NCBI RefSeq assembly: GCF_000012865.1
Contig: NC_007503.1
Span: 1,116,001 to 1,180,000 of the forward strand
DNA from: Carboxydothermus hydrogenoformans Z-2901
GTDB taxonomy: Bacteria; Bacillota; Z-2901; Carboxydothermales; Carboxydothermaceae
DNA length: 64,000 nt
Direction: 5' to 3'
How positions within the stretch are numbered: the stretch's first letter is position 1; every line of letters begins with the position of its first letter. Both the position numbers and the translations under genes were made by a program. Positions 1 to 64,000 of the stretch are shown one piece after another. Under the pieces are notes generated by a model. That model was not told the DNA's origin. It worked only from the letters and a program-made list of their open reading frames with translations, and ran no database searches.

Positions 1-516
1 TTACTTTTTAAATAATTTAAAAGGAAGTTAGATATTAAATTTCTATTTCGAGTCCACCGCACTCTGACTTTAATTAAATCTGCTAGCTGCCCAGCTTAGT
101 AACAATAATCTGTTGGAAGATAAATAAGTTTTTTTGCTTCATCCTGGGTTAAATCTGTTTCTTTTTTATTTAGTTAAATCTAACTCACACCTTTTTATTG
201 TTCGGAATTTATTTTTTGCCTGGACATGGTCAGCCCTGGATAATGTATGTATTACCGGAGTTGACGCGAAATAGCTTGATGTTATATGGAGGGTAGTATT
301 TGGTGAAATAAGTAAAGTAGGATAGTTTTTAAAAATAATTTTGGGAAAAGAGGAGGAAAATTTTTAAGTTACTGGTAATAAAGTGCAATAATGTATAACA
401 ATGCCGCTGTAAGTACATTAAATGTTGATGCCTCGAATAGGTTAAAATTTTTTTCGCGATAAAATTCCTAAAGGGCGGGAGTGGCACAATCCTTTTTTGA
501 AAGGATGGAAATAACA
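1..516. other. Intergenic leader, no gene recognised
   Basis: AT-rich stretch before the first gene. I see no convincing reading frame with a ribosome binding site, no tRNA and no clear sigma-54 promoter. It presumably holds the promoter of the downstream activator, but I cannot place it. Confidence 0.5.
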
Positions 517-2397
517 GTGAATATTGTGCTCATTGCTCCTTATAAAAATCTGCTTGAAATAGCTATTGAGGTCAAAAAGGATTTTGATTTTGCTTTTAAT
601 TTGGAACTTGGAGATCTAAGTGAAGGCGTGAAAATAGCACAGGAGTGGGAAAAGAAAGGAGCCGACATCATTATTAGCCGTGGTGGTACTTACCAACTTA
701 TAAAAGAAGCAGTATCGATACCTGTAGTTGAAATAAAAGTTAGCCCCTTCGATATTCTCAGGCAGTTTAAAGGACTGATTGGTTATAGCGAACCTATTGG
801 AGTCGCTGGTTATATGAATGTAATTTACGGTTCTGAAGTTATCGGGGAAGTATTGAATTTAAACCTTATTAAAATAGAAATCAAAAAGGAAACAGAAGCT
901 CTATTTCAAATTGCTGAAGCCAAGGAAAAAGGCGCAAAGATAATCATCGGTGACACCATTGGTGCTTGTTGCGCTGCACAACTAGGGCTTAAAAGTCGGC
1001 TAATTATTTCTGGTAAAGAAGCGGTTGCAAATGCGCTTAGTGAAGCATTCAGGCTAGCGGAAGCCATTAAATCAGAAAAAGAAAAAACCGAACAGATTAA
1101 AACAATTGTTGACTTTGTACATGACGGGATTATTGCCGTGGATAAAGATGGGAGGATATCTATATATAATAAAATGGCGGAAAAAATATTCAAAAAACTA
1201 CCTTCCGAAGTTATAGGAAAAAAAGTAGAAACAGTAATACCTAATACCCGATTATACGAGGTGATAAAGACAGGAAAGCCTGAAATCGGAAAAATACAGG
1301 AAATTTCGGGAACTATGATTGCCACAAACCGAGTTCCAATTGTGGTAGGTAATGAGGTTGTAGGAGCAGTTGCAACATTTCAGGATGTGGCTGAAATTCA
1401 AAATATGGAACAAAAAATAAGAAGACGGCTGGCAGATAAAGGATTGATTGCGTCTTTTAAGTTTGATGACATTATTTTTATAAGTGATAAAATGAAAGAT
1501 GTTGTTAATCAAGCAAAAAAATATGCTCTTTTAGATTCTACAGTCCTTATTTTGGGCGAAACGGGTACGGGCAAGGAACTTTTTGCCCAAAGTATTCACA
1601 ATGCAAGTGAAAGAAAAAATGGTCCATTTGTAGCAATAAATTGTGCTGCTTTGCCAGAAAATTTATTAGAGAGCGAATTGTTCGGATATGCTGAAGGAGC
1701 TTTTACTGGCGCAAGAAAAGGAGGAAAGGCAGGGCTATTCGAGCTTGCTCATAAAGGTACCATATTTTTAGACGAAATCGGTGAAATGCCTATGGGGCTC
1801 CAGTCAAAACTGCTAAGAGTAATCCAAGAAAAAAAGGTGATGAGAATAGGAGATGATAGGTTAATCCCGGTTGATGTGAGAATAATATGTGCCACAAATC
1901 GAAATCTTATTGAAATGATTAATGAAGGTAAGTTTAAACGAGACTTATTTTACCGGATTAGCATTCTTCAAATCCATATACCGTCTCTCAGGGAAAGAAA
2001 AGAGGACATTGAAGTACTTGTACCATACTTTATAAAAAAATATTCACTTATTTGCAAAAAGCATATTCAAGGAATCACTTCCAGGGGGATGGAGCTTTTA
2101 AAGAAATGGGATTATCCAGGAAATGTAAGGGAATTGGAGAGCATTATCGAAAGAGCCTGCGCTATTTGCGAAGGTAATATTATCGATGTAAGGGATATTA
2201 AACTATACAATGATCAAGATAGTATGGAAAATAAAGTGTCAAGTCAATCCTTCCTTGAAATAAAACCATTAGACGAAATTGAAAAAGAATATATTAAAAA
2301 GGTTATAAAATTTACAGATGGAAATTTATCAGAAGCAGCGAAAAAGCTTGGAATAAGTAGAACAACTTTATGGAGAAAATTAAAAAATTTCAATTAA
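517..2397 (+). CDS. Sigma-54-dependent activator, PrpR-N/PAS/AAA+/Fis type
   Basis: Cytoplasmic enhancer-binding protein that would activate RNA polymerase-sigma-54. With the GTG start at 517 it has 626 residues. Residues 1-180 resemble the PrpR N-terminal sensor (opening NIVLIAPYKN), about 200-300 is a PAS domain, and the AAA+ domain has Walker A GETGTGKE (347-354), the sigma-54 contact loop GAFTGA (394-399) and Walker B FLDEIGE (D419). A Fis-type helix-turn-helix ends the protein. An in-frame GTG at 481 is also open, but AAAGGATGG lies about 10 bases before 517 and the PrpR domain normally begins there. The next gene is behind a strong sigma-54 promoter, so local control of the sugar-acid genes at 2555-7726 is the simplest reading. 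The effector is unknown. Confidence 0.9.
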   Translation: MNIVLIAPYKNLLEIAIEVKKDFDFAFNLELGDLSEGVKIAQEWEKKGADIIISRGGTYQLIKEAVSIPVVEIKVSPFDILRQFKGLIGYSEPIGVAGYMNVIYGSEVIGEVLNLNLIKIEIKKETEALFQIAEAKEKGAKIIIGDTIGACCAAQLGLKSRLIISGKEAVANALSEAFRLAEAIKSEKEKTEQIKTIVDFVHDGIIAVDKDGRISIYNKMAEKIFKKLPSEVIGKKVETVIPNTRLYEVIKTGKPEIGKIQEISGTMIATNRVPIVVGNEVVGAVATFQDVAEIQNMEQKIRRRLADKGLIASFKFDDIIFISDKMKDVVNQAKKYALLDSTVLILGETGTGKELFAQSIHNASERKNGPFVAINCAALPENLLESELFGYAEGAFTGARKGGKAGLFELAHKGTIFLDEIGEMPMGLQSKLLRVIQEKKVMRIGDDRLIPVDVRIICATNRNLIEMINEGKFKRDLFYRISILQIHIPSLRERKEDIEVLVPYFIKKYSLICKKHIQGITSRGMELLKKWDYPGNVRELESIIERACAICEGNIIDVRDIKLYNDQDSMENKVSSQSFLEIKPLDEIEKEYIKKVIKFTDGNLSEAAKKLGISRTTLWRKLKNFN

Positions 2398-2409
2398 ATT
2401 CATTACCGG

Positions 2410-2448
2410 AAACCATTGTTGCATTTTGCAACAATGGTTTTATTTTTT
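2410..2448 (+). terminator. Terminator after the activator
   Basis: A perfect 14-bp stem (AAACCATTGTTGCA at 2410-2423 with 2427-2440), a TTT loop and a T-rich tail. The core TTGCATTTTGCAA is itself a palindrome about 90 bp upstream of the sigma-54 promoter, so it could also serve as an activator site. Confidence 0.8.
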
Positions 2449-2513
2449 AACGAATAAGTGTTTCAAATTTTAACATTTGTATTAAAGTATTTAGCAATTA
2501 ACAGATAAAACGT

Positions 2514-2529
2514 TGGCATGACCTTTGCT
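2514..2529 (+). promoter_or_regulatory. Sigma-54 promoter (-24/-12)
   Basis: TGGCATG-ACCT-TTGCT matches the consensus TGGCACG-N4-TTGCW closely, with the GG and GC doublets correctly spaced. It lies 26 bp before the start codon at 2555 and just after a sigma-54 activator gene. Confidence 0.9.
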
Positions 2530-2554
2530 TGAGGTATTAAATGGAGGTGGTTAT

Positions 2555-2857
2555 ATGAAAAAACTTGCAGTTGTGGCTCATCCTGAAGATAACGTGGCCA
2601 CAGCAGTACAAAACTTAAGTAAAAACGAGGAGGTGCTAGTGGATGTAAACGGTAAAGAATTGAGGATAAAATTAATTGATAATATTCCCTTTGGGCACAA
2701 ATTTGCTCTCAAAGAAATTGAGATGGGAGCAAATGTGGTTAAGTACGGTGAGGTTATAGGGAGAGCTACAAAGTCCATCAAAGTTGGCGAACATGTTCAT
2801 GTCCACAACATTGAGAGTTTGCGCGGTAGGGGTGACTGGGAGGGGGATGTAAAATGA
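2555..2857 (+). CDS. UxaA-family dehydratase, small SAF-domain subunit
   Basis: Small subunit (100 residues) of a split altronate/galactarate-type dehydratase. These enzymes remove water from sugar acids to give 2-keto-3-deoxy acids. The sequence is a SAF domain with the family pattern IPFGHKFALKEI and ends with GEHVHVHN. In UxaA this domain is the N-terminal part of one polypeptide; here it is separate. The ATG at 2555 is chosen because GGAGGTGG sits just upstream; the TTG at 2525 lies inside the sigma-54 promoter. It overlaps the large subunit by 4 bp, so the two should be made together. The actual sugar acid cannot be read from the sequence. Confidence 0.85.
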   Translation: MKKLAVVAHPEDNVATAVQNLSKNEEVLVDVNGKELRIKLIDNIPFGHKFALKEIEMGANVVKYGEVIGRATKSIKVGEHVHVHNIESLRGRGDWEGDVK

Positions 2858-4011
2858 AAATCAAAGGTTTTGTAAGGCCAGACGGTAAAGTTGGTATCCG
2901 TAATCACGTGTTAATAATTCCATCATCGGTTTGTGCTAGCGAAGTAGCTATGCGGATAGCTTCTCATGTAAATGGAGCAGTAGCTCTCGCCAACCAGCAC
3001 GGCTGCTGCCAGATTGGGGCTGATCTGGAACTTGTTACAAAGACGCTTATAGGACTCGGTAAGAATCCAAATGTAGCAGCTGTTCTTGTTGTAGGTTTAG
3101 GCTGTGAAGGGGTTCCCACTGAGAAGGTTGCTGACGAAATATCAAAAACTGGAAAAAAAGTTGAATATATAATTATACAAGATTGTGGGGGAACTTTAAA
3201 AGCTGAGGAGATTGGTACAAGACTGGCAAGGCAAATGGCTCAGGAAGTTTCTTTGCTTAAAAGAGAAGAAGTAGATATCACAAATTTAATATTGGCGGTT
3301 GAATGTGGAGGATCTGATACTACCTCTGGGCTTGCATCAAATCCGGTAGCAGGTTATGTTTCAGATAAACTAATCGAGCTTGGTGGCACTTCAATGTTTT
3401 CGGAAACTACAGAAATAATTGGTGCCGAACACCTACTTGCTAAACGCGCAGTTTCCAAGGAAGTAGCTCAAAAGCTTCTAGAAATAGTTAGAAGGTGTGA
3501 GGAAAAAGCCAAAACAATGGGAGTTGACATGCGTGGAGGACAGCCAACCCCTGGAAATATCGAAGGTGGTATAAGTACCATAGAAGAAAAATCTCTTGGA
3601 TGTATATATAAGGGAGGTACTAAACCAGTACAGGGCGTTTTGGAATACGCAGAGGCACCAACAGGTAAAGGGCTTTATATTATGGATACCCCAGGACAGG
3701 ATATTGAATCGATAACAGGGATGACAGCAGGTGGAGCGCAACTAGTAATCTTTACAACAGGTAGAGGAACACCAACTGGTTCACCTATAGCTCCAGTAAT
3801 AAAAATTACTGCTAACCCTGATACATTTAAAAAGATGGAAGACAATATCGATTTTAATGCTGGCACGATAATTTTAGGAGATGAAACTATTCGGGAAGCA
3901 GGCGAACGGTTATTTAGTGAAATGATAGAAGTTTGCAATGGCAAGCTTACCAAAGCCGAGGCTCTGAAACATAGAGAATTTGGAATATATAAACTTATTT
4001 CAACCTTTTAA
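2854..4011 (+). CDS. UxaA-family dehydratase, large subunit
   Basis: Catalytic subunit (385 residues) of the split altronate/D-galactarate dehydratase family. It opens with the family signature GFVRPDGKVGIRNH and carries conserved Cys/His patches (ANQHGCCQIG near residue 50, VECGGSDTTSG near 150, GGTKPVQG near 255) and the C-terminal FTTGRGTPTGSPIAPVIK. The family uses iron or another divalent metal. It is coupled to the small subunit (4-bp overlap) and followed by a KdgT-type permease, which moves 2-keto-3-deoxy acids, in line with a sugar-acid role. A paralogous pair at 30800-32280 lies in a fatty-acid-like cluster, so the substrate range of this subgroup may be wider than sugar acids. Confidence 0.85.
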   Translation: MKIKGFVRPDGKVGIRNHVLIIPSSVCASEVAMRIASHVNGAVALANQHGCCQIGADLELVTKTLIGLGKNPNVAAVLVVGLGCEGVPTEKVADEISKTGKKVEYIIIQDCGGTLKAEEIGTRLARQMAQEVSLLKREEVDITNLILAVECGGSDTTSGLASNPVAGYVSDKLIELGGTSMFSETTEIIGAEHLLAKRAVSKEVAQKLLEIVRRCEEKAKTMGVDMRGGQPTPGNIEGGISTIEEKSLGCIYKGGTKPVQGVLEYAEAPTGKGLYIMDTPGQDIESITGMTAGGAQLVIFTTGRGTPTGSPIAPVIKITANPDTFKKMEDNIDFNAGTIILGDETIREAGERLFSEMIEVCNGKLTKAEALKHREFGIYKLISTF

Positions 4012-4042
4012 AGATTCAATTTATATGCATAAAAGTCTATAG

Positions 4043-4072
4043 CAGTCCCCCCTTTTTTTTAGAGGGGGACTG
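4043..4072. terminator. GC-rich hairpin after the dehydratase genes
   Basis: Inverted repeat CAGTCCCCC (4043-4051) and GGGGGACTG (4064-4072). The T run is in the loop and not after the stem, so it is a hairpin that may stop or stabilise transcripts, not a textbook terminator. Confidence 0.5.
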
Positions 4073-4249
4073 TCACCTTAAAACATTGCAACTGCTATAC
4101 TAAATGCTTTGCAGAATTTCTCGATATCTTCTGAATTACAAATATGCTTAAATTTCGTAAATTTTTAATTTTGGTCTAATTATAATTTATGTAAATTTTT
4201 TAGAATAATCTAATTTATTTAAACTAAAATTTTGCAAGGAGGGAGCCAA

Positions 4250-5212
4250 ATGAAAATTAAAGCAACTTTAGAACGTGTACCTGGTGGTATGATGGTCATT
4301 CCCCTTTTTTTGGGTACATTAATTAATACACTTTTTCCAAATGCAGCAAACACATTTGGATCCTTTACAGGAGCTTTACTAACCGGCGCTTTACCAATTT
4401 TAGCAGTATTTTTTGTATGCATGGGAGCAACCATAGATTTTAAAGCGACACCTTACATTTTAAAAAAAGGTGGAGCTTTATGGATTACAAAAATATTAAT
4501 TGGAGTTATCGTAGGAGTTATAGGTGCCAAATTTCTTGGAGAAGGAATGATAAAAAGTGGTCCGTTTGTCGGACTTTCTGTTTTAGCTCTTGTAGCATCG
4601 ATGAATGATACAAATGGTGGCTTATATATGGCCTTAATGGGACAATTTGGCAAAAAAGAAGACGTAGCAGCTTATTCTGTTATGAGCTTAGAATCTGGGC
4701 CGTTTTTTACAATGGTGACATTAGGAGTGGCAGGACTTTCAGCATTTCCATGGCAAATGCTTGTTGGAGCAATACTTCCTCTTATAATTGGTATGATTTT
4801 GGGTAATTTAGATAAAGAACTGAGGGAATTTTTCGGTAGAGCAGTACCAGTATTAATACCGTTTTTTGCTTTTGGGCTTGGAGCCAAAATGAATTTGCTT
4901 GATGTATGGAAGGCTGGACTTGTAGGTATCTTGGTGGGCGTTGCTGTAGTAGTTATTACTGGAACGGCATTATTTATTGCTGATCGGTTAACCGGTGGTA
5001 ACGGAATAGCCGGGTTAGCGGCTGCATCTACTGCAGGAAATGCTGCAGCAGTACCAGCTGTAGTTGCATCAGCAAACCATGCCTATGCTCCAGTTGCACC
5101 AGCGGCTACAGCAATAGTAGCATCGTCAGTTATTGTCACTGCATTTTTGGTTCCAATTATAACCGCTTGGTGGGCAAAACGTATCGGAGTTGTAAATAAC
5201 AATGCCGCATAA
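4250..5212 (+). CDS. kdgT: KdgT-family 2-keto-3-deoxygluconate permease
   Basis: Membrane transporter (320 residues) of the 2-keto-3-deoxygluconate permease family, a proton symporter group. It has about ten hydrophobic segments, the opening [19 protein letters not shown] typical of KdgT, and the conserved stretches [18 protein letters not shown] and [10 protein letters not shown]. The ATG at 4250 follows AAGGAGGG; a TTG at 4232 is unlikely because it overlaps that site. It lies between the split dehydratase and the acid-sugar kinase, so it may import a keto-deoxy or four-carbon sugar acid. The 238-bp gap before it has a hairpin, so it may have its own promoter. Confidence 0.88.
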
Positions 5213-5264
5213 AATTTTGAATATAAAAGCATTATATCTGAATCTTACATTAGGATAAATGTTA

Positions 5265-5314
5265 TAGGGGTCAAGGGTAAGCAAGTTTCAAAATGTGTGG
5301 TTCCTTGACCCCTA
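5265..5314. terminator. Long inverted repeat after kdgT
   Basis: TAGGGGTCAAGG (5265-5276) pairs perfectly with CCTTGACCCCTA (5303-5314) around a 26-base loop. No strong T tract follows, so termination is plausible but unproven. Confidence 0.5.
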
Positions 5315-5418
5315 AAATTCTAAAATGTTATATGTACTGCAATTTTTACTTTTCTCTAAAAAATAAAAAAATATAAAAACTGATAAAGAAAACTAGAGAA
5401 AAAAGGAAGTGGTATAAT

Positions 5419-6717
5419 GTGAAACAAATTGCTATTATTGCCGATGATTTAACTGGGGCCTCAGATACCGGTGTTCAATTTACCCAAAAAGGACTAAGAA
5501 CCTTGGTCATCTTTGATATAAAAAACTTATTTGAAGATGCTAAAAATGTGAATGTAGTTGTAATTGATACTGACAGCCGTTCTCTTACTTCTTCTGCTGC
5601 TTATCAAAAAATAAAAGAAGTTTCTCAAGTATTAAAACCTAAAGGATACAAGCTAATTTATAAAAAAATAGATTCTACACTTCGTGGAAATATTGGTGCA
5701 GAAATAGACGCCATAATGGATGTTATTACTTTTGATTTTGCAGCTATAGTGCCGGCTTATCCTAAAATGGGCCGAACCACAATTGAAGGGCAACATTTTT
5801 TACATGGAGTTCCGATTGATAAAACTGAAATCGCAAATGATCCTATATGCCCTGTCAAAGATTCCAATATAGTATCTTTATTATCGAGTCAATCAAAAAG
5901 AAATATTGGCTTAGTTAACCTGCAAACAATACGATCAGGGATTGAAAATATAAAAGCCAAAGTTGATAATTTATTAAAAAAAGATGTCCAACTAATAGTA
6001 TTCGATTCTGAAACAAGTCAAGACTTAAAAATCGTAACCGAATATCTTTCTTCAAGCAACTATCAAATTCTCTGGGTTGGTTCAGCTGGGCTAGCAGAGT
6101 CTTTACTAGATGCACTTGAGTTTACCTTTAATGACATATCGCAATTTAAATTACTTTCAACAGAAAATCCGGTATTGCTTGTTATTGGAAGCATTTCAAA
6201 AATAACTCAGCAACAACTTTCAATTATACTTAAACAACCTAACGTAACTTCGGTAAAACTGGACCCATTAAATGTTTTAAAAGATGAACAATACAATAAT
6301 GAAATTTCTCGTTGCCTCGTTGAAATAAAATTAGCATTAAAAAAAGGATTTGATGTGGCTTTTCATGTCAATTCGTCACCTGAAATTGTGCAAAAGACAC
6401 AAGAAATAGGAAAACTTCTTAATATTCCGCAAAACCAAATATCGAATAGAATTGCAGATGCTCTTGGCATCATTTCAAGCCAAGTTATTAAGGAAATTCC
6501 TCTGCAAGGACTTATTTTAACAGGAGGAGATACAGCAAAATCAGTATGCAAACACCTTGGAGTTAGAGGTTTGAAGTTGATTAAAGAACTAGAACCAGGG
6601 GTCCCAATAAGCCAACTTATTGGCTTTGGTAATTTGTTGGCAATTACGAAAGCCGGTGCTTTTGGAACAGAAAGAACTCTTATTAATGCAGTACACTTTT
6701 TGAAAGGAGATAGGTGA
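5419..6717 (+). CDS. Four-carbon acid sugar kinase (DtnK/OtnK family)
   Basis: ATP-dependent kinase (432 residues) of the DUF1537 family, which phosphorylates D-threonate, D-erythronate or related acids at O4. The N-terminal substrate domain begins with IADDLTGASDTGVQF and has YKKIDSTLRGNIGAE near residue 85. The C-terminal nucleotide domain contains GLILTGGDTAKS and ends with the GxFG stretch KAGAFGTERT. The GTG start at 5419 follows AAGGAAGTGG. One base separates its stop codon from the downstream PdxA2-type dehydrogenase, the known partner of this kinase: kinase, then oxidation and decarboxylation to dihydroxyacetone phosphate. Which epimer is used cannot be told from sequence alone. Confidence 0.88.
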   Translation: MKQIAIIADDLTGASDTGVQFTQKGLRTLVIFDIKNLFEDAKNVNVVVIDTDSRSLTSSAAYQKIKEVSQVLKPKGYKLIYKKIDSTLRGNIGAEIDAIMDVITFDFAAIVPAYPKMGRTTIEGQHFLHGVPIDKTEIANDPICPVKDSNIVSLLSSQSKRNIGLVNLQTIRSGIENIKAKVDNLLKKDVQLIVFDSETSQDLKIVTEYLSSSNYQILWVGSAGLAESLLDALEFTFNDISQFKLLSTENPVLLVIGSISKITQQQLSIILKQPNVTSVKLDPLNVLKDEQYNNEISRCLVEIKLALKKGFDVAFHVNSSPEIVQKTQEIGKLLNIPQNQISNRIADALGIISSQVIKEIPLQGLILTGGDTAKSVCKHLGVRGLKLIKELEPGVPISQLIGFGNLLAITKAGAFGTERTLINAVHFLKGDR

Positions 6718-6718
6718 T

Positions 6719-7726
6719 ATGTCAAGACCGGTAATCGGAATTACTATGGGAGATGCAGCAGGAGTAGGGCCAGAGATAATAATGAAGGCGCTACGCGATC
6801 CTGAAATTTATGCAATCTGTAAACCATTGGTTATAGGCGATGCAAAGATACTGCAACGGGCTGAAACTATTATCCATACTGGACTTCATATTAAACCGAT
6901 TCAGAGTATCGATGAAGCAGAATTTAAATTTGGGATAGTTGAGTGTTTGGATCTTAATTTACTTCCTCCTGATATTCCCTTTGGACAAGTTTCAGCAAAA
7001 GCTGGAGATGCAGCTTTTCGCTATTTAGAAAAAGCTATTGAACTAGCAAAAGAAGGTAAAATTGATGCTATTTGTACAGCACCACTAAATAAAGAAGCAC
7101 TGCATAAAGCAGGTCATATGTATCCTGGGCATACTGAGATATTGGCAGAGCTAACAAACACAAAAGATTTTGCAATGATCCTATCTGCACCCAAATTAAA
7201 AGTCATACACGTAACAACACATGTGGGATTAAAAGATGCTATAGATATGATTAACCCGAATCGGGTATACAAAGTTATAAAACTTGCTCATGATACCTTA
7301 AAAAAAGCTGGTTATTCGAATCCCAGAATTGCGGTTTGTGGAATAAACCCGCATGCTGGCGAAAATGGATTATTTGGCTACAGAGAAGAAGAAGAAAAAA
7401 TTATCCCAGCGATTAAAAAAGCTCAACAAGAAGGAATAAATGCGATTGGTCCTTTGCCAGCAGATACGGTATTTTACAGAGCTATCAGAGGCGATTTTGA
7501 TATTGCTGTTGCTATGTACCATGATCAAGGCCATACTCCTGTCAAAGTATTGGGGTTAGAAGTCGGGGTTAATATTACTGCAGGCCTTCCTTTTGTCAGG
7601 ACAAGTGTTGACCATGGCACTGCCTTTGACATTGCTGGAAAAGGAACTGCAAATGAATTAAGTATGAAAGAAGCAATCCGCCAAGCTGTTGAATTGACTT
7701 CCAAAAAAAATTTAGATAAAAATTAA
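6719..7726 (+). CDS. pdxA2: PdxA2-type 4-phosphoerythronate/threonate dehydrogenase
   Basis: NAD-dependent dehydrogenase (335 residues) of the PdxA superfamily. The metal-binding His residues are visible in YPGHTE (near 140), NPHAGE (near 210) and MYHDQGHTPVK (near 265), and the N-terminus ITMGDAAGVGPEI is diagnostic. The PdxA2 branch oxidises and decarboxylates 4-phospho-D-threonate or -erythronate to dihydroxyacetone phosphate. Tight coupling to the acid-sugar kinase, and the absence of other pyridoxine genes nearby, support PdxA2 over vitamin B6 PdxA. The product would enter glycolysis. Confidence 0.88.
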   Translation: MSRPVIGITMGDAAGVGPEIIMKALRDPEIYAICKPLVIGDAKILQRAETIIHTGLHIKPIQSIDEAEFKFGIVECLDLNLLPPDIPFGQVSAKAGDAAFRYLEKAIELAKEGKIDAICTAPLNKEALHKAGHMYPGHTEILAELTNTKDFAMILSAPKLKVIHVTTHVGLKDAIDMINPNRVYKVIKLAHDTLKKAGYSNPRIAVCGINPHAGENGLFGYREEEEKIIPAIKKAQQEGINAIGPLPADTVFYRAIRGDFDIAVAMYHDQGHTPVKVLGLEVGVNITAGLPFVRTSVDHGTAFDIAGKGTANELSMKEAIRQAVELTSKKNLDKN

Positions 7727-7924
7727 TATCAATTTGCCAATCTCCTCGAAAACGATATTTCGCTAATACAATGAAATTGGCTCTTCGCTAAGTAGCATGG
7801 GTAAATGTCTCTAATGATTATATTAGTATTAGGACTAAAAATCTATTGGATTGTCACAAAAAGTGAAATTTAACTTGAAATGATTAACAAAAGTTGTTAA
7901 AATTAAAAAAAACTAAATATGGTT

Positions 7925-8022
7925 TAGGGGAGCTGAGGGGGTAAGCTCGGCTGAGAGTAGGCACCGAAAACCCTGTGCCTTGACCCTTGGAACCTGCTCC
8001 GGGTAATGCCGGCGAAGGGAAA
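7925..8022 (+). promoter_or_regulatory. TPP riboswitch (THI element)
   Basis: Matches the thiamine pyrophosphate aptamer: GCTGAGGGGG, then GGCTGAGAGTAGGC (7949-7962), ACCCTTGGAACCTG (7983-7996) and CCGGGTAATGCCGGCGAAGG. It lies directly upstream of the thiSGHFE operon and is followed by two intrinsic terminators, so repression by transcription termination is the likely mode. Confidence 0.95.
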
Positions 8023-8033
8023 AAGACGACGTT

Positions 8034-8080
8034 AAAGCCTTTAATGCTAATTACAACCGGCATTAAAGGCTTTTTTATTT
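8034..8080 (+). terminator. Riboswitch terminator 1
   Basis: A perfect 14-bp stem, AAAGCCTTTAATGC (8034-8047) with GCATTAAAGGCTTT (8060-8073), then a T run to 8077. It is placed as the expression platform of the TPP riboswitch. Confidence 0.88.
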
Positions 8081-8104
8081 AAAGTATTTAAATGGCATCA
8101 TAAG

Positions 8105-8132
8105 AAAACCGCCGGCGAAATGGCGGTTTTTT
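8105..8132 (+). terminator. Riboswitch terminator 2
   Basis: AAAACCGCC (8105-8113) pairs with GGCGGTTTT (8122-8130), followed by further Ts. It is a second intrinsic terminator about 30 bp after the first and 29 bp before thiS. Confidence 0.8.
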
Positions 8133-8160
8133 ATTTGGTGTTGAAGAAAGGGGGGAGTTC

Positions 8161-8352
8161 ATGCTTAAGGTCAATGACAAAGAGCTTAATTTTACAGGAA
8201 GTATTAAAGAATTACTTGATTACTTAAAACTCAACCAATCTTCATGTGCTGTTTTGGTAAATGGCGAAATTATCAAGAGGGAAAGCTGGGAAGAGTACCT
8301 GCTCAAAAATGATGATTATGTGGAGATTGTTAGTTTTGTGGGTGGGGGTTAA
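8161..8352 (+). CDS. thiS: Sulfur carrier protein ThiS
   Basis: A 63-residue ubiquitin-like protein with the required C-terminal Gly-Gly (it ends FVGGG). Its C-terminus is adenylated by ThiF, turned into a thiocarboxylate, and donates sulfur to ThiG for the thiazole ring of thiamine. The internal LVNGEIIKRESW is typical of the family. The ATG at 8161 follows AAAGGGGGGAG. It is the first gene of the riboswitch-controlled operon, and thiG follows within 32 bp. Confidence 0.93.
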   Translation: MLKVNDKELNFTGSIKELLDYLKLNQSSCAVLVNGEIIKRESWEEYLLKNDDYVEIVSFVGGG

Positions 8353-8384
8353 TAGTTAAAAATTTGCCAGGAAAGGGTGATTAC

Positions 8385-9149
8385 ATGTTTACTATTGGCG
8401 GGAAAACGTTAAAATCAAGGCTTTTTGTTGGTACAGGCAAGCTACCGGATTATGCTTTAATTTCCAGGATGTATTATGAAGCAAAGGTTGAGGTTTTTAC
8501 TGTGGCTGTTCGCAGAATTGGTCTCAATACAAAACATGAAAAAAGTGTTTTAGAGTTTATTCCCAAAGAGGCAGTAATTATGGTAAATACTTCGGGGGCA
8601 ACAAACTATAAGGAAGCTATCAAAATTGCTCAAATTGGCAGAGAGTTGACTTCTTCGGACTGGGTTAAGGTTGAAATTGAAAAAGATACGAAGTACTTAT
8701 TTCCAGATAACTATGAGACCCTCAAGGCGTGTGAGATTTTGGTGAAAGAAGGATTTAAAGTTTTTCCTTACATTTACCCTGATTTAAACATCGCTAAAGA
8801 GCTTGAACAGATTGGTGTTACGGCGGTAATGCCTCTTGCAGCACCTATCGGAACAAACAAAGGAATTGGTTGTGAAGTTTTATTAAAGCCAATAATTGCT
8901 GAAGTTGAGATACCTGTAATAATCGATGCTGGAATTGGCCGGCCATCTCATGCTGCCCAAGCTATGGAACTTGGTGCTGATGCAGTTTTAATTAATACTG
9001 CCATTGCTACGGCAAAAGATCCTTTGGTAATGACCCTGGCTTTTTCCAAAGCAGTTGAAGCGGGAAGGCTTGCTTATGAGATTGGACTATTAAAAGAGTA
9101 TGAATATGCTCAGGCATCGTCTCCTCTTGAAGATTTTATAAAGGGATAA
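8385..9149 (+). CDS. thiG: Thiazole synthase ThiG
   Basis: TIM-barrel enzyme (254 residues) that condenses 1-deoxy-D-xylulose 5-phosphate, dehydroglycine and ThiS-thiocarboxylate into the thiazole phosphate. It shows the family start FTIGGKTLKSRLFVGTGK, the Schiff-base lysine region VKVEIEKDTKYLFPD and the phosphate loops AAPIGTNKGIG and DAGIGRPSHAAQAMELG. The ATG at 8385 is chosen because GAAAGGGTGA precedes it; an in-frame TTG at 8364 has no such site. The dehydroglycine source is ThiH, encoded next, the anaerobic route in contrast to the ThiO oxidase. Confidence 0.95.
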   Translation: MFTIGGKTLKSRLFVGTGKLPDYALISRMYYEAKVEVFTVAVRRIGLNTKHEKSVLEFIPKEAVIMVNTSGATNYKEAIKIAQIGRELTSSDWVKVEIEKDTKYLFPDNYETLKACEILVKEGFKVFPYIYPDLNIAKELEQIGVTAVMPLAAPIGTNKGIGCEVLLKPIIAEVEIPVIIDAGIGRPSHAAQAMELGADAVLINTAIATAKDPLVMTLAFSKAVEAGRLAYEIGLLKEYEYAQASSPLEDFIKG

Positions 9150-9184
9150 AGAGTTTAATTTAAAAAGGTTAGAAGGTGTTAGCT

Positions 9185-10306
9185 GTGCTTGATTATTTAC
9201 AAAAATGTTTTGAACTTTATTTTAGGTATGAGCAATATGTTCCTTCCTTTTCTGAAGCTTTGGATATTTTAGCAAAAGACTATTTGGATAAAATTGACTT
9301 AGTCAAGCTTTTAAATGTTGAGGATGAAGAAATAATAAAGTTTATGGCAAAAAAAGCCAAAAGAATTACGGAACTTAATTTTGGAAAAGTTATTTTATTG
9401 TATGCTCCATTGTATATAGCTAACTTTTGTGAAAATGGGTGTGTTTACTGTGGTTTTTCCAAACTAAGAAAATACCCACGGGAAAAACTTAGTTTAGAGC
9501 AAATGGAAGAAGAAATGCAGCAGATAAAAAGTGAGGGAATTGACTCTATTTTACTTTTAACCGGTGAGGACAGGAAAAATTCGCCTTTTGCCTATATAAA
9601 AAATGCCTGTAAGCTTGCCACTAAATATTTTTCAGAGGTTTCAATCGAAGTTTATCCCCTTTCCAAAGAAGAGTACGAAGAATTAGCAAGAATTGGGGTT
9701 ATAGGTACTACCATTTATCAAGAAACGTATATAAAGAAAGATTATGAAAAGCTGCATCTTTTTGGTCCAAAAAAAGATTATGAATTTAGGCTTTATACTC
9801 CGGAAAGAGCATTAAAAGCGGGGTTTAAAGCGGCAAGTATAGGACCGCTTTTAGGATTATCTTTGCCCAAACTGGATGTGTATTCGGCAATTTTACATGC
9901 TGACTATTTAATGAAAAAGTATCCTCAAGCGGAGATTGCGATTTCTTTTCCAAGACTAAGGGCTGCCAATACGGGATTTAAGGCCAAACATGTGGTATCC
10001 GATAAAGAGTTTATTAAGTTTTTGCTTGTGACCAGAATCTATTTGCCCCGGATTGGTATTAATCTTTCGACGCGGGAGAGGCCAAGCTTACGAGATGCTC
10101 TTCTGGACATTTGCATTACAAAGATGTCAGCCGGTTCCAAAACAACTGTCGGAGGGTATTTTAGCAAAAAGGAGGATTCCCAAGGGCAGTTTGAAGTTGA
10201 AGATCGAAGAATGGTAGCTGAGATAATTGAGGTTATAAGAAAAAAAGGGTTGAGGCCAGAGTTTACAAATTGGATAAGAGGTGTTAGACCTTATGAGCTC
10301 CTTTAA
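9185..10306 (+). CDS. thiH: Tyrosine lyase ThiH (radical SAM)
   Basis: Radical SAM enzyme (373 residues) that splits tyrosine to dehydroglycine and p-cresol for thiazole synthesis. The [4Fe-4S] motif CENGCVYC (CX3CX2C) is at about residues 82-89. The C-terminal part with TRERPSLRDALL and a Cys/Thr-rich patch matches the ThiH BATS region. The GTG at 9185 lies 7 bases after AAGGTG; the in-frame GTG at 9176 overlaps that site. ThiH is used by organisms that live without oxygen. The gene overlaps thiF by 14 bp. Confidence 0.92.
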   Translation: MLDYLQKCFELYFRYEQYVPSFSEALDILAKDYLDKIDLVKLLNVEDEEIIKFMAKKAKRITELNFGKVILLYAPLYIANFCENGCVYCGFSKLRKYPREKLSLEQMEEEMQQIKSEGIDSILLLTGEDRKNSPFAYIKNACKLATKYFSEVSIEVYPLSKEEYEELARIGVIGTTIYQETYIKKDYEKLHLFGPKKDYEFRLYTPERALKAGFKAASIGPLLGLSLPKLDVYSAILHADYLMKKYPQAEIAISFPRLRAANTGFKAKHVVSDKEFIKFLLVTRIYLPRIGINLSTRERPSLRDALLDICITKMSAGSKTTVGGYFSKKEDSQGQFEVEDRRMVAEIIEVIRKKGLRPEFTNWIRGVRPYELL

Positions 10307-10898
10307 TTTAATGCTAAAAAATTATTTTAATGATGATTTGTTGCAGAAACTAAGCAGAGTAAAAGTACTAATTATCGGCTGTGGAGGGCTTGGGTCACAC
10401 ATTGCCTGGATGCTAATTCGTTGCGGGTTCCAGAACTTGAAGATTGTTGATTTTGATCGGGTGGAGCTTAAGAATTTAAATAGGCAAGGTTATTTTTTTA
10501 CGCAGGTGGGTCTACCTAAGGTATTAGCCTTAAAAGATATTCTTACCCAAATTAATCCAGGGGCTAATATTGCTATAGCAGTTGAAAAAATTGATGGTAA
10601 AAATGTTGAAAAAATAATTATGTCCTATGATGTTATTGTGGAGGCTGTAGATGATGAAACAACAAAAGCTTTAATTTTCGAAGCAGCTATGAAACTAAAC
10701 AAAAAGGTTGTTGCAGCTTCCGGAGTAGCTGGCTTTGGCGATTGTGAGCGTATAAAAATCAAAAGAGGTAGGAACTTTGTTATTGTTGGTGATTTTGCAA
10801 CTTCTGTCAAAGATAAAAAACCTTATGCTCCTAAAGTAACGGCCGTTGCTGCAATTCAGGCCGATGAGGTGTTAAGGATGGTGGTGGAGGATGAGTAA
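10293..10898 (+). CDS. thiF: ThiS adenylyltransferase ThiF (short type)
   Basis: An E1-like enzyme (201 residues) that adenylates the C-terminal glycine of ThiS. The nucleotide-binding GCGGLGSHIAWMLIRCG and the FDRVELKNLNRQ segment with the conserved Asn-Arg are present. It is shorter than MoeB or E. coli ThiF and lacks their zinc CxxC pair and most of the C-terminal part, as in the compact clostridial ThiF family. The ATG at 10293 sits inside the end of thiH, with AGAGGTG upstream. Its stop overlaps the start of thiE by 8 bp, so the operon is tightly coupled. Confidence 0.88.
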   Translation: MSSFNLMLKNYFNDDLLQKLSRVKVLIIGCGGLGSHIAWMLIRCGFQNLKIVDFDRVELKNLNRQGYFFTQVGLPKVLALKDILTQINPGANIAIAVEKIDGKNVEKIIMSYDVIVEAVDDETTKALIFEAAMKLNKKVVAASGVAGFGDCERIKIKRGRNFVIVGDFATSVKDKKPYAPKVTAVAAIQADEVLRMVVEDE

Positions 10899-11565
10899 GC
10901 TGGAAAAGTTAAGACTTTTGGAAGATTATAATATTTACTGCATAACTGCTGAGAAGTTTTCTCGTGGTAGAGAAAATCTTAAAGTTGTTTCTGAGATGCT
11001 AAAAGCTGGAATAAGGATAATTCAGTATCGAGAGAAATATAAGTCACTGAAGGAAAAATATTATGAATGCCTCAAAATAAGAGAACTGACAAGACAATAT
11101 GGGGCTATTTTGATTGTAAATGACCATGTGGATTTGTGTCAAATGGTTGACGCGGATGGGGTTCATCTTGGCCAAGACGATTATCCGGTTAAAGAGGCTC
11201 GGAGGATTTTAGGGGATGAATATATAATTGGAGTTTCTACTCATTCTCCCGAACAGCTGAAAAAAGCAGCAAAGGAAGGAGCTGATTATGCAGGTGTTGG
11301 ACCGCTTTTTGCCACGAATACTAAAGATAATGCAATACCCCCGGTTGGACTGGAATATCTAAAATGGGCAGTTGCAAACTCAAGTATACCCTTTGTTGCT
11401 ATAGGTGGGATAAAAGAATATAACATTCAGGAGGTTCTCGACTTGGGATCCAAGTGTATAGCTCTTGTTACAGAGATTGTTGGGGCTGAGGATATTAAAG
11501 ATAAAATTGATAGACTAAATAAGATTTTAGAAAGATATAGGGTTAGTAACAAAGCCTTCGATTAA
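10891..11565 (+). CDS. thiE: Thiamine phosphate synthase ThiE
   Basis: TIM-barrel enzyme (224 residues) joining hydroxymethylpyrimidine diphosphate and thiazole phosphate into thiamine phosphate. Visible signatures are YREKYKSLKEK (pyrophosphate binding), LIVNDHVDLCQMVDADGVHLGQDD, YIGVGPLF-like YAGVGPLFATNTKD and FVAIGGI. It closes the thiSGHFE operon. Thiazole synthesis is complete apart from DXP supply and cysteine desulfurase; no pyrimidine gene (thiC, thiD) is in the window. Confidence 0.93.
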   Translation: MSKLEKLRLLEDYNIYCITAEKFSRGRENLKVVSEMLKAGIRIIQYREKYKSLKEKYYECLKIRELTRQYGAILIVNDHVDLCQMVDADGVHLGQDDYPVKEARRILGDEYIIGVSTHSPEQLKKAAKEGADYAGVGPLFATNTKDNAIPPVGLEYLKWAVANSSIPFVAIGGIKEYNIQEVLDLGSKCIALVTEIVGAEDIKDKIDRLNKILERYRVSNKAFD

Positions 11566-11773
11566 AGAGACGGGTATTAGTCCTAACGTTAATTGAAAAA
11601 TACCGATATCTCTCCTTCTAATAATTTTCATAAGATAAATTAATTGGACAAGAAAATTTTTCTATGCTACATTACTTTTAAGGAAAATCTTGAAAATTAA
11701 TCAAACTAGTTTAGGAGGATTCGCTGTAAAAAAAATCATAACTTTAATTTATGAAAGTTGAGGTGTTAAACCG

Positions 11774-12127
11774 ATGAATAGGCTTAAGCTTGTGTTTCAT
11801 ATTAACGAACCTGATAAATGGCAAAGGGTAATAATGAATATCAATAATTTTTTAAACGATGTGGGCCAAGGAAATGCTGACATCGAAGTAGTAGCTAATG
11901 GAGAAGCAGTTTCTGCCTTCAAAAGCAATGGTCAAACAAATAAAATGCTAATAGAACAAATGCAGAAGCTAGCTGAAATAGGGGTAAACTTTGTTGCTTG
12001 CCAGAATGCTCTTAAGGCTCAATCGATTGCTAAAGAGAGTTTGCCCGAATTTGTAACAGTTGTACCGGCCGGCATAACAGAAATTGCCAGGAAGCAAACA
12101 GAAGGATTTGCGTACATTAAACCATAA
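11774..12127 (+). CDS. DsrE/DsrF-like small protein
   Basis: A 117-residue soluble protein resembling the DsrE-like fold (COG1416 type): a first strand KLVFHINEPDKW, a helix with NNFLNDVG, then DIEVVANGEAVSAF and a VNFVACQNAL segment with one cysteine at the position often used in the family. Relatives take part in sulfur transfer, but many have unknown roles. It starts at ATG 11774 after TTGAGGTG, 208 bp beyond thiE, and is followed after 33 bp by a TatD-like hydrolase. Placing it near sulfur-handling thiamine genes may be coincidence. Confidence 0.7.
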   Translation: MNRLKLVFHINEPDKWQRVIMNINNFLNDVGQGNADIEVVANGEAVSAFKSNGQTNKMLIEQMQKLAEIGVNFVACQNALKAQSIAKESLPEFVTVVPAGITEIARKQTEGFAYIKP

Positions 12128-12160
12128 TTAGTTTAGCTAAATAAGAGAGGAGTATGCAGC

Positions 12161-12922
12161 ATGGTGGAAATTGTAGATTCTCATACCCATGTTTCGTTAC
12201 TTCCTTACGAGGGACTCGAAAACATGGCCCTGGCCGGAGTAAAAAAAATTATTGGCTGTTCCTTATTTTTTGGAGCTCAGCATGCGGAGACACTTTTTGA
12301 TCATTTTCACCAGATGTTAACTCTTTCGCGGACAAATGCTGAGAAAAACGGCATCAAGCTTTTTGTTGCTGTTGGTATTCATCCGATGGGAATTCCGAAA
12401 GATTGGCCCAGAGTAATTGAAGCATTACCCAACTGGTTGAGAATGGACGGGGTTATCGGTTTAGGAGAAATCGGCCTGCATGAGGGTAGCCGGTTGGAAC
12501 AGGATGTCCTCCGCGAGCAGTTAATTATCGCTAAGGAATTCCAGTTGCCAGTGATCATTCATACTCCGCCGCAGAAGAGGATGGAAATAACCAATGAAAC
12601 GCTTGAAATTGCTGCTTCCGTCGGTATAAAACCAGAAAAAGTGATTATTGATCACGCTAATGTAGATATTCTTGATTTAATCGAGGGATTTGGGGCTGTT
12701 CCCGGACTTACCATCCGGTCCGATGGAATTACTCCGCAGATACTCCTCCACAATTTAGAACGTTTCCAACGGGGGGTTCTTAACAGTGATTATAGTAACC
12801 TCAAGCCCAACGATCCCTTGAGTGTTCCAAAAGCTGTCCAGTACCTGAAACTAAACAAGGCATCGCCCGAAGTTGTTGCCCGAATTGCAAGGTATAATGC
12901 TGAAAAATTGTTTGGCATTTAA
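12161..12922 (+). CDS. TatD-like metal-dependent hydrolase
   Basis: Amidohydrolase-type protein (253 residues) related to TatD DNases. The first metal site is DSHTHV near residue 6. Further ligands appear as GIHPMG (near 85), GEIGLHEG (near 105), IIHTPP (near 128) and IIDHAN (near 165). The C-terminal SDYSN may hold the last aspartate. It departs from classical TatD in the loops, so the substrate could be small and not DNA. It is probably co-transcribed with the DsrE-like gene (33-bp gap) and ends before a terminator at 12983. Confidence 0.75.
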   Translation: MVEIVDSHTHVSLLPYEGLENMALAGVKKIIGCSLFFGAQHAETLFDHFHQMLTLSRTNAEKNGIKLFVAVGIHPMGIPKDWPRVIEALPNWLRMDGVIGLGEIGLHEGSRLEQDVLREQLIIAKEFQLPVIIHTPPQKRMEITNETLEIAASVGIKPEKVIIDHANVDILDLIEGFGAVPGLTIRSDGITPQILLHNLERFQRGVLNSDYSNLKPNDPLSVPKAVQYLKLNKASPEVVARIARYNAEKLFGI

Positions 12923-12982
12923 TTTTACAAATGGAAATATCCTGTGTTGTATGTTACTTTTCTTAAAGAAGTGCAAGTATAA

Positions 12983-13012
12983 ACCCTGCTGTTATGGCAG
13001 GGTATTTATTTT
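12983..13012 (+). terminator. Terminator after the TatD-like gene
   Basis: ACCCTGC (12983-12989) pairs with GCAGGGT (12997-13003), followed by the T-rich ATTTATTTT. Confidence 0.75.
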
Positions 13013-13125
13013 AGTTAGTTTTGTCCATTATCTACTAACAAAAATCCATTACATTTACATTTAATAAATTATTAAAATAAAATTAAATCAAGTAGATCAC
13101 GAAAAAAATGGAGGAGGTTACTTTA

Positions 13126-14280
13126 ATGAAAATAGTTGTTGCCCCCGATTCTTTTAAAGGAAGCCTGAGTTCATTAAAAGTTGCCTTAGCTATTGAGAGA
13201 GGTATTAAAAGAGCTGCATCCGAAATAGATGCAGAAATTGAAATAATAAAAATTCCTATGGCCGACGGTGGAGAGGGCACAGTAGAGGCCATAATGTGTG
13301 CTCTGGGTGGAAGACTTGTAAAGACCCGGGTTCTTGATCCTTTAGGAAGGGAAATAGATTCTTTTTTCGGTGTACTACCAGATGGTACCGCAGTAATTGA
13401 AATGGCTGCGGCTTCCGGGCTTAATCTTTTGAAAACTGAAGAAAAGAATCCTATGATAACTACCACTTACGGCACGGGTCAACTTATAAGGGCGGCACTT
13501 GATGAGGGATGTAGAAAATTAATTATAGGAATAGGAGGCAGTGCTACCAATGATGGTGGTGTGGGGATGGCCCAAGCTTTGGGCGTAAAATTTCTTGATA
13601 GCAACGATCGTGAGATTGGTTTTGGAGGTGGAGAACTTTATAAAATAGAGCGGATAGATTACTCAGGCCTTGATGCAAGAATCAAAGATACCGATTTTGT
13701 AGTCGCCTGTGATGTGAAGAATGTGCTATGTGGTCCAACAGGTGCTTCGGCAGTTTATGGACCTCAAAAAGGTGCAACCCTTGAAATGGTAAAAGTTTTA
13801 GATGAAAATTTAAGGCATCTAGCTACAATGATAAAAAGATACCTGGGAAAAGATGTGGCTGAGGTCCCGGGTTCAGGAGCTGCAGGTGGGCTGGGAGCAG
13901 CTTTGCTGGCATTCTTAGATGCAAAACTTCGGCCGGGAATTGAAATAGTTATGGAACTTACTCAGTTTCCTGAGGTAGTAAAAACTGCGGAATTAATTAT
14001 TACTGGAGAAGGAGCAACGGATTACCAGACTATGTTCGGAAAGGTCCCTTTGGGAATTGCCCGGGTGGCAAGAAAATTTGGTAAGCCAGTAGTATGTATT
14101 TCCGGTTCCCTTAATACAGGTTACGAAAAATTATATGCCGAGGGTATAACAGCTTTGTTTAGCATAGTTAACCGCCCAATGACTTTAGATGAAGCTATGG
14201 AAAGAGCGGAAGAACTGCTTGAAAAAATTTCTGAAAATGTCTTCAGACTATATTATTTAATGCGGGAAGGGGATAAATAA
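13126..14280 (+). CDS. Glycerate 2-kinase (GlxK/GarK family)
   Basis: ATP-dependent kinase (384 residues) that phosphorylates D-glycerate, joining glycerate or glyoxylate catabolism to glycolysis. It begins with the signature KIVVAPDSFKGSLSSLKVA and carries IPMADGGEGTVEA near residue 45 and GIGGSATNDGGVGMAQALG near 125. GSGAAGGLGAALLAFLDA and TGEGATDYQT are also typical. The ATG at 13126 follows GGAGGAGG and is preferred over the ATG at 13108 just before that site. It fits the sugar-acid theme: galactarate/glucarate breakdown and tartronate routes end in glycerate. No tartronate reductase is adjacent. Confidence 0.93.
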   Translation: MKIVVAPDSFKGSLSSLKVALAIERGIKRAASEIDAEIEIIKIPMADGGEGTVEAIMCALGGRLVKTRVLDPLGREIDSFFGVLPDGTAVIEMAAASGLNLLKTEEKNPMITTTYGTGQLIRAALDEGCRKLIIGIGGSATNDGGVGMAQALGVKFLDSNDREIGFGGGELYKIERIDYSGLDARIKDTDFVVACDVKNVLCGPTGASAVYGPQKGATLEMVKVLDENLRHLATMIKRYLGKDVAEVPGSGAAGGLGAALLAFLDAKLRPGIEIVMELTQFPEVVKTAELIITGEGATDYQTMFGKVPLGIARVARKFGKPVVCISGSLNTGYEKLYAEGITALFSIVNRPMTLDEAMERAEELLEKISENVFRLYYLMREGDK

Positions 14281-14507
14281 ATGACACCTGAACAACTCTT
14301 AAAACAGCAAAAGGTTCCATGACGAAAAATAAATAACGGTAATAAAGATCCGCAATTTCTGGCCATCAAAACGACCAAAAACCGCAATATACCAGAAAAG
14401 GAAATGATTTAACTCCTTCCTTGCAGCTAAAAGATATAAATATAAAAAATTTTTTAGACTGTGAAGGAATTTTTAAATTTATGTCGAAAATTAATAATAA
14501 GAACAGC

Positions 14508-14524
14508 GTTTGATATTATAAAAC
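14508..14524. promoter_or_regulatory. Putative IclR operator, site A
   Basis: GTTTGATATTATAAAAC, an imperfect palindrome. It is nearly the same as sites at 14573 and 18253, and the only local regulator is the IclR protein at 17418. Confidence 0.55.
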
Positions 14525-14572
14525 AACTAAAATGTTAAAAATTTTATTTTTATTTTCTTAAATCAAAACAAT

Positions 14573-14589
14573 GTTTGATAATATAAGAC
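14573..14589. promoter_or_regulatory. Putative IclR operator, site B
   Basis: GTTTGATAATATAAGAC, 65 bp (about six helical turns) from site A and 218 bp before the transporter gene. Confidence 0.55.
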
Positions 14590-14806
14590 ATTAATACAAG
14601 AGGAGGGAAAATATGAATTAAAAGTAAAGTTAATATTTGAAAATGTTGGGAGTTTTTTATGATGGGTTGTTTTTATGATTTGCTAATGGGGGTGAGGAAA
14701 AGAGAAAAAAGAAAGAAAAAAAGAAGAAAAAAAGAAGAAGAAAAAATGAACTAGATATGGAATTTTTGTAGGGAAAAAAATTAGATTAATATGAAGGAGG
14801 GTAAAG

Positions 14807-16060
14807 ATGAGTATTTCTAATAACTTAATGGAGAAAGGTTATAATATTGGCGAAAGCTTTAAAGAACTCGTTAAAAATCTTTCTTTTCCCGGCTTAACTA
14901 CTGGATTAATCGGTGCGTTATTTAGTAGCATGGGGCCGGGCTTGATTGTGATGAGCGCGGCCAAGCAAGGTAACCTTCCTGATGATATTGCAGTGTCCTG
15001 GATTTTTGCGATCTTTTTCTTTGCTGGGTTAGCGACGATGTTTGTTTCACTTTACTATCGCGTTCCCCTCGTGATAGCTTACAGTATACCAGGTTCAGTT
15101 CTAATTGGCAAGTACTTGGCATCTGGTGGGAATATACACGAAGCGGTCGGTGTTTATTTTAGCATAGCTGTGCTTGTTATTATCCTTACGGCTACAGGTG
15201 CTATTAAAGCTGTTATCGAACATATTCCGATTCCTATAATGCTGGGGATGGTTGGCGGAGTACTTTTGAGCTTTGGATTAAATGCTTTTACAAGTGCTTT
15301 GACCACGCCTGCAGTTTATGGCATAATGGTAATTATTTATTTTATATGGTACTATTTTAAAGGGTTATCAAGTAAGATACCTGGAGTTGTGGTATCACTG
15401 ATTGTTGGTGTACTATTGCTGAAATACTTTGGATTAACCAAGAATGTTCCTATACAATGGGAAGTTGCAAAGCCTGTAATTGTTTCTCCTAGTTTTAGTT
15501 TAAAAGGTTTACTCACCTTGGGAGTTCCACTGTTCTTTATGGTAGTTGGTGTCCAAAACATCCAAGCAGTTGGGGTATTATTATCCAGGGGATATAAGCC
15601 ACCAATAAATGCAATGTATTTTATTCCCTCGATTGCTACATTTTTTAATGGTTTGTTTGCTGGTCACACTGCAGTAACGGCAGGACCAAGTACAGCTATT
15701 TGTTCTAGTGATATTGCAGGGCCCAAAGAGTACCGCTGGATTGCTTCTTTCTTTGAAGGAGTTTTTTGGGTATTGGTGGGCTTATTAGCGAAAGTTGGGG
15801 TTGAAAGTGCGAAGTTGGCTCCCAAGGAATTTATGCAAGTCATTGCTGGCTTAGCTATGTTTGAAGTATTTATAAGTGTTTTTGAAGGGGCATTTAGTCA
15901 AAAGTTTCGCAAGGGAGCGATGGTAGCATTCTTTGTGGCTGCCAGCGGTATTTCTTTATTTAATATTGGCGCTCCTTTCTGGGCAATTGTATTTGGCGTC
16001 ATAGCTTCACTGATAGCTGAAAATGGTGATTTTAAAAAAATAAATAATGAACAGCAATAA
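14807..16060 (+). CDS. BenE-like benzoate/H+ symporter family permease
   Basis: Integral membrane protein (417 residues) with about eleven or twelve hydrophobic segments. It resembles the BenE family of aromatic-acid/proton symporters: a PGLTTGLIGALFSSMGPGL start, VSWIFAIFFFAGLATM, YSIPGSVLIGKYL and AGHTAVTAGPSTAIC. It lies just after two putative IclR operators and ahead of genes for the lower meta-cleavage route, so import of an aromatic or cyclic carboxylate is likely. The identity of the compound is unknown. A strong terminator follows it, so the M24 gene downstream may be read separately. Confidence 0.75.
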   Translation: MSISNNLMEKGYNIGESFKELVKNLSFPGLTTGLIGALFSSMGPGLIVMSAAKQGNLPDDIAVSWIFAIFFFAGLATMFVSLYYRVPLVIAYSIPGSVLIGKYLASGGNIHEAVGVYFSIAVLVIILTATGAIKAVIEHIPIPIMLGMVGGVLLSFGLNAFTSALTTPAVYGIMVIIYFIWYYFKGLSSKIPGVVVSLIVGVLLLKYFGLTKNVPIQWEVAKPVIVSPSFSLKGLLTLGVPLFFMVVGVQNIQAVGVLLSRGYKPPINAMYFIPSIATFFNGLFAGHTAVTAGPSTAICSSDIAGPKEYRWIASFFEGVFWVLVGLLAKVGVESAKLAPKEFMQVIAGLAMFEVFISVFEGAFSQKFRKGAMVAFFVAASGISLFNIGAPFWAIVFGVIASLIAENGDFKKINNEQQ

Positions 16061-16104
16061 AACTTTTGCTAAAAATTGATAAATTGAAATTAAGCACCTT
16101 CTAT

Positions 16105-16138
16105 GGGGGTGTTTTGGCAACACCCCCACCCCTTTTTT
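16105..16138 (+). terminator. Terminator after the BenE-like gene
   Basis: GGGGGTGTT (16105-16113) pairs with AACACCCCC (16119-16127), followed after ACCCC by six Ts. Confidence 0.9.
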
Positions 16139-16169
16139 GCAAACTTAAGAATTGAAAGAAGGTGTTAAT

Positions 16170-17273
16170 TTGAAGGATAAGTTAATTCATCGGATAAAAA
16201 AAATACAGAATCTAATGGCCAAAAAAGATATAGATATTTTGGTGGTAGTAAATCGCGAAAACCTAATTTATTTTACCGGCTTAACGCAAATTGAATGTAT
16301 GGCTGTTTTAATTCCATTAAAAGATGACCCATGTGCTATAACGCTTTGGCTTGATGCTGATTACGTAGAGCAAGAATCAGGTTTAAAAACTTTTGGTTAT
16401 TTCTTTCCCAAAGAAAGCTTGGGAAGTAAGGTTGTGGAGCGAATCAAGGCTTATGGTTTTCGCGCTCCCCGGATTGGATTTGAAAGATATTTTGTGCCTT
16501 TTGCTTTTTATGATGTTTTGCGGCAAAACTTTCCGGAGTCAAACTTTGTTGATGCGGCTGATTTATTTTACCGTGTCCGGGCTGTTAAGGAGCCGAATGA
16601 AGTGGAAATGATTCGGAGAGCAGCTTTTGCTGTTTGTAAGGGAATGGAGGCTGCTATAAAAACAATAAAGCCGGGAATAAGTGAGCTCGATGTATTGGCA
16701 GAAGCTGAATACGCTATGTTAAAGGCGGGTTCAAATGGTTTACCTTTTCGACCGCAAATTGTTTCCGGTAATCGTTGCCTGCTTACCCACCCTCATGCAA
16801 GTACTAAATTAATTGAAGAAGGCGAGGTAGTTGTTGTTCACCTCGGTGCAACTTACAATGGTTATTGTGCCAAAATGTGTCGCACTGTTGCTGTAGGAGA
16901 AATTTCTGCTGCACATGAAAAGGTATTTAATCTTTTGTTAGAAGCACAGGAAAAAGCCATTGCGGCTTTGAGGCCTGGTTCAAAAGCCTGGGAAGTGGAT
17001 GAGGCTGCCAGAGAAGTGATCAGAAGGGCAGGTTTTGAGGAATACTATCTTGATGTTATAGGATATGGGGTTGGATTACGGCAATCGGAATTTTACCCAA
17101 TTATCGGAAAAGGACGTCAGGATATTATTGAGGTTGGAATGGTAGTAGATTTATTATTACCAACTATATATCATCGGGACGTCGGAGGACCAAGGATAAC
17201 GGATGTAATTTATGTCGGTGAAAATGAAAATGAAATATTAACCGGCTATCCAAGAAAATTGATTAAAGTATAA
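16170..17273 (+). CDS. M24-family creatinase/prolidase-like protein without metal ligands
   Basis: Pita-bread-fold protein (367 residues): an N-terminal creatinase domain (1-130) and a C-terminal M24 domain. In metallopeptidases of this fold the core has DxG, DxxRT, HGxG, and two glutamates. Here the matching segments read VVHLGATYNGY, AKMCRTVAV, YGVGLRQSE and PRITDV, so the two Asp, the His and the last Glu seem to be gone. This resembles creatinase, which hydrolyses a C-N bond without metal. The TTG at 16170 follows AGAAGGTG. Its position in the IclR-linked cluster suggests hydrolysis of a nitrogen-containing precursor, but the substrate cannot be named. Confidence 0.75.
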   Translation: MKDKLIHRIKKIQNLMAKKDIDILVVVNRENLIYFTGLTQIECMAVLIPLKDDPCAITLWLDADYVEQESGLKTFGYFFPKESLGSKVVERIKAYGFRAPRIGFERYFVPFAFYDVLRQNFPESNFVDAADLFYRVRAVKEPNEVEMIRRAAFAVCKGMEAAIKTIKPGISELDVLAEAEYAMLKAGSNGLPFRPQIVSGNRCLLTHPHASTKLIEEGEVVVVHLGATYNGYCAKMCRTVAVGEISAAHEKVFNLLLEAQEKAIAALRPGSKAWEVDEAAREVIRRAGFEEYYLDVIGYGVGLRQSEFYPIIGKGRQDIIEVGMVVDLLLPTIYHRDVGGPRITDVIYVGENENEILTGYPRKLIKV

Positions 17274-17417
17274 AAATAAAGTTTTCTATTGAATTGAAAA
17301 AAGTAAAATTTTTATACAAATTTTGAAAGGAAATTTAAGATTTATGTTGAAAATAATAACTTAAGTAAGGGAGGATACAAATTGATTAGGAGTTTTTATT
17401 GATGGAAGGTTGAAATA

Positions 17418-18203
17418 ATGAAAAAAAACAATAACGATACTCTTATTCAATCGGTTGATCGGGCTTTAAGAATATTAGATACTTTTAGCCTTAAAGAAAA
17501 GGAATTAGGTGTTACGGAAATTGCCAATCGTTTAGGCTTGCATAAAAGTACTGTCTTTGGGTTACTCAGGACCCTTGAACATTGGGGATATGTTGAACAA
17601 AACCAAGTTACAGGAAAATACCGTCTAGGTCTTAAGTTATTAGAATTGGGTAATCGAGTAAAAGAAGGCTTAGATTTACGGGCGGTAGCTTTGCCATTTT
17701 TACAGGATCTTGTTGAAAGATACGGTGAAACCGTTCATTTGGCTGTTCACGACCGGGGAGAAATTGTCTATATTGAAAAAGTGGAAGGACCAAATGCTAT
17801 TCGAATGTACTCGCAAATTGGGCGACGGGCTCCAATGCATTGTACAGGTGTAGGTAAAGCTATCCTTGCTTTTAGACCCGAGAAGGAAATAGAGGAAATA
17901 ATTCGCACCAAGGGGCTTAAATATTTTACTCCTAACACGATTACAGATCCCAAGAAACTACATGAAGAACTAAGTTTGATTAGGGAAAATGGTTATAGTC
18001 TTGACAGAGAGGAAATTGAGATAGGGTTAAGATGCGTTGCAGCTCCTATCAGGGATAGTCAAAATACAGTTGTTGCAGCTATTAGTGTTGCTGGTCCTTC
18101 AATACGCATGACCGAGGAGAAAATACAGGAATTAATTGTTAGTGTTAAAGAAGCTGCCTTAGAAATATCAAAGCGTTTGGGCTATCAAACATCAAGTAGG
18201 TAG
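17418..18203 (+). CDS. IclR-family transcriptional regulator
   Basis: DNA-binding regulator (261 residues). The N-terminal winged helix-turn-helix is at 12-70 (TEIANRLGLHKSTVFGLLR), and the C-terminal effector domain has LRAVALPFLQDLVERYGETV, RRAPMHCTGVGKAILAF and the Cys-containing IGLRCVAAPI. IclR proteins answer small carboxylates, often intermediates of aromatic breakdown. Three copies of a 17-bp palindrome lie at 14508, 14573 and 18253, ahead of the transporter and ferredoxin genes, and are the best candidates for its operators. ATG 17418 follows GGAAGG. Confidence 0.92.
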   Translation: MKKNNNDTLIQSVDRALRILDTFSLKEKELGVTEIANRLGLHKSTVFGLLRTLEHWGYVEQNQVTGKYRLGLKLLELGNRVKEGLDLRAVALPFLQDLVERYGETVHLAVHDRGEIVYIEKVEGPNAIRMYSQIGRRAPMHCTGVGKAILAFRPEKEIEEIIRTKGLKYFTPNTITDPKKLHEELSLIRENGYSLDREEIEIGLRCVAAPIRDSQNTVVAAISVAGPSIRMTEEKIQELIVSVKEAALEISKRLGYQTSSR

Positions 18204-18252
18204 TTATATTTCGTAACAAATTAGTTTTATTGTGCCAATAAATCAAAACACA

Positions 18253-18269
18253 GTTTGATAATACAAAAC
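18253..18269. promoter_or_regulatory. Putative IclR operator, site C
   Basis: GTTTGATAATACAAAAC, matching sites A and B over 14-15 of 17 positions, with flanking AAAACA also shared. It lies 121 bp before the ferredoxin/BFD gene that starts the catabolic operon. Confidence 0.55.
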
Positions 18270-18389
18270 AAAGCAAAGAAATGTAAAGGAAGGGGGAAAG
18301 GCAGATATGGTCTGGTCCTTAAATAAAAGTAGTTGTTAATATTCTGTTCGTAAATACCAAATAATATTACTACTGCAAGGAGGGGTTTT

Positions 18390-19007
18390 ATGCGAGTTGT
18401 TAATATGCTTGCGCAGATTGATTATGATAAGTGTATTGGATGTCAGACATGTGCTAAAGTTTGCCCGGTTTTGGCTATCAAAATTGAGAATAAAAAACCG
18501 GTAATCAATGCTGAAATGTGTAGAGGCTGTGCAGCTTGTGAGCAGAGATGTCCGCAATATGCCATAAATATGGTAAAAAGGGAAGAACCTTTTACAGTTT
18601 ATGTTGATCCTTCAACAGTAGATGCAGAAAAAATTGAGGAATTATGTAAAAAAGCCCGCCTCCATCCGGAACAAATTATTTGTTATTGTACTGCGACCAG
18701 AGCTGAAGAAGTTGCGGCAGCTATTTTAAAAGGTGCTAAATCACCGGAAGAAATTTCCTTACAAACAGGTGTTCGCACAGGGTGTAAGGTCGAATGCATT
18801 GAGCCAATTTTACGGTTACTGGAAGCTGCGGGCATTACTCCTGAAAAACCAGAGGGCTATCAATGGTATGGAAGAACACCCACAGTTTGGGAAATTCCTG
18901 AAAGCGTAAAAGAAAAATATTCAAGTAGAGGGTTCTATTTTGACGAAGATATTAAATTACTGGACAAAGTTTTAGCGGCAAAAAGCAGCAGAAAGGAGGA
19001 TAAGTAA
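18390..19007 (+). CDS. Two-[4Fe-4S] ferredoxin fused to a BFD-like [2Fe-2S] domain
   Basis: A 205-residue electron-transfer protein. Two 4Fe-4S motifs, CIGCQTCAKVCP and CRGCAACEQRCP, fill residues 10-60. A second domain with CYC near 94 and GCKVEC near 132 matches the bacterioferritin-associated ferredoxin [2Fe-2S] pattern (CxC and a later CxxxC). The gene ends directly at the start of the LarA-like gene (no gap), so the two are translationally linked and probably work together. This suggests a redox step, or protection of an oxygen-sensitive partner, around the LarA-like enzyme. The tail after residue 150 is not recognised. Confidence 0.82.
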   Translation: MRVVNMLAQIDYDKCIGCQTCAKVCPVLAIKIENKKPVINAEMCRGCAACEQRCPQYAINMVKREEPFTVYVDPSTVDAEKIEELCKKARLHPEQIICYCTATRAEEVAAAILKGAKSPEEISLQTGVRTGCKVECIEPILRLLEAAGITPEKPEGYQWYGRTPTVWEIPESVKEKYSSRGFYFDEDIKLLDKVLAAKSSRKEDK

Positions 19008-20447
19008 ATGGCTGCTAAGGTAATTCCCCCGATTAAACCAAGAGTTTCGCAATATGGTGTTGATCCCAAGTATGTGACCAAAAGAATTTCGGATTATCCG
19101 GAAATGACAAGTGTAAAGCTAAAAGAATTGTTCGCGGATACCCCGGATGTGATTTATCCTTCGGAAAAAGGGATTGCGGTGATTCGCGAAAATGTTATTA
19201 AGGCTCTGGAAAAAGTTGATATGAGCATGATAAAACCAGGTGATTCGGTTAACATCCTGGCATCCCATCATGGATTTACCTTGCTTGGCGGTGAACCCTA
19301 TGCTGAGGTATTAAAGACGGTAAGGGAAGTTATTGTCGAAAGAACGGGAGCAACGGATATAAGACTGCGGGCAGGAGTTGGGTTACGCTTCAGGGAAACA
19401 GAGGAATATATTAAAGCCTTTGGTTTAGATGTAGCATTTAACGGAAAAGCCAAAGGGGTAGCTCCCATAGATAAAGGAATACCAATTGAGACCGAGATAG
19501 GAACTCTTTATGGAATTGCAGCGGTCTACGATGCGGACTGGATTGTCCATGTCCATAACAGCGACGTACGTGAAGTCCACTTCCACCGGCACGTTGACCG
19601 GGCAGTAAAGCCGTTTGGTATGTCCTATGCCCGGATAGAGACCAGATCAACGTATCACCAAAACCTTGGGCCCAGAGGAGCAAATTTCACAGCGCGGGCA
19701 ATTTTTGCCTCCGAGTTCGTGCAAAGTAAATTTGCCTTTGCAACTTTCATGAATATGTCACCGGCAGGAGTAGTATCTATTGAAGCCGATAATGACCTTC
19801 TCGCTTTGAACGAAAAAATTACTGCTGATGGTTTGCGGTACTACGGGAAGATTATGACCTTGCTTGGTGAAATTGACGAATGTATAGCAGGCTTGGATTT
19901 TCCTGCACCCGTTCCGTATGTTTTTGCTGCGGGAGTAATTTTTGCTAACTTTGTTGGAGCAAACGTTGATCTTTTTGACCTGGATAACCCTCTTCCACCG
20001 TACACCTGGTATACTGAAGCTTTTTACGATAAGTCAGGGAAGCCATTAATTGAAAATGTACCCCCAGTAAATCCTGCCATTAAAATGGTTGTCCATAATT
20101 ATGCCTGGGGTGGATATCCCAGCGCGTTTTTTGCCCATCAAATACCTACTGTAGTAGTTGGGCGGGAGCAAGCTGACTTGATGGACCGAGATCCGCAAAA
20201 CTTGGATTATATGAAGTATGCAGTTATTGCCAGGGACTTAGATTCGGCAATGGCTTATGCTTATAAAGTAGCAAAAACGGATAAGGTTATCATTTTTGAC
20301 GGGGCTGCTGGTGGTTTGAACTGTAGTGAAAGCTTGGCTGAATATTTGAAAGCAAAAGCTCCCGAAGTAAGTAGAAGAGTAGACCAGGAGTTGCTGCCCA
20401 AGTGGTTACGTCAGCGGGGGATTGATCCCAACGTTTTTAATAAATAA
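19008..20447 (+). CDS. LarA-superfamily (nickel-pincer nucleotide) enzyme, divergent
   Basis: A 479-residue soluble protein that I assign to the lactate racemase (LarA) superfamily by pattern. Lactate racemase binds its nickel-pincer cofactor through H174, K184 and H200; here H191, K201 and H217 have exactly the same spacing (10 and 16). The N-terminal layout also fits: a strand-helix unit (VNILASHHGF, then TDIRLRAGVGL), where the LarA motif TGLHR reads VGLRFR, so the first catalytic His appears to be Arg (R127). The cofactor genes larEBC lie 5 kb downstream. It follows the ferredoxin/BFD gene without a gap. Likely reaction: racemisation, epimerisation or another hydride-transfer step on a hydroxyacid. 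Substrate unknown; assignment needs a profile search. Confidence 0.65.
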   Translation: MAAKVIPPIKPRVSQYGVDPKYVTKRISDYPEMTSVKLKELFADTPDVIYPSEKGIAVIRENVIKALEKVDMSMIKPGDSVNILASHHGFTLLGGEPYAEVLKTVREVIVERTGATDIRLRAGVGLRFRETEEYIKAFGLDVAFNGKAKGVAPIDKGIPIETEIGTLYGIAAVYDADWIVHVHNSDVREVHFHRHVDRAVKPFGMSYARIETRSTYHQNLGPRGANFTARAIFASEFVQSKFAFATFMNMSPAGVVSIEADNDLLALNEKITADGLRYYGKIMTLLGEIDECIAGLDFPAPVPYVFAAGVIFANFVGANVDLFDLDNPLPPYTWYTEAFYDKSGKPLIENVPPVNPAIKMVVHNYAWGGYPSAFFAHQIPTVVVGREQADLMDRDPQNLDYMKYAVIARDLDSAMAYAYKVAKTDKVIIFDGAAGGLNCSESLAEYLKAKAPEVSRRVDQELLPKWLRQRGIDPNVFNK

Positions 20448-20490
20448 CATTAGAGAAAATTAAACGTTGAAAAAGCTCGCTATTTAAAAA

Positions 20491-20551
20491 AGGTGCTCCT
20501 TTCTGTTTTAAGCACCTAATGGCGGGTTAAAAAATGCAGAAAGGAGCACCT
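20491..20551. repeat. Inverted repeat with two competing hairpins
   Basis: AGGTGCTCCTTTCTG (20491-20505) pairs perfectly with CAGAAAGGAGCACCT (20537-20551). The left arm start AGGTGCT can instead pair with AGCACCT at 20511-20517. The element lies between the LarA-like gene and the NadC-like gene and looks like an attenuator or processing site, though no ligand or leader peptide is apparent. Confidence 0.65.
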
Positions 20552-20582
20552 CCATTTTTAAAATTGGATTGTGGAGGCAAAT

Positions 20583-21422
20583 ATGAATTTCAATAACTCT
20601 GGAGATATTCGCGATATCTTATTTTCTAAAATAATGCAAAAGCATTTCACAGCTCAGATTAAAGCTGAAAATGGCGGGATTATTGCTGGTGCCCAAAATG
20701 CATATAATGCTTTGAAACAACTTGGTTTAGAAATCGAATATTTTGTTTATGACGGAACGGAAGTCCAGCCGGAAACAGTTATTGCCCGTTTTAAAGGAAA
20801 TCCCAAACAAATTGCGCAAGCGGAAGAAGTAGTAATGGGTTATTTAATGAAAACTTCCGGGATTGCTACTGCCACCCGGAGGGCGATTAATTTAGCCGAA
20901 GGCAAGATCAGGATTGTTTCCGGGGCATGGAAAAAGATGCCTTCCGAAATGAAGCAATTAGTAAGGGAAGCGATTGCTGTTGGTGGCGGAGCTTTTCGCA
21001 TACTTGATGTTCCCTTTGTTTATTTGGACAAGAATTATATTCGCATGTTTGGAAGTATCGTTGAAGCATTAAAGAGTGCCCAGGTATTTGGTGATAGGTA
21101 TAAAGTAGTTCAGTTAAGAGGCGAAATGAAAGACATTAAAGAGGAAGCAATTGAAGCGGCTACAAATGGAGCTTATGTGCTCATGGTAGATACAGGCAAA
21201 ATTTCTGACGTTAAAATTGTTAATAGTACGTTGGAAGAGCTTGGGCTAAGAAAAGAAAAGCTTGTAGCTTTTGCAGGAGGAGTAAAAATTAATGCTATTC
21301 CTAGTTATATTGGTTTAGGGATAGATATTCTCGATATAGGATCCGAAATAGTTGATGCGCCACTAATGGATATGAAATTAGATGTAATAAGCGAAGGAAA
21401 GGAGGGAGAGGATGGAACTTAA
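20583..21422 (+). CDS. Divergent NadC-like phosphoribosyltransferase
   Basis: A 279-residue member of the quinolinate phosphoribosyltransferase fold. The family segment LMKTSGIATATRRAI is clear, and the barrel end has FAGGVKINAI and GIDILDIGSEI. But the substrate-binding parts differ: the NadC LDTRKT stretch reads VSGAWKKMP, NHR reads AFR, and the VEVE glutamates read QLRGE. So it probably does not use quinolinate. It could handle another pyridine carboxylate, or be a ModD-like relative of unknown role. The ATG at 20583 follows GTGGAGG. It overlaps the MoCF gene by 11 bp. Since the NPN cofactor is built on a nicotinate nucleotide, a link to larEBC is worth testing. Confidence 0.7.
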   Translation: MNFNNSGDIRDILFSKIMQKHFTAQIKAENGGIIAGAQNAYNALKQLGLEIEYFVYDGTEVQPETVIARFKGNPKQIAQAEEVVMGYLMKTSGIATATRRAINLAEGKIRIVSGAWKKMPSEMKQLVREAIAVGGGAFRILDVPFVYLDKNYIRMFGSIVEALKSAQVFGDRYKVVQLRGEMKDIKEEAIEAATNGAYVLMVDTGKISDVKIVNSTLEELGLRKEKLVAFAGGVKINAIPSYIGLGIDILDIGSEIVDAPLMDMKLDVISEGKEGEDGT

Positions 21423-22302
21423 CCTTTTAGAAAAGACAGAACTGTGGATTGAAAATATCAAATTACAAAATGCTAATTTATCAACAATTGCCGAAGTTGT
21501 GGCCGATGTTCTTGAAATCCCGAAGGATAAAGTACTTGTGGTGGATGTCAGGGAAAATCATATTACTTTAGACATTTTACAAAAAACAATTCAGGCTGAA
21601 CAGGTATTTGGCAAAAAGCAACAATTATTAAAAAAGCTGTCGGAAATACCGGGAGTTAATATCGTACCGGAAACTGACATTCATTCGGAAGGCATATTGG
21701 GCTTTATTTCCCTTGATGAATCCGAGGTACCTCAGGTTTTAGCGAGAACCGAAAAGATTGTTGATGAAATAAAAATGAAGATTGCGAAAAGAGTTATTGT
21801 TTTCCCGACAGGTTTTGAAGTTAAAAGGGGAATGATTGCTGATACCAATACCCCGTATATTATACAGCGGATGACCGAAGCTGGTTATAAAGTAACTAAG
21901 GGAGAAATTCTGGATGATTCTGCTGATTATATTGCAGCGAAGTTAAATGATGCCGTAAATTCTGGCTACGGATTAATAATTACTACTGGGGGTATTGGAG
22001 CTGAAGATAAAGACAGGACGGTTGAGGGAGTTTTACTTGTAGACCCGCAAGCAGCAACTCCTTATATTGTTAAGTACCAGCAAGGAACGGGACGCCATGA
22101 AAAAAATGGCGTGCGAATTGCTGTTGGTATGGTGGGAAACAGTTTAATTGTCTCTCTGCCAGGGCCACATGATGAAGTTAAATTAGCTCTGGATGTGCTT
22201 ATAAGGGCTCTTGATGAGGGGAAAAGCAAGGAAGAAATTGCCCAGGAAATTGCCGGTGTTTTGCGGGCTAAATTGCAAGCGGCAGGTTTTAAACATCATT
22301 AA
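21412..22302 (+). CDS. MoCF/CinA-like molybdopterin-binding-domain protein
   Basis: A 296-residue protein whose C-terminal half is a MoCF_biosynth (MogA/CinA) domain: TGFEVKRGMIADTNTPYI near 140, IITTGGIGAEDKDRTVEGV near 193 and a VSLPGPHDEV end. The first 135 residues form another alpha/beta part that I do not recognise. Despite the domain name, members of such catabolic clusters need not bind molybdopterin. A shorter relative occurs at 50256 beside the second LarA homologue. It starts inside the end of the NadC-like gene (GGAGGGAGAGG before ATG), and mhpD follows after 23 bp. Confidence 0.72.
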   Translation: MELNLLEKTELWIENIKLQNANLSTIAEVVADVLEIPKDKVLVVDVRENHITLDILQKTIQAEQVFGKKQQLLKKLSEIPGVNIVPETDIHSEGILGFISLDESEVPQVLARTEKIVDEIKMKIAKRVIVFPTGFEVKRGMIADTNTPYIIQRMTEAGYKVTKGEILDDSADYIAAKLNDAVNSGYGLIITTGGIGAEDKDRTVEGVLLVDPQAATPYIVKYQQGTGRHEKNGVRIAVGMVGNSLIVSLPGPHDEVKLALDVLIRALDEGKSKEEIAQEIAGVLRAKLQAAGFKHH

Positions 22303-22325
22303 AATAAATTAAGAGGAGGGAGAAT

Positions 22326-23114
22326 ATGGATAAAACTGCTTTACAAGTAGCAGCGGAAGCGCTCTGGAAAGCCTGTCAAGAAAGAAAAGCATTAGAACAG
22401 CCTTTAACGGAAATTTATCCTGATATTACTATTACGGATGCTTACCAGATTCAGTTAATTAATGTAGACAAGAAAAAAGCTCTGGGACGTAAAGTTGTTG
22501 GTAAAAAAATAGGTTTAACCAGCCGGGCAATGCAGCAAATGTTAGGAGTTCATGAGCCGGATTACGGGCATGTAACTGATGACATGATTGGCGATGAAGA
22601 GGTTGCTATTTCTCGTTCCAAATTATTGCAACCCAAAATTGAAGCGGAAATTGCTTTTGTTTTAAAGGACAGGCTTGTAGGTCCTGGAGTTACTTTAACG
22701 AAAGTATTGCAAGCGACAGCAGGAGTAATTCCAGTATTTGAAATAATTGATAGCCGGATTAAAGACTGGAAGATTAAGATTCAGGATACTATTGCCGATA
22801 ATGCTTCCAGTGCGATGGTTGTTTTAGGAAGTAAATTAATACCGGTAGATCAGGTTAATCTTAAATATGTTGGGTTAGTATTAGAAAAAAATGGAGAGAT
22901 TATTGATACCGCGGCCGGAGCTGCGGTTTTAGGGCACCCTGCATTAGCTGTTGCCTGGCTTGCCAATAAACTTTCCGAGTTTGGTATTGCCTTGGAACCG
23001 GGGGAGATTATTTTATCCGGTTCGCTGACTAAAGCGTATGAAGTTACCGGTAATGACCATTTTGTTGCCAATTTCGGGCCTCTTGGTTCGGTTAAAGTAA
23101 AATTTACTGATTAA
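22326..23114 (+). CDS. mhpD: 2-keto-4-pentenoate hydratase, copy 1
   Basis: Hydratase (262 residues) of the MhpD/DmpE family in the fumarylacetoacetate hydrolase superfamily. It adds water to 2-hydroxypenta-2,4-dienoate to give 4-hydroxy-2-oxopentanoate. Visible features are GKKIGLTSRAMQQMLGVHEPDYG, KIEAEIAFVL (metal-binding glutamates) and AAGAAVLGHPALAVAWLAN. Related decarboxylases (DmpH) share this fold, so 4-oxalocrotonate decarboxylation is an alternative. It is followed by mhpF and mhpE in the usual order. A nearly identical copy lies at 62909; only about the first 12 codons and one codon at 22434 differ. Confidence 0.9.
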   Translation: MDKTALQVAAEALWKACQERKALEQPLTEIYPDITITDAYQIQLINVDKKKALGRKVVGKKIGLTSRAMQQMLGVHEPDYGHVTDDMIGDEEVAISRSKLLQPKIEAEIAFVLKDRLVGPGVTLTKVLQATAGVIPVFEIIDSRIKDWKIKIQDTIADNASSAMVVLGSKLIPVDQVNLKYVGLVLEKNGEIIDTAAGAAVLGHPALAVAWLANKLSEFGIALEPGEIILSGSLTKAYEVTGNDHFVANFGPLGSVKVKFTD

Positions 23115-23121
23115 CGATTAA
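22356..23121 (+). repeat. 766-bp direct repeat, copy 1 (within mhpD)
   Basis: Matches 62939-63704 at a fixed offset of 40,583 bp. By eye the only differences are three adjacent bases (22434-22436, ACG against GGT). Identity stops seven bases after the stop codon. Confidence 0.93.
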
Positions 23122-23149
23122 AAATTAATACGGCAAAGGAGTGAAGCAA

Positions 23150-24049
23150 ATGTCGAACAAAATTAAAGCTGCCATTATCGGTCCTGGCAATATCGGGATG
23201 GATTTAATGTTTAAATTAATGAGAAGTAAATATATTGATGTTGACACAGTTGTTGGCATTATTCCGGAATCGGAAGGATTGGCATTGGCTAGAAAGCATG
23301 GAAAGAAGACTAGTGCTGAAGGAATAAAAGCAATTTTAGGAAATAAGGATATTAAAATCGTTTTTGATGCTACCAGTGCCAAAGCTCATTTAAAACACGC
23401 TCCTTTATTAGAACAAGATGGTAAAATTGCTATCGACCTGACACCTGCAGCAGTTGGTCCTTATTGTGTTCCTGCAGTAACTATGGAGGAACAATTAAAT
23501 TGCAAAAATGTTAATATGGTTACTTGTGCCGGACAAGCTACTACTCCAATTGTTTATGCAATTAACAAAATTGCCGATGTAAAATATGCTGAAATAGTAG
23601 CTACAATAAGTAGCCGGAGTGCTGGTCCAGGAACGCGGCAGAATATTGACGAATTTACCGAAACTACGGCAAAAGCCCTGGAAAAAATTGGCGGGGCCGA
23701 TAAAGGAAAAGCAATAATTATTCTTAACCCGGCTGAACCGCCAATTATGATGCGAAACACTATTTACACCCGGGTAGCAAATCCGGATGCTCCTGGAATT
23801 ATCGAGGCAATTGAAGAAATGGTGGGGAAGATCAAAAAATACGTTCCTGGTTATCGCTTGAAAGTTCCTCCAATCATTGATGGAGATAAGATTACCACAA
23901 TAATTGAAGTTGAAGGTGAGGGGGCCTATTTGCCTAAATATGCCGGTAATCTTGATATAATCACCGCAGCAGCAGTAGCTTTTGCTGATGAAGTAGCTAA
24001 AAAGTTGCTGGCTGAGGAGCAAGCTAAGGAGGTTAGAGCACATGGCTAA
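23150..24049 (+). CDS. mhpF: Acetaldehyde dehydrogenase (acylating)
   Basis: NAD- and CoA-dependent enzyme (299 residues) that turns acetaldehyde into acetyl-CoA. The Rossmann start [13 protein letters not shown], the catalytic cysteine in [15 protein letters not shown] (near 125) and the dimer part [15 protein letters not shown] are family hallmarks (MhpF/DmpF). The enzyme normally channels acetaldehyde from the MhpE aldolase, encoded next with an 8-bp overlap. ATG 23150 follows AAAGGAGTG. The pair yields pyruvate and acetyl-CoA from 4-hydroxy-2-oxopentanoate. Confidence 0.94.
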
Positions 24050-25052
24050 AAAGATTAGGATAATTGACAGTACCTTAAGAGATGGAATGCATGCGGTAAG
24101 TCACCAGTTCACACCCGAGGAAATGGCAGAAATTGCAGCAGGACTGGATGCGGCAGGGATTGACACCATTGAAGTGAGCCATGGTGATGGATTAGGTGGT
24201 TCGAGCTACAATTATGGATTTGCGGCTGCAAAAGATGAAGATTATTTAAAAGCGGTATCTCAAGTTTTAAAAAATTCAAAGTTAGGTGTCCTTTTGCTGC
24301 CAGGAATTGGTACTGCTCATGATTTAGAGATGGCTGCAAAATTTGGTGCAAAAGTTGTGCGAGTTGCTACCCACTGTACGGAAGCCGATATTGGCGAACA
24401 GCATATCAAGATTGCCAAAGAATTAGGAATGGAAGCCATTGGATTTCTAATGATGAGCCATATGGTTCCTCCAGAAAAACTTGTGGAGCAAGCGAAATTG
24501 TTTGAAAGTTATGGAGCAGATGCGGTTTATATTACAGATTCTGCTGGAGCAATGACTCCGTATGATGTTAAGGTGCGCATTGAAGCGGTTAAAGCTGCTG
24601 TTAGCGTGCCTGTTGGGTTTCATGCTCACAATAATTTAGGGTTAGCGATTGGTAATACTCTGGCAGCTATCGAAGCTGGAGCAACTTATGTTGACGGCAC
24701 CGCGCGAGGACTTGGAGCAGGGGCCGGAAATTCACAAACGGAAATTTTGGTTGCTGTTCTGGCGAAGTTAGGTTATGAAACTGGTGTTGATTTGTATAAA
24801 ATTATGGATGTAGCAGAAGAAGTTGTTGCTCCTAAAATGAGAAGACCGCAAATTGTTGATAAAGCGGCATTAAGTTTAGGTTATGCGGGTGTTTACGGAA
24901 GCTTTCTCTTACATGCTATGCGGGCCGCAGAAAAGTTTAAAGTTGATGTTCGTGATATTTTAATCGAGTTAGGAAGATTAAAAACTGTTGGCGGGCAAGA
25001 AGATATGATAGTTGATGTTGCCTATGAATTAAGTAAAGCAAATAAGCAATAA
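24042..25052 (+). CDS. mhpE: 4-hydroxy-2-oxovalerate aldolase
   Basis: Metal-dependent aldolase (336 residues) of the HMG-CoA lyase-like/DRE-TIM family. It cleaves 4-hydroxy-2-oxopentanoate into pyruvate and acetaldehyde. [17 protein letters not shown] at the N-terminus holds the DRE-type motif and general-base region, and [20 protein letters not shown] supplies the two metal-binding His. The C-terminal communication domain used to contact the dehydrogenase is present ([19 protein letters not shown]). Translationally coupled with mhpF. No ring-cleaving dioxygenase is nearby, so the substrate must arise by another route. Confidence 0.94.
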
Positions 25053-25118
25053 ATGTTTTTTTATTTCAATTAATAAAAACAGAATACGACAATGATGAAT
25101 AGCTTGAACAATTATTGG

Positions 25119-25160
25119 AAAGCAGGCCAGAAGAACTCTGGCCTGCTTTAGCGGTTTTTT
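25119..25160 (+). terminator. Terminator after mhpE
   Basis: AAAGCAGGCCAG (25119-25130) pairs with CTGGCCTGCTTT (25138-25149), with a T6 run at 25155-25160. It separates the catabolic operon from the lar genes. Confidence 0.88.
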
Positions 25161-25275
25161 CGCTGATATGATACGAATTTGTTATAACTTTATAGTATAA
25201 TTTTTATGGTTAAAAAACATAAAGGTAAGATATTTAGCCTTAAAAAAAATAATATTAACTGGAGGTTAGAAGTTA

Positions 25276-26103
25276 ATGGAACAGGTCAGAAGACACAAGC
25301 TTGAGAAACTACAAAATATTTTACAGGAAATGGGGAGTGTCGTGATTGCTTTTTCAGGGGGTGTTGACAGTACCTTTCTCTTAAAAGTTGCAAAAGATGT
25401 ACTGGGAGATAACGTGCTTGCTGTTACCGCAACTTCATCAACTTATCCGGCCATAGAACTGGAAGAAGCAAAAAAATTGGCCCAAACTTTTGGAGTTCGC
25501 CATCTTATTATTGAATCAGAAGAGTTGGATATTAAAGAGTTTGTCAATAACCCACCCAATCGTTGTTATTTCTGCAAAAAAGAGTTGTTTTCAAAGCTTC
25601 TACAGGTTGCAAAAAAAGAAGGATTTTCTTTTGTTTTAGATGGGTCCAACGCTGACGATTTAAATGACTTTCGCCCCGGGATGGAAGCGGCTAAAGAGTT
25701 AGGAGTGCGAAGTCCTCTAAAAGAAGCGGGCTTAAAAAAAGACGATATTAGGTACCTATCTAAGGAAATGGGGTTACCTACATGGAATAAGCCATCCTTT
25801 GCCTGTTTAAGTTCACGTTTTCCTTATGGGACAAAAATAACAAAAGAAAAATTAAATCAAGTTGATAGAGGAGAAAACTTTTTGAGAGCGCTCGGGTTTC
25901 AGCAAATTCGTTTAAGACATCATGGCGAAATTGCCCGGATTGAGATAAAAAGAGAACAATTTCCCCTATTAATAGAGAAAGCTCAAGAGATAGTGGAGAA
26001 GTTAAAAGACTGCGGTTTTACCTATGTAACATTGGATCTTGAAGGTTATCGAACCGGAAGTATGAATGAACCTCTTTTAAGAAAGGGCGAACTTTATGAA
26101 TGA
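25276..26103 (+). CDS. larE: LarE, sulfur transferase for the nickel-pincer cofactor
   Basis: PP-loop ATPase (275 residues) that adenylates the nicotinate-derived dicarboxylate mononucleotide and installs sulfur to form the pincer thiocarboxylates. The PP-loop [13 protein letters not shown] is at about 24-36. C177, in [14 protein letters not shown], matches the sulfur-donor C176 of Lactobacillus LarE. Two further cysteines, C97 and C100 in CYFC, suggest the [4Fe-4S]-type LarE, in which three cysteines bind a cluster that relays sulfur. ATG 25276 follows GGAGG. It overlaps larB by 8 bp. Confidence 0.92.
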
Positions 26104-26857
26104 AAAAAAGCTTCGTCAATTACTTATTAGCATTCAAAATAAAGAAATTAGTATAGATGAAGGAATAGCAAGATTAAAAGGTTTACCGTTTGATGATTTA
26201 GGCTTTGCAAAAGTTGATCATCACCGGCAATTACGCCAGGGGTTTCCTGAAGTCGTTTATTGTGCGGGAAAAACCAAGGAGCAGATAGTAGCAATAATGG
26301 AAAACCTGGTAAATAAATCAGAAAATAATATTTTAGCAACAAGAGCATCACGGGAAGTTTATGAAGCGGTAGCTAAAAAAATACCGGATGCGGTGTATTA
26401 CGAATTAGCAAGGGCTATAGTAGTCTGGCGGGGAGAACAAGAAAAACGAGGGCATATACTGGTTATAAGTGCGGGAACTTCCGATATTCCGGTAGCCGAG
26501 GAAGCAGTAATAACAGCAGAAGTTATGGGAAACCGGGTGGAACGTCTTTATGATACGGGAGTTGCCGGAATTCATCGCTTGTTAAGTCAAAAAGAGAAAC
26601 TATTTGCAGCAAGAGTTTTAATTGTAGTAGCCGGAATGGAAGGAGCCTTAGCCAGTGTAGTTGCCGGATTAGTAGACAAGCCGGTAATAGCAGTACCAAC
26701 AAGTGTTGGTTATGGAGCAAATTTTGGGGGACTTTCGGCTTTGCTTACTATGCTTAACAGCTGTGCCAGTGGAGTCGGTGTGGTGAATATTGATAATGGT
26801 TTTGGAGCCGGATATTTAGCAAGTTTAATAAATCGATTGGGAGAGGTTGAGTCATGA
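26096..26857 (+). CDS. larB: LarB, nicotinate-adenine-dinucleotide carboxylase/hydrolase
   Basis: A 253-residue protein whose C-terminal half resembles AIR carboxylase PurE ([65 protein letters not shown]). LarB carboxylates the pyridinium ring of nicotinic acid adenine dinucleotide and releases AMP, the first step of NPN synthesis. The N-terminal part includes [21 protein letters not shown], typical of LarB. It overlaps both larE (8 bp) and larC (4 bp), giving a tight larEBC set. Confidence 0.93.
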
Positions 26858-28059
26858 AAATTGCCTATTTTCATTGTTTTGCCGGAATAAGTGGTGACAT
26901 GATTTTAGGAGCTTTAATTGATGCAGGGTTGGATTTTGAACAATTAAAAGCTGACTTAGCTAAACTATCATTGGATGGTTATGAGCTACAAGTAAAAAAA
27001 GTAAAGAAACAAGGAATAAGTGCGACCAAAGTAGATGTAATAATAGAGGAGGAACATGCACACCGTCATCTTCAGGACATAAAGAAAATCATAAGTGAAA
27101 GCTCGTTACCAGAGGTAGTAAAAGAAAAGAGTATCCAAGTTTTTACCCGTTTGGCTGAGGCAGAGGCCAAGGTCCATCAAACCACATTAGAGAAGGTACA
27201 TTTTCATGAAGTGGGGGCAAAAGATGCGATAGTTGATATAGTTGGTGCAGTAATAGGGCTATGGCGCTTAGGAATAGAAGAGGTATACTCCTCGCCCATT
27301 CACACCGGGATGGGTTTTACTCAAAGTGCTCATGGGAAAATTCCCGTTCCGGCACCGGCAACCTTAGAACTTTTAAAAGGCTGTCCCATTTACAGTGAAG
27401 GTATTGAGGCAGAGCTTACAACGCCAACGGGTGCAGCAATTCTTACATCATTTTGTAAGGAATACGGAGATATGCCGCTTATGGAAGTAACCCAAATAGG
27501 TTATGGAGCTGGTGAACGGGATTTGGAGATTCCAAATGTTTTACGGTTGAGTATTGGTATTAAAAGGGAAGAAAAAGGTTTTTGCAAACATACTGAGCAA
27601 AAAAATAGCTTTCATCAGGGAGAAGCAGTAAAAATCGAAGCAAATATAGATGATATGAACCCTGAATTTTACGATTATTTAATTACCAAATTTTTAAAAG
27701 CAGGGGCAATGGATGTCTATTTGGAAAGAGTGCAGATGAAGAAAAACAGGCCAGCGATTCTGCTCAATTTGCTGGTTCATGCTCACCAAGTGGAAGAGTT
27801 TTGCCGGCTGATCTTTGCAGAGACCACCACAATTGGTGTCCGCACCTATCCGGTTAAGAAATACATGTTGCCCTATGAAATTATTTCGGTAGAAACGGAA
27901 TTTGGTCCGGTACCGGTAAAGGTAGCTAAATATCAGGGAGTTGTCCAAAACATAGCCCCCGAATATGAGGTTTGTCGAAAAATTGCCGATGAGCAGCAAA
28001 AGCCGCTTAAAGAAATTTATGATTTGGTAAAGTTCCGTGCTTATCAGAGGTTAACGTAA
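26854..28059 (+). CDS. larC: LarC, CTP-dependent nickel-inserting cyclometallase
   Basis: A 401-residue protein that inserts nickel into the pincer nucleotide. The start [21 protein letters not shown] and the [28 protein letters not shown] stretch are diagnostic. In Lactobacillus, LarC is made from two frames by ribosomal frameshifting; here both parts are in one unbroken frame. The linker has a modest Cys/His/Lys-rich segment ([13 protein letters not shown] near 245-257). The C-terminal part with [17 protein letters not shown] corresponds to LarC2. Its presence together with larE and larB shows the cell can make the complete NPN cofactor, given nickel uptake encoded elsewhere. Confidence 0.93.
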
Positions 28060-28099
28060 ATTAATTTTTAGGTCAGATTAAAATGAGAGGGGGAAAAAA

Positions 28100-28642
28100 T
28101 TGTTGTATCCTAACCCTTTTGGCAACTATCCGGTGATCGGTAGAAATACTTATGTTCACCCCTCTGCTCAAATAATTGGTCGGGTGGAGATAGGAGAAAA
28201 TTGTTTTATAGGGCCCAATGCTGTTATTCGCGCAGATGAGCCGGAAAAAGGGAAAGTAAGCCCAATAATAATAGGTAACAATGTTAATGTGCAGGATGGA
28301 GTAATCATCCATGCTTTAGCGGGAACTGAAGTAAGAATTGGTAATAATGTTTCCCTAGCTCATGGAGCAATCATCCATGGTCCAGTAGTAATTAAAGAAA
28401 ACTGTTTTGTTGGTTTTGGTGCACTGGTGTTTAAAGCGGTTTTAAATGAATGGGTATTTGTAGGACATAGGGCAGTAGTTCAGGAAAGGGAAATTGAAAG
28501 AGAAAAATTTGTGCCTGAAGGAGTAATTTTGACTACTGAGTATTCTTTACCAGTACTTTCTTCCGAACAAAAAGAATTTATTAAAAAAGTTTGCCGGATA
28601 AATTTGATTTTAACAAAACAATACTTGTTAAGTGACAAATAA
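28100..28642 (+). CDS. Gamma-carbonic-anhydrase-like left-handed beta-helix protein
   Basis: A 180-residue protein with hexapeptide repeats forming a left-handed beta-helix. The three metal-binding histidines of gamma-carbonic anhydrase are in register: VIIHALAG, then LAHGAIIHGP (spacing H-x4-H). A C-terminal helix follows the helix repeats. It starts with TTG at 28100 after GAGAGGGGG. It lies 40 bp after larC, so it may be in the same transcript. Roles could be bicarbonate/CO2 exchange, useful because LarB uses CO2, or an unrelated acyltransferase-like function. The activity cannot be judged from sequence alone. Confidence 0.78.
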   Translation: MLYPNPFGNYPVIGRNTYVHPSAQIIGRVEIGENCFIGPNAVIRADEPEKGKVSPIIIGNNVNVQDGVIIHALAGTEVRIGNNVSLAHGAIIHGPVVIKENCFVGFGALVFKAVLNEWVFVGHRAVVQEREIEREKFVPEGVILTTEYSLPVLSSEQKEFIKKVCRINLILTKQYLLSDK

Positions 28643-29097
28643 TCCTTTTAGATTGGGCCATCTTTACAACCTTTTGTTAGAATTAAAGTTAAAACAAAAC
28701 AAAAATATTCATTAAGGATGAAAAATGTCTCGAAATAATATAAACATTGATTCTGAAATTTTGTATAAATTTATCCTGGCTTAAACACATAAGCTTACAT
28801 GGCGGTGTCTAGTAGTTTCAGATAATCATAGCTTAAAATGTGCTAATCGTAAAAAATTCCAAGAGCAACCTGCCAACACCTCTTTATATGTGTGTTAATC
28901 GATAAAAAACATAATTTTTAACAATCAAATTACAACAAATTTTGCAATAGGGTCAGCTCCGTAAACCTTACTCGACGACTTTTCCTTTTTTCTCTTTCTT
29001 CTAATTTTTTCTACATTTTTGAATTGGCCATAAAATACGAGCAAGGTAAGGTTATTTTATGCTGGTTAAAAAATTATCATAATTGCATTTTTGAAGT

Positions 29098-29145
29098 TTA
29101 CCGGTATTAAAGAAGTAGACTTTAATACCGGTAATAATTTTTTAT
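29098..29145 (+). terminator. Perfect 15-bp hairpin with T run
   Basis: TTACCGGTATTAAAG (29098-29112) pairs with CTTTAATACCGGTAA (29120-29134), followed by TAATTTTTTA. There is no gene directly before it, so it may end a long lar transcript or an unannotated RNA. Confidence 0.7.
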
Positions 29146-29329
29146 GAATTTGTACGTTAATTACAAAAAACGGCTTAAAAAGATAAAAAACATTGGAAAT
29201 ACTGCATCGGTTTTAAAATACGTCTAGCAGTCTTTGTTGTCGATCGTGAGTTAAATATCAAGCTAAAACTGATTGGAAAGTATGGTAAGGGTATTTGTAA
29301 AGAATAGAATGGGTACCGAATAAAAAAGT

Positions 29330-29371
29330 TATGCAGAAATACATATGTTTTAATTTATGCAGAAATACATA
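29330..29371. promoter_or_regulatory. Two activator-site palindromes upstream of a sigma-54 promoter
   Basis: TATGCAGAAATACATA occurs at 29330-29345 and again at 29356-29371, centres 26 bp apart, 57-98 bp before the -24 box. Each copy is an imperfect palindrome (TATGYA-N4-TRCATA). Near copies precede the promoter at 39123. Confidence 0.65.
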
Positions 29372-29427
29372 CGTATAATTTTTTTCAAAAATGGCTTTAC
29401 TTTCATAAATATTTTTTATTTAAAAAT

Positions 29428-29443
29428 TGGCATAAAATTTGCT
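29428..29443 (+). promoter_or_regulatory. Sigma-54 promoter
   Basis: TGGCATA-AAAT-TTGCT. The 27 bases around it (TTGGCATAAAATTTGCTAAAAAAT) recur almost unchanged at 59240, where they precede another catabolic gene set. Confidence 0.9.
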
Positions 29444-29591
29444 AAAAAATTTTTTGGAGGCAACGAGATTAAAACGGTACGAAATAAATGGGAGTAATTT
29501 AAAGGGGGGTAGATCATTAAATTGAAAACTTAAAATTAGAATTAAGTTGCTTCTATTAGCTGTATTTAAAGTTGAGAGGAGGAGGCTTACT

Positions 29592-30773
29592 ATGCAGGAG
29601 GTAGTAATTTTAAGTGCGGTGAGGACTGCTATAGGCAAATTCGGAGGTAGCTTAAAAGACATTCCTGCTGCAGAATTGGGGGCTATCGTTATAAAAGAAG
29701 CTTTGGTGAGAGCTCAAATACCACCTGCAGAGGTAGATGAAGTTATTTTTGGGAATGTCTTACAAGCTGGACAAGGGCAAAATCCAGCGCGTCAGGCGGC
29801 TATTAAGGCAGGCATTCCGGTAGATATTCCGGCAATGACTGTAAATATGGTTTGTGGCTCCGGTTTACGGTCTGTCAGTTTAGCAGCTACTCTTATTGCT
29901 GCAGGGGAAGCTGATCTTATTGTCGCAGGCGGGATGGAAAATATGTCTGCTGCTCCCTATGCCATACCCGGAGCACGTTGGGGTACACGCATGGGGGATG
30001 GAAAGATTGTTGATTTGATGATTAAGGATGGTCTATGGGATGCTTTTTATGACTACCATATGGGGATTACTGCTGAAAATTTGGCAGAACGCTATAATAT
30101 AAGCCGGGAAGAACAAGACAGATTTGCTTTAGAAAGTCAACGGCGAGCTGAAAAAGCAATTAAAGAAGGACGTTTCCGTGATGAGATTGTTCCGGTGAAG
30201 TTACCTCAGCGGAAAGGAGAACCTCTTGAATTTGTTCAAGATGAGAACCCGCGTTTTGATACTACTCTTGAAGCGTTAGCAAAGTTAAAGCCAGCATTTA
30301 AAGAAGGTGGAACAGTAACTGCCGGCAATGCATCAAGCATAAATGACGGTGCTGCGGCATTGGTAATAGCTTCCAGCAAAAAAGCTGAGAGTTTGGGAAT
30401 TAAACCAATGGCTGTTATTCGGAGTTGGGGAGCTACCGGGGTAGATCCAAGTATTATGGGGATCGGTCCTGTTGGAGCTACTCGTAAAGCGTTAAAGAGA
30501 GCAGGCTTAACAATTGCTGATATAGATTTAGTAGAAGCTAATGAAGCTTTTGCAGCTCAAGCCCTTGCAGTAGCTAAGGAGTTAGAACTTGACTTAAGTA
30601 AAACTAATGTAAATGGTGGTGCTATTGCTTTAGGTCACCCGATTGGTGCAAGCGGGGCAAGAATTCTTGTAACTTTGCTTCATGAGATGAAAAAATCAAA
30701 TAGCCGCTATGGCCTGGCTACGTTGTGCATTGGTGGCGGTATGGGAGTAGCAGCTATAGTAGAAAAAGCTTAG
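29592..30773 (+). CDS. Acetyl-CoA C-acetyltransferase (thiolase)
   Basis: Thiolase (393 residues) that cleaves acetoacetyl-CoA, or a longer 3-ketoacyl-CoA, with CoA. The nucleophilic Cys88 is in [10 protein letters not shown], the His motif in NEAFAAQAL and [10 protein letters not shown], and the second Cys in CIGGGMG. The ATG at 29592 follows GAGGAGGAGG; earlier in-frame codons lack such a site. It is the first gene behind the sigma-54 promoter. With hbd and crt beyond the IS element it gives a full crotonyl-CoA to acetyl-CoA sequence. Confidence 0.93.
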
Positions 30774-30799
30774 ATGAACATTGATTCTTAGGGTGAATT

Positions 30800-31096
30800 A
30801 TGATGAAAAAATCAATAAATGCAATTGTTATTAATGAAAATGATAATGTGGCTACGGTTATTGAGGATATAAATTTAGGAGATGTAGTAGTATTTGAAAT
30901 TTTAGGAAAAACTCAAGAAATTATTGCGAGAGAAAATATACCAATTTACCATAAGATAGCTATTAAAGAAGTAAGAGTAGGCGAGTATGTATATAAATAT
31001 GGGCAGAAAATTGGAGTAGCTACAAGAGATATTCAAATTGGGGAGCATGTGCATAGCCATAATCTTTCCAGCTTACGGGAAGATTTAATAAAGTAA
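30800..31096 (+). CDS. UxaA-family dehydratase small subunit, second pair
   Basis: SAF-domain protein (98 residues) paralogous to the protein at 2555: IPIYHKIAIKEVRVGEYVYKYGQ and the GEHVHSHN end correspond to the same blocks. The ATG at 30800 or 30803 follows AGGGTG. It lies 27 bp after the thiolase and 23 bp before the matching large subunit. Here the neighbours are beta-oxidation genes, not a sugar-acid permease, so the pair may act on a different hydroxyacid. Function beyond the family is unknown. Confidence 0.82.
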   Translation: MMKKSINAIVINENDNVATVIEDINLGDVVVFEILGKTQEIIARENIPIYHKIAIKEVRVGEYVYKYGQKIGVATRDIQIGEHVHSHNLSSLREDLIK

Positions 31097-31119
31097 TCGT
31101 TCAGAAGGTGAAATATTAC

Positions 31120-32280
31120 ATGAAATTTTGGGGATATCAAAGGCCTGATGGAAGGATAGGGATAAGAAATCATATTTTGCTTTTACCGACCTGTGCATGT
31201 TCAAGTGAAACATGTAGGTTTGCTGCTTTACAGGTGACAGGGGCAGTATCAATAATAAATCAAAATGGATGTGCTCAGGTAAAAGGTGACCTTGAAATTA
31301 CAGAAAAAGTTTTAGCAGGCTTGGCGGCTAATCCAAATGTTTTTGGAACTGTTTTAGTTGGTCTAGGGTGTGAAAATGCCCAGCCCGATAAGATGGAACA
31401 ACTTATAAAAGCTAAAACTAATAAACCGCTAAAAAAAGTTATTATTCAAGAAGTTGGAGGTACTTTAGCTGCTATTAAACAAATTGTGGAATATGCTAGA
31501 GAAATGGTGGAAGAAGCATCAATGCTTCAGAAAGAAGAGTTTGATATCTCAAATTTGATTGTAGGGACAGAATGTGGAGGATCGGATCCAACATCAGGCT
31601 TGGTTGCCAATCCTGTTGTGGGTAACCTAAGTGATAGATTAGTTGATATGGGGGCTACGGTTATCCTTAGTGAGACAACGGAGTTTATTGGGGCGGAGCA
31701 TATTTTAGCAGCACAGGCGGAAACACCGGAAGTAGCTAAAAGAATTTACGCGATTATTAATAAATATGAAGAACATTTAAAAAGTGTAGGTGAAAGCTTA
31801 AGAGAAGGCAACCCGTCTCCAGGAAATAAAGCTGGAGGTATAACAACCTTAGAAGAAAAATCATTGGGATGCATCCATAAAGGGGGACACAGACCCATAG
31901 TTGAAGTAGTAGATTATGCTGAAGAAGTAACTAAAAAAGGTTTAGTTATCATGGATACACCAGGATATGATATAGCTTCCGTAACTGGCATGGTAGCTGG
32001 AGGAGCCCAGATAGTTGTTTTTACAACTGGGAGGGGTACTCCCACGGGTAACCCGATTGCGCCAGTAATTAAGATAACGGGAAATAGAGCAACATATGAA
32101 AAGATGAAAGAAAATATTGATTTTGATGCTAGTTCGTTACTTAGAGGTGAAAAAAGTTTAGAACAGTTAGGGGAAGAACTTTTTTATGAAGTATTAAAAG
32201 TTGCAAATGGGAAAAAGACTAAAGCAGAATCTTTTGGTTTTAGTGAGATAGCAATAAGCAGACTTTGCAATTATGTATAG
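31120..32280 (+). CDS. UxaA-family dehydratase large subunit, second pair
   Basis: A 386-residue paralogue of the protein at 2854. Shared blocks are GYQRPDGRIGIRNH, INQNGCAQVKGDLE, GTECGGSDPTSGLVANP and FTTGRGTPTGNPIAPVIK. The middle block has NQNGC where the first copy has NQHGCC, so a presumed metal or active-site residue differs. The ATG at 31120 follows AGAAGGTG. It is the last gene before the IS110 insertion. Because it shares a promoter with thiolase, a role in dehydrating a hydroxyacid that feeds a CoA pathway is possible but not shown. Confidence 0.82.
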   Translation: MKFWGYQRPDGRIGIRNHILLLPTCACSSETCRFAALQVTGAVSIINQNGCAQVKGDLEITEKVLAGLAANPNVFGTVLVGLGCENAQPDKMEQLIKAKTNKPLKKVIIQEVGGTLAAIKQIVEYAREMVEEASMLQKEEFDISNLIVGTECGGSDPTSGLVANPVVGNLSDRLVDMGATVILSETTEFIGAEHILAAQAETPEVAKRIYAIINKYEEHLKSVGESLREGNPSPGNKAGGITTLEEKSLGCIHKGGHRPIVEVVDYAEEVTKKGLVIMDTPGYDIASVTGMVAGGAQIVVFTTGRGTPTGNPIAPVIKITGNRATYEKMKENIDFDASSLLRGEKSLEQLGEELFYEVLKVANGKKTKAESFGFSEIAISRLCNYV

Positions 32281-32435
32281 TTGCATTTTTATGACAAAAA
32301 GACTCACGGTAAAAAATCAAGGACCAAGAAATGGAAATTAGAAAAGTAGGGGCTAAAAAAGGCAATAATAACCCTCTCCAACTATATGGTAATAGTTGGA
32401 AAATAGCAGAGGAGAGAAAAGGTTTTATTCAAGAA

Positions 32436-33671
32436 CTATTTCATCACCGTCCCTTTGTAGATTTGGCCTTTGCTCAGCAGGGCAAAGACCAGCCTTACTA
32501 ATTTGCGGGCAGTTAGAACCAGCGCTCGCTTATGTTGATGCTTGGTAACTTCGTGATACTTGCTCTGGTAGTAGGCCTTATACTCCTCGTTGTGCACCCG
32601 CAACGAGTTGGCGGCCTGGACCAGGTAGTAGCGGAGGTACCGGTTGCCACTCTTTGTCAGGCGGCGTTCTTCGGCGTCAAAATCACCTGATTGGTAGCGG
32701 GTCCAGGTAAGGCCGGCGTATTGAGCCAGAGCGGCTTGATCTTTGAAACGTTTGATATCGCCAATTTCGGCTATAATACCAGCAGCCGAGATGGGACCGA
32801 GGCCTTTTACGCTGGTCAGAGTTTGAGGTATGGCTTCTAACTCCCGGCAAATGACTTTATCCAGTTGTTTAAGCTGCCTTTTGAGGTGGTCAATATTCTG
32901 CAGAGTAAGAGAAAGAGCCACCTCACAAGCTGCGAGCATTTTAGGATTAAGGCGGTAGGCGCGGCGGGCAGCCTGTTTGAGGGCCTTAGCCATATTCTCA
33001 GGTGAGGCTAATTTGTTGTTACCATGGGACTGGATGAACTCTGCCAGCTCTTCCAATGGCATTTCTATAAGTTCATCTGGTGTAAATTCCTGTAATACCG
33101 CCAGGGAGGCCTTACCGAAAGTTTGACTAAAAGGCTTGTCCTGGTGATAATTAGAAAACTTAAGGAAGAGGAGATTTAAGGCTCGGTTCTGCTCGGCCGT
33201 CACCATTTCCACGAGGTGTAGGCGCAGGCGGGTGAGCTGGCACAAAGGTTCAGTCACTATAGTTTCCCGGCTACAAGGGGTAAGATGGCCGAAGCGCACC
33301 CGTTCTGCGATAACGTAAGCATCGAGGGCATCTGTTTTAGGGCGCTTGGTACCGAAGGCCTTCTTAAAACTGGCCACCATGACGGGGTTTATTTCATAGA
33401 CCTTGGTGGAGTATGGCTTAAGCTTTGGGGAGTCCAGGAGGAACTGACGGAGATGGACGCTATAGATAGAGGTGGCCTCCAACCCTATATGAAGTTGCTG
33501 GATGTTAAACTTATGGGCGAGACCATCCAGCACCTCAACCATAGCAGAAGCGCCTTCGAGGCTGTTAGGAAAAGACTTAACTGGGGCGAGCTGTTGCCCT
33601 TGCTCATCGAGACACACCAAGTCGCATTTAAGAGCGCTGACATCAATGCCTGCAAAAACGACCCGGGCCAA
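32436..33671 (-). CDS. IS110-family transposase/recombinase
   Basis: A DEDD-type recombinase (411 residues). The N-terminal RuvC-like domain has FAGIDVSALKCDLV (first Asp), LEATSIYSVH (Glu) and KTDALDAYVIAE (two Asp). The C-terminal Tnp domain has TSVKGLGPISAAGIIAEIG and a serine-containing YQSGDFDAEERRLTKSGNR. Family members cut and join DNA using a bridge RNA made from the element's non-coding end. The TTG at 33671 is chosen because GGAGGG lies 8 bases upstream and the protein then starts as others do; the frame stays open to 33734. It looks intact. Confidence 0.9.
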   Translation of the reverse strand: MARVVFAGIDVSALKCDLVCLDEQGQQLAPVKSFPNSLEGASAMVEVLDGLAHKFNIQQLHIGLEATSIYSVHLRQFLLDSPKLKPYSTKVYEINPVMVASFKKAFGTKRPKTDALDAYVIAERVRFGHLTPCSRETIVTEPLCQLTRLRLHLVEMVTAEQNRALNLLFLKFSNYHQDKPFSQTFGKASLAVLQEFTPDELIEMPLEELAEFIQSHGNNKLASPENMAKALKQAARRAYRLNPKMLAACEVALSLTLQNIDHLKRQLKQLDKVICRELEAIPQTLTSVKGLGPISAAGIIAEIGDIKRFKDQAALAQYAGLTWTRYQSGDFDAEERRLTKSGNRYLRYYLVQAANSLRVHNEEYKAYYQSKYHEVTKHQHKRALVLTARKLVRLVFALLSKGQIYKGTVMK

Positions 33672-33679
33672 AGGGTATC

Positions 33680-33960
33680 CCTCCTTGGGCTGGCCCAAAT
33701 TAGGGGCGTGCCCTGCGGGTACGTCGCGTAACAACCTCGCGGGGCGATGAGAGCGTGGCAGGACAGCCGGGGGTGCACCTCTGGCCTGCTGAATCCAGAA
33801 GCCGGCTGGTCTGTTGGCTCAGCTCACGCGTAAGAAACATGCGCCGCACCGCAAGGGTCTCACTCTTACATGAGTAGTCACCGGGTTTACTCGGGCTACA
33901 GGAGGTATTTAAGAGTGACCCCGGACCAACCTATTTTAATCTTCGCAAAGGCACGCCAAG
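33680..33960 (-). ncRNA. Possible IS110 bridge RNA region
   Basis: GC-rich non-coding stretch upstream of the recombinase start, where IS110-group elements encode the bridge RNA. It can form several helices, among them CACTCTTA (33861-33868) with TAAGAGTG (33910-33917). The guide loops and RNA ends cannot be placed by eye. Confidence 0.4.
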
Positions 33961-34034
33961 TTATCAAGAACCCTTAACCTAATTTTTCGGCTCGGGTTCT
34001 ATGGTAATTTAAATTATACGAGGAGGGAAAAATA

Positions 34035-34889
34035 TTGAAGTCTGTTTTGGTTTTAGGGGCAGGAACTATGGGTTCGGGTATTGCTCAAGTATTTGCTCAA
34101 GCGGGTTTTAAGGTATTTTTAAGGGATATAGAAATAAATTTAGTGGAAAAAGGCTTAACTACTATTAATAAAAATTTAGAGCGGTTAGTAAATAAAGGTA
34201 AATTAACTTTAGAAGATAAACAGGAAATAATAGGGCGAATTAAAGGAATTGTAAATATTGAGGAAGCGCAAAATGTTGACTTGGTAGTTGAGGGTATTGT
34301 TGAGAATATTGAGGTAAAAAAGAAAGTATTTGCAGAATTAGATGAGATATTTCCCGCAAATACTATTTTTGCGACAAATACCTCAAGTCTGAGCATAACC
34401 GACCTTGCTGCTGTTACAAAAAGGCCGGAAAAGGTTATAGGAATGCATTTCTTCAATCCGGTACCGGTAATGCAGTTAGTTGAGGTTATTAAAGGTGTAG
34501 CTACATCTGAAGAAACTTACCAGACAATTTGTGATTTAGTAAGGCAGCTAGGTAAGACCCCGGTAACGGTAAACGAAGCCCCGGGTTTTGTAGTAAACCG
34601 GTTGCTTATCCCCATGATTAATGAGGCTGCCTATTTACTAATGGAAGGTGTGGCTACGGCAGAAGATATTGATACTGCAATGCGGTTGGGAGCTAACCAT
34701 CCTATGGGCCCACTGGCCTTGGCAGATCTAATTGGTCTTGATGTTTGCTTGGCAATAATGGAAACTCTTCATAAAGAGTTTGGTGACGACAAGTACCGTC
34801 CTTGTCCATTATTAAGAAAGATGGTTCGTGCTGGCCATTTAGGTCGAAAAACCCAACGGGGATTTTATCAGTATACGAATGAAAATTAA
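34035..34889 (+). CDS. hbd: 3-hydroxybutyryl-CoA dehydrogenase
   Basis: NAD(P)-dependent enzyme (284 residues) that interconverts 3-hydroxyacyl-CoA and 3-ketoacyl-CoA. The Rossmann motif [17 protein letters not shown] opens the protein. The catalytic His is in [17 protein letters not shown], and the C-terminal domain has [19 protein letters not shown] and [21 protein letters not shown]. The start at TTG 34035 follows GAGGAGGG. The IS110 copy sits just upstream, so its expression may now depend on read-through or a new promoter. Confidence 0.94.
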
Positions 34890-34906
34890 AATAAAAATTT
34901 TTTCTT

Positions 34907-34948
34907 TTGGCAGTACCTCTTCCGTAAGTTGGGGGCAGGTACTGCCAA
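34907..34948. repeat. 12-bp inverted repeat between hbd and crt
   Basis: TTGGCAGTACCT (34907-34918) pairs with AGGTACTGCCAA (34937-34948). No T run follows, so it is probably an mRNA hairpin (stability or attenuation) and not a terminator. Confidence 0.55.
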
Positions 34949-34992
34949 TACGTGTTTATTCATGAGATATAAAATTTTGAGGAGGGTTAATG

Positions 34993-35766
34993 ATGAGCGT
35001 AATTGAAATGGTAAGGGAAGAAGGAATTGCTATACTTACCATCAATAGGGCAAATGTTTTAAATGCTTTAAATACCGAAGTGCTTTTAGAATTAAAAAAG
35101 GTTTTATCTCAAATCAAAGAAGATACAAGTATTAAGGTTGTTATAATTACCGGGGCCGGAGAGAAAGCCTTTGTTGCAGGTGCTGATATAAGTGAAATGG
35201 TAAAGCAAAGCGTAGATGAAGGGTATAGATATTCCCGTTTAGGGCAGGAGGTACTTGCACTTATCGAGAATCTTCCCCAACCGGTAATAGCAGCAGTAAA
35301 TGGTTATGCTCTGGGCGGTGGCTGCGAATTAGCTATGGCCTGTGACATGAGGATTGCTTCGGAGAAAGCAAAGTTTGGTCTGCCAGAAATTAATTTGGGT
35401 ATTATTCCAGGGTTTGGAGGCACGAAAAGGCTAACAGAACTGGTAGGTAAAGCTAAAGCAATGGAGTTAATATTAACCGGAGAGATGATTGATGCTGCCC
35501 AAGCTGAGCGTTTAGGATTAGTTAACCAGGTAGTAAAAGCAGATAAGTTATTGGAGACAGCAAAGACGCTGGCTCAAAAAATTGCATCTAAAAGTCAAAT
35601 TGCTGTTCGGGCAGCTAAACTGGCAGTAAATAAGAGTTTGTACACTGATATTGAAACTGCAAATGCTTGTGAAGCAGGGCTTTTTGGAGTCTGTTTTGCT
35701 TCAGAGGATAGAAAAGAAGGGATGATGGCTTTTTTAGAGAAGCGTCCTGCAAAATTTAAAAATTAG
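34993..35766 (+). CDS. crt: Enoyl-CoA hydratase (crotonase)
   Basis: Crotonase-fold enzyme (257 residues) that hydrates crotonyl-CoA to 3-hydroxybutyryl-CoA. The oxyanion-hole segments EKAFVAGADISEM and VNGYALGGGCELAMACD are present, as are the catalytic glutamates in GGGCELA and LPEINLGIIPGFGGT. ATG 34993 is preferred to 34990 because GGAGGG is at a better distance. With hbd and thiolase it forms a short beta-oxidation set that could process the product of the 4-hydroxybutyryl-CoA dehydratase homologue at 53432. Confidence 0.93.
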   Translation: MSVIEMVREEGIAILTINRANVLNALNTEVLLELKKVLSQIKEDTSIKVVIITGAGEKAFVAGADISEMVKQSVDEGYRYSRLGQEVLALIENLPQPVIAAVNGYALGGGCELAMACDMRIASEKAKFGLPEINLGIIPGFGGTKRLTELVGKAKAMELILTGEMIDAAQAERLGLVNQVVKADKLLETAKTLAQKIASKSQIAVRAAKLAVNKSLYTDIETANACEAGLFGVCFASEDRKEGMMAFLEKRPAKFKN

Positions 35767-36150
35767 GTAAGAGAATAAGTCTTAATTTGCAAATGTTTTT
35801 TTTAACCTGTTCTTATTTACTCAAACATGATTATGTTTTGCTGCATTTTAATAAATAAAAGCTATATGAGCTTTTCGAAGCTTATGGTTTGGGAAAAGTT
35901 AATATTGCTAGAGCTGTATTTTTCTAAGGGTTTTATATTGGGAAAACCTGCGTTTTTGGTAAGCCGTTTTATTTTGCTCTGCTTCCTACCAGAAAGTTCT
36001 GTTTACAAAAACTCGGCCAAGAATAAAAATTTTTTTAAAAAAGTTCCATGTAAATCTTGATATGGACTTTTTACAAAAAATTTGCACTTAATCGTAAAAA
36101 TGTGTCTTTATTAAGTTATAAATAAATAATTAGTTGAAGGAAGTGGAGGA
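35767..36150. other. Intergenic region after crt
   Basis: 384 AT-rich bases. A 77-codon frame at 35827 is open but has no ribosome binding site and an odd hydrophobic product, so I do not call it. A hairpin with T run (36037-36072) is the only clear element. Confidence 0.55.
36037..36072 (+). terminator. Terminator after crt
   Basis: AAAAAAGTTCCAT pairs, with one bulged base, with ATGGACTTTTT at 36062-36072. Confidence 0.65.
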
Positions 36151-36438
36151 ATGAGCTTAGCTGAAAGGGTTAAAGTAATAGCGCAGGCTTTGAAAGTTGA
36201 TGGATATTATGAAGATTTAGAAAAAGTTGAAGCGGCAATTTCTATAATTGCCCAGTATGTTGCTTATAGGAATGAGAGTGACTATGAAAGAGCTGTTGGG
36301 GCTGTTAAGCTATTGAATAAGTTATCTGAAAAAGTAGGCTTGGATAAGTTTTATGATGGTGATTTTTCGGATTATGATGGAATAAGAGAGTTTATGAGCG
36401 ATTTTGTAATGGATATTTTTGCAAATCGTAATCAATGA
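36151..36438 (+). CDS. Small hypothetical protein, helical
   Basis: A 95-residue, mostly helical acidic protein (SLAERVKVIAQALKVDGYY...). I do not recognise the family. No signal peptide, membrane segment or metal motif is visible. ATG 36151 follows GAAGGAAGTGGAGG, a good site, so it is likely real. The DUF6125-like gene follows after 69 bp. Neither neighbour suggests a role. Confidence 0.65.
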   Translation: MSLAERVKVIAQALKVDGYYEDLEKVEAAISIIAQYVAYRNESDYERAVGAVKLLNKLSEKVGLDKFYDGDFSDYDGIREFMSDFVMDIFANRNQ

Positions 36439-36507
36439 GGTAAGGTTAATCGAGAATATCAATAGCAACAGATGAAATTGCGACATTAGCTTTAAGGAGG
36501 GGACTCG

Positions 36508-37014
36508 ATGAATCCGCAAGACTTAACTAAAGAGCAGATCTTAAAGCTATTGGAGGATTTTGCTAAGCGCTGGCTTGCTCACGATGGTCTTTGGTTTTTA
36601 GAAGTGGAAAAAAATTTTGGCTTAGAAAAGGCCATTGAGCTCGATGAAGCTGCCTGGGCCCAATTTACAGTCCTCGAAGCTAAAAGAATTAAAAAATTTT
36701 TGAACCTTCCAGAAAATGGGGGACTTGAAGCTTTAAAAACAGCTCTACGCTTTCGTTTGTATGGTTTTTTAAACCAGCAGGAATTAAGTATGGAAGGCAA
36801 TAAGCTGATTTATAAGATGAAAACCTGTAGGGTTCAAGAGGCGCGGAAGCGTAAAAATCTTCCGGATTTCCCCTGTAAACTGGTGGGAATAACCGAATAT
36901 TCCGGGTTTGCTAAAACCATAGATCCTCGGATTAAAACCCGGTGTCTGGCCTGCCCGCCGGACGAGCATCCGGATGACTTTTACTGTGCCTGGGAGTTTT
37001 GGGTTGAAGAGTGA
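36508..37014 (+). CDS. DUF6125-like cytosolic protein
   Basis: A 168-residue protein that resembles the uncharacterised DUF6125 family. It has LAHDGLWFLEVEKNFGLEKAIELD at the front and a C-terminal half rich in conserved Cys and Trp: KTCRVQEARKRKNLPDFPCK, RCLACPPDEH and FYCAWEFWVEE. The cysteines (about five) could bind a metal or cluster. The front half is related in pattern to L-2-amino-thiazoline-4-carboxylic acid hydrolase-like domains. ATG 36508 follows AAGGAGGGG. The function is unknown. Confidence 0.7.
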   Translation: MNPQDLTKEQILKLLEDFAKRWLAHDGLWFLEVEKNFGLEKAIELDEAAWAQFTVLEAKRIKKFLNLPENGGLEALKTALRFRLYGFLNQQELSMEGNKLIYKMKTCRVQEARKRKNLPDFPCKLVGITEYSGFAKTIDPRIKTRCLACPPDEHPDDFYCAWEFWVEE

Positions 37015-37032
37015 ATAGTTTTTAAGACAAGT

Positions 37033-37070
37033 GAGAAAACTTCCTGGAATTTATTCCAGGGAGTTTTCTC
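37033..37070 (+). terminator. 18-bp hairpin before the chemoreceptor
   Basis: GAGAAAACTTCCTGGAAT (37033-37050) pairs with 37053-37070 with only one G-T wobble and a TT loop. It could end the upstream gene or fold in the leader of the receptor mRNA, 20 bp before its start. Confidence 0.65.
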
Positions 37071-37090
37071 TAAAAAAAGGAGGGATATTT

Positions 37091-38650
37091 ATGAAAATGC
37101 CTATTGGGATAAAAATAGGTGGTGGAGTCATACTGATACTTCTTTTATTTGTAGCAGTAGCGGTCTGGTCACTGCAAATTTTTGATAGTATTGTAACCGA
37201 GGTTGGGGATATCAGTACAAGGATTCAGATGGTGGATTTGGATCATAAACTTATCAATGCGTTTAAGGAAGCTAACCGAGATGCCGAAGCTTATTTACTA
37301 TATGGTAATGAAAAGTATAAAAATGATTATTTACAGGATGTGGAAAATTTTATTAGCCTTATAAACAAACGGATTAATAACTGTTTAGCAGAAGACCGGC
37401 CTAAGTTTGATGAAGTTATAGCTAATTTTAATCAATATTACGATGTTCTTATTAACCAGGCTTTTCCATTAGCGGCAAAGGGTAAGCTCCAGGATGCTAT
37501 AAGTAAAGCACAAAGCGTTTCCAGCTATGCTGATGCTGCGGAAAAAATTTTAGAAGAACTTATTTTATCAAATAAAGAAAATACAACTACTTCGCTTTCC
37601 TTAATTCAAAGTGAATCGCAGGAAGGACGATGGCTAATCATAATTTTAAATATTGTCTCCCTGATTCTTGGAATTATTATCGCATTCTGGCTTACGCGGA
37701 TGATTACCAAACCCCTTTTACTTACCGTAAAGGAAGCTCAACGGATTGCCGAAGGGGATTTAACTGGAGGGGAGCTATTAGTGAAGACCAAAGATGAACT
37801 TTCGCTACTAGTTGAAGCTTTTAATACGATGCGTGCCAATCTACGGAATATCATTAGCACGTTAATCCAGACTGCCAAGCAGGTAAGTGACAATTCCCAG
37901 CAATTTGCTAACCAGGCCCAACAGACGGCAGCGGGAATTAGTGAAACTACAGCCGCAATGAGTGAGATGGCAACTACGGTAGAACAAATTACTCAGAATA
38001 CTCAGGCAGTTTCGATTAGAGCGGAGCAGGTTACAGCCCAAGCCACAGAGGGTGCGAAAGATGTAGAACACGTAATGGAACAAATGAAAATGATTGAAGA
38101 ATCTTCCAATAATGCTTCAAAAGTAATTGAAGAACTTTATAAGACTACCGGTGAAATCACCAGGATTGTTGATTTGATTACCCAAATTGCTGATCAGACT
38201 AATCTTTTAGCATTAAACGCCGCCATTGAAGCAGCCCGGGCGGGGGAGCATGGTCGCGGCTTTGCTGTGGTAGCAGAAGAAGTAAGAAAACTTGCAGAGC
38301 AATCGGCAAATGCGGCTAAAGATATATATGAACTAATTACCAACATTCAAAAAGAGACCAAGCGGGCGGTGGAAGCAATGGCCACAGGAGTTACTGAGGT
38401 TAAAAAAGGAAGTGTCACTGTTTTTGAAGTTGGTAAGAAATTTAAAGAAATTGTTTCATCGATTGAGGAAGTTACCCGGCAGATTCAAGATGTTGCTTCT
38501 GCTGCCGAGGAGATATCAGCCGGGGTACAGAATGTAGTTGCGTCTACTGAAGAACAAACTGCAGCTATCGAAGAAATTTCCGCTTCTTCCGAAGAATTAG
38601 CTTCTTTAGCGGCTGAACTTGAAAAAATTGCTGCCAGATTTCGAGTGTAA
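37091..38650 (+). CDS. Methyl-accepting chemotaxis protein
   Basis: Chemoreceptor of 519 residues. A transmembrane segment at about 8-29 ([18 protein letters not shown]) is followed by a periplasmic four-helix-bundle sensor (30-185), a second membrane segment (about 186-206), a HAMP domain and a long signalling coiled coil. The strictly conserved hairpin tip is present: [19 protein letters not shown] followed by [17 protein letters not shown]. No C-terminal CheR pentapeptide is seen. ATG 37091 follows AAAGGAGGG. It is monocistronic, with a terminator-like hairpin on both sides. The ligand is unknown. Confidence 0.95.
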
Positions 38651-38656
38651 TGATTT

Positions 38657-38680
38657 AAAAAAAGCTCTCCTGGCTTTTTT
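38657..38680 (+). terminator. Terminator after the chemoreceptor
   Basis: A-rich arm AAAAAAGC and GC-TTTTTT arm around TCTCCTG. Short stem, but with a good T run. Confidence 0.6.
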
Positions 38681-38948
38681 AAATGGGCTTCCAAAAAGTA
38701 CTTAGATATAGCTGAATATTTTGATTAAAAAATGGAAGCTTTAAAAAATCAAGAGTAAAGATTTCTCAAATAAGGTAGCCTTTATCACTACAAGCAATTG
38801 CTCAAAAACATACGAATCATCTGAAGTCAAGGACGGGCAAGGCCCGGCGACACAGAGGTGGTATTCTGCTTAACCAGCGTTGATTAGTCACTAGTTTCTA
38901 AATGTACGAATTTAATACAAAAATTTGGATTAGATCATACCTAAAAAT

Positions 38949-39025
38949 TATTGAACAATGAATAGTGTGCAAATTGTTAAAACTTTATTAATATGCAAAA
39001 ATGCATAAATATTCAAAATTGAATA
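38949..39025. promoter_or_regulatory. Three activator-site palindromes
   Basis: TATGCAAAAATGCATA (38992-39007) is a perfect palindrome around AAAA. TATTCAAAATTGAATA (39010-39025) is another, 18 bp on. TATTGAACAATGAATA (38949-38964) is a weaker third. They lie 98-174 bp before the -24 box, where enhancer-binding proteins act. Confidence 0.68.
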
Positions 39026-39122
39026 ATGTAGAGCTACAAGGTTAAAACTATTATTAAAAAATAATAACGAATAAACAGAACTGTAAAAGATTTATAAATT
39101 ATTTTTTAAAAATTCGTAAACC

Positions 39123-39138
39123 TGGTATTGTTTTTGCT
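39123..39138 (+). promoter_or_regulatory. Sigma-54 promoter
   Basis: TGGTATT-GTTT-TTGCT: GG and GC doublets correctly spaced, one position away from the TGGYRYR consensus. It lies 66 bp before the GTG start of the oxidase gene. Confidence 0.75.
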
Positions 39139-39203
39139 TAAGTGTTATTGTGTGTAAAAGCCGGCCGGAGCGGAAATTTATATTTGGTTTGGGAGTGGTA
39201 AAA

Positions 39204-40580
39204 GTGCTTTCCAAAAAAATCGTTGAAGAATTGTGGGAAATAGTAGGAAAAGAAAATGTTATTACTGATCCTATAGTTTTAGAAGTTTACGGAATTGATG
39301 CTTCACCGTATAGTTCAATACCCAAAGCAGTGATTTTTCCGGAGAATACTGAACAAATTATTAAATTAGTAAAGCTTGCCAGTCGCGAAGACCTGCCTAT
39401 AATACCTAGGGGAGCCGGAACATCGCTTTGTGGTGGTGTGGTTCCTGTAAAAAGTGATATTATTCTTGTCCTAACTAAAATGAAAGAAGTTATCGAAATA
39501 AATAAAAAGGATGGATATGCTGTTGTTGAACCTGGACTTACCAATGGCGAGTTACAAGAAATATTAAAGCCTTATGGTTTTATGTTTGCACCTGATCCAT
39601 CAAGTTTTAGTGTCTCAACTATAGGAGGTAACGTTGGGGCAAATGCCGGTGGTATTAAAGGGGTTAAATATGGGGTAACAAGCAATCACCTTTTAGGCCT
39701 GGAGGTAGTTATGCCTGATGGAGAACTTATTAAGACAGGAATTTTATCACCTAACTATGGGGTTGAGCATGACATCACAGGCCTATTTTGTGGTTCGGAA
39801 GGAACATTTGGGATTATAACTAAAATTGCTGTGAAATTAACACCTTTGCCACAAAGTATAGGTACTCTTTTAACCTTTTTTACTTCATTGCATGATGCTG
39901 GACAAGCAGTTTCTGATATTATTGCTGAGGGGATTATTCCAACTACATTAGAAATAATGGATAAAATTACAGCTAAAGCGGTAAATGAGTATATAAATTT
40001 AGGATTGAGACCAGAAACTGAAGCCTTGCTTCTTATTGAAGTAGATGGCTTAGAAGCTGAAATTCCTGGAACATTAGCTCGTATAGAAAGAATCTTACAT
40101 AAAAACAACTGTATAAGTGTTTCGAAAGCGCAAACGCCAGAGGAAAGAGAATTACTTTGGCGGGCACGCCGTTCAAATGCTGGAGCAATGGGTAGGATTA
40201 GGCCTTTAAATATAACTCAGGATATTGTGGTTCCCCGTGATAAGTTACCGGAAATGATTAGTACCACCCAAGAAATTGCAAAAAAATTTAATGTTCTTAT
40301 TGGCCAAGTAGCACATGCTGGAGACGGCAACGTTCATCCAATATTTTTATACTATCCTTGGGACCATGATGAATTAGAACGGGTAGAAAAAGCTTGTGAC
40401 GAGGTTATCAAATTAGCAATTGATTTGGGAGGAACGATCTCAGGTGAACATGGTATCGGGATTGAAAAATTAAAGTATATGAGTTGGGAGTTTTCACCTG
40501 AAGATCTAAATTTTATGAAACAAATTAAGGAATGTTTAGATCCAAAAGGTATTTTAAATGCTGGAAAGGTTATACCTTAA
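39204..40580 (+). CDS. glcD: FAD-linked 2-hydroxyacid oxidase subunit, GlcD-like
   Basis: Catalytic flavoprotein (458 residues) of the glycolate/D-lactate dehydrogenase family. The FAD-binding PCMH domain shows IPRGAGTSLCGGVVP and SFSVSTIGGNVGANAGGIKGVKYG, and the C-terminal FAD-oxidase domain has GQVAHAGDGNVHPIFLY (metal-binding His) and GGTISGEHGIG. It oxidises a 2-hydroxyacid to the 2-oxoacid and passes electrons to the GlcF-like Fe-S subunit. The GTG at 39204 follows GGGAGTGG. The next gene starts 22 bp after its stop. A D-2-hydroxyacid is usual for the family; the exact substrate is open. Confidence 0.9.
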   Translation: MLSKKIVEELWEIVGKENVITDPIVLEVYGIDASPYSSIPKAVIFPENTEQIIKLVKLASREDLPIIPRGAGTSLCGGVVPVKSDIILVLTKMKEVIEINKKDGYAVVEPGLTNGELQEILKPYGFMFAPDPSSFSVSTIGGNVGANAGGIKGVKYGVTSNHLLGLEVVMPDGELIKTGILSPNYGVEHDITGLFCGSEGTFGIITKIAVKLTPLPQSIGTLLTFFTSLHDAGQAVSDIIAEGIIPTTLEIMDKITAKAVNEYINLGLRPETEALLLIEVDGLEAEIPGTLARIERILHKNNCISVSKAQTPEERELLWRARRSNAGAMGRIRPLNITQDIVVPRDKLPEMISTTQEIAKKFNVLIGQVAHAGDGNVHPIFLYYPWDHDELERVEKACDEVIKLAIDLGGTISGEHGIGIEKLKYMSWEFSPEDLNFMKQIKECLDPKGILNAGKVIP

Positions 40581-40602
40581 ATTGCGGGTGGTGAATTTAA
40601 AG

Positions 40603-41700
40603 ATGATGAGCGATATTTTAGAGAAAATTGAACCAGGTACTTTAGAAGAACTAATGTGGTGTATAAAAAATTATGAAAAAACAAATAAACATATTATTCC
40701 TATAGGACAAGGAAGTACCCTTAAAACAGTCTCATTAACAAAGAGTGATGATTATGTGTATGTTTCTTCCAAAAATTTAAATAAAGTAATCGAATTTGCT
40801 AAAGATAATTTAACAATTACTGTTCAAGCTGGGGCTACCCTAAAAAAAATTGATGAGTTGATTAATAAAAACAGTTTAACATTAATGCGCAGTCCTTTAA
40901 TGGCAGGGGAACGGACAATTGGAGGTATTGTTGCCGAAGGAGCATTTTTTAATAGAGATTTCAGTCAAAGCATTCTTGGTTTAAAAGTTATTTTACCTAA
41001 TGGTGATCTTATTAAAACTGGGGGAAAAACCATTAAGAACGTTAGTGGTTATGATTTAAGAAGCTTATTTTTTGGAAGTCGTGGGACTTTAGGTTTTTTG
41101 GTGGAAGTAACTCTTAAACTCCAGCCTGTTAAACCTGCAGCTGAATTAATAGCTATAAAGGTTCATCCCGATGATGTTTCTACCGTTTTGATGAATATTC
41201 TTCCCTATCGTTATTATATAACCCATTTGTTAATAGAAAATGTTAGCCTTGAAAATGAAGAGAAAGGTGAATATGTAAATATTTTGTTATTTTATGAAGG
41301 TAGCGTTGAAGCCGTAGAATTCTTACATAAATTTATTTTGGATAAGATGATAGGAAACAAGTTTTTAAAAACAATTACAAAGACAATTACAGACAGGAAA
41401 GAAATTCAAAATACCATTAATAAACTTCCGGCTAATGAGTCACAATTTGCTGAATACAGAGTTTTGGATGAAATTGAACTGTTTAAAAATTGTGGATTTA
41501 AAAACGAAAAATTCATATTTGATATTAAGGCAAAATATTTGCGAATTTTTAATGATACTTCTAAAGCAGAAATAGAAGTCAGTGGGAATGCTGCGAAAGT
41601 GTTGAAACATTATTTGTTTAATGACGTTTTCCTCCAAATTAAAAAGAAAATTGATCCTAAGATGATATTTGCACCATATTTGGTGAAAATTGTGAATTGA
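40603..41700 (+). CDS. glcE: FAD-binding subunit, GlcE-like
   Basis: A 365-residue protein with an FAD-binding PCMH domain (residues 1-200): IGQGSTLKTVSL, the MRSPLMAGERTIGGIVAEGAF block and GGKTIKNVSGYDLRSLFFGSRG, which is typical of GlcE. The C-terminal half is more divergent, as in other GlcE subunits. ATG 40603 follows GGGTGGTGA. It lies between the GlcD-like and GlcF-like genes and would form the three-part complex with them. Confidence 0.85.
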   Translation: MMSDILEKIEPGTLEELMWCIKNYEKTNKHIIPIGQGSTLKTVSLTKSDDYVYVSSKNLNKVIEFAKDNLTITVQAGATLKKIDELINKNSLTLMRSPLMAGERTIGGIVAEGAFFNRDFSQSILGLKVILPNGDLIKTGGKTIKNVSGYDLRSLFFGSRGTLGFLVEVTLKLQPVKPAAELIAIKVHPDDVSTVLMNILPYRYYITHLLIENVSLENEEKGEYVNILLFYEGSVEAVEFLHKFILDKMIGNKFLKTITKTITDRKEIQNTINKLPANESQFAEYRVLDEIELFKNCGFKNEKFIFDIKAKYLRIFNDTSKAEIEVSGNAAKVLKHYLFNDVFLQIKKKIDPKMIFAPYLVKIVN

Positions 41701-41709
41701 GGTGGTAAA

Positions 41710-42948
41710 ATGACACAAATAAAAGAATTGTTACTAAGATGTAATAAATGCGGTCTTTGTCAGCAATCGTGTCCAACATATAAAGTTACAAAAAATGAGT
41801 TTTACTTAGCTCGTGGGCGGAATCGATTAATGGACTTAGTACTAGAAAAAAAATATGACTGGCAAAAACAAATAATATATGCAATAGAAACTTGTTTACA
41901 GTGTGGAGCGTGTGTTGAGACCTGTCCATCTTCGGTAAAAACTGACTTAGTTATGAATTTGGCGAAAAGAGAAATAGTAAAAATAAAGAAACAAAATATC
42001 TTATTAAAATTTGCCTACAAAATTTTGTTGCCTACTCCTCAAATGATAAAAATTGTAGGTAAATTTGTCAAGGTATATTCAAAAGTAAAAGATAAAAAAG
42101 TTGTTAAATATGTTAAAAGATTAAATCCTATTAATGACCTTAAAAGGTTAGAGAGGTCTTTGCCTAATTATCGAGGGGAAGTAGGTGAGTTAAAAACAAA
42201 GGGAAAGGGAAGTTTTAATAAAGAGATAAGAGTTGGCTATTTTAAAAATTGTGCTAATCTTCTTGCCTTTAATTTTTTAGATCAATCAACTTTTAATGTG
42301 CTGAAAGCAGTAGGAATTCATGTGGAGAATTTAACAAATAAATGTTGTGGAGCTCCTCATTGGTTTAGTGGGGATATAGAAACATTTAGGAATTTAGCAA
42401 ATTACAATTTAAAAAATAGTGAATACCAAAAATATGATTTTATTGTGACAGATTGCGCTACCTGTGGGGCAATATTAAAAAGATATGGAGAATTATTGGA
42501 AACGAAAGAAGCGCACGAATTTGCCCAAAAGGTAATAGATATTAATGAGTTTTTAGTAAAAAATGAGTTGCTTGATTATTTTGAATATGAAGAGAGGAGT
42601 GATGTTATAACAGTTCATGATCCATGTCATTTAGTGCGGGAGCAAAAGGTAAAATTTGAGCCTAGAAAAATTGCGAATATGGTGCCTGGGGTAAAACTAA
42701 TTGAAATGAAAGACTCGAATATGTGCTGTGGAGGAGCTGGGGTCTTTAGCATAACACAGCCAAGGATGTCTGATGAAATTTTGAAAGTAAAAATTAAAAA
42801 TATATTAGAAACAAAGGCTAATATAGTTTTAGCTGCCTGTCCTTCTTGTATTATGCAATTAACGCGGGGTGTAGAAACTTTTGCTCCTAATAGTAATATA
42901 AAAGTATTTCATCCAATTGAATATTTAGTTCAACATATAAAAAAATAA
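41710..42948 (+). CDS. glcF: Fe-S oxidoreductase subunit, GlcF-like
   Basis: A 412-residue Fe-S protein. Two N-terminal [4Fe-4S] motifs are CNKCGLCQQSCP and CLQCGACVETCP. Two CCG-type domains follow (CCGAPHW, then HDPCHLVRE and MCCGGAGVFSI), which in related enzymes bind a further cluster or contact quinone/heterodisulfide partners. It completes the GlcDEF-type complex and would take electrons from the flavin subunit to the quinone pool or a soluble acceptor. It overlaps none of its neighbours; the TRAP genes follow after 174 bp. Confidence 0.9.
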   Translation: MTQIKELLLRCNKCGLCQQSCPTYKVTKNEFYLARGRNRLMDLVLEKKYDWQKQIIYAIETCLQCGACVETCPSSVKTDLVMNLAKREIVKIKKQNILLKFAYKILLPTPQMIKIVGKFVKVYSKVKDKKVVKYVKRLNPINDLKRLERSLPNYRGEVGELKTKGKGSFNKEIRVGYFKNCANLLAFNFLDQSTFNVLKAVGIHVENLTNKCCGAPHWFSGDIETFRNLANYNLKNSEYQKYDFIVTDCATCGAILKRYGELLETKEAHEFAQKVIDINEFLVKNELLDYFEYEERSDVITVHDPCHLVREQKVKFEPRKIANMVPGVKLIEMKDSNMCCGGAGVFSITQPRMSDEILKVKIKNILETKANIVLAACPSCIMQLTRGVETFAPNSNIKVFHPIEYLVQHIKK

Positions 42949-43122
42949 ATTAGTTAATTATTTGGAGGAGGTGGCCTTTTTAAGAAAAATTGAGTAAAGT
43001 TCTAAAAGAATACTTAAGAGCGATAGGGGGTGAAAGTAAAAAAGTTTGATGGTAAATTTTTTAAAAAAATTTTTAGAAGACAATTTGGCTAAAAAAATTA
43101 ATACTAAAGGAGGAGTGGGAAA

Positions 43123-44190
43123 ATGAATTTAAGAAAATTCGGGATTTTACTGCTTGCTCTATTATTTACATTTGGAATAATAACTGGTTGCGGCAAAGGT
43201 GGAACGAAAACTGAAGAAAAGAAAAGTAGTGAAAATAACCAGGGAGTAATTGAAATAAAATTATCCCACAGTTCACCGGCAACCAATGACCGTTTAGAAA
43301 CTGCCTGTCAGGCTTTTAAGAAGTATGTAGAAGAACATACCAATGGAAGAGTTAAAGTCACCACTTATCCTGCTAGCGTTTTAGGTGGTGAACGGGAGCA
43401 GTTGGAAGGAGTTCAAATGGGTACAATTCAAATGGCAGCTTTAAGTACTGGACCATTTCCAGGAATCTTTCCAGAAATAATGGTATTTGATATGCCTTAT
43501 CTCTTCCCTCAAGATACCAGAGTAGTTTACAAAGTATTAGATGGTCCAGTTGGGCAAGAAATAAGTGATTTATTATTGAAAAAAACCGGAGTACGTAATC
43601 TTGCATTTGGGGAAAATGGATTTAGACATTACACAAATAGCGTTAGACCTATCAAGAAACCGGGCGATATGAAGGGATTAAAGATTAGAACAATGGAAAA
43701 CCCTGCTCATATGGCTATTGTGAAAGCATTAGGTGGCAGTCCAACTCCCATGGCGTTTAATGAAGTTTATTCGGCATTACAAACGAAAACTGTTGATGGC
43801 CAGGAAAACCCAATTTCTCTAATTGTTTCAATGAAATTTTATGAAGTACAGAAATACTTAACCTTAGATGGTCATATATACAATCCTTACCTGCTTATTA
43901 TTAACGATAAGTTCTATAATAGTTTACCCGAAGATATTAGAAAAGTAATTGATGAAGGAGCAAAAGTCTGGCAAAAAGTTGAAAGAGAAGAAAACCAAAA
44001 ACAAATCGAAGCTGGGATGAAAGTATTAAAGAATGCGGGAATGGTTATAACTGAACTTACTCCCGAAGAACTTGAAGCATTTAAGCAGGCAACAAAAACA
44101 GTTTACGATCAGTTTAAATCGCAAATTGGTGAAGAACTCTTAAATAAAGTAATCAAGGCAGTCGAAGAAGCACAAAAAGAAATACAATAA
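43123..44190 (+). CDS. dctP: TRAP transporter solute-binding lipoprotein (DctP family)
   Basis: Extracytoplasmic binding protein (355 residues). A lipoprotein signal with lipobox ITGC (Cys23) precedes a Gly/Lys/Glu linker and the DctP fold: IKLSHSSPATNDRLETACQAFKKYV, ASVLGGEREQLEGVQMGTIQM and GLKIRTMENPAHMAIVKALGG. The family arginine in the latter usually holds the carboxylate of the ligand. It is followed by the DctQ and DctM subunits. Next to the hydroxyacid oxidase it probably imports a 2-hydroxycarboxylate. Start ATG 43123 follows AAGGAGGAG. Confidence 0.95.
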   Translation: MNLRKFGILLLALLFTFGIITGCGKGGTKTEEKKSSENNQGVIEIKLSHSSPATNDRLETACQAFKKYVEEHTNGRVKVTTYPASVLGGEREQLEGVQMGTIQMAALSTGPFPGIFPEIMVFDMPYLFPQDTRVVYKVLDGPVGQEISDLLLKKTGVRNLAFGENGFRHYTNSVRPIKKPGDMKGLKIRTMENPAHMAIVKALGGSPTPMAFNEVYSALQTKTVDGQENPISLIVSMKFYEVQKYLTLDGHIYNPYLLIINDKFYNSLPEDIRKVIDEGAKVWQKVEREENQKQIEAGMKVLKNAGMVITELTPEELEAFKQATKTVYDQFKSQIGEELLNKVIKAVEEAQKEIQ

Positions 44191-44204
44191 GAAAAAATTA
44201 AGTA

Positions 44205-44251
44205 GAAGAGAGCAGTGGCCCCAATTTATAGAAGGGCCAAATGCTCTCTTC
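44205..44251 (+). terminator. Hairpin between dctP and dctQ
   Basis: GAAGAGAGCA (44205-44214) pairs with TGCTCTCTTC (44242-44251), with an inner GGCCC/GGGCC helix. No T run follows. Such hairpins after binding-protein genes often keep their mRNA more abundant. Confidence 0.65.
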
Positions 44252-44333
44252 AAAATGATAAGTAATGATGTAAATAGGTAAAAAATAATAAAACAAAGTA
44301 TGTTAAATTTGGACAAGGAGGATGACAAAGTAC

Positions 44334-44825
44334 ATGAGTTTCTTAAAAAAACTTGATCGAATTTTGGAATTTATTGAACAAAATCTTGTTGCTATTTTAC
44401 TAATGATAATGACGGCGGTAGTATTTTGGGGGGTAATAACCCGTTTTGTTTTAAAAGATGCATCATCGTGGGCAGATGAAGCCTCAAGATATTTAAATAT
44501 TTGGGCGATTTATGTGGGAGCGAGCCTTGCTGCAAAAAGAGGGGCTCATATTGGGGTTGATGCTTTTGTGCATTTTTTACCCAAGCAAGCTCAACGTTTT
44601 GCTGCCATACTAGCAGCAGCTATTAATTTAATTTTCAGCTTCGCAATTGCTTATGTGGGCTATAGTTATACAATGGACATCGTAAAAACAGGTCAACTTT
44701 CCCCGGCCATGCGGATACCAATGGCATGGGCATATTTTGCAGTTCCATTTGGGCTTACCTTAATGGGCATTCGTTATCTTATGATTTTAATTGAAAATAT
44801 TACCGGAAAAAGTATATTAAGCTAA
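44334..44825 (+). CDS. dctQ: TRAP transporter small membrane subunit (DctQ)
   Basis: A 163-residue protein with four membrane segments. The pattern AVVFWGVITRFVLKDASSWADEASRYLNIWAIYVGAS is the DctQ hallmark (here cited in parts: WADEASRYL and MRIPMAWAYFAVPFG). ATG 44334 is preferred over ATG 44322, which touches the AAGGAGG site; spacing from that site is somewhat long at 12 bases. It works with DctM in sodium-driven uptake. Confidence 0.9.
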   Translation: MSFLKKLDRILEFIEQNLVAILLMIMTAVVFWGVITRFVLKDASSWADEASRYLNIWAIYVGASLAAKRGAHIGVDAFVHFLPKQAQRFAAILAAAINLIFSFAIAYVGYSYTMDIVKTGQLSPAMRIPMAWAYFAVPFGLTLMGIRYLMILIENITGKSILS

Positions 44826-44848
44826 GTTATGTAGGAGGTAGATACCTA

Positions 44849-46126
44849 ATGGCAAATATCTTGTTTACATTATTTATAATATTTGTGGTTTTGAATGTTC
44901 CAATAGGTATTGCAATTGGATTGTCAACATTTGGAGCAATATTAGCATCCCAAAAAGTACCATTATTTTTAGTTGCGCAAAGATTATTTACAGGTCTTGA
45001 TTCTTTCCCACTTTTGGCAATTCCCCTGTTTATGATTGCTGGAAGTCTAATGGAATCGGGTGGTATTTCCAAACGTTTGATTAATTTTGCTTCAAATATT
45101 GTAGGACCTATACCTGGCGGTTTGGCTATGGTCACCGTACTTGCCTGTATGTTTTTTGCAGCAATTTCTGGATCTGCGCCAGCTACTGTAGTTGCCATTG
45201 GATCAATTATGGTACCGGCTATGATTGAAGCTGGTTATGACAAAGATTTTGCTGTGGGATTAATAGCAGCATCAGGAATGATAGGTGTCTTAATTCCTCC
45301 GAGTATTCCCTTTGTTACCTATGGTATTACTATGAATGCTTCAATTGGTAAGCTATTTTTAGCTGGAATAGTGCCCGGTGTTTTATTTGGTCTATCTTTT
45401 ATGATTATTTCCTACTTTTATGCCAAAAAGCGAGGTTATAAAGGGACAGCTAAGCCTACTTGGAAAAGTTTTCTAACTTCATTTAAAGAAGCAATTTGGG
45501 CTTTAGGAATGCCTGCAATTATTTTAGGTGGAATTTACGGTGGGGTATTTACTCCAACTGAAGCAGCGGCAGTTGCCTGTGTTTATTCTTTAATTGTTGG
45601 CTTTTTTATCTACCGGGAACTTACTTTACAAAACATGTTTAAAAGTTTTGCCAATGCCGGTGTTTCTTCCGCAATGGTTGGTTTAATTATTGCTGCTGCT
45701 ACCGCAATGGGTTGGGTTTTAACTACGGAGCAGGTACCAACCAATGTAGCTACAGCTATCTCCAGTATTGCTCACAGTAAATTTATGCTGCTACTGTTAA
45801 TTAACTTAATCTTACTTATTACAGGATGTTTGATGGAACTCAATGCGGCAATCATTATTTTGGGGCCAATTTTCCTGCCACTTATTATGCAGTACAACAT
45901 AGATATTATCCATTTTGGTGTAATCATGGTGGTCAACTTAACAATTGGTCTTTTAACCCCTCCATTAGGTGTTAACTTGTTTGTTGCCAATGGTTTGCAA
46001 AAGGATCTTACATTATCGCAAGTTGTAAAAGCATCTCTTCCATTTATGATTTTCGCAATTATTGATTTAATGATCCTGACATATGTCCCTAATCTATCAC
46101 TATACCTAACGCATTTACTAAAATAA
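44849..46126 (+). CDS. dctM: TRAP transporter large permease (DctM)
   Basis: Membrane permease (425 residues) with about twelve hydrophobic segments and the DctM signatures LFMIAGSLMESGGISKRLI, ISGSAPATVVAIGSIM and GVLIPPSIPFVTYGI. The C-terminal LTPPLGVNLFVANGLQ is also typical. It forms the ion-coupled channel with DctQ, fed by the DctP lipoprotein. A large hairpin with T run (46181-46233) ends the operon. Confidence 0.95.
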   Translation: MANILFTLFIIFVVLNVPIGIAIGLSTFGAILASQKVPLFLVAQRLFTGLDSFPLLAIPLFMIAGSLMESGGISKRLINFASNIVGPIPGGLAMVTVLACMFFAAISGSAPATVVAIGSIMVPAMIEAGYDKDFAVGLIAASGMIGVLIPPSIPFVTYGITMNASIGKLFLAGIVPGVLFGLSFMIISYFYAKKRGYKGTAKPTWKSFLTSFKEAIWALGMPAIILGGIYGGVFTPTEAAAVACVYSLIVGFFIYRELTLQNMFKSFANAGVSSAMVGLIIAAATAMGWVLTTEQVPTNVATAISSIAHSKFMLLLLINLILLITGCLMELNAAIIILGPIFLPLIMQYNIDIIHFGVIMVVNLTIGLLTPPLGVNLFVANGLQKDLTLSQVVKASLPFMIFAIIDLMILTYVPNLSLYLTHLLK

Positions 46127-46137
46127 AATTTTGAAAA

Positions 46138-46153
46138 TATGCGCTAAGGCATA
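46138..46153. promoter_or_regulatory. Possible activator site
   Basis: TATGCGCTAAGGCATA, an imperfect palindrome with the TATGC...GCATA arms of the sites at 38992 and 29330, 108 bp before the -24 box at 46261. Confidence 0.45.
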
Positions 46154-46180
46154 AAATTCCTCAATTCAATTAAAAAATAC

Positions 46181-46233
46181 AAAAAGCGAATGAGTACGGT
46201 TGAAGAATTACAACCGGAAAGTTCGCGCTTTTT
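46181..46233 (+). terminator. Terminator after dctM
   Basis: AAAAAGCGAA at 46181-46190 pairs with the TTCGCGCTTTTT arm ending at 46233, with an inner GGTTG/CAACC helix. T run at the end. Confidence 0.75.
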
Positions 46234-46260
46234 CAACTAAAAATATTACTCGTTTTAAGT

Positions 46261-46276
46261 TGGCATTAATTTTGCA
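46261..46276 (+). promoter_or_regulatory. Sigma-54 promoter
   Basis: TGGCATT-AATT-TTGCA, correct -24/-12 spacing, 35 bp before the ATG at 46311. It heads the 46-59 kb cluster. Confidence 0.85.
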
Positions 46277-46310
46277 GAAAAGAATTATTATGAATTTGGA
46301 AGGTGCAAAG

Positions 46311-46982
46311 ATGTTTGAAAAAAAAATAAACATATTATTTGGCGAATATGGAACTGGTAAAACAGAATTAGCAATTAATCTGGCAAAAAATTTTGAGTCA
46401 AAGGGAAAACTTGTATATTTTTTGGACCTTGATCCAGCAAAGCCTCATTTTAGGGCAAGGGACTTTTTAAAAAAAGAAAAAATTAAAATCCTTGCAATTG
46501 GTGAAAACTTTTACGGCCTTGATATACCGCTTATTTCAAAGGAAATGTTACAGGCAATTATCGAGCCTAATGTTTATGTGGTTATTGACCTTGGGGGCAA
46601 CGATTGGTTTAGGGTGATTGGACAATTTAAACCTCTTTTAAACCCGGAAGAAGTTGGGTTGTACTTGGTTATTAATTACTATCGACCTGTTTTTGAAATA
46701 AGTCCATTAAAAAAATTTGCTAAAAAAATGGAAACCTTACTTGGTATAAAATTAAGCAATATATTAAATAATTCTCACTTATTGGAAACTACAAAAAAAA
46801 GCGATGTTATAAATGCCCTTCCAAAAGTTTTGGATATTGCAAAACAAATTGGTGTACCAGTTATTAATGTATTAAGTGAAGAAACATTTGCTAATTTGTC
46901 TGAAAAAGAAAAGGAGATATTTAAACCGTATTGGCTTATAAAACGCTTTTGTTCATATAGTTTTAAAAGAAAAATTTCCTAA
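46311..46982 (+). CDS. P-loop ATPase, MinD/CooC-like, role unknown
   Basis: A 223-residue nucleotide-binding protein. Walker A is FGEYGTGKTE near residue 10-19; KGKLVYFLDLDPAKPHFRARD follows, with the switch-type aspartates of the MinD/ParA/CooC group, and VYVVIDLGGNDW near 90. It lacks the signature deviant Lys of ParA/MinD (KGG). ATG 46311 follows GGAAGGTG; the longer frame from 46200 would run through the sigma-54 promoter. As first gene of the cluster it could load a cofactor or metal into a partner enzyme, but this is only a guess from the family. Confidence 0.7.
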   Translation: MFEKKINILFGEYGTGKTELAINLAKNFESKGKLVYFLDLDPAKPHFRARDFLKKEKIKILAIGENFYGLDIPLISKEMLQAIIEPNVYVVIDLGGNDWFRVIGQFKPLLNPEEVGLYLVINYYRPVFEISPLKKFAKKMETLLGIKLSNILNNSHLLETTKKSDVINALPKVLDIAKQIGVPVINVLSEETFANLSEKEKEIFKPYWLIKRFCSYSFKRKIS

Positions 46983-46998
46983 GGAGGTGAAGAGCAAA

Positions 46999-47379
46999 AT
47001 GAGAGCAATGCATACCAGTTTACCTGAATGGATTTTAAAAATGAAAGCCGCGGTTTATAACTATTCACCGTTTAAAGAAATAAAAATTAGAGGGATTGAA
47101 AATTTAAAACACGCAAAGTTTCAATCACTACGCACCGGACGAGTGGAATTTGCTGTGTCTGAACTTGCCGCTGATCATCGAATAAAAAATATCGAACTTG
47201 TAATCGTGCCAAGAATTCCCGAAACTATGCATACCATCATTATCAAAGGTTATGATGAAGAGGGTAAACCGGTAAAAGCCATATTAGAAAATACTAATAT
47301 TTTGCATCCAACTGAGGATGTGGAATTGGAAGGGTTTACCGAAATTGAAGACCGACGGCCAAAGCTGGGAGAGCACTAA
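46999..47379 (+). CDS. Uncharacterised small protein (126 aa)
   Basis: I do not recognise this 126-residue protein. It begins RAMHTSLPEWILKMKAAVYNYSPFKEI and is rich in beta-type segments (IELVIVPRIPETMHTIIIKGY). No membrane segment, signal or Cys pair is present. ATG 46999 follows AAGGAGGTG. It is 16 bp after the ATPase and 19 bp before the SDR start, firmly inside the operon, so it is likely a subunit or accessory factor of the pathway. Confidence 0.72.
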   Translation: MRAMHTSLPEWILKMKAAVYNYSPFKEIKIRGIENLKHAKFQSLRTGRVEFAVSELAADHRIKNIELVIVPRIPETMHTIIIKGYDEEGKPVKAILENTNILHPTEDVELEGFTEIEDRRPKLGEH

Positions 47380-47398
47380 AAGGGAGGGGGAGATTAAC

Positions 47399-48148
47399 TT
47401 GGGAGAATTAACCGGTAAGGTAGGTATAGTGACAGGTGGAAGTAAAGGGATTGGATTTGCTACAGCAAAGCGGATAGCTGAGGAAGGGGCTAAAGTAGTA
47501 ATTGCCAATCGTAATAAAGAAGAGGGAGAGAAAGCAGCTTTACAATTACGTGAAAAAGGCCTGGAGGTTTATAGCATCCCATGTGACGTTGGGAAAGTTG
47601 CTGATATAAAAAAATTAGTTTCTGAAGTGTATGGGCGTTATGGACGCATTGATATTTTAGTTAATTGTGCAGGAGTTAATGTTCGGAAACCTATTGAGGA
47701 GTACACAGAAGAAGATTGGAATTACATGGTTGATATTAATTTGAAAGGAACATTTTTTGCCTGCATTGAGGCAGGCAAACATATGATTGCTCAAAAAGAG
47801 GGGGTAATTGTAAATTTAGCTTCTATTCAAGCGGAAGAAGTTTTACCAGAACGAGGAATTTACGCAACTACTAAAGGTGGGGTAAAGCAACTTACAAAAG
47901 CCTTAGCAGTAGAATGGGCGAAATATAATATTCGGGTAAATGCAGTATCGCCGGCTTTTATCAAAACAGAAATGGTTGAGAAAGTCCTGCAAGATCCCTA
48001 CTGGGGTAATTTAATTATTAACAAAACCCCGATGCGAAGGCCAGGAACCCCTGAAGAGGTTGCCGAAGCGATTTTGTTTTTAGTTTCCCCTAAAGCTTCG
48101 TATATAACTGGAATTAATTTGCTGGTGGATGGAGGCTGGACAGCCTAA
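47399..48148 (+). CDS. Short-chain dehydrogenase/reductase
   Basis: NAD(P)-dependent oxidoreductase (249 residues) of the classical SDR family: cofactor motif VTGGSKGIGFATAKRIAEEG, LVNCAGVN, catalytic NLASIQ Ser and YATTKGG Tyr-Lys pair, and the usual LLVDGGW ending. It resembles 3-ketoacyl-reductase/gluconate 5-dehydrogenase-type enzymes. The TTG at 47399 follows AGGGAGGGGG. It overlaps the alcohol dehydrogenase start by one base (TAATG). The two oxidoreductases may oxidise successive hydroxyl groups or one alcohol and one hydroxyacid. Confidence 0.9.
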   Translation: MGELTGKVGIVTGGSKGIGFATAKRIAEEGAKVVIANRNKEEGEKAALQLREKGLEVYSIPCDVGKVADIKKLVSEVYGRYGRIDILVNCAGVNVRKPIEEYTEEDWNYMVDINLKGTFFACIEAGKHMIAQKEGVIVNLASIQAEEVLPERGIYATTKGGVKQLTKALAVEWAKYNIRVNAVSPAFIKTEMVEKVLQDPYWGNLIINKTPMRRPGTPEEVAEAILFLVSPKASYITGINLLVDGGWTA

Positions 48149-49185
48149 TGAAAGCTGCGGTATTAATGGAGCCGAAAAAAATAATTTTTAAAGAAGTCCC
48201 AGTACCAGAACTGGAAAAAGGTAAGGTGCTTATTAAAGTAGAGGCGGTTGGCATTTGTGGGAGCGATATGCATCTTTATCTTGACGGGCACATAGGGGCA
48301 ACAGTTCTGGATAAACCATTAGTGTTAGGACATGAAATCGTAGGCACGGTTATTGAAGTGGGTGAAGGAGTTAATAGAGAATTATTAGGCCAAAGAGTAA
48401 TTGTTGATCCTGGTGAAAATTGTGGACAATGTGAGCACTGTCGGACGGGGGCTTATAACCTGTGTTCATTTTCCAAATTTAAAGGTATTCCACCAGTAGA
48501 TGGTGGAATGGCGGAGTATATAACAGCATTGGCTACGCATGTTATACCGCTACCTGAAAACCTTGATTCACCAACAGCTACGTTATTAGAACCATTTAGT
48601 GTTGGTTTACAAGCTGTAGATGTGGCTGATTTTCGAGCTGGAGCTAAAATTGCAGTTTTAGGTGGAGGACCTGTAGGAGTGTTAACAGCAATTGCTGCAA
48701 AAATTAGAGGGTGTGGTGACTTATGGCTAACTGAATTATACGAAAGAAGAATAGAAATTGCCCGAAAATTGGGAATAGAAAAGGTAATCAACGTAGCTCA
48801 AGAGGACCCATTGAAAACAATAATGGAAGTCACTAAAAAATCAGGTGTGGATGTTGTTTTTGAAACTACTGGAAATCCTAAAGCTGTCGAACAAGCGCTT
48901 CAGATTGTAAAACGGGGAGGTACGGTGGTATTTCTGGGGATTGGTGCAGGAAAAGTCCCTATTAATATTGATCAAGTGACAAGAACAGGTCTTAAACTTT
49001 TGGGGAGTTTTCGCTATCAATATCACTTTGCTGGAGCAGTTGCCTTGGTAAAAAAACATAACCTAGACTTTTCTCCCCTTGTCACCAATATCTACGACTT
49101 TGTAGATATACCTAAAGCTTTAGAAGAAGTTTCAACTTATAAAGACAGAATTATGAAGGGAGTAATAGTCTTTCCCCAAAAATAA
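48148..49185 (+). CDS. Zinc-dependent alcohol dehydrogenase (MDR family)
   Basis: A 345-residue medium-chain dehydrogenase similar to sorbitol/threonine dehydrogenases. The catalytic zinc ligands are in GICGSDMHLY and GHEIVGTV, the structural zinc cysteines in CGQCEHCRTGAYNLC, and the NAD site in AVLGGGPVGVLTAIAA. It would oxidise a secondary alcohol of a polyol or hydroxyacid. It shares a base with the SDR stop codon, so it is translationally coupled, and an unassigned protein follows after 18 bp. Confidence 0.92.
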   Translation: MKAAVLMEPKKIIFKEVPVPELEKGKVLIKVEAVGICGSDMHLYLDGHIGATVLDKPLVLGHEIVGTVIEVGEGVNRELLGQRVIVDPGENCGQCEHCRTGAYNLCSFSKFKGIPPVDGGMAEYITALATHVIPLPENLDSPTATLLEPFSVGLQAVDVADFRAGAKIAVLGGGPVGVLTAIAAKIRGCGDLWLTELYERRIEIARKLGIEKVINVAQEDPLKTIMEVTKKSGVDVVFETTGNPKAVEQALQIVKRGGTVVFLGIGAGKVPINIDQVTRTGLKLLGSFRYQYHFAGAVALVKKHNLDFSPLVTNIYDFVDIPKALEEVSTYKDRIMKGVIVFPQK

Positions 49186-49203
49186 ATTGTTTGAGGTGAA
49201 TGT

Positions 49204-50232
49204 ATGAGTAAAAAAATTAAAGTACGATTTTTACCGAAAGGCCGTGGTCCCAAACATGGAGCGCCGGTAACTATCGCGTATGTTGATGTTAAAGAATTTC
49301 AAGAAGCAAATTTGGAAATAGATGAAGGTTTAAAAATTATTGCAAAGTACTTTAATTCTCCTGTAGCTATAAATGTGTTTGATATGGAAAATGCTTTTAC
49401 GACCACCAGTGATGGACTTTGTGTAGAAGGAGCAATTATCGCATTTGCTGCTGCTGATAGGGGGAAAATTCATCCCGAGTTTGGACGGCTATTTTGTAAA
49501 GAGCGGGAATTAAAGCCAGAAATGTTTGAACGGGAGCCTCATTTGAGGATGGGTTATGAAAATTTTCCCACCAAAAAGCTTTATATAGGACCGGATCCAG
49601 CTCAGAAGCTTGTGCCTTTACACAATGTTGTGATTAGTGGCAGGACGGTAAATAATAATTCAGGTACAGAAGTAATGGATTGCGTAACAATGGAAGAAAT
49701 GCTTCTGCCAATATTGGGACAACTTCAAATAATGCGAGATGAGGATATACTTTGGGGCATTACAGGTGGACATATATCTGTGGGAATTGGTTGTACAATT
49801 GTTGAAGATTATAGTCGTTCCCAGCCTTTTATGAAATGTAAACCGGGTAATACTGCTCATAATTCAGGACCTTATGCTCAAACATTGAAAGCAAAACTAC
49901 CTTGTATTGTTGCTCCAAAAGATGTGTTAGCAAAACATATTCTTGATGCGTTGGATTTTGGATTAAGACCGGCGAAAGAATTGGGATGCTCACCGGCGGT
50001 ATTATATGTTGCGGCTTACTACGGGGTAGATCTAAATATTGAGAATATTACTCCAGCAGCAAGGTTGGAGTTAGAAGCACTTGGAATTGACCTTGATAAA
50101 TTGCCTGAAATAACTCCTAAATTAAGTCGGGAAGAAATAATAGCTCGTGCGGATGAGATAATTCCTGGAGTTGAAAATGCTGAGCTGATTCCAAGCACGG
50201 CAATTATAGAAAAAGTTGAGATTGTTTTGTAG
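49204..50232 (+). CDS. Uncharacterised conserved-looking protein (342 aa)
   Basis: A 342-residue soluble protein I cannot assign. It has strongly patterned segments that look catalytic: FLPKGRGPKHGAP, NAFTTTSDGLCVEGAI, VVISGRTVNNNSGTEVMDC, GGHISVGIGCTIVEDYS and KPGNTAHNSGPYAQTLKAKLPC. Several Cys/His fall in these. No membrane segment. The C-terminus has LGIDLDKLPEITPKLSREEI. It ends at the first base of an in-frame GTG of the next gene. Its place between dehydrogenases and a MoCF protein suggests an enzyme of this pathway, possibly a reductase or isomerase subunit. A structure or profile search would decide. Confidence 0.75.
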   Translation: MSKKIKVRFLPKGRGPKHGAPVTIAYVDVKEFQEANLEIDEGLKIIAKYFNSPVAINVFDMENAFTTTSDGLCVEGAIIAFAAADRGKIHPEFGRLFCKERELKPEMFEREPHLRMGYENFPTKKLYIGPDPAQKLVPLHNVVISGRTVNNNSGTEVMDCVTMEEMLLPILGQLQIMRDEDILWGITGGHISVGIGCTIVEDYSRSQPFMKCKPGNTAHNSGPYAQTLKAKLPCIVAPKDVLAKHILDALDFGLRPAKELGCSPAVLYVAAYYGVDLNIENITPAARLELEALGIDLDKLPEITPKLSREEIIARADEIIPGVENAELIPSTAIIEKVEIVL

Positions 50233-50255
50233 TGGGGGGAGGAGGAAGTAAGACT

Positions 50256-50804
50256 GTGGATGACATAACAATTGAAGAAGTCGTCATTATTCCAACAGGT
50301 GGTGAAATAAAACAAGGAATTGTATTGGATACAAACTCACCAAAATTAATGGAGTTAATATTAAAAAAATGGCCTGATTGTAAGGTGATTAGAACACCTC
50401 CACCAGAAGATGATATAAGCGCCATACAAAAAGAAGTAAAAAAATGGGGTAAATGCAAGGGAATTATATTTATTACAGGTGGTGCAGGTGGGGGAAAGAA
50501 ATTTAACAGTGGTTTAACAGTTGATTGTACGCATGTTGCTGTTTTAGAACTAATTCAAAATGCTGAATCAGTAGAAATACATGGTAGTAATGGTCATTTA
50601 TTAGCCAAAATTGTAGTAGGTAAATATGAAGAAAAGGTAATTATAACTTTGCCAGGACCTACGGTTGAGGCAGTTAGCGGAGCAAAAGCCGCATTAAAAG
50701 TTTTAGATAAAGGCCTTTTAGATTGCAAGGTGATAGCCTTTGAGGTTGCTGATGCGATTTTTAGTCAATATCCCCAGAAAGAAAAAATTTTAAATCAATA
50801 TTAA
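50256..50804 (+). CDS. MoCF-domain (MogA/MoaB-like) protein
   Basis: A 182-residue protein related to molybdopterin-binding domains: IIPTGGEIKQGIVLDTNSPKLMEL at the start, IIFITGGAGGGKKFNSGLTV near 75 and ITLPGPTVEAVSGAKAAL near 130. The usual TTGGTGxxxxD is altered: GGAGGGKKFN lacks the aspartate, so canonical MogA activity is unlikely. It is the short counterpart of the protein at 21412, which also sits beside a LarA homologue. GTG 50256 follows GGAGGAGG. Ferredoxin follows after 15 bp. Confidence 0.72.
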   Translation: MDDITIEEVVIIPTGGEIKQGIVLDTNSPKLMELILKKWPDCKVIRTPPPEDDISAIQKEVKKWGKCKGIIFITGGAGGGKKFNSGLTVDCTHVAVLELIQNAESVEIHGSNGHLLAKIVVGKYEEKVIITLPGPTVEAVSGAKAALKVLDKGLLDCKVIAFEVADAIFSQYPQKEKILNQY

Positions 50805-50819
50805 AAGAGGTGATAAGAA

Positions 50820-51038
50820 TTGAAAGTAACTGTTGATTATGAACGGTGTAAAGGTTGTGGATTATGTATTGATGTTTGTCCTAAAAAAATTATTTATTTA
50901 AATCAAGATTTTAACAGTAAAGGTTATTATTATGCAACCATTTCAAATATTGAAGAATGTATTGGCTGTGGAAGATGCTATCAGATTTGCCCTGACCTGG
51001 TATTTGAAGTGAAAGAGGAGGCGAAGATTAATGGGTAA
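50820..51038 (+). CDS. 2-oxoacid:ferredoxin oxidoreductase delta subunit
   Basis: A 72-residue ferredoxin-type subunit with two [4Fe-4S] motifs, CKGCGLCIDVCP and CIGCGRCYQICP. In four-subunit 2-oxoacid oxidoreductases (VOR/KOR) this subunit carries electrons from the thiamine site to soluble ferredoxin. TTG 50820 follows AAAGAGGTG. It overlaps the alpha subunit gene by 8 bp, so it is the first gene of the delta-alpha-beta-gamma set. Confidence 0.9.
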   Translation: MKVTVDYERCKGCGLCIDVCPKKIIYLNQDFNSKGYYYATISNIEECIGCGRCYQICPDLVFEVKEEAKING

Positions 51039-52113
51039 AGTATTATTTAAAGGTGCTGAAGCCATTGCGGAAGCTGCCATTCGAAGTGGATGTAAATTTT
51101 TCTTTGGCTATCCAATTACGCCTCAGACTGAAGTAGCTGAATATATGGCAAAAAGGTTACCGCAAGTTGGGGGAGTTTACCTTCAAGCGGAAAGTGAAGT
51201 TTCAGCTATTAATATGGTATTTGGGGCAGCTGCTACAGGAGCACGGGTTATGACATCTTCATCCAGTCCTGGTGTGAGCTTAAAGCAAGAGGGGATTTCT
51301 TATATTGCAGGAGCTGAATTACCTTGTGTTGTTGTAAATATCATGCGTGGTGGACCTGGTTTAGGTTGTATTCAGGCAGCCCAATCAGATTATTTTCAAG
51401 CGGTAAAAGGTGGCGGACATGGAGACTATAAAAACATTGTTTTAGCACCGTCAACTGTTCAAGAAGCGGTTGATTTAGTGTCTCTTGCCTTTGATTTAGC
51501 AGATAAATATAGAAATCCAGTAATGATTTTAGGAGATGCGGTTCTTGCACAAATAATGGAGCCGATTGAATTACCTGAAGAGAAAAAGGAATTGCCTGAA
51601 AAACCATGGGCAATTACTGGTTGCAGTAATCGGGAGCAAAATATAATTACCTCATCATACCCGGTACCTGAGGATTTAGAAGCTGTAAATGAAAGGCTCA
51701 ATGCAAAGTATAAGCAGATTATAAAAGAAGAACAACGCTGGGAAGAAGATGGGGTAGATGATGCAGAGTTGGTTTTTGTTGCATATGGAACTAGTGCCCG
51801 GATAGCAAAAGATGCTGTTGAAACTTTAAGAAATAAAGGAAAGAAAGTTGGTTTGATTAGACCAATAACCTTATGGCCTTTCCCGAAAAAAGCGTTTAAG
51901 AATAGAATGGCGGGCAAGAAAATATTAGTAGTTGAGATGAGCAAAGGACAAATGGTCGAAGACGTTGAAATTGCAGTTAAAGGTCAAGGCGAAATTTATT
52001 TCTATGGAAGAACAGGTGGCATTGTGCCCTATGTTGAAGAAGTTCTCGAAGTAGCTGAAGCTATTTTAAACAATGAAAATGTTAAAAAATGGGGGGAAGA
52101 TGATGAAAACTAA
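51031..52113 (+). CDS. 2-oxoacid:ferredoxin oxidoreductase alpha subunit
   Basis: A 360-residue subunit with domains I and II of the pyruvate/2-ketoisovalerate:ferredoxin oxidoreductase family: GAEAIAEAAIRSGCKFFFGYPITPQTE at the start, SSSPGVSLKQEGISY, and a transketolase C-terminal part with ELVFVAYGTSARIAKDAV. The four-subunit complex decarboxylates a 2-oxoacid with thiamine diphosphate, forms an acyl-CoA and reduces ferredoxin. It resembles branched-chain and 2-oxoglutarate-type enzymes, so a non-pyruvate substrate is likely. It overlaps the beta subunit by 11 bp. Confidence 0.92.
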   Translation: MGKVLFKGAEAIAEAAIRSGCKFFFGYPITPQTEVAEYMAKRLPQVGGVYLQAESEVSAINMVFGAAATGARVMTSSSSPGVSLKQEGISYIAGAELPCVVVNIMRGGPGLGCIQAAQSDYFQAVKGGGHGDYKNIVLAPSTVQEAVDLVSLAFDLADKYRNPVMILGDAVLAQIMEPIELPEEKKELPEKPWAITGCSNREQNIITSSYPVPEDLEAVNERLNAKYKQIIKEEQRWEEDGVDDAELVFVAYGTSARIAKDAVETLRNKGKKVGLIRPITLWPFPKKAFKNRMAGKKILVVEMSKGQMVEDVEIAVKGQGEIYFYGRTGGIVPYVEEVLEVAEAILNNENVKKWGEDDEN

Positions 52114-52840
52114 AGAGTACATTCGTCCAAAAAGTTTAAAGCCTACCCAAACCCACTACTGTCCAGGGTGTACTCATGGGATTATCCATCGGATTTTAGC
52201 TGAAGTCTTAGATGAAATGAATTTGAGAGAAAAGGCTGTAGCAGTAATTGGGGTTGGTTGTTCATGTTTTGCTGAAAGGTATTTTAATTTTGATTGCATT
52301 GATGTAGCTCATGGGCGGGCACCGGCAGTGGCTACTGGAGTTAAAAGGGCTAATCCGAATTTAGTAACGATAACGTATCAAGGCGATGGAGACATGACGG
52401 CGATCGGTTCGGCTGAGGCTTTGCATGCCGCAATTCGCGGGGAAAAAATTACTTCAATTATGATAAATAATGCTATTTATGGAATGACTGGAGGTCAAAT
52501 GTCACCAACTACGTTGATTGGACAAAAAACATCTACATCTCCCTATGGTAAAAAGGCAGAAGAAGCAGGATATCCAGTGCGGTTTGTTGAGACGTTAGCT
52601 TTACAGGAAGGAGTAGCATATGCAGCTCGAACTGCAGTAAATAACATTGGAAATATTTTAAAAACAAAAGCAGCTATAAAAAAAGCATTACAAGCACAAA
52701 TAGATGGTAAAGGTTATTCAATAGTTGAAATATTATCGACTTGCCCAACCAACTGGGGTGTATCGCCTAAAGAAGCACTAAAATGGATTGAAGAAAAAAT
52801 GATTCCAGTATTTCCGTTAGGTGAGTTTAAAGAAATTTAA
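52103..52840 (+). CDS. 2-oxoacid:ferredoxin oxidoreductase beta subunit (thiamine-binding)
   Basis: A 245-residue thiamine diphosphate-binding subunit. YCPGCTHGIIHRI holds the conserved CPGCxHG, VGCSCFAERYF a further cysteine, and the TPP/Mg motif is YQGDGDMTAIGSAEALHAAIRGEKITSIMINN (seen as GDGDM and NN). ATG 52103 follows GGGGGGAAG. It needs the alpha and gamma subunits. The gamma gene starts 14 bp after it. Confidence 0.92.
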   Translation: MKTKEYIRPKSLKPTQTHYCPGCTHGIIHRILAEVLDEMNLREKAVAVIGVGCSCFAERYFNFDCIDVAHGRAPAVATGVKRANPNLVTITYQGDGDMTAIGSAEALHAAIRGEKITSIMINNAIYGMTGGQMSPTTLIGQKTSTSPYGKKAEEAGYPVRFVETLALQEGVAYAARTAVNNIGNILKTKAAIKKALQAQIDGKGYSIVEILSTCPTNWGVSPKEALKWIEEKMIPVFPLGEFKEI

Positions 52841-52854
52841 ATGAGGTGATGATT

Positions 52855-53400
52855 GTGGAAGCGACAATTTTTGCTGGTTTTGGTGGCCAAGGGGTAATGA
52901 GGATTGGACAATTATTAACTTATGCAGGCTTAAAAGAAGGGAAGGGAGTAATCTGGTATCCGGCTTATGGTTCTGAACAGCGAGGTGGCACGGCCAACTG
53001 TACTGTAATTATAGACGAAAGAAGAAGCCAGGTAGTTTCGCCTGTAGTAAAATATCCTACATCGTTAGTTATTTTAAATGAACCGTCATTGCTCAGGTTT
53101 GAGGCAAGATTAATGGCAGGGGGTAAACTTTTTTACAATAGCTCGTTGGTGAAATCAAAGCCTAAGCGGGAAGATATTGATGTATATCCAATTCCTGCTA
53201 ATAAAATAGCTGAAGAACTCGGCAATGTAATGGCGGCAAACATGGTTATGCTAGGTGCTATGGCAGCTATTACAAAAGTTGTAGATATTGACAGCTTAAA
53301 AAATGAATTGACAACTATATTTAAAGGAAAAAGTGAAAATATTATAAAATTAAATGAACTGGCATTAGAAAAAGGTAGGGAAGCAGCATTGCAATTATAA
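52855..53400 (+). CDS. 2-oxoacid:ferredoxin oxidoreductase gamma subunit
   Basis: A 181-residue subunit with FAGFGGQGVMRIGQLLTYAG at the N-terminus, WYPAYGSEQRGGTANCTVII and NMVMLGAM, hallmarks of domain III. It closes the four-subunit complex. GTG 52855 follows GAGGTG; an earlier GTG at 52846 overlaps that site. The 4-hydroxybutyryl-CoA dehydratase homologue follows directly, which suggests that the CoA ester made here is its substrate. Confidence 0.92.
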   Translation: MEATIFAGFGGQGVMRIGQLLTYAGLKEGKGVIWYPAYGSEQRGGTANCTVIIDERRSQVVSPVVKYPTSLVILNEPSLLRFEARLMAGGKLFYNSSLVKSKPKREDIDVYPIPANKIAEELGNVMAANMVMLGAMAAITKVVDIDSLKNELTTIFKGKSENIIKLNELALEKGREAALQL

Positions 53401-53431
53401 AATAAAAAATTTTGAGGGGGAAGTGTTTATT

Positions 53432-54907
53432 ATGCCTTTAAAAACAGTAAAGGAGTACCTTAATAGCTTAAGAGCGATGAAGTTTGAAGTTTATTTTAGG
53501 GGAGAGCGGATAGAAAATCCAGTAGATCACCCCGTAATACGTCCTTCAGTTAATGCTGTAGCTATGACCTATGCTTTAGCGCATAATAGTAAGTACAAAG
53601 ATCTTGCTACTGCTTATTCACCTTTTGTTGATAAGTATGTAAATCGTTTTACTCATATTCATCAAAGCACTGATGATTTGTTAAAAAAAGTTGAGTTGTT
53701 AAGAACAATTGGGCAATTAACTGGGGTTTGTTTCCAACGTTGTGTTGGCATGGACGGTTTAAATGCCGTTTATGCTGTAACGTATGAAATAGATGAAAAA
53801 TATGGGACCCAATATCACCAAAGGTTTATAAATTATTTAAAATATGTGCAAGAAAATGATTTAGTTGTAGATGGAGCTATGACAGATCCGAAAGGTGACA
53901 GGGGGTTAAGGCCTTCTGAACAGGAAGATAAGGATCTTTATTTGCGGGTTGTTAAGGAAACAGAAGAAGGGATAGTTGTTCGGGGTGCTAAGTTCCACCA
54001 AACAGGAGCTATTAACTCCCATGAAATATTAGTCATGCCAACAATCTCCTTAAAAGGAGAAGAAGAAAAACCCTACGCAGTATCTTTTGCTGTACCTTCG
54101 GATTCTCCAGGAATAGTCTATGTATATGGACGTCAGCCATCGGATTTAAGAAGTTTGTACGATGCTCCTGAGGATTGTGGCAATCCTAAATTTGCGGGGC
54201 AAGAAGCTGTGGTAATTTTTAATGATGTTTTTGTTCCCTGGGAAAGGGTATTTATGTGCGGTGAAGTGGAGTTTGCTGGAAATCTTGTCGAGTATTTTGC
54301 AAGTTACCATAGGCAAAGCTATGGTGGATGCAAAGTTGGAGTTGGTGATGTTTTAATTGGAGCTGCTGCTAATATTGCGGAGTTTAATGGGGTAGATAAA
54401 GCTTCGCATATTAAAGATAAGATTGTTGAAATGATTCATTTAAATGAAACGATATTTTCTTGTGGTGTTGCTTGCTCTTGTTTGGGGTATAAAACAAGTG
54501 CAGGTAACTATATGGTTGATAGATTATTGGCAAATGTTTGCAAACAAAATGTAACACGGATGCCCTATGAAATTGCAAGGCTACTGCAGGATATAGCTGG
54601 CGGACTTTTTGTGACAATGCCGTCATGGAAAGACTTAGAAAATGGTAAGGTTGGAGAATTGTTGCAGAAATATTTGGTCGGCAAGAAAGGCGTAAAAGTA
54701 AAAGATCGGGTAAAACTAATGAGATTAATAGAAAACTTAACATTAGGACGATCTGCTGTTGGGTATTTACCGGAATCGATGCATGGTGCCGGTTCACCTC
54801 AAGCTCAAAGAATTATGATTACCAGGCTTGCTGATATAGAGAAAAAGAAAAAGTTTGCCTTGCGGTTAGCTGGAATTGGTGAGCAAGAAAATGAGCGATT
54901 GGAGTGA
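53432..54907 (+). CDS. abfD: 4-hydroxybutyryl-CoA dehydratase/vinylacetyl-CoA isomerase homologue
   Basis: A 491-residue flavin and [4Fe-4S] enzyme of the HpaB/AbfD superfamily. The clostridial enzyme binds its cluster with C99, C103, H292 and C299; here C100, C104, H293 and C300 match with the same spacing, each shifted by one. Length also agrees. The family removes water from 4-hydroxybutyryl-CoA by a radical mechanism to give crotonyl-CoA. Presence of the cluster ligands argues against an oxygen-using hydroxylase. ATG 53432 follows GAGGGGG. No CoA-transferase or ligase is next to it; the upstream 2-oxoacid oxidoreductase could supply the CoA ester. Confidence 0.88.
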   Translation: MPLKTVKEYLNSLRAMKFEVYFRGERIENPVDHPVIRPSVNAVAMTYALAHNSKYKDLATAYSPFVDKYVNRFTHIHQSTDDLLKKVELLRTIGQLTGVCFQRCVGMDGLNAVYAVTYEIDEKYGTQYHQRFINYLKYVQENDLVVDGAMTDPKGDRGLRPSEQEDKDLYLRVVKETEEGIVVRGAKFHQTGAINSHEILVMPTISLKGEEEKPYAVSFAVPSDSPGIVYVYGRQPSDLRSLYDAPEDCGNPKFAGQEAVVIFNDVFVPWERVFMCGEVEFAGNLVEYFASYHRQSYGGCKVGVGDVLIGAAANIAEFNGVDKASHIKDKIVEMIHLNETIFSCGVACSCLGYKTSAGNYMVDRLLANVCKQNVTRMPYEIARLLQDIAGGLFVTMPSWKDLENGKVGELLQKYLVGKKGVKVKDRVKLMRLIENLTLGRSAVGYLPESMHGAGSPQAQRIMITRLADIEKKKKFALRLAGIGEQENERLE

Positions 54908-54914
54908 ACATTGA

Positions 54915-55298
54915 TTGGGATCTGTACGCATAATAGCTTATATAGATAAGACGGTAGTAAAAATTGTAGGATTTAAAATTGATAGAATTAATTTAATGGA
55001 AATTGAAAAAAAATTAATAGAAATATTAAAACGACCGGTGCGTGTAATTGGTGTTAGCGGAGAAAGTTTGGAATTTGATGTTTATGAATTGCCTCCGGAA
55101 CAGGTTTATAGGAATGAACGTAATATTATTGAGGCTATTGCAAATGAAGGTATAGAGGGGGTTGAAGTGGCAAAAATTGTTAAAGCCGAGCAGGTTCCGG
55201 AGGTTAATCTTGATGATTTAATATTAAAACCTGATGAAGAATATAATTGTCCAGCGGAAAGGTGGTTGCGATGGAAAAAGCTGGAGGAAGAGAAATAA
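54915..55298 (+). CDS. Uncharacterised protein upstream of the second LarA homologue
   Basis: A 127-residue protein without a recognised family. It has an N-terminal beta-type part (VRIIAYIDKTVVKIVGFKID), a second repeat-like unit (RPVRVIGVSGESLEFDVYEL) and a charged C-terminus with PAERWLRWKKLEEE. TTG 54915 is the only start after the preceding in-frame stop and has GGAGTGA before it. Its end overlaps the LarA homologue by 28 bp, so the two are tightly coupled; an accessory subunit or chaperone for that enzyme is one possibility. Confidence 0.7.
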   Translation: MGSVRIIAYIDKTVVKIVGFKIDRINLMEIEKKLIEILKRPVRVIGVSGESLEFDVYELPPEQVYRNERNIIEAIANEGIEGVEVAKIVKAEQVPEVNLDDLILKPDEEYNCPAERWLRWKKLEEEK

Positions 55299-56608
55299 AA
55301 AGTTATAACTTTTATGTTGACTTTGAGCCTATTGTGGCGCTAGTTAAAGATACGGTAATTCCCAAGATGTATAAAGTCAGGCAAAAGTTTGATGTACCGG
55401 TACTAAAAAATCCTGTTGAAAAATTAAACCAAGAACTTCGCAATAAAGAAGAAGTCATGAAAAAGTTAAAAGGAAAAAGAGTATGTATTGCGGTAGGTAG
55501 CAGAGGTATAGCGAATATTGCGGATTTTGTTGCAGAAACGGTAAAAGTAGTTAAGGATTATGGTGGAGAACCGTTTATTATTCCCGCTATGGGAAGCCAT
55601 GGCGGGGCTACCAATGAAGGACAAAAGCAGGTTTTAGAAGAGCTTGGCATAACTGAAGAAACTGTAAAAGCGCCAATTGTTTCGCATTTAGACGTAGAAT
55701 TAGTAGGGAAAACAAGGGAAAATGTCCCTGTTTATGCAAGTTGTGATGCTTTAAACGCTGATGCAGTTATCATTATAAATAGAATAAAACCTCATACATC
55801 TTTTAGCGGCGATATTGAGAGCGGTATTATAAAAATGATAGTAATAGGGCTTGGTAAGCAAAAGGGAGCCGAAGTGTGCCATAAAATGGGTTTTTATCGC
55901 TTTTCCGAACGGTTGCAAGAAATGGCTCGGGTAATTTTAACTAAAGTTCCAGTGGTTTTAGGAATAGGTTTAATAGAAAATGCCTATGATGAAACTGCTG
56001 AAGTTAAGGCGTTAACGACTGATGAGTTTTTTGTTGAAGAACCCAAACTTTTAAACCTGGCAAAATCATTAATGCCGAAAATTTTAGTAAACAATTTAGA
56101 TGTTTTAATCGTTGATGAAATAGGTAAAGATATCAGTGGAGATGGAATGGATCCAAATGTGACGGGAAGATTTGCTTCTGATTATGGAAAAGGAGATTTA
56201 ATCGTAGATAGAATAGTGGTTCTACGTCTAACCGAACGGACAGAAGGTAATGCAAATGGTATTGGTGTAGCAGATGTTACTACATTAAAGGTTTTAGAAA
56301 GTACTGATTTTACGAAAGGATATATAAATAGTATTACTGCTGCAATACCGCGTACCGTTCGTTTGCCAATGGTTATGCCTAATGACGAAATGGCAATTAA
56401 GGCAGCAATCAAAACTGCTAATAACTTTGATTATGTCGGTGAAGACACTAGAATAGTACGCATTAAAAATACTTTAAATGTAGAGCAAATTTACATTTCG
56501 CAAGCACTTTTGTCAGAAGTAAGAGCAAATTCATCATTAGAAATTGTTGATGGGCCAATTGACTTTGCTTTTGACGAAGAGGGAAATATTTTAACAGGAT
56601 GGAAATAA
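55271..56608 (+). CDS. LarA-superfamily nickel-pincer-dependent isomerase
   Basis: A 445-residue member of the lactate racemase (LarA/DUF2088) superfamily. All four LarA functional positions have counterparts: H110 in AMGSHGGAT (LarA H108, acid/base), H175 in KPHTSF (H174), K188 in GIIKM (K184, holds the cofactor) and H204 in VCHKMG (H200, nickel ligand); K188 to H204 keeps the spacing of 16. The family racemises or epimerises 2-hydroxyacids by hydride transfer. ATG 55271 follows GAAAGGTGG. Its cofactor could come from larEBC at 25-28 kb. It probably interconverts stereoisomers of a hydroxyacid in this cluster; substrate unknown. Confidence 0.82.
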   Translation: MEKAGGREIKSYNFYVDFEPIVALVKDTVIPKMYKVRQKFDVPVLKNPVEKLNQELRNKEEVMKKLKGKRVCIAVGSRGIANIADFVAETVKVVKDYGGEPFIIPAMGSHGGATNEGQKQVLEELGITEETVKAPIVSHLDVELVGKTRENVPVYASCDALNADAVIIINRIKPHTSFSGDIESGIIKMIVIGLGKQKGAEVCHKMGFYRFSERLQEMARVILTKVPVVLGIGLIENAYDETAEVKALTTDEFFVEEPKLLNLAKSLMPKILVNNLDVLIVDEIGKDISGDGMDPNVTGRFASDYGKGDLIVDRIVVLRLTERTEGNANGIGVADVTTLKVLESTDFTKGYINSITAAIPRTVRLPMVMPNDEMAIKAAIKTANNFDYVGEDTRIVRIKNTLNVEQIYISQALLSEVRANSSLEIVDGPIDFAFDEEGNILTGWK

Positions 56609-56648
56609 TAAGGAGTGGTTGTGAGAAATTTAAGATGAAAGAGTGGTT

Positions 56649-57305
56649 ATGTTGTTTGTTTTTTCCCTTAATATTCAGTTAAGTCCTTCCATTTCATTTC
56701 TTACACTTGGATATGGAAATTACAATGTTGGAAGTAAACACTTACCTTTTTTGTGTGCAATAAGTAAATTGCGAAAACAGATAGAAAAGGAAAAAAATGC
56801 AGTGGAAATGATAAGGGATCCTGTTGCGCTTGATTATTGGTTAGCCAAGCAAAGTAAATTTTTAGCAATAGATGGTATTGAGGTAGTGGCTTTAAGTTTA
56901 AATAATCCATTAATTAAGGAGCCAGGTGGAGGTGTAATAGGTTCACCGTTTAAAAAACTGCAGCCTGCCCGGGGTGAAATTGAGTTTTTAAAAAGTGATA
57001 TTGGAATTTTAACTTTTCCTGAAGGTCCTGGAGTAGCACTTATTGGAATAGATAAAAGTGACTTTGAAAACTTTCGAAAGGAATTAGGTAAGCTTAAAGA
57101 GGTAAAGTATAATTTTTGTCGAATTTTAGATTTAATAGAAAAAACTAAAGTTAAAACAGCGCTTTTCATTTCTGATGGATGTGGTTTAGTAGAAACTGGT
57201 GGTGGCTTTTATATTAGGAAATTCAATATTAGAAAATTTTTTTTCTTACCCTGGGGCAGAGTGAGTGGTGAATATGAATTGGAATTATATGTGTGGCAAT
57301 GTTAA
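56649..57305 (+). CDS. Uncharacterised protein (218 aa)
   Basis: I do not recognise this 218-residue protein. Distinct segments are LGYGNYNVGSKHLPFLCAI, PVALDYWLAKQSKFLAIDG, KEPGGGVIGSPFKKLQPARG and SDGCGLVETGGGFYI. Three Gly-rich turns suggest a nucleotide, flavin or cofactor site. ATG 56649 is chosen with GAAAGAGTGG upstream, though GTG 56643 is open. Its end overlaps the downstream activator by 32 bp, an unusual amount. It may belong to the LarA-linked pathway. Confidence 0.65.
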   Translation: MLFVFSLNIQLSPSISFLTLGYGNYNVGSKHLPFLCAISKLRKQIEKEKNAVEMIRDPVALDYWLAKQSKFLAIDGIEVVALSLNNPLIKEPGGGVIGSPFKKLQPARGEIEFLKSDIGILTFPEGPGVALIGIDKSDFENFRKELGKLKEVKYNFCRILDLIEKTKVKTALFISDGCGLVETGGGFYIRKFNIRKFFFLPWGRVSGEYELELYVWQC

Positions 57306-59058
57306 TGAGGAAGGGGTTAAAAAATATTTAAAGGAGTTAAGCAATAAAAAAAATGTAGTACCGGTATTTGTTAGTGTATTTAATTTAAAAGGAGAGTTAT
57401 TAGCTTTTTACTGTAAAGTTTGTGAAAATTGCAAATTCAAAGAAAGCCCCTTTCCTTTAGAGCATGAATTACTAAATATGTGTTTTAATGATGAGTTAAA
57501 AATTATAGTAGAGTCAATTATTGAAGAAGTGGACAGGTTGGATGATTTAGTAATTAAAGTTAAGACAGTAAAAATAAGTAGCTTATTAAAAAAAATTAAA
57601 GAACTTTCATTCTTGCAAGAAGAACTGGAAGCTATTATCGAAAGCTCGTATGATGGTATTTACGTTTCAGACTGTACTGGAAAAACATTAAGGATAAACA
57701 AAGCTTATGAGAGAATTACTGGTATAAAAAAAGATGAAGTTATTGGGAGACGACTTGATGAATTAAAGGCTGAAGGTTATTTTTCCGAAATTGTTTACAA
57801 GCAGGTAGTGAAAGAAAAACGGCCTGTAACAATTTTGCAAAAAATAAAAAATGAAAAAGAAGTTGTGGTAACGGGAAATCCTGTATTAGACAATAGTGGT
57901 GAAGTTAAACGTGTTGTGACCAATGTTCGTGATATTTCTGAGTTAAACATGTTACGGAGAGAACTTGCTGAAGTTAAAGAAAAGTCAAAGCATTATCAAC
58001 GAAAAATTGTAGAACTTCAAGAAAAATTAACTCTATTTTGTCAAGCTCAGCAAGACTTTAAAGGTTTTATTATCAAAAGTCCTCTAATGAAGGATGTAAT
58101 ATATAAGGCATTGAGAGTAGCAAGGACTGATACTACAGTCTTAATAATTGGAGAGTCTGGAACTGGCAAGGAAGTTATTGCCCGGTTTATTCATTTTAAT
58201 AGTTTACGTAAAGATAAAGCGTTTTTACCTGTTAATTGTGGTGCAATTCCTGAAAATTTAATGGAATCTGAATTTTTTGGTTATGAACCTGGTGCTTTTA
58301 CTGGTGCCCTTAAAACAGGTAAAATGGGGTTTTTTGAGTTAGCTCAGGGAGGAACGCTATTTTTAGATGAAGTAGGAGAACTTCCTTTGCATTTACAAGT
58401 AAAATTACTTAGGGCATTACAAACGAAAGAAATAATGCGTTTGGGAAGTACAAAACCTATAAAAGTAGATGTACGCATTATTGCTGCAACTAATCGCAAT
58501 TTAGCTAAATTGGTGGAAGAAGGTAAGTTTCGAGAAGATTTATATTACAGGCTAAATGTTATATCTATTGAAATACCTCCTTTACGAAAGCGAAAAGAAG
58601 AAATTATTCCAATGGCAATGGAATTTCTTACTCGAATTAATGAAAAGTATGGTAGTGAAAAAAAATTTACAAGAGAAGTATTAGAAATATTAAAAGAATA
58701 TAAATGGCCTGGTAATATTCGGGAATTGGAAAATGTAATTGAACATGCATATGTGGTAAGTCAGGATGAAATTAACGTTGAAGATTTGCCTATACATTTG
58801 GATTCACTTTACGGGGAACCTGGTAACATTGCTTTAATTAGAAAGACATTACAAAATAGGGAAAATATCACTTTAGATGAAGCAATTAGTTTAGTTGAAA
58901 AGAAGTTAATAGAAGATGCTTTGTTAAAATATGGTACAGAAACTCGAGCAGCAAGTGTTTTAGGTGTAAATCAATCGACTATATCGCGGAAGATTAAAAA
59001 GTACAATATTGATGTTAAAAAAATAATTGAAAAAAATAACGAAAAAGAATTAAGTTAG
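57274..59058 (+). CDS. Sigma-54-dependent activator with Cys-rich N-terminus and PAS
   Basis: A 594-residue enhancer-binding protein. The first 75 residues hold C47, C50, C53 (KVCENC) and C70, which may bind a metal or Fe-S cluster. A short coiled coil and a PAS domain follow (about 120-235). The AAA+ part has GESGTGKEV, EPGAFTGAL and FLDEVGELP. The Fis-type helix-turn-helix ends the protein (ETRAASVLGVNQSTISRKIKK). It is the last gene of the 46-59 kb cluster and lies just before a sigma-54 promoter at 59240. It is a good candidate for binding the TATGCA-type palindromes. Start ATG 57274 after GAGTGGTG; GTG 57265 is possible. Confidence 0.92.
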   Translation: MNWNYMCGNVNEEGVKKYLKELSNKKNVVPVFVSVFNLKGELLAFYCKVCENCKFKESPFPLEHELLNMCFNDELKIIVESIIEEVDRLDDLVIKVKTVKISSLLKKIKELSFLQEELEAIIESSYDGIYVSDCTGKTLRINKAYERITGIKKDEVIGRRLDELKAEGYFSEIVYKQVVKEKRPVTILQKIKNEKEVVVTGNPVLDNSGEVKRVVTNVRDISELNMLRRELAEVKEKSKHYQRKIVELQEKLTLFCQAQQDFKGFIIKSPLMKDVIYKALRVARTDTTVLIIGESGTGKEVIARFIHFNSLRKDKAFLPVNCGAIPENLMESEFFGYEPGAFTGALKTGKMGFFELAQGGTLFLDEVGELPLHLQVKLLRALQTKEIMRLGSTKPIKVDVRIIAATNRNLAKLVEEGKFREDLYYRLNVISIEIPPLRKRKEEIIPMAMEFLTRINEKYGSEKKFTREVLEILKEYKWPGNIRELENVIEHAYVVSQDEINVEDLPIHLDSLYGEPGNIALIRKTLQNRENITLDEAISLVEKKLIEDALLKYGTETRAASVLGVNQSTISRKIKKYNIDVKKIIEKNNEKELS

Positions 59059-59074
59059 TAATTGTGCATTTATT

Positions 59075-59090
59075 TATGCAAAAATAAATA
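59075..59090. promoter_or_regulatory. Possible activator site
   Basis: TATGCAAAAATAAATA, identical to the perfect palindrome at 38992 except for two bases, 150 bp before the -24 box. More TGCAT/ATGCA half-sites surround it (59065-59103). Confidence 0.5.
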
Positions 59091-59239
59091 AAATGCATTC
59101 ATGCCTAAAAACATTAACGTTTTTGTAAGATTTTGCTTTTTCATTAAAAATACAAAAATTAAAAATACATAGATTTAAATATGGTTTTTTTATGTCAAGC
59201 CATCTTTTTTTAAATATAATACCTTATACCTTAAAAAGA

Positions 59240-59255
59240 TGGCATAAAATTTGCT
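59240..59255 (+). promoter_or_regulatory. Sigma-54 promoter
   Basis: TGGCATA-AAAT-TTGCT, the same 16 bases as the promoter at 29428, with the same following AAAAAATTT. It is 112 bp before the hydroxyacid dehydrogenase start. Confidence 0.9.
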
Positions 59256-59366
59256 AAAAAATTTAGAACGTCGAAAGATATCTCGAAATGGGAAAAGTTT
59301 TAAAGTTACAAAAATAAAAAGGCAAACAAAAATTCTCTAAAAAAAATAATGAGAGGGAAAGAAATT

Positions 59367-60389
59367 ATGGACTTAAAAGAAATTAGGGCAACCGCCAGAG
59401 AAAAGCTCAAGGGATTTTGCCGGGTTTGCCCGGTATGTGACGGTCGGGCATGTGCCGGAGAAGTACCGGGAATGGGAGGAGTAGGTACCGGAAAAGCTTT
59501 TCAGGAAAATTTACGGGCTCTTTCCCGGTATAAGTTAAATTTAAGAACGATTCACGGAGTAAAAGAACCGGATTTAAGCTTTGAACTTTTTGGGGTTAAG
59601 GTAAGCATGCCGGTTTTTGCTGCTCCGATTACCGGAACCACTTACAACATGGGCGGAGCGTTAACTGATGAGGAATATAGTTTAGCGGTTGTTGAAGGTA
59701 GCCTTTTAGCTGGAACCTTAGCTTTTACCGGAGATGGAGCCGATCCCACCATGTACGGTTCGGGGTTAAAAGCGATTAAAAAAGTGGAGGGTAAAGGTAT
59801 TCCCATTATTAAACCAAGAGCGCAAGAGGAGATAATTAAAAGGATTAGAGAAGCGGAAGAAACGGGAGCTATTGCTGTAGGGGTGGATATTGATGGAGCC
59901 GGATTACTAACGATGGCTTTAAAGGGGCAGCCGGTCAGTCCGAAAACCCTGGAAGAAGTAATGGAAATTGTTAATTCCACCAGGCTTCCGTTTATTTTAA
60001 AAGGTATTATGACCCCTGATGAGGCCGAATTAGCGGTTCAGGCCGGGGCGAAAGCCATTGTGGTTTCCAACCATGGTGGAAGGACGTTGGATGAAACTCC
60101 CGGGGCTGCCGATGTCCTGCCGGAAATTGCTGCCAGAGTAAAAGGGAAAATCACCATCCTGGCCGATGGAGGAGTAAGATCCGGTGTCGATGTTTTAAAA
60201 CTTTTGGCGCTGGGAGCGGATGGAGTATTAATAGGGCGGCCGATAATTGTGGCAGCTTTTGGCGGTGGTGCCGAAGGAGTTAAAATTTACCTAGAGAAAA
60301 TTAAAAAGGAACTAAGGGAAGCGATGCTTTTAACCGGAGTTGCGCGGGTGACCGAAGTCCCGGGAACAATTATCCGGAAGGAGCAGTAA
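59367..60389 (+). CDS. FMN-dependent 2-hydroxyacid dehydrogenase with Cys-rich N-terminus
   Basis: A 340-residue TIM-barrel flavoprotein of the L-lactate oxidase/glycolate oxidase family. The active-site block VVSNHGGRTLDETP has the catalytic His and Arg, and the FMN phosphate sites are ILADGGVRSGVDV and LIGRP. The N-terminus contains C18, C21, C24 and C29 (CRVCPVCDGRAC), a pattern that could bind a cluster and so link the flavin to an Fe-S relay in place of oxygen. ATG 59367 is better spaced from GAGAGGG than ATG 59349. First gene behind a sigma-54 promoter; it would oxidise an L-2-hydroxyacid to a 2-oxoacid. Confidence 0.88.
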   Translation: MDLKEIRATAREKLKGFCRVCPVCDGRACAGEVPGMGGVGTGKAFQENLRALSRYKLNLRTIHGVKEPDLSFELFGVKVSMPVFAAPITGTTYNMGGALTDEEYSLAVVEGSLLAGTLAFTGDGADPTMYGSGLKAIKKVEGKGIPIIKPRAQEEIIKRIREAEETGAIAVGVDIDGAGLLTMALKGQPVSPKTLEEVMEIVNSTRLPFILKGIMTPDEAELAVQAGAKAIVVSNHGGRTLDETPGAADVLPEIAARVKGKITILADGGVRSGVDVLKLLALGADGVLIGRPIIVAAFGGGAEGVKIYLEKIKKELREAMLLTGVARVTEVPGTIIRKEQ

Positions 60390-60483
60390 GATGGGAAATT
60401 ATGTTGTGGGGTTTCATCTTAATATAAAAATAACCTAGAAAAAATAAATTGAATGTAATTATTCCAACTCAGGAGGTTTAAAC

Positions 60484-61398
60484 ATGACAGAAATTTTAAA
60501 TAAATTTCGTGGAGTAATTCCACCGATGTTAACCATTTTCAAAGAGGATGGTACCTTTGATTGGGAAGGCAATAAAGCTCTAATAGATTTTTTAATCAAT
60601 GGTGGAGTTCATGGAATATTTGTTTTAGGGAGCTCTGGAGAATTTTCTCATCTAAATGCTGAAGAAAGAAAGGAATTTGCCAAATTTGTGGTAGATTATG
60701 TAGCAGGCCGGGTACCTGTTTTAGTAGGTACCGGAAGCAGTAATACCAAGGAAGTTGTGGAATTAACGAAACATGCCAAAGAAATTGGAGCCGATGGTGT
60801 GGTAGTTGTTTCTCCTTATTATTGGGGACTTTCTGAAAAAAATTTATACCAGCATTTTGCAACTGTGGCGAAAGTAGTAGATATACCTATAGTTCTTTAC
60901 AATTTCCCTGATTTGACCGGTCAAAATCTTTCTCCTTCTCTTGTTGCAAAGTTAGCAAGTGATTTTCCAAATATTGTTGGTATTAAGGATACAATTGATA
61001 GTATAGCTCACATAAGAGAATTAATTTTACAGGTAAAAACAGTTAGACCGGATTTCAGCGTATTGGCAGGATACGACGACCACCTATTCAATACATTGGC
61101 TATGGGTGGAGATGGTGTAATACCTGGGACAGCTAATTTTGCGCCTCATATACCTGTAAATATTTATAATAATTTTGTTAAGGGCAATATAGAAGAGAGC
61201 ATGAATTGGCACCGGAAACTTTTAAGACTGCCGCGCATTTATAGTCTTGATAAGCCAGCAATTAGCTTATTAAAAGAAGCTTGCAAGCTTTGTGGTTTAC
61301 CCGTTGAAAGTTATATACGGCAACCAGCGGGGCGTGCTGATGAAGCAGCAGTAGAAAACCTAAAAACTTTGCTTAGGGAAGCGGGTTTAATAAAGTAG
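60484..61398 (+). CDS. DapA/NanA-family aldolase or dehydratase
   Basis: Class I aldolase (304 residues) of the dihydrodipicolinate synthase/N-acetylneuraminate lyase family. The Schiff-base lysine is in NIVGIKDTIDS and the catalytic Tyr in VLYNFPDLTG; GSSGEFSHLNAEERKEF is the carboxylate-binding loop. In a sugar-acid context such proteins usually cleave or dehydrate 2-keto-3-deoxy acids. It lies between the FMN hydroxyacid dehydrogenase and an anion permease, so lysine synthesis is less likely. ATG 60484 follows CAGGAGG. Confidence 0.88.
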   Translation: MTEILNKFRGVIPPMLTIFKEDGTFDWEGNKALIDFLINGGVHGIFVLGSSGEFSHLNAEERKEFAKFVVDYVAGRVPVLVGTGSSNTKEVVELTKHAKEIGADGVVVVSPYYWGLSEKNLYQHFATVAKVVDIPIVLYNFPDLTGQNLSPSLVAKLASDFPNIVGIKDTIDSIAHIRELILQVKTVRPDFSVLAGYDDHLFNTLAMGGDGVIPGTANFAPHIPVNIYNNFVKGNIEESMNWHRKLLRLPRIYSLDKPAISLLKEACKLCGLPVESYIRQPAGRADEAAVENLKTLLREAGLIK

Positions 61399-61527
61399 TT
61401 ACACAACCTCCTTTTAGCATCTTTTCTGTTTAAAAGGTGTCAAAAGGCTGTTTTTGGATATCTTATAGTAGTCTTTGACATCTCCTGGGATTTTTTAAAG
61501 ATTTTTTGTGAATAAGGAGGAAAATCA

Positions 61528-62805
61528 ATGAGTCAGTCATTAATTGCGTTAACCGTATTTTTTGCAACTTATACCTTAATTATTTCTGAAAAACTACACC
61601 GGGCTATAGCAGCGCTTTTAGGCGGTACTTTATTAATTGTTTTGGGCGTTTTAAGTCAGGAAAAAGCAATTCACCATATTGACTGGAATACCTTGGGCCT
61701 ATTAATCGGAATGATGATTATTGTCGGCATTACCAAAAAAACAGGAGTCTTTCAGTATTTGGCAGTAAAAGCGGTTAAATGGGCCAAAGGGGAGCCAGTT
61801 TATATTTTAATAGCTCTGGCTACCGTTACCGCCTTTTTATCGGCATTTTTAGATAACGTTACAACAGTTTTACTAATTGTTCCGGTAACCTTCACTATAA
61901 CTGACCGGCTGGGGATAAATCCTATTCCCTTTCTTATTTCACAGGTGTTAGCCAGTAACATCGGCGGTACCGCCACTTTAATCGGTGACCCGCCCAATAT
62001 TATGATTGGCAGCCAAACTCATCTGGATTTCCTAGATTTTCTTAAAAATTTAACACCGGTTATTATAGTTATCCATATCGTAACCATGTTTCTTTTTTAC
62101 TTGATTTATTATAAGGAATTTAAAGTACCTGGGGAATTAAAAAAGAAATTACTGGAATTAAATGAATTAGATGAAATTAAAGATTTTGCCCTTTTAAAGA
62201 AAAGCCTTTTTGTCTTAGGCCTCGTCATTCTTGGCTTTATTTTGCACGGTGCACTTGGTTTAGAATCGGCCACCATCGCCTTATTTGGTGCAGCACTTTT
62301 ATTAACCATCACCCGGGACGAGCCGGAGGAAGTGCTTTTAACCGTGGAATGGCCTTCCATCTTCTTTTTCCTCGGCTTGTTTATTGTGGTAGGAGGCCTT
62401 GTGGAAACGGGAGTTATCGACCGGGTAGCCCGCTGGAGCCTGGAAGCCACCAAAGGTAATTTCACTTTAACTGGGATGTTAATTCTCTGGCTTTCGGCTA
62501 TAACATCGGCATTTGTTGATAACATCCCCTTTGTGGCCACGATGATTCCGTTAATTCAGAAGATGGGTGCTTTAGCCGGCATGACACCACAGGCTTTAGA
62601 GCCGCTGTGGTGGGCCTTATCTTTAGGGGCCTGCCTGGGCGGCAACGGTACGATAATCGGTGCTTCAGCTAACGTAATTGTGGCAGGGTTAGCTGAGAAA
62701 AACGGCTATCCGATTTCGTTTATTAGCTTTATGAAATTAGCCTTTCCTTTAATGTTAGTTTCGGTAGTAATTTCCATGGTTTATCTTCTCCTGTTTTACT
62801 TTTAA
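61528..62805 (+). CDS. ArsB/NhaD/CitM superfamily anion permease
   Basis: Membrane transporter (425 residues) with about eleven hydrophobic segments and the ion-transporter-superfamily signatures: DWNTLGLLIGMMIIVGITKKTG near 50, FLDNVTTVLLIVPVTF, NIGGTATLIGDPPNIMIG and the second-half repeat AFVDNIPFVATMIPL with GGNGTIIGASANVI. The two NxxTT-like inverted hairpins hold the substrate. Members move arsenite, citrate or other anions, or exchange sodium. Inside this acid-degradation unit it may import a carboxylate. ATG 61528 follows AAGGAGG. Confidence 0.9.
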   Translation: MSQSLIALTVFFATYTLIISEKLHRAIAALLGGTLLIVLGVLSQEKAIHHIDWNTLGLLIGMMIIVGITKKTGVFQYLAVKAVKWAKGEPVYILIALATVTAFLSAFLDNVTTVLLIVPVTFTITDRLGINPIPFLISQVLASNIGGTATLIGDPPNIMIGSQTHLDFLDFLKNLTPVIIVIHIVTMFLFYLIYYKEFKVPGELKKKLLELNELDEIKDFALLKKSLFVLGLVILGFILHGALGLESATIALFGAALLLTITRDEPEEVLLTVEWPSIFFFLGLFIVVGGLVETGVIDRVARWSLEATKGNFTLTGMLILWLSAITSAFVDNIPFVATMIPLIQKMGALAGMTPQALEPLWWALSLGACLGGNGTIIGASANVIVAGLAEKNGYPISFISFMKLAFPLMLVSVVISMVYLLLFYF

Positions 62806-62908
62806 AGGAAAAACATATAAATTTTTCAATTGAAAAAATTAGCTTTGAACGCCTTATGAAAAAGGTTATTTGAGTAGGATTTTTATTAAATGGTTAAGGA
62901 GGAAAATT

Positions 62909-63697
62909 ATGGATAAAGTAGATTTACAAACAGCGGCAGAAGCGCTCTGGAAAGCCTGTCAAGAAAGAAAAGCATTAGAACAGCCTTTAACGGAAATTTA
63001 TCCTGATATTACTATTGGTGATGCTTACCAGATTCAGTTAATTAATGTAGACAAGAAAAAAGCTCTGGGACGTAAAGTTGTTGGTAAAAAAATAGGTTTA
63101 ACCAGCCGGGCAATGCAGCAAATGTTAGGAGTTCATGAGCCGGATTACGGGCATGTAACTGATGACATGATTGGCGATGAAGAGGTTGCTATTTCTCGTT
63201 CCAAATTATTGCAACCCAAAATTGAAGCGGAAATTGCTTTTGTTTTAAAGGACAGGCTTGTAGGTCCTGGAGTTACTTTAACGAAAGTATTGCAAGCGAC
63301 AGCAGGAGTAATTCCAGTATTTGAAATAATTGATAGCCGGATTAAAGACTGGAAGATTAAGATTCAGGATACTATTGCCGATAATGCTTCCAGTGCGATG
63401 GTTGTTTTAGGAAGTAAATTAATACCGGTAGATCAGGTTAATCTTAAATATGTTGGGTTAGTATTAGAAAAAAATGGAGAGATTATTGATACCGCGGCCG
63501 GAGCTGCGGTTTTAGGGCACCCTGCATTAGCTGTTGCCTGGCTTGCCAATAAACTTTCCGAGTTTGGTATTGCCTTGGAACCGGGGGAGATTATTTTATC
63601 CGGTTCGCTGACTAAAGCGTATGAAGTTACCGGTAATGACCATTTTGTTGCCAATTTCGGGCCTCTTGGTTCGGTTAAAGTAAAATTTACTGATTAA
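62909..63697 (+). CDS. mhpD: 2-keto-4-pentenoate hydratase, copy 2
   Basis: A 262-residue hydratase that is almost the same as the protein at 22326: after about residue 12 only one residue differs (Gly here, Thr there, in the IGDAYQ/ITDAYQ segment). Same family features, including KIEAEIAFVL and VLGHPALAVAWLAN. No mhpE or mhpF follows this copy; it lies after an aldolase and permease, and a sigma-54 promoter starts 39 bp beyond its stop. ATG 62909 follows AAGGAGG; longer in-frame TTG starts are not supported. It may serve a different 2-keto-enoic acid or reflect a recent gene conversion. Confidence 0.9.
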   Translation: MDKVDLQTAAEALWKACQERKALEQPLTEIYPDITIGDAYQIQLINVDKKKALGRKVVGKKIGLTSRAMQQMLGVHEPDYGHVTDDMIGDEEVAISRSKLLQPKIEAEIAFVLKDRLVGPGVTLTKVLQATAGVIPVFEIIDSRIKDWKIKIQDTIADNASSAMVVLGSKLIPVDQVNLKYVGLVLEKNGEIIDTAAGAAVLGHPALAVAWLANKLSEFGIALEPGEIILSGSLTKAYEVTGNDHFVANFGPLGSVKVKFTD

Positions 63698-63704
63698 CGA
63701 TTAA
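62939..63704 (+). repeat. 766-bp direct repeat, copy 2 (within mhpD)
   Basis: Corresponds to 22356-23121. The same three-base difference apart, no mismatch was seen by eye. Confidence 0.93.
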
Positions 63705-63735
63705 CACCCATAAGTAGAAGAAAATTTTAATAATT

Positions 63736-63751
63736 TGGCATGGAAATTGCT
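63736..63751 (+). promoter_or_regulatory. Sigma-54 promoter
   Basis: TGGCATG-GAAA-TTGCT, correct spacing and doublets, 221 bp before an acyl-CoA dehydrogenase start. Confidence 0.85.
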
Positions 63752-63904
63752 TTGTATTATTGGCAAATAAATTATATTACACATTTATTTAGCACAAAAA
63801 GTGAAAGTAACCACAAGAACATAACTTAAAAATGAATACACTTTAGGTATAAAAAGTTACAAAAAATTAAGGACACAGGTTTTCAATTATGCTTTCAGGA
63901 AAAT

Positions 63905-63920
63905 TATGCATATATGAATA
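63905..63920. promoter_or_regulatory. Palindrome between promoter and acyl-CoA dehydrogenase
   Basis: TATGCATATATGAATA, with the TATGCA and TGAATA arms of the upstream sites at 38992-39025. It is downstream of the promoter, so it may be a site for another regulator or serve a promoter further right. Confidence 0.4.
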
Positions 63921-63971
63921 AAATTTTCTTTAGTTTTATCTATAAAAAAAATAAAAAAAGGAGGAGTTCAT

Positions 63972-64000
63972 ATGGATTTTAGGTTATCTGAAGAGCACGA
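63972..64000 (+). CDS. Acyl-CoA dehydrogenase, 5' end only
   Basis: ATG 63972 follows AAAGGAGGAG and opens MDFRLSEEHE, the usual beginning of acyl-CoA dehydrogenases. The rest is outside the window. Behind the sigma-54 promoter it would begin another beta-oxidation unit. Confidence 0.65.

Follow-up and report, generated by a model that had tools for sequence, protein, structure and literature searches.

In lactate racemase (LarA), Lys184 is the lysine that binds the nickel-pincer (NPN) cofactor covalently, His200 is a nickel ligand, and His108 and His174 are the catalytic histidines. Racemisation requires acid/base groups on both faces; for a one-way reductase, one is enough. So far, characterised LarA homologues have proved to be racemases or epimerases (PMC7583248, PMC11770544). 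In two single-histidine LarA-like proteins, LarA_Bw and LarA_Sp (PDB 9q2u, 9q3j), the H174 equivalent is missing (PMC12611868).

A literature search that reached only a minor part of subscription papers found no published enzyme for anaerobic opening of the furoate ring, so a description may exist. Cultures growing anaerobically on furfural have been known since the 1980s. In the aerobic furoate pathway (Trudgill, hmfABCDE) with HmfF/HmfH, furfural, HMF and FDCA enter via 2-furoate, and a review calls for alternative, oxygen-independent furan pathways (PMC6604932). The only anaerobic furoate route found in the search is a proposal for D. furfuralis which, at least as cited in PMC11384913, proceeds via 5-oxo-4,5-dihydrofuran-2-carboxylate, an oxygenated furan, and not by reductive opening. 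No paper joining furoate with nickel-pincer enzymes was found in the same search, with the same coverage.

Here we describe a candidate for such an enzyme, P0001 (P1), encoded in a window of 64,000 nucleotides (the whole stretch of DNA analysed) from Carboxydothermus hydrogenoformans Z-2901. The gene lies in the following cluster:

14807..16060, + strand: BenE-type aromatic-acid transporter, probable substrate importer (Pfam BenE, 4e-65)
16152..17273, + strand: M24 peptidase/creatinase-type hydrolase (Pfam M24, 5e-49)
17418..18203, + strand: IclR-family regulator (Pfam IclR_C, 1.5e-59)
18390..19007, + strand: Fd/BFD electron-transfer protein with two 4Fe-4S motifs and a BFD 2Fe-2S (Pfam Fer4, Fer2_BFD)
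19008..20447, + strand: P0001, predicted nickel-pincer 2-furoate reductase, LarA fold (479 aa, ATG start, open frame)
20571..21422, + strand: QRPT-fold protein, NadC-like, not NadC (Pfam QRPTase, 3e-17)
21412..22302, + strand: MoCF-fold protein, MogA-like domain plus a 120-aa N-terminal domain (Pfam MoCF_biosynth, 5e-19)
22326..23114, + strand: MhpD-type 2-hydroxypenta-2,4-dienoate hydratase (TIGR03220, 306.6 bits; subfamily level, below cut-off)
23141..24049, + strand: MhpF, acetaldehyde dehydrogenase (acetylating) (TIGR03215, 465 bits; cut-off 282)
24042..25052, + strand: MhpE, 4-hydroxy-2-oxovalerate aldolase (TIGR03217, 551 bits; cut-off 286)
25276..26103, + strand: LarE, CxxC-C type, motif read in the sequence (TIGR00268, 373 bits; cut-off 150)
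26096..26857, + strand: LarB (NF033503, 309 bits; cut-off 175)
26854..28059, + strand: LarC, nickel insertion (Pfam Ni_insertion, 2e-151; TIGR00299, 229 bits; cut-off 90)

The transporter falls just under the NCBIfam benE cut-off (191.9 versus 203.4 bits), and the MhpD-type protein conserves E106, E108 and E139. The last base of the Fd/BFD frame immediately precedes the P0001 start, the zero gap reported by a first-pass annotation of this DNA. The same annotation placed complete cofactor genes nearby, and larE-B-C indeed begin 4.8 kb downstream of P0001 on the same strand, all above curated cut-offs. A strong terminator-like hairpin (25119-25149) separates MhpE from LarE, and larEBC may therefore be transcribed separately from the P0001 operon.

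P0001 contains H191, K201 and H217 with spacings of 10 and 16, as had been claimed. The pattern H-x9-K-x15-H turns up in 1.2% of shuffled versions of the protein and by itself is poor evidence; the invariance of K201 and H217 in relatives and the fold match to LarA are what give it weight. Both residues are unchanged in 40 aligned relatives and in four sequences of a distant clade (about 42% identical, from the class to which an Actinomycetota MAG belongs), as is H193. Conservation of H191 stops at the main clade, the distant clade having a tyrosine there, so that the proposal that P0001 keeps the LarA cofactor residues holds for K201 and H217 and not universally for H191. K201 is predicted to occupy the cofactor-lysine position (LarA K184) and H217 the nickel-ligand position (LarA H200), with H191 and H193 as possible catalytic acids. 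There is no histidine between residues 96 and 180 of P0001, where a colinear alignment places the LarA GxH108R segment on residues 123-130 (GVGLRFRE), and none at this place in the distant clade either. H88 (SHHGF) was considered as the H108 equivalent and rejected, since the strand-helix order puts the histidine-free residues 117-137 opposite the H108 segment.

P0001 had no Pfam match even at E<=1 and none in NCBIfam or among PDB sequences, and a Lar_N search of its own genome misses it; the profile search proposed against the LarA/DUF2088 families thus returned no family match. A profile of P0001 compared by hhalign with 28 LarA sequences gave a colinear alignment at 1.4%, equal to unrelated controls and not significant. 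Sequence-profile proof of homology was therefore dropped, and membership in LarA rests on fold and residues. The structure prediction, also proposed earlier, did return a LarA-family fold. An AlphaFold2 model built from a 40-member alignment (pLDDT 88.4, pTM 0.89, with low confidence around H217) matched lactate racemase 8ezh (8e-9) and the malate racemase Mar2 structures 6d6z (2e-8) and 7s91 (5e-8) in a Foldseek search of the PDB, each with probability 1.00, and solely LarA-family entries scored below 1e-3. TM-scores against LarA were moderate (0.39-0.49). Set against the LarA/DUF2088 family (PF09861, PF21113), P0001 has the two-domain fold, counterparts of K184 and H200 (K201 and H217, spacing 16) and genomic larB, larC and larE; it does not match the family profile and lacks the full pair of catalytic histidines (H108, H174), H191 standing for H174 in the main clade only.

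By its model, P0001 is a LarA-fold protein, and it probably uses a nickel-pincer cofactor, the metal and form of which we infer. It is no ordinary racemase, because the H108-position histidine is absent and H191 is replaced in the distant clade. The first-pass annotation had noted neither of these departures and had named no substrate. Elsewhere in the window, 55247-56608 encodes another protein with a weak likeness to LarA; it hits both Lar_N and DUF362, which belong to one clan, and its neighbours are an HpaB-type flavoprotein, a subunit of a TPP enzyme and a sigma-54 activator. The source genome also encodes a classical LarA (G000:C1:56194, Lar_N 7e-78) and a second LarC (G000:C1:11520), and in five loci (L036, L048, L049, L063, L074) the P0001 operon has a classical LarA gene close by.

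A search favouring close relatives yielded 63 P0001 homologues (42-86% identical) from anaerobic Firmicutes, Deltaproteobacteria, Archaeoglobus and other archaea; no plasmid-borne annotated relative was found. The redox partner beside P0001, which the first reading had pointed out, is present in 61 of the 63 loci and immediately upstream in 55 of 61 loci with a readable upstream gene. Twelve of its cysteines (15, 18, 21, 25, 44, 47, 50, 54, 98, 100, 132 and 136) are at least 95% conserved across 59 sequences. The suggested link to an MhpD-F-E pathway is likewise conserved across Firmicutes, Deltaproteobacteria and archaea: in the 26 well-covered loci (>=7 kb on both sides), we found Fd/BFD in 26, MhpD in 25, QRPT and MoCF in 24 each, and MhpE and MhpF in 19 each. 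An IclR regulator occurs in 37 of the 63 loci, BenE homologues in 25 and an M24 hydrolase in 21; the creatinase/prolidase-type M24 gene of the window (16152-17273) recurs together with BenE. Other recurrent neighbours are UbiD (11), aldehyde:ferredoxin oxidoreductase (7), Fe-ADH (5), TRAP/TAXI transporters and Mo-hydroxylases. In three loci (L050, L068, L074), a 2-oxoacid:ferredoxin oxidoreductase lies near P0001 and MhpF/E were not seen nearby, which suggests that 4-hydroxy-2-oxovalerate is oxidised there to 3-hydroxybutyryl-CoA with ferredoxin recycling. The distant clade (L124, L125, L126, L127) keeps QRPT-Fd/BFD-P0001-MoCF and has no Mhp genes nearby. Given this absence and a 2-hydroxyglutaryl-CoA dehydratase-type gene upstream in L126 and L127, the module may belong to a different reductive pathway there.

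Because the distant clade retains QRPT and MoCF without Mhp genes, this pair goes with the enzyme and not with the pathway. The operon QRPT scores 113 bits against nadC (cut-off 198) and carries consistent substitutions at NadC motifs, with SGAWKK and FR replacing the TRKT/HR substrate motifs; its identification as NadC was rejected, and the true NadC (347 bits) is encoded elsewhere in the source genome. A model of the MoCF protein matched MogA/MoeA/CinA-type domains in Foldseek (probability 1.00) and has an extra N-terminal domain, and the protein falls below all NCBIfam cut-offs, including those of Mo-cofactor enzyme equivalogs. Among 398 genomes of the phylum, MoCF is present in 26/26 P0001 genomes (27 matches minus one short spurious), which suggests a dedicated cofactor modification; of the two genomes with MoCF only, one has a contig ending inside the operon and the other a copy that is broken and sits at a contig edge. 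QRPT is predicted to be a pyridine phosphoribosyltransferase, and MoCF an adenylyltransferase, for the cofactor. MogA adenylylates a phosphate of a metal-binding cofactor, and our leading guess, at about even odds, is therefore that the pincer nucleotide is adenylylated or made by a dedicated QRPT/MoCF route. LarC is found in 49 of 55 P0001 genomes; among 101 relatives overall it occurs in 64, including 8/8 P0001 carriers (p=0.02). L128 and L130 carry larBCE within the P0001 cluster, and L131 carries larBC there. One genome (G004) combines in one cluster AOR, LarC, LarB, LarE, M24, BenE, P0001, Fd/BFD, MhpE-F-D, MoCF, QRPT, IclR, HmfF and Fe-ADH, and in another (G164) the core of this cluster is flanked by larE, larB and larC.

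The window cluster itself has no HmfF; relatives provide the link to furans. The UbiD of a Moorella mulderi cluster (L072) scores 653 bits against PDB 6h6v and 233 against the next family. This structure is Pelotomaculum thermopropionicum HmfF, a furandicarboxylate decarboxylase whose product is 2-furoate (PMC8988006, PMC8252502). Across 113 genomes of the order Desulfotomaculales, with HmfF defined as >=59% identical, P0001 is present in 8/8 HmfF genomes compared with 13/113 overall (p=2.5e-9), and in seven of the eight the two genes are <20 kb apart on the same strand; five of the 13 P0001 genomes lack HmfF. In one genome (G567), HmfF is 100% identical to the characterised Pelotomaculum enzyme, with P0001 <20 kb away in the run IclR-Fd/BFD-P0001-QRPT-MhpD-F-E-ADH-MoCF-AOR-ADH ... 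AOR-ADH-HmfF. Taken together, loci L182 and L162 cover the P. thermopropionicum locus, IclR-Fd-P1-QRPT-MhpDFE-ADH-MoCF-AOR...AOR-ADH-HmfF.

The formula of 2-furoate (C5H4O3) plus 2H equals that of 2-hydroxypenta-2,4-dienoate (C5H6O3), the MhpD substrate, and the missing step would thus be a two-electron reductive ring opening. This step is assigned to P0001 and Fd/BFD because a hydride-transfer-type fold and a ferredoxin stand beside MhpD. The conserved cluster most likely degrades 2-furoate anaerobically; we infer the substrate from stoichiometry and context, and the direction of the P0001 reaction likewise remains an assignment. Lactate as a substrate found no support.

On balance, and by a slight preponderance, we favour ferredoxin-driven reductive ring opening of 2-furoate by a nickel-pincer P0001 as the best explanation. 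In this model, P0001 would be a LarA-fold NPN enzyme that left racemisation. Fd/BFD would pass two low-potential electrons, delivered as hydride or as electron plus proton, through the NPN pyridinium/nickel centre to 2-furoate, and cleavage of the ring O-C5 bond would give 2-hydroxypenta-2,4-dienoate. Addition of water by MhpD would yield 4-hydroxy-2-oxovalerate, which MhpE would split into pyruvate and acetaldehyde, the latter being converted to acetyl-CoA by MhpF. LarE, LarB and LarC would build the NPN cofactor, and QRPT and MoCF would probably make or finish its dedicated form by phosphoribosylation and/or adenylylation. BenE would bring furoate into the cell, and in relatives Fe-ADH, AOR or Mo-hydroxylase, and HmfF would convert furfuryl alcohol, furfural, HMF and furandicarboxylate to 2-furoate.

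Three alternatives were weighed against this model. P0001 could be a racemase or epimerase with NPN, or catalyse a redox-neutral isomerisation of a hydroxy acid in the pathway, with Fd/BFD serving another enzyme or only activating the cofactor; this would agree with the activities of all characterised LarA homologues (PMC7583248, PMC11770544) and with the existence of single-histidine LarA-like proteins (PMC12611868). However, no member has a histidine at the H108 position, the MhpD-E-F route poses no stereochemical conflict requiring a racemase, and Fd/BFD is directly upstream in 55/61 readable loci and adjoins P0001 even in the distant clade without Mhp genes. We regard this as improbable, if the likeliest of the three. 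Next in likelihood, and also improbable, is that P0001 binds, in place of the nickel-pincer, a different pyridine nucleotide cofactor made by QRPT and MoCF, while LarBCE serve other LarA proteins of the genome, such as the classical LarA of the source genome, which also has a second LarC. QRPT/MoCF do track P0001 far more tightly (26/26) than LarC does (absent from 6/55), but the LarC-negative genomes are mostly MAGs, where absence is weak evidence; moreover, the invariant residues are exactly the NPN-anchoring lysine and histidine of LarA, and larBCE or larBC lie within the P0001 cluster in several lineages.

The least likely alternative keeps the enzyme type and changes the substrate to another five-membered heteroaromatic acid, pyrrole-2-carboxylate or a related ring. 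Reduction with loss of ammonia would also lead to 2-oxopent-4-enoate, with the same carbon skeleton and redox balance, a C-N hydrolase-type M24 gene recurs, and the Pelotomaculum HmfF also tolerates pyrrole-2-carboxylate (PMC8252502). Against this, HmfF is by far the better match of the operon UbiD (653 bits, versus ~122 for pyrrole-2-carboxylate decarboxylase entries), the alcohol and aldehyde oxidoreductases suit furfuryl alcohol, furfural and HMF, and there is no conserved ammonia-handling gene.

If P0001 works with ferredoxin as in the favoured furoate model, the NPN cofactor would be extended to net reduction and ring cleavage. More tentatively, and with the balance somewhat against it, P0001 could be the first enzyme of the nickel-pincer type to carry out net redox chemistry, an FeS-wired protein using a modified (e.g. 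adenylylated) NPN from QRPT/MoCF plus LarBCE for furan ring opening; if true, this would bring to light a new form of the cofactor as well as the anaerobic furan pathway that has been missing. The cluster is a concrete, testable gene set that bears on lignocellulose inhibitors and furan plastics.

Compared with known systems, P0001 shares with LarA (5HUQ, 8EZH) and Mar2 (6D6Z) the two-domain fold, the lysine and nickel-ligand histidine positions with 16-residue spacing, and LarBCE genes nearby; its main clade also matches the H174 spacing of LarA. It differs from them in having no detectable sequence similarity, no H108 equivalent, an obligate Fd/BFD partner together with QRPT and MoCF, and a place in a degradative pathway that would consume electrons overall. 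LarA_Bw and LarA_Sp, like P0001, combine the LarA fold with one of the two catalytic histidines, but they lack the H174 equivalent whereas P0001 lacks that of H108, and a LarA sequence search finds them and misses P0001. MoCF and QRPT have the folds of the MogA/MoeA and NadC families, respectively, but fall below curated cut-offs, have altered active-site motifs, and are inherited with P0001 and not with molybdenum or NAD synthesis. The immediate window cluster encodes no CoA ligase/furoyl-CoA synthetase or furoyl-CoA dehydrogenase. The aerobic furoate pathway shares HmfF and the 2-furoate entry point with the proposed route, but passes through furoyl-CoA and C5 hydroxylation to 2-oxoglutarate, whereas the P0001 route would end in pyruvate and acetyl-CoA. 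The meta-cleavage lower pathway (MhpD-F-E/DmpEFG) uses the same three enzymes to convert 2-hydroxypentadienoate to pyruvate and acetyl-CoA; there the substrate is supplied by an extradiol dioxygenase, whereas the P0001 pathway would feed MhpD by an anaerobic reductive step.

Follow-up and report, generated by a model that had tools for sequence, protein, structure and literature searches.

Which reaction is catalysed by the LarA-like protein encoded at positions 55271-56608 of this stretch of Carboxydothermus hydrogenoformans Z-2901 DNA, with which cofactor, and which of its many neighbours belong with it? A previous sequence-only reading had seen here a second LarA homologue within a 4-hydroxybutyryl-CoA dehydratase cluster. 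We have followed up that reading over the whole 64,000-nt stretch (hereafter the window) and over related loci in other genomes. By its sequence, the protein is a probable nickel-pincer (NPN) cofactor-dependent epimerase of a 2-hydroxyacid or aldonate. The genes relevant to the argument are the following (strand given after the coordinates).

25276..28059, +: larE-larB-larC (NPN cofactor biosynthesis), 27 kb upstream; TIGR00268 373.3, NF033503 309.3 and TIGR00299 229.2 bits, each above its cut-off
43123..46126, +: TRAP transporter, three subunits (named by eye), whose blastp families 3, 2 and 1 occur in 25, 26 and 33 of 81 group 22 loci
46987..47379, +: U130 (130 aa), cassette gene of an undescribed family; no NCBIfam match at 1e-10, best Pfam E 0.25
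47318..48148, +: SDR-family oxidoreductase (up to 249.5 bits with SDR models of NCBIfam), its real start probably lying downstream of 47318; also in locus L066
48148..49185, +: Zn-dependent alcohol/polyol dehydrogenase (ADH), threonine 3-DH/idonate 5-DH like (TIGR00692, 225.9 bits, below cut-off); also in L066
49204..50232, +: U342, core cassette protein of an undescribed family, with a weak hint of a DapF/PrpF-like fold
50232..50804, +: MoCF-domain cassette protein (190 aa; Pfam MoCF_biosynth, E 4.7e-10)
50820..51038, +: small ORF (72 aa), likely a ferredoxin-type oxidoreductase subunit, assigned by position
51031..52113, +: 2-oxoacid:ferredoxin oxidoreductase (VOR), VorB-type subunit (NF005507, 557.6 bits, cut-off 399); a local insertion, missing from most cassettes
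52073..52840, +: the same enzyme, TPP subunit (TPP_enzyme_C, E 1.2e-19)
52846..53400, +: the same enzyme, gamma subunit (POR, E 4.2e-39)
53423..54907, +: AbfD, 4-hydroxybutyryl-CoA dehydratase homologue (660.7 bits to 1u8v), with equivalents of C99, C103, H292 and C299
54915..55298, +: U127, cassette gene of an undescribed family, overlapping the start of LarA22 with its 3' end
55271..56608, +: LarA group 22 protein (LarA22), 445 aa; NF052515 match, AlphaFold2 model with a LarA fold, conserved residues
56643..57305, +: U220, cassette gene of an undescribed family
57265..59058, +: sigma-54-dependent regulator (domain named by eye), in a blastp cluster shared with regulators at other group 22 loci; in 9 of 21 U342 loci

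The LarA22 gene and its family

The plus-strand frame at 55271-56608 is open throughout, and the opposite strand is noncoding and stop-rich. The start codon is ambiguous by a few codons: the ORF list has a TTG at 55247, and close relatives start at about residue 8-10. LarA22 matches, over its full length, the NCBIfam model for the nickel pincer cofactor-dependent isomerases of group 22 (NF052515, 526.9 bits, cut-off 400), a group found over this cut-off in 84 of 398 genomes of the phylum. Its scores with Pfam Lar_N (30.5 bits, cut-off 23.3) and Pfam DUF362 (PF04015; 31.1 bits, cut-off 24) are about equal. Sequence searches of the PDB, with the single protein or with a profile, found nothing at E≤1, and identity to LarA and LarAH structures (5HUQ, 6C1W, 6D6Z, 9EID) is about 15%.

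An AlphaFold2 model of LarA22, built from 15 sequences, has a mean pLDDT of 87.6. With this model, Foldseek returned 19 chains at E≤0.001, LarA-family entries without exception, and VIA-align gave Z scores of 19.9-21.8 for the 12 LarA-family entries listed, the next row having Z 6.2. The best match, 9eid (Z 21.8, rmsd 4.4 over 330 residues), has the two-domain LarA fold. Since LarA-family entries top both searches, membership of LarA22 in the LarA superfamily is well supported, and the earlier recognition of a LarA homologue at this position stands. That it is the second one was not confirmed: the protein at 19008-20447, presumably meant as the first, has no Pfam match at E≤1, and its hhalign probabilities are 1.9% (LarA), 4.9% (group 22) and 14% (DUF362).

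No account of the substrate of group 22 was found in the available portions of the literature, and the term "group 22" is absent from the main text, as far as available, of PMC7583248, PMC11770544, PMC12611868 and PMC11796402. The two other genomes searched from the same genus (G048 and G087) have no group 22 protein at E≤1e-30, which means that not every member of the genus carries the gene.

Active-site residues

Six residues, R78, H110, H175, K188, H204 and K286, are invariant in all 84 aligned group 22 proteins from the 81 surveyed loci. In a profile-profile alignment of group 22 with LarA (probability 96%, E 1.9e-9), H110, H175, K188, H204 and R78 fall on H108, H174, K184, H200 and R75 of LarA (numbering as in the available text of PMC7583248). 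According to the available parts of PMC7583248 and PMC11770544, H108 and H174 of LarA are catalytic, K184 tethers the NPN and H200 is a nickel ligand. The sequence-only reading had placed the two catalytic-type histidines, the lysine and the third histidine close to the lactate racemase numbers, with a conserved Lys-His spacing; both points were confirmed, the spacing (K188-H204 versus K184-H200) being 16 in either protein. Other features differ. That is, the His-Lys spacing is 10 in LarA and 13 in LarA22 (H175-K188), and D72 of LarA, a signature-logo position in the available published text, is absent from group 22, in which position 75, equivalent by the R75/R78 register, is V, A, C, G, T or L in 84 of 84 proteins. 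In two attempts, the C-domain did not align reliably enough to place the catalytic K298 of LarA, with Q295, and the invariant K286 is at most a candidate equivalent.

The group 22 profile is nearly as close to DUF362 (E 6.5e-9) as to LarA. To our knowledge, no nickel-pincer cofactor has been assigned to DUF362. The H/K/H site of LarA is kept almost invariantly in 29 DUF362 proteins (L146-L175) and in L002, equivalents of H175, K188 and H204 being present in 29, 28 and 28 of the 29. The DUF362 proteins lack an equivalent of H110, which LarA22 has, and carry conserved cysteines (Fe-S type motifs) in 24-28 of 29 cases, whereas the LarA22 translation contains no CxxC-type motif. As three of the four residues are shared, only H110 and R78 set the LarA22 signature apart from DUF362; the residues themselves are present as claimed, and the argument built on them is weaker than it had been made to appear. 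DUF362 and LarA belong to one clan (PMC11770544, available text).

A conserved gene cassette around U342

The neighbourhood survey covered 81 group 22 loci (80 stretches plus the window), a subset of the group 22 matches. U342 is encoded in eight of them, including the window. From each species with U342, a single genome was scanned, which yielded 17 U342 loci, four of which repeated loci already known, giving 21 distinct loci (within the 17 scanned genomes, searches with PF09861 covered 11 and those with NF052515 covered 13). Six of the other seven U342-bearing group 22 loci have the order LarA22-U130-U342-U127-MoCF-U220 or parts of it, and five are preceded by a TRAP transporter. The order in L066 is U130-SDR-ADH-U342-MoCF-U127-LarA22, which is that of the window without VOR and AbfD; its LarA22 and U342 are 71% and 82% identical to those of the window. 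Among the 21 loci, U130 occurs in 20, the MoCF gene in 17, U127 in 16, U220 in 15 and LarA22 in 15; in the remaining six, LarA22 is found elsewhere in the genome or as a fragment only. Thus the conserved context of LarA22 is a U130-U342-U127-MoCF-U220 cassette, often accompanied by a TRAP transporter, and not AbfD.

At the genome level, a group 22 LarA over cut-off is present in 20 of the 21 genomes with U342, compared with 84 of the 398 genomes sampled from the phylum, the exception being G404, which has only a LarA22 fragment with a stop. Thermosediminibacter, Fonticella and Clostridium aestuarii are among the culturable carriers. On a maximum-likelihood tree of LarA22 (91 rows), presence in a U342 cassette requires five changes, at least three of them forced by well-supported branches, and shuffled labels require 14.2 on average. 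The cassette-bearing proteins fall into four groups: one of nine rows, L052 with L082, two from Sporomusa, and the window with L066. The association of different LarA22 lineages with one and the same core argues for a real functional link, and part of the pattern could be due to losses or to cassette transfer. In two Clostridium-type loci (L124 and L125), Vor genes, U130, U342 and U220 are accompanied by larB, and in L125 also by larC, with LarA22 not in the locus.

U130, U342, U127 and U220 have no match in NCBIfam (for U130, searched only at 1e-10) or, at E≤0.001, in Pfam. Searching all 21 members of U342 against Pfam gave nothing credible (best E 0.013, for one member). A U342 model built from 21 sequences has a pLDDT of 89.6; Foldseek found no match to it in the PDB at E≤0.001. 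In VIA-align, the first 24 rows were PrpF-type isomerases, hydroxyproline dehydratases/epimerases, proline racemases, DapF, PhzF and similar proteins, with Z at most 4.6, and the predicted structure thus gives a hint of a DapF/PrpF/proline racemase-like fold. U127 shows a likeness to the N-terminal part of the MoCF-domain protein at 21412 that was treated as weak (E 1.4e-7 against one target, 3.6e-4 among 6490 frames) and was not seen in the loci of relatives, which extend no further than about 1.5 kb downstream. At 46200-46982, after the TRAP genes and before the cassette, lies a gene for a P-loop ATPase that is weakly CbiA/MinD-like (Pfam E 4.8e-6) and could be of a metal-insertion type. In the available portions of the literature we found no account of the U342 cassette, which has no searchable name.

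Substrate class and proposed pathway

Genes of sugar-acid metabolism (IlvD, DapA, UxaA, FGGY kinase, KDPG aldolase, KDG kinase, 6PGDH and PdxA/DUF1537) are present in 41 of the 81 group 22 loci versus 3 of 40 control stretches from surveyed genomes (P 1.1e-6), with the proviso that neighbour families were chosen by their recurrence near group 22, which flatters the P values, and that several single families are not significant. 2-Hydroxyacid oxidoreductases (GlcD/GlcF or D-2-hydroxyacid dehydrogenase) occur in 35 loci versus 4 controls, and TRAP transporters in 33 versus 5. One Pfam-searched representative each gave the names IlvD, D-2-hydroxyacid dehydrogenase, FGGY kinase, DapA, UxaA, KDPG aldolase, 6PGDH, PdxA and DUF1537; GlcD/F, TRAP and KDG kinase were named by eye. 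The two closest LarA22 proteins outside the cassette (70-71% identical) are encoded in operons with FGGY kinases, DapA and D-2-hydroxyacid dehydrogenase, as well as a transketolase and an aldolase (by eye), and one of these operons also has IlvD and UxaA. A DUF1537 kinase and PdxA are found in three U342 loci as well (L116, L121 and L122). Such a pair is known from threonate/erythronate catabolism, and threonate and erythronate can differ at C2, the site of LarA action. The neighbourhoods of group 22 therefore point to sugar acids, and the earlier expectation of a hydroxyacid substrate other than lactate appears likely to be right. A similar setting is known for GntE, the D-gluconate 2-epimerase of another LarA group (LarAH19/20; 4NAR), which shares with LarA22 the LarA fold (Z 20.1) and a sugar-acid context and acts on gluconate (PMC7583248, available text).

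The analysis shows these neighbourhoods, the family, the (predicted) fold and the conservation of the residues and of the cassette; the substrate class, the direction and the order of steps are what we infer. The reading that we favour, with somewhat better than even confidence, is that LarA22 is an NPN-dependent C2-epimerase of a sugar-type acid (a C4-C6 aldonate) feeding an undescribed set of catabolic enzymes. In such an enzyme, K188 would carry the NPN and H204 would be a nickel ligand, while H110 and H175 would alternate as base and acid, the C2 hydride passing via the cofactor, so that C2 of a sugar-type 2-hydroxyacid (C4-C6 aldonate) would be inverted. The acid would be imported by the TRAP transporter and converted by LarA22 into an epimer usable by the cell, on which the U130-U342-U127-MoCF-U220 proteins would then act. 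In the genome of the window, the product would proceed, as a 2-oxoacid, to an acyl-CoA by way of the SDR, the ADH and the VOR-type oxidoreductase, and AbfD would be a local addition.

A more far-reaching version, which we put forward tentatively and regard as short of an even chance, concerns the cassette itself. Its five proteins, U130, U342, U127, MoCF and U220, may form an undescribed multi-protein enzyme of anaerobes with a chemistry of its own on sugar-type hydroxyacids, in which U342 might act as an isomerase or dehydratase remotely like DapF/PrpF, with LarA22 as the required stereochemical partner, recruited repeatedly from different lineages.

NPN cofactor genes

The cofactor assumed in the favoured epimerase reading is also something that we infer, making LarA22 a putative nickel-pincer enzyme. 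Besides larE-larB-larC in the window, LarB, LarC and LarE are each encoded at one further locus of the genome, and so the idea that one cofactor set serves two LarA-type enzymes does not fit a genome with two sets. The genome also encodes a LarAH6 malate racemase (curated model, over cut-off, 615 bits) at genome positions 56182-57414, about 1.1 Mb away.

We surveyed LarB in 398 genomes of the phylum. It is present in 217 overall, in 57 of 85 group 22 genomes, in 45 of 69 genomes with LarAH6 over cut-off and in 130 of 198 with strong Lar_N. Genomes having group 22 without strong Lar_N contain LarB in 17 of 31 cases, versus 70 of 169 genomes with neither (P 0.17). Of the 28 group 22 genomes in which LarB is missing, 24 are also without LarC and 27 without LarE over cut-off; two of the group 22 genomes that are single contigs (G021 and G189) lack all three. 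Genomes with U342 have LarB in 18 of 21 cases versus 217 of 398 (P 0.006), and larB and/or larC lie inside the cassette locus in L120, L124 and L125, both of which speak for an NPN link of the cassette. LarB is not recognisable in about a third of the genomes with strong LarA-type enzymes, LarAH6 included (e.g. G347, G021 and G189), for which cofactor uptake or another route is possible.

These data bear on the proposal that group 22 works without NPN, the H/K/H site of the clan, which DUF362 keeps too, holding some other ligand or cofactor for a different hydroxyacid reaction. In its favour, besides a profile distance to DUF362 about equal to that to LarA, is the lack of LarB, mostly together with LarC and LarE, in a third of group 22 genomes, while the R, H, H, K, H set is kept in 23 aligned sequences from LarB-less genomes. 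However, LarB is missing equally often with LarAH6 (24/69) and with strong Lar_N (68/198). Its absence therefore does not single out group 22, and we dropped it as an argument against NPN; co-occurrence with LarB lends no support to NPN in group 22 but does not exclude it. Moreover, H110 and R78 are LarA-like and a full LarA fold is predicted, and we consider an NPN-free group 22 unlikely.

AbfD and the 2-oxoacid:ferredoxin oxidoreductase

The neighbours of LarA22 are what they had been named, that is, a 2-oxoacid:ferredoxin oxidoreductase, AbfD, an SDR and an ADH, but the oxidoreductase and AbfD lie within another, conserved gene cassette. AbfD is a strong homologue of the solved Clostridium enzyme (1u8v) and has C, C, H and C at the positions aligned with C99, C103, H292 and C299, which we take to be the [4Fe-4S] ligands of 4-hydroxybutyryl-CoA dehydratase. 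A thiolase, a hydroxyacyl-CoA dehydrogenase and a crotonase (by eye) are encoded at 29547-35766. AbfD and the oxidoreductase could suit a different route, in which LarA22 would use NPN to racemise a simple 2-hydroxyacid, for instance 2-hydroxyglutarate, and VOR and AbfD would lead from the hydroxyacid via the 2-oxoacid and 4-hydroxybutyryl-CoA to crotonyl-CoA. The over-cut-off VorB and the recurrence of VOR genes beside the U342 cassette in 4 of 21 loci (the window, L118, L124 and L125) agree with this route, the recurrence suggesting that a 2-oxoacid may be a recurrent product of the cassette loci. AbfD itself, however, adjoins group 22 in 1 of 81 loci, that of the window, and is missing from all 17 U342 loci that the scan of genomes yielded, and was rejected as a family-wide clue to function; the Vor frequency (6/81 versus 1/40 controls) has a P of 0.26; and the closely related cassette of L066 contains neither Vor nor AbfD. 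The description of the locus as a 4-hydroxybutyryl-CoA dehydratase cluster is thus not supported, and we regard the crotonyl-CoA route as quite improbable. Relatives of AbfD (37-43%) occur in 2 of the 40 controls, so the family is not rare.

It is very unlikely that LarA22, instead of being a free-standing epimerase, is a subunit of the U342 system or donates a cofactor to it, its hydride step serving the cassette enzyme, since despite near-strict co-occurrence (20/21 genomes, in several LarA22 lineages) group 22 works without U342 at 73 of 81 loci, and six U342 loci have LarA22 elsewhere or as a fragment only.

Other genes in the window

Directly upstream of larE-larB-larC, within 19008-28059, are genes for a 479-aa protein without a Pfam match, a NadC-like protein, a MoCF-domain fusion, a 2-oxopentenoate hydratase, an acetaldehyde dehydrogenase and an aldolase (several named by eye). 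The family of the 479-aa protein (19008-20447) is present in 18 of 239 genomes of the phylum, and 17 of these also encode LarB, which in several lies at a distance of about 7.5 kb. This looks like a separate NPN-linked system. A hydratase-like gene occurs twice in the window, at 22314-23121 and 62897-63704, the copies being 98.3% identical over 808 bases, the result of either a recent duplication or gene conversion.

Implications

That roughly one in three genomes with strong LarA-type enzymes has no recognisable LarB bears on the choice between uptake of the cofactor and its synthesis by an alternative route. Among the nickel-pincer enzymes, group 22 forms a large branch that is curated but has no assigned substrate, and the U342 cassette provides it with a testable setting that includes a transporter, a regulator and partner genes. 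The cassette adds four protein families undescribed in Pfam and NCBIfam, and, its members lying outside the standard family libraries, the gene set as a whole is a better research target than LarA22 alone.
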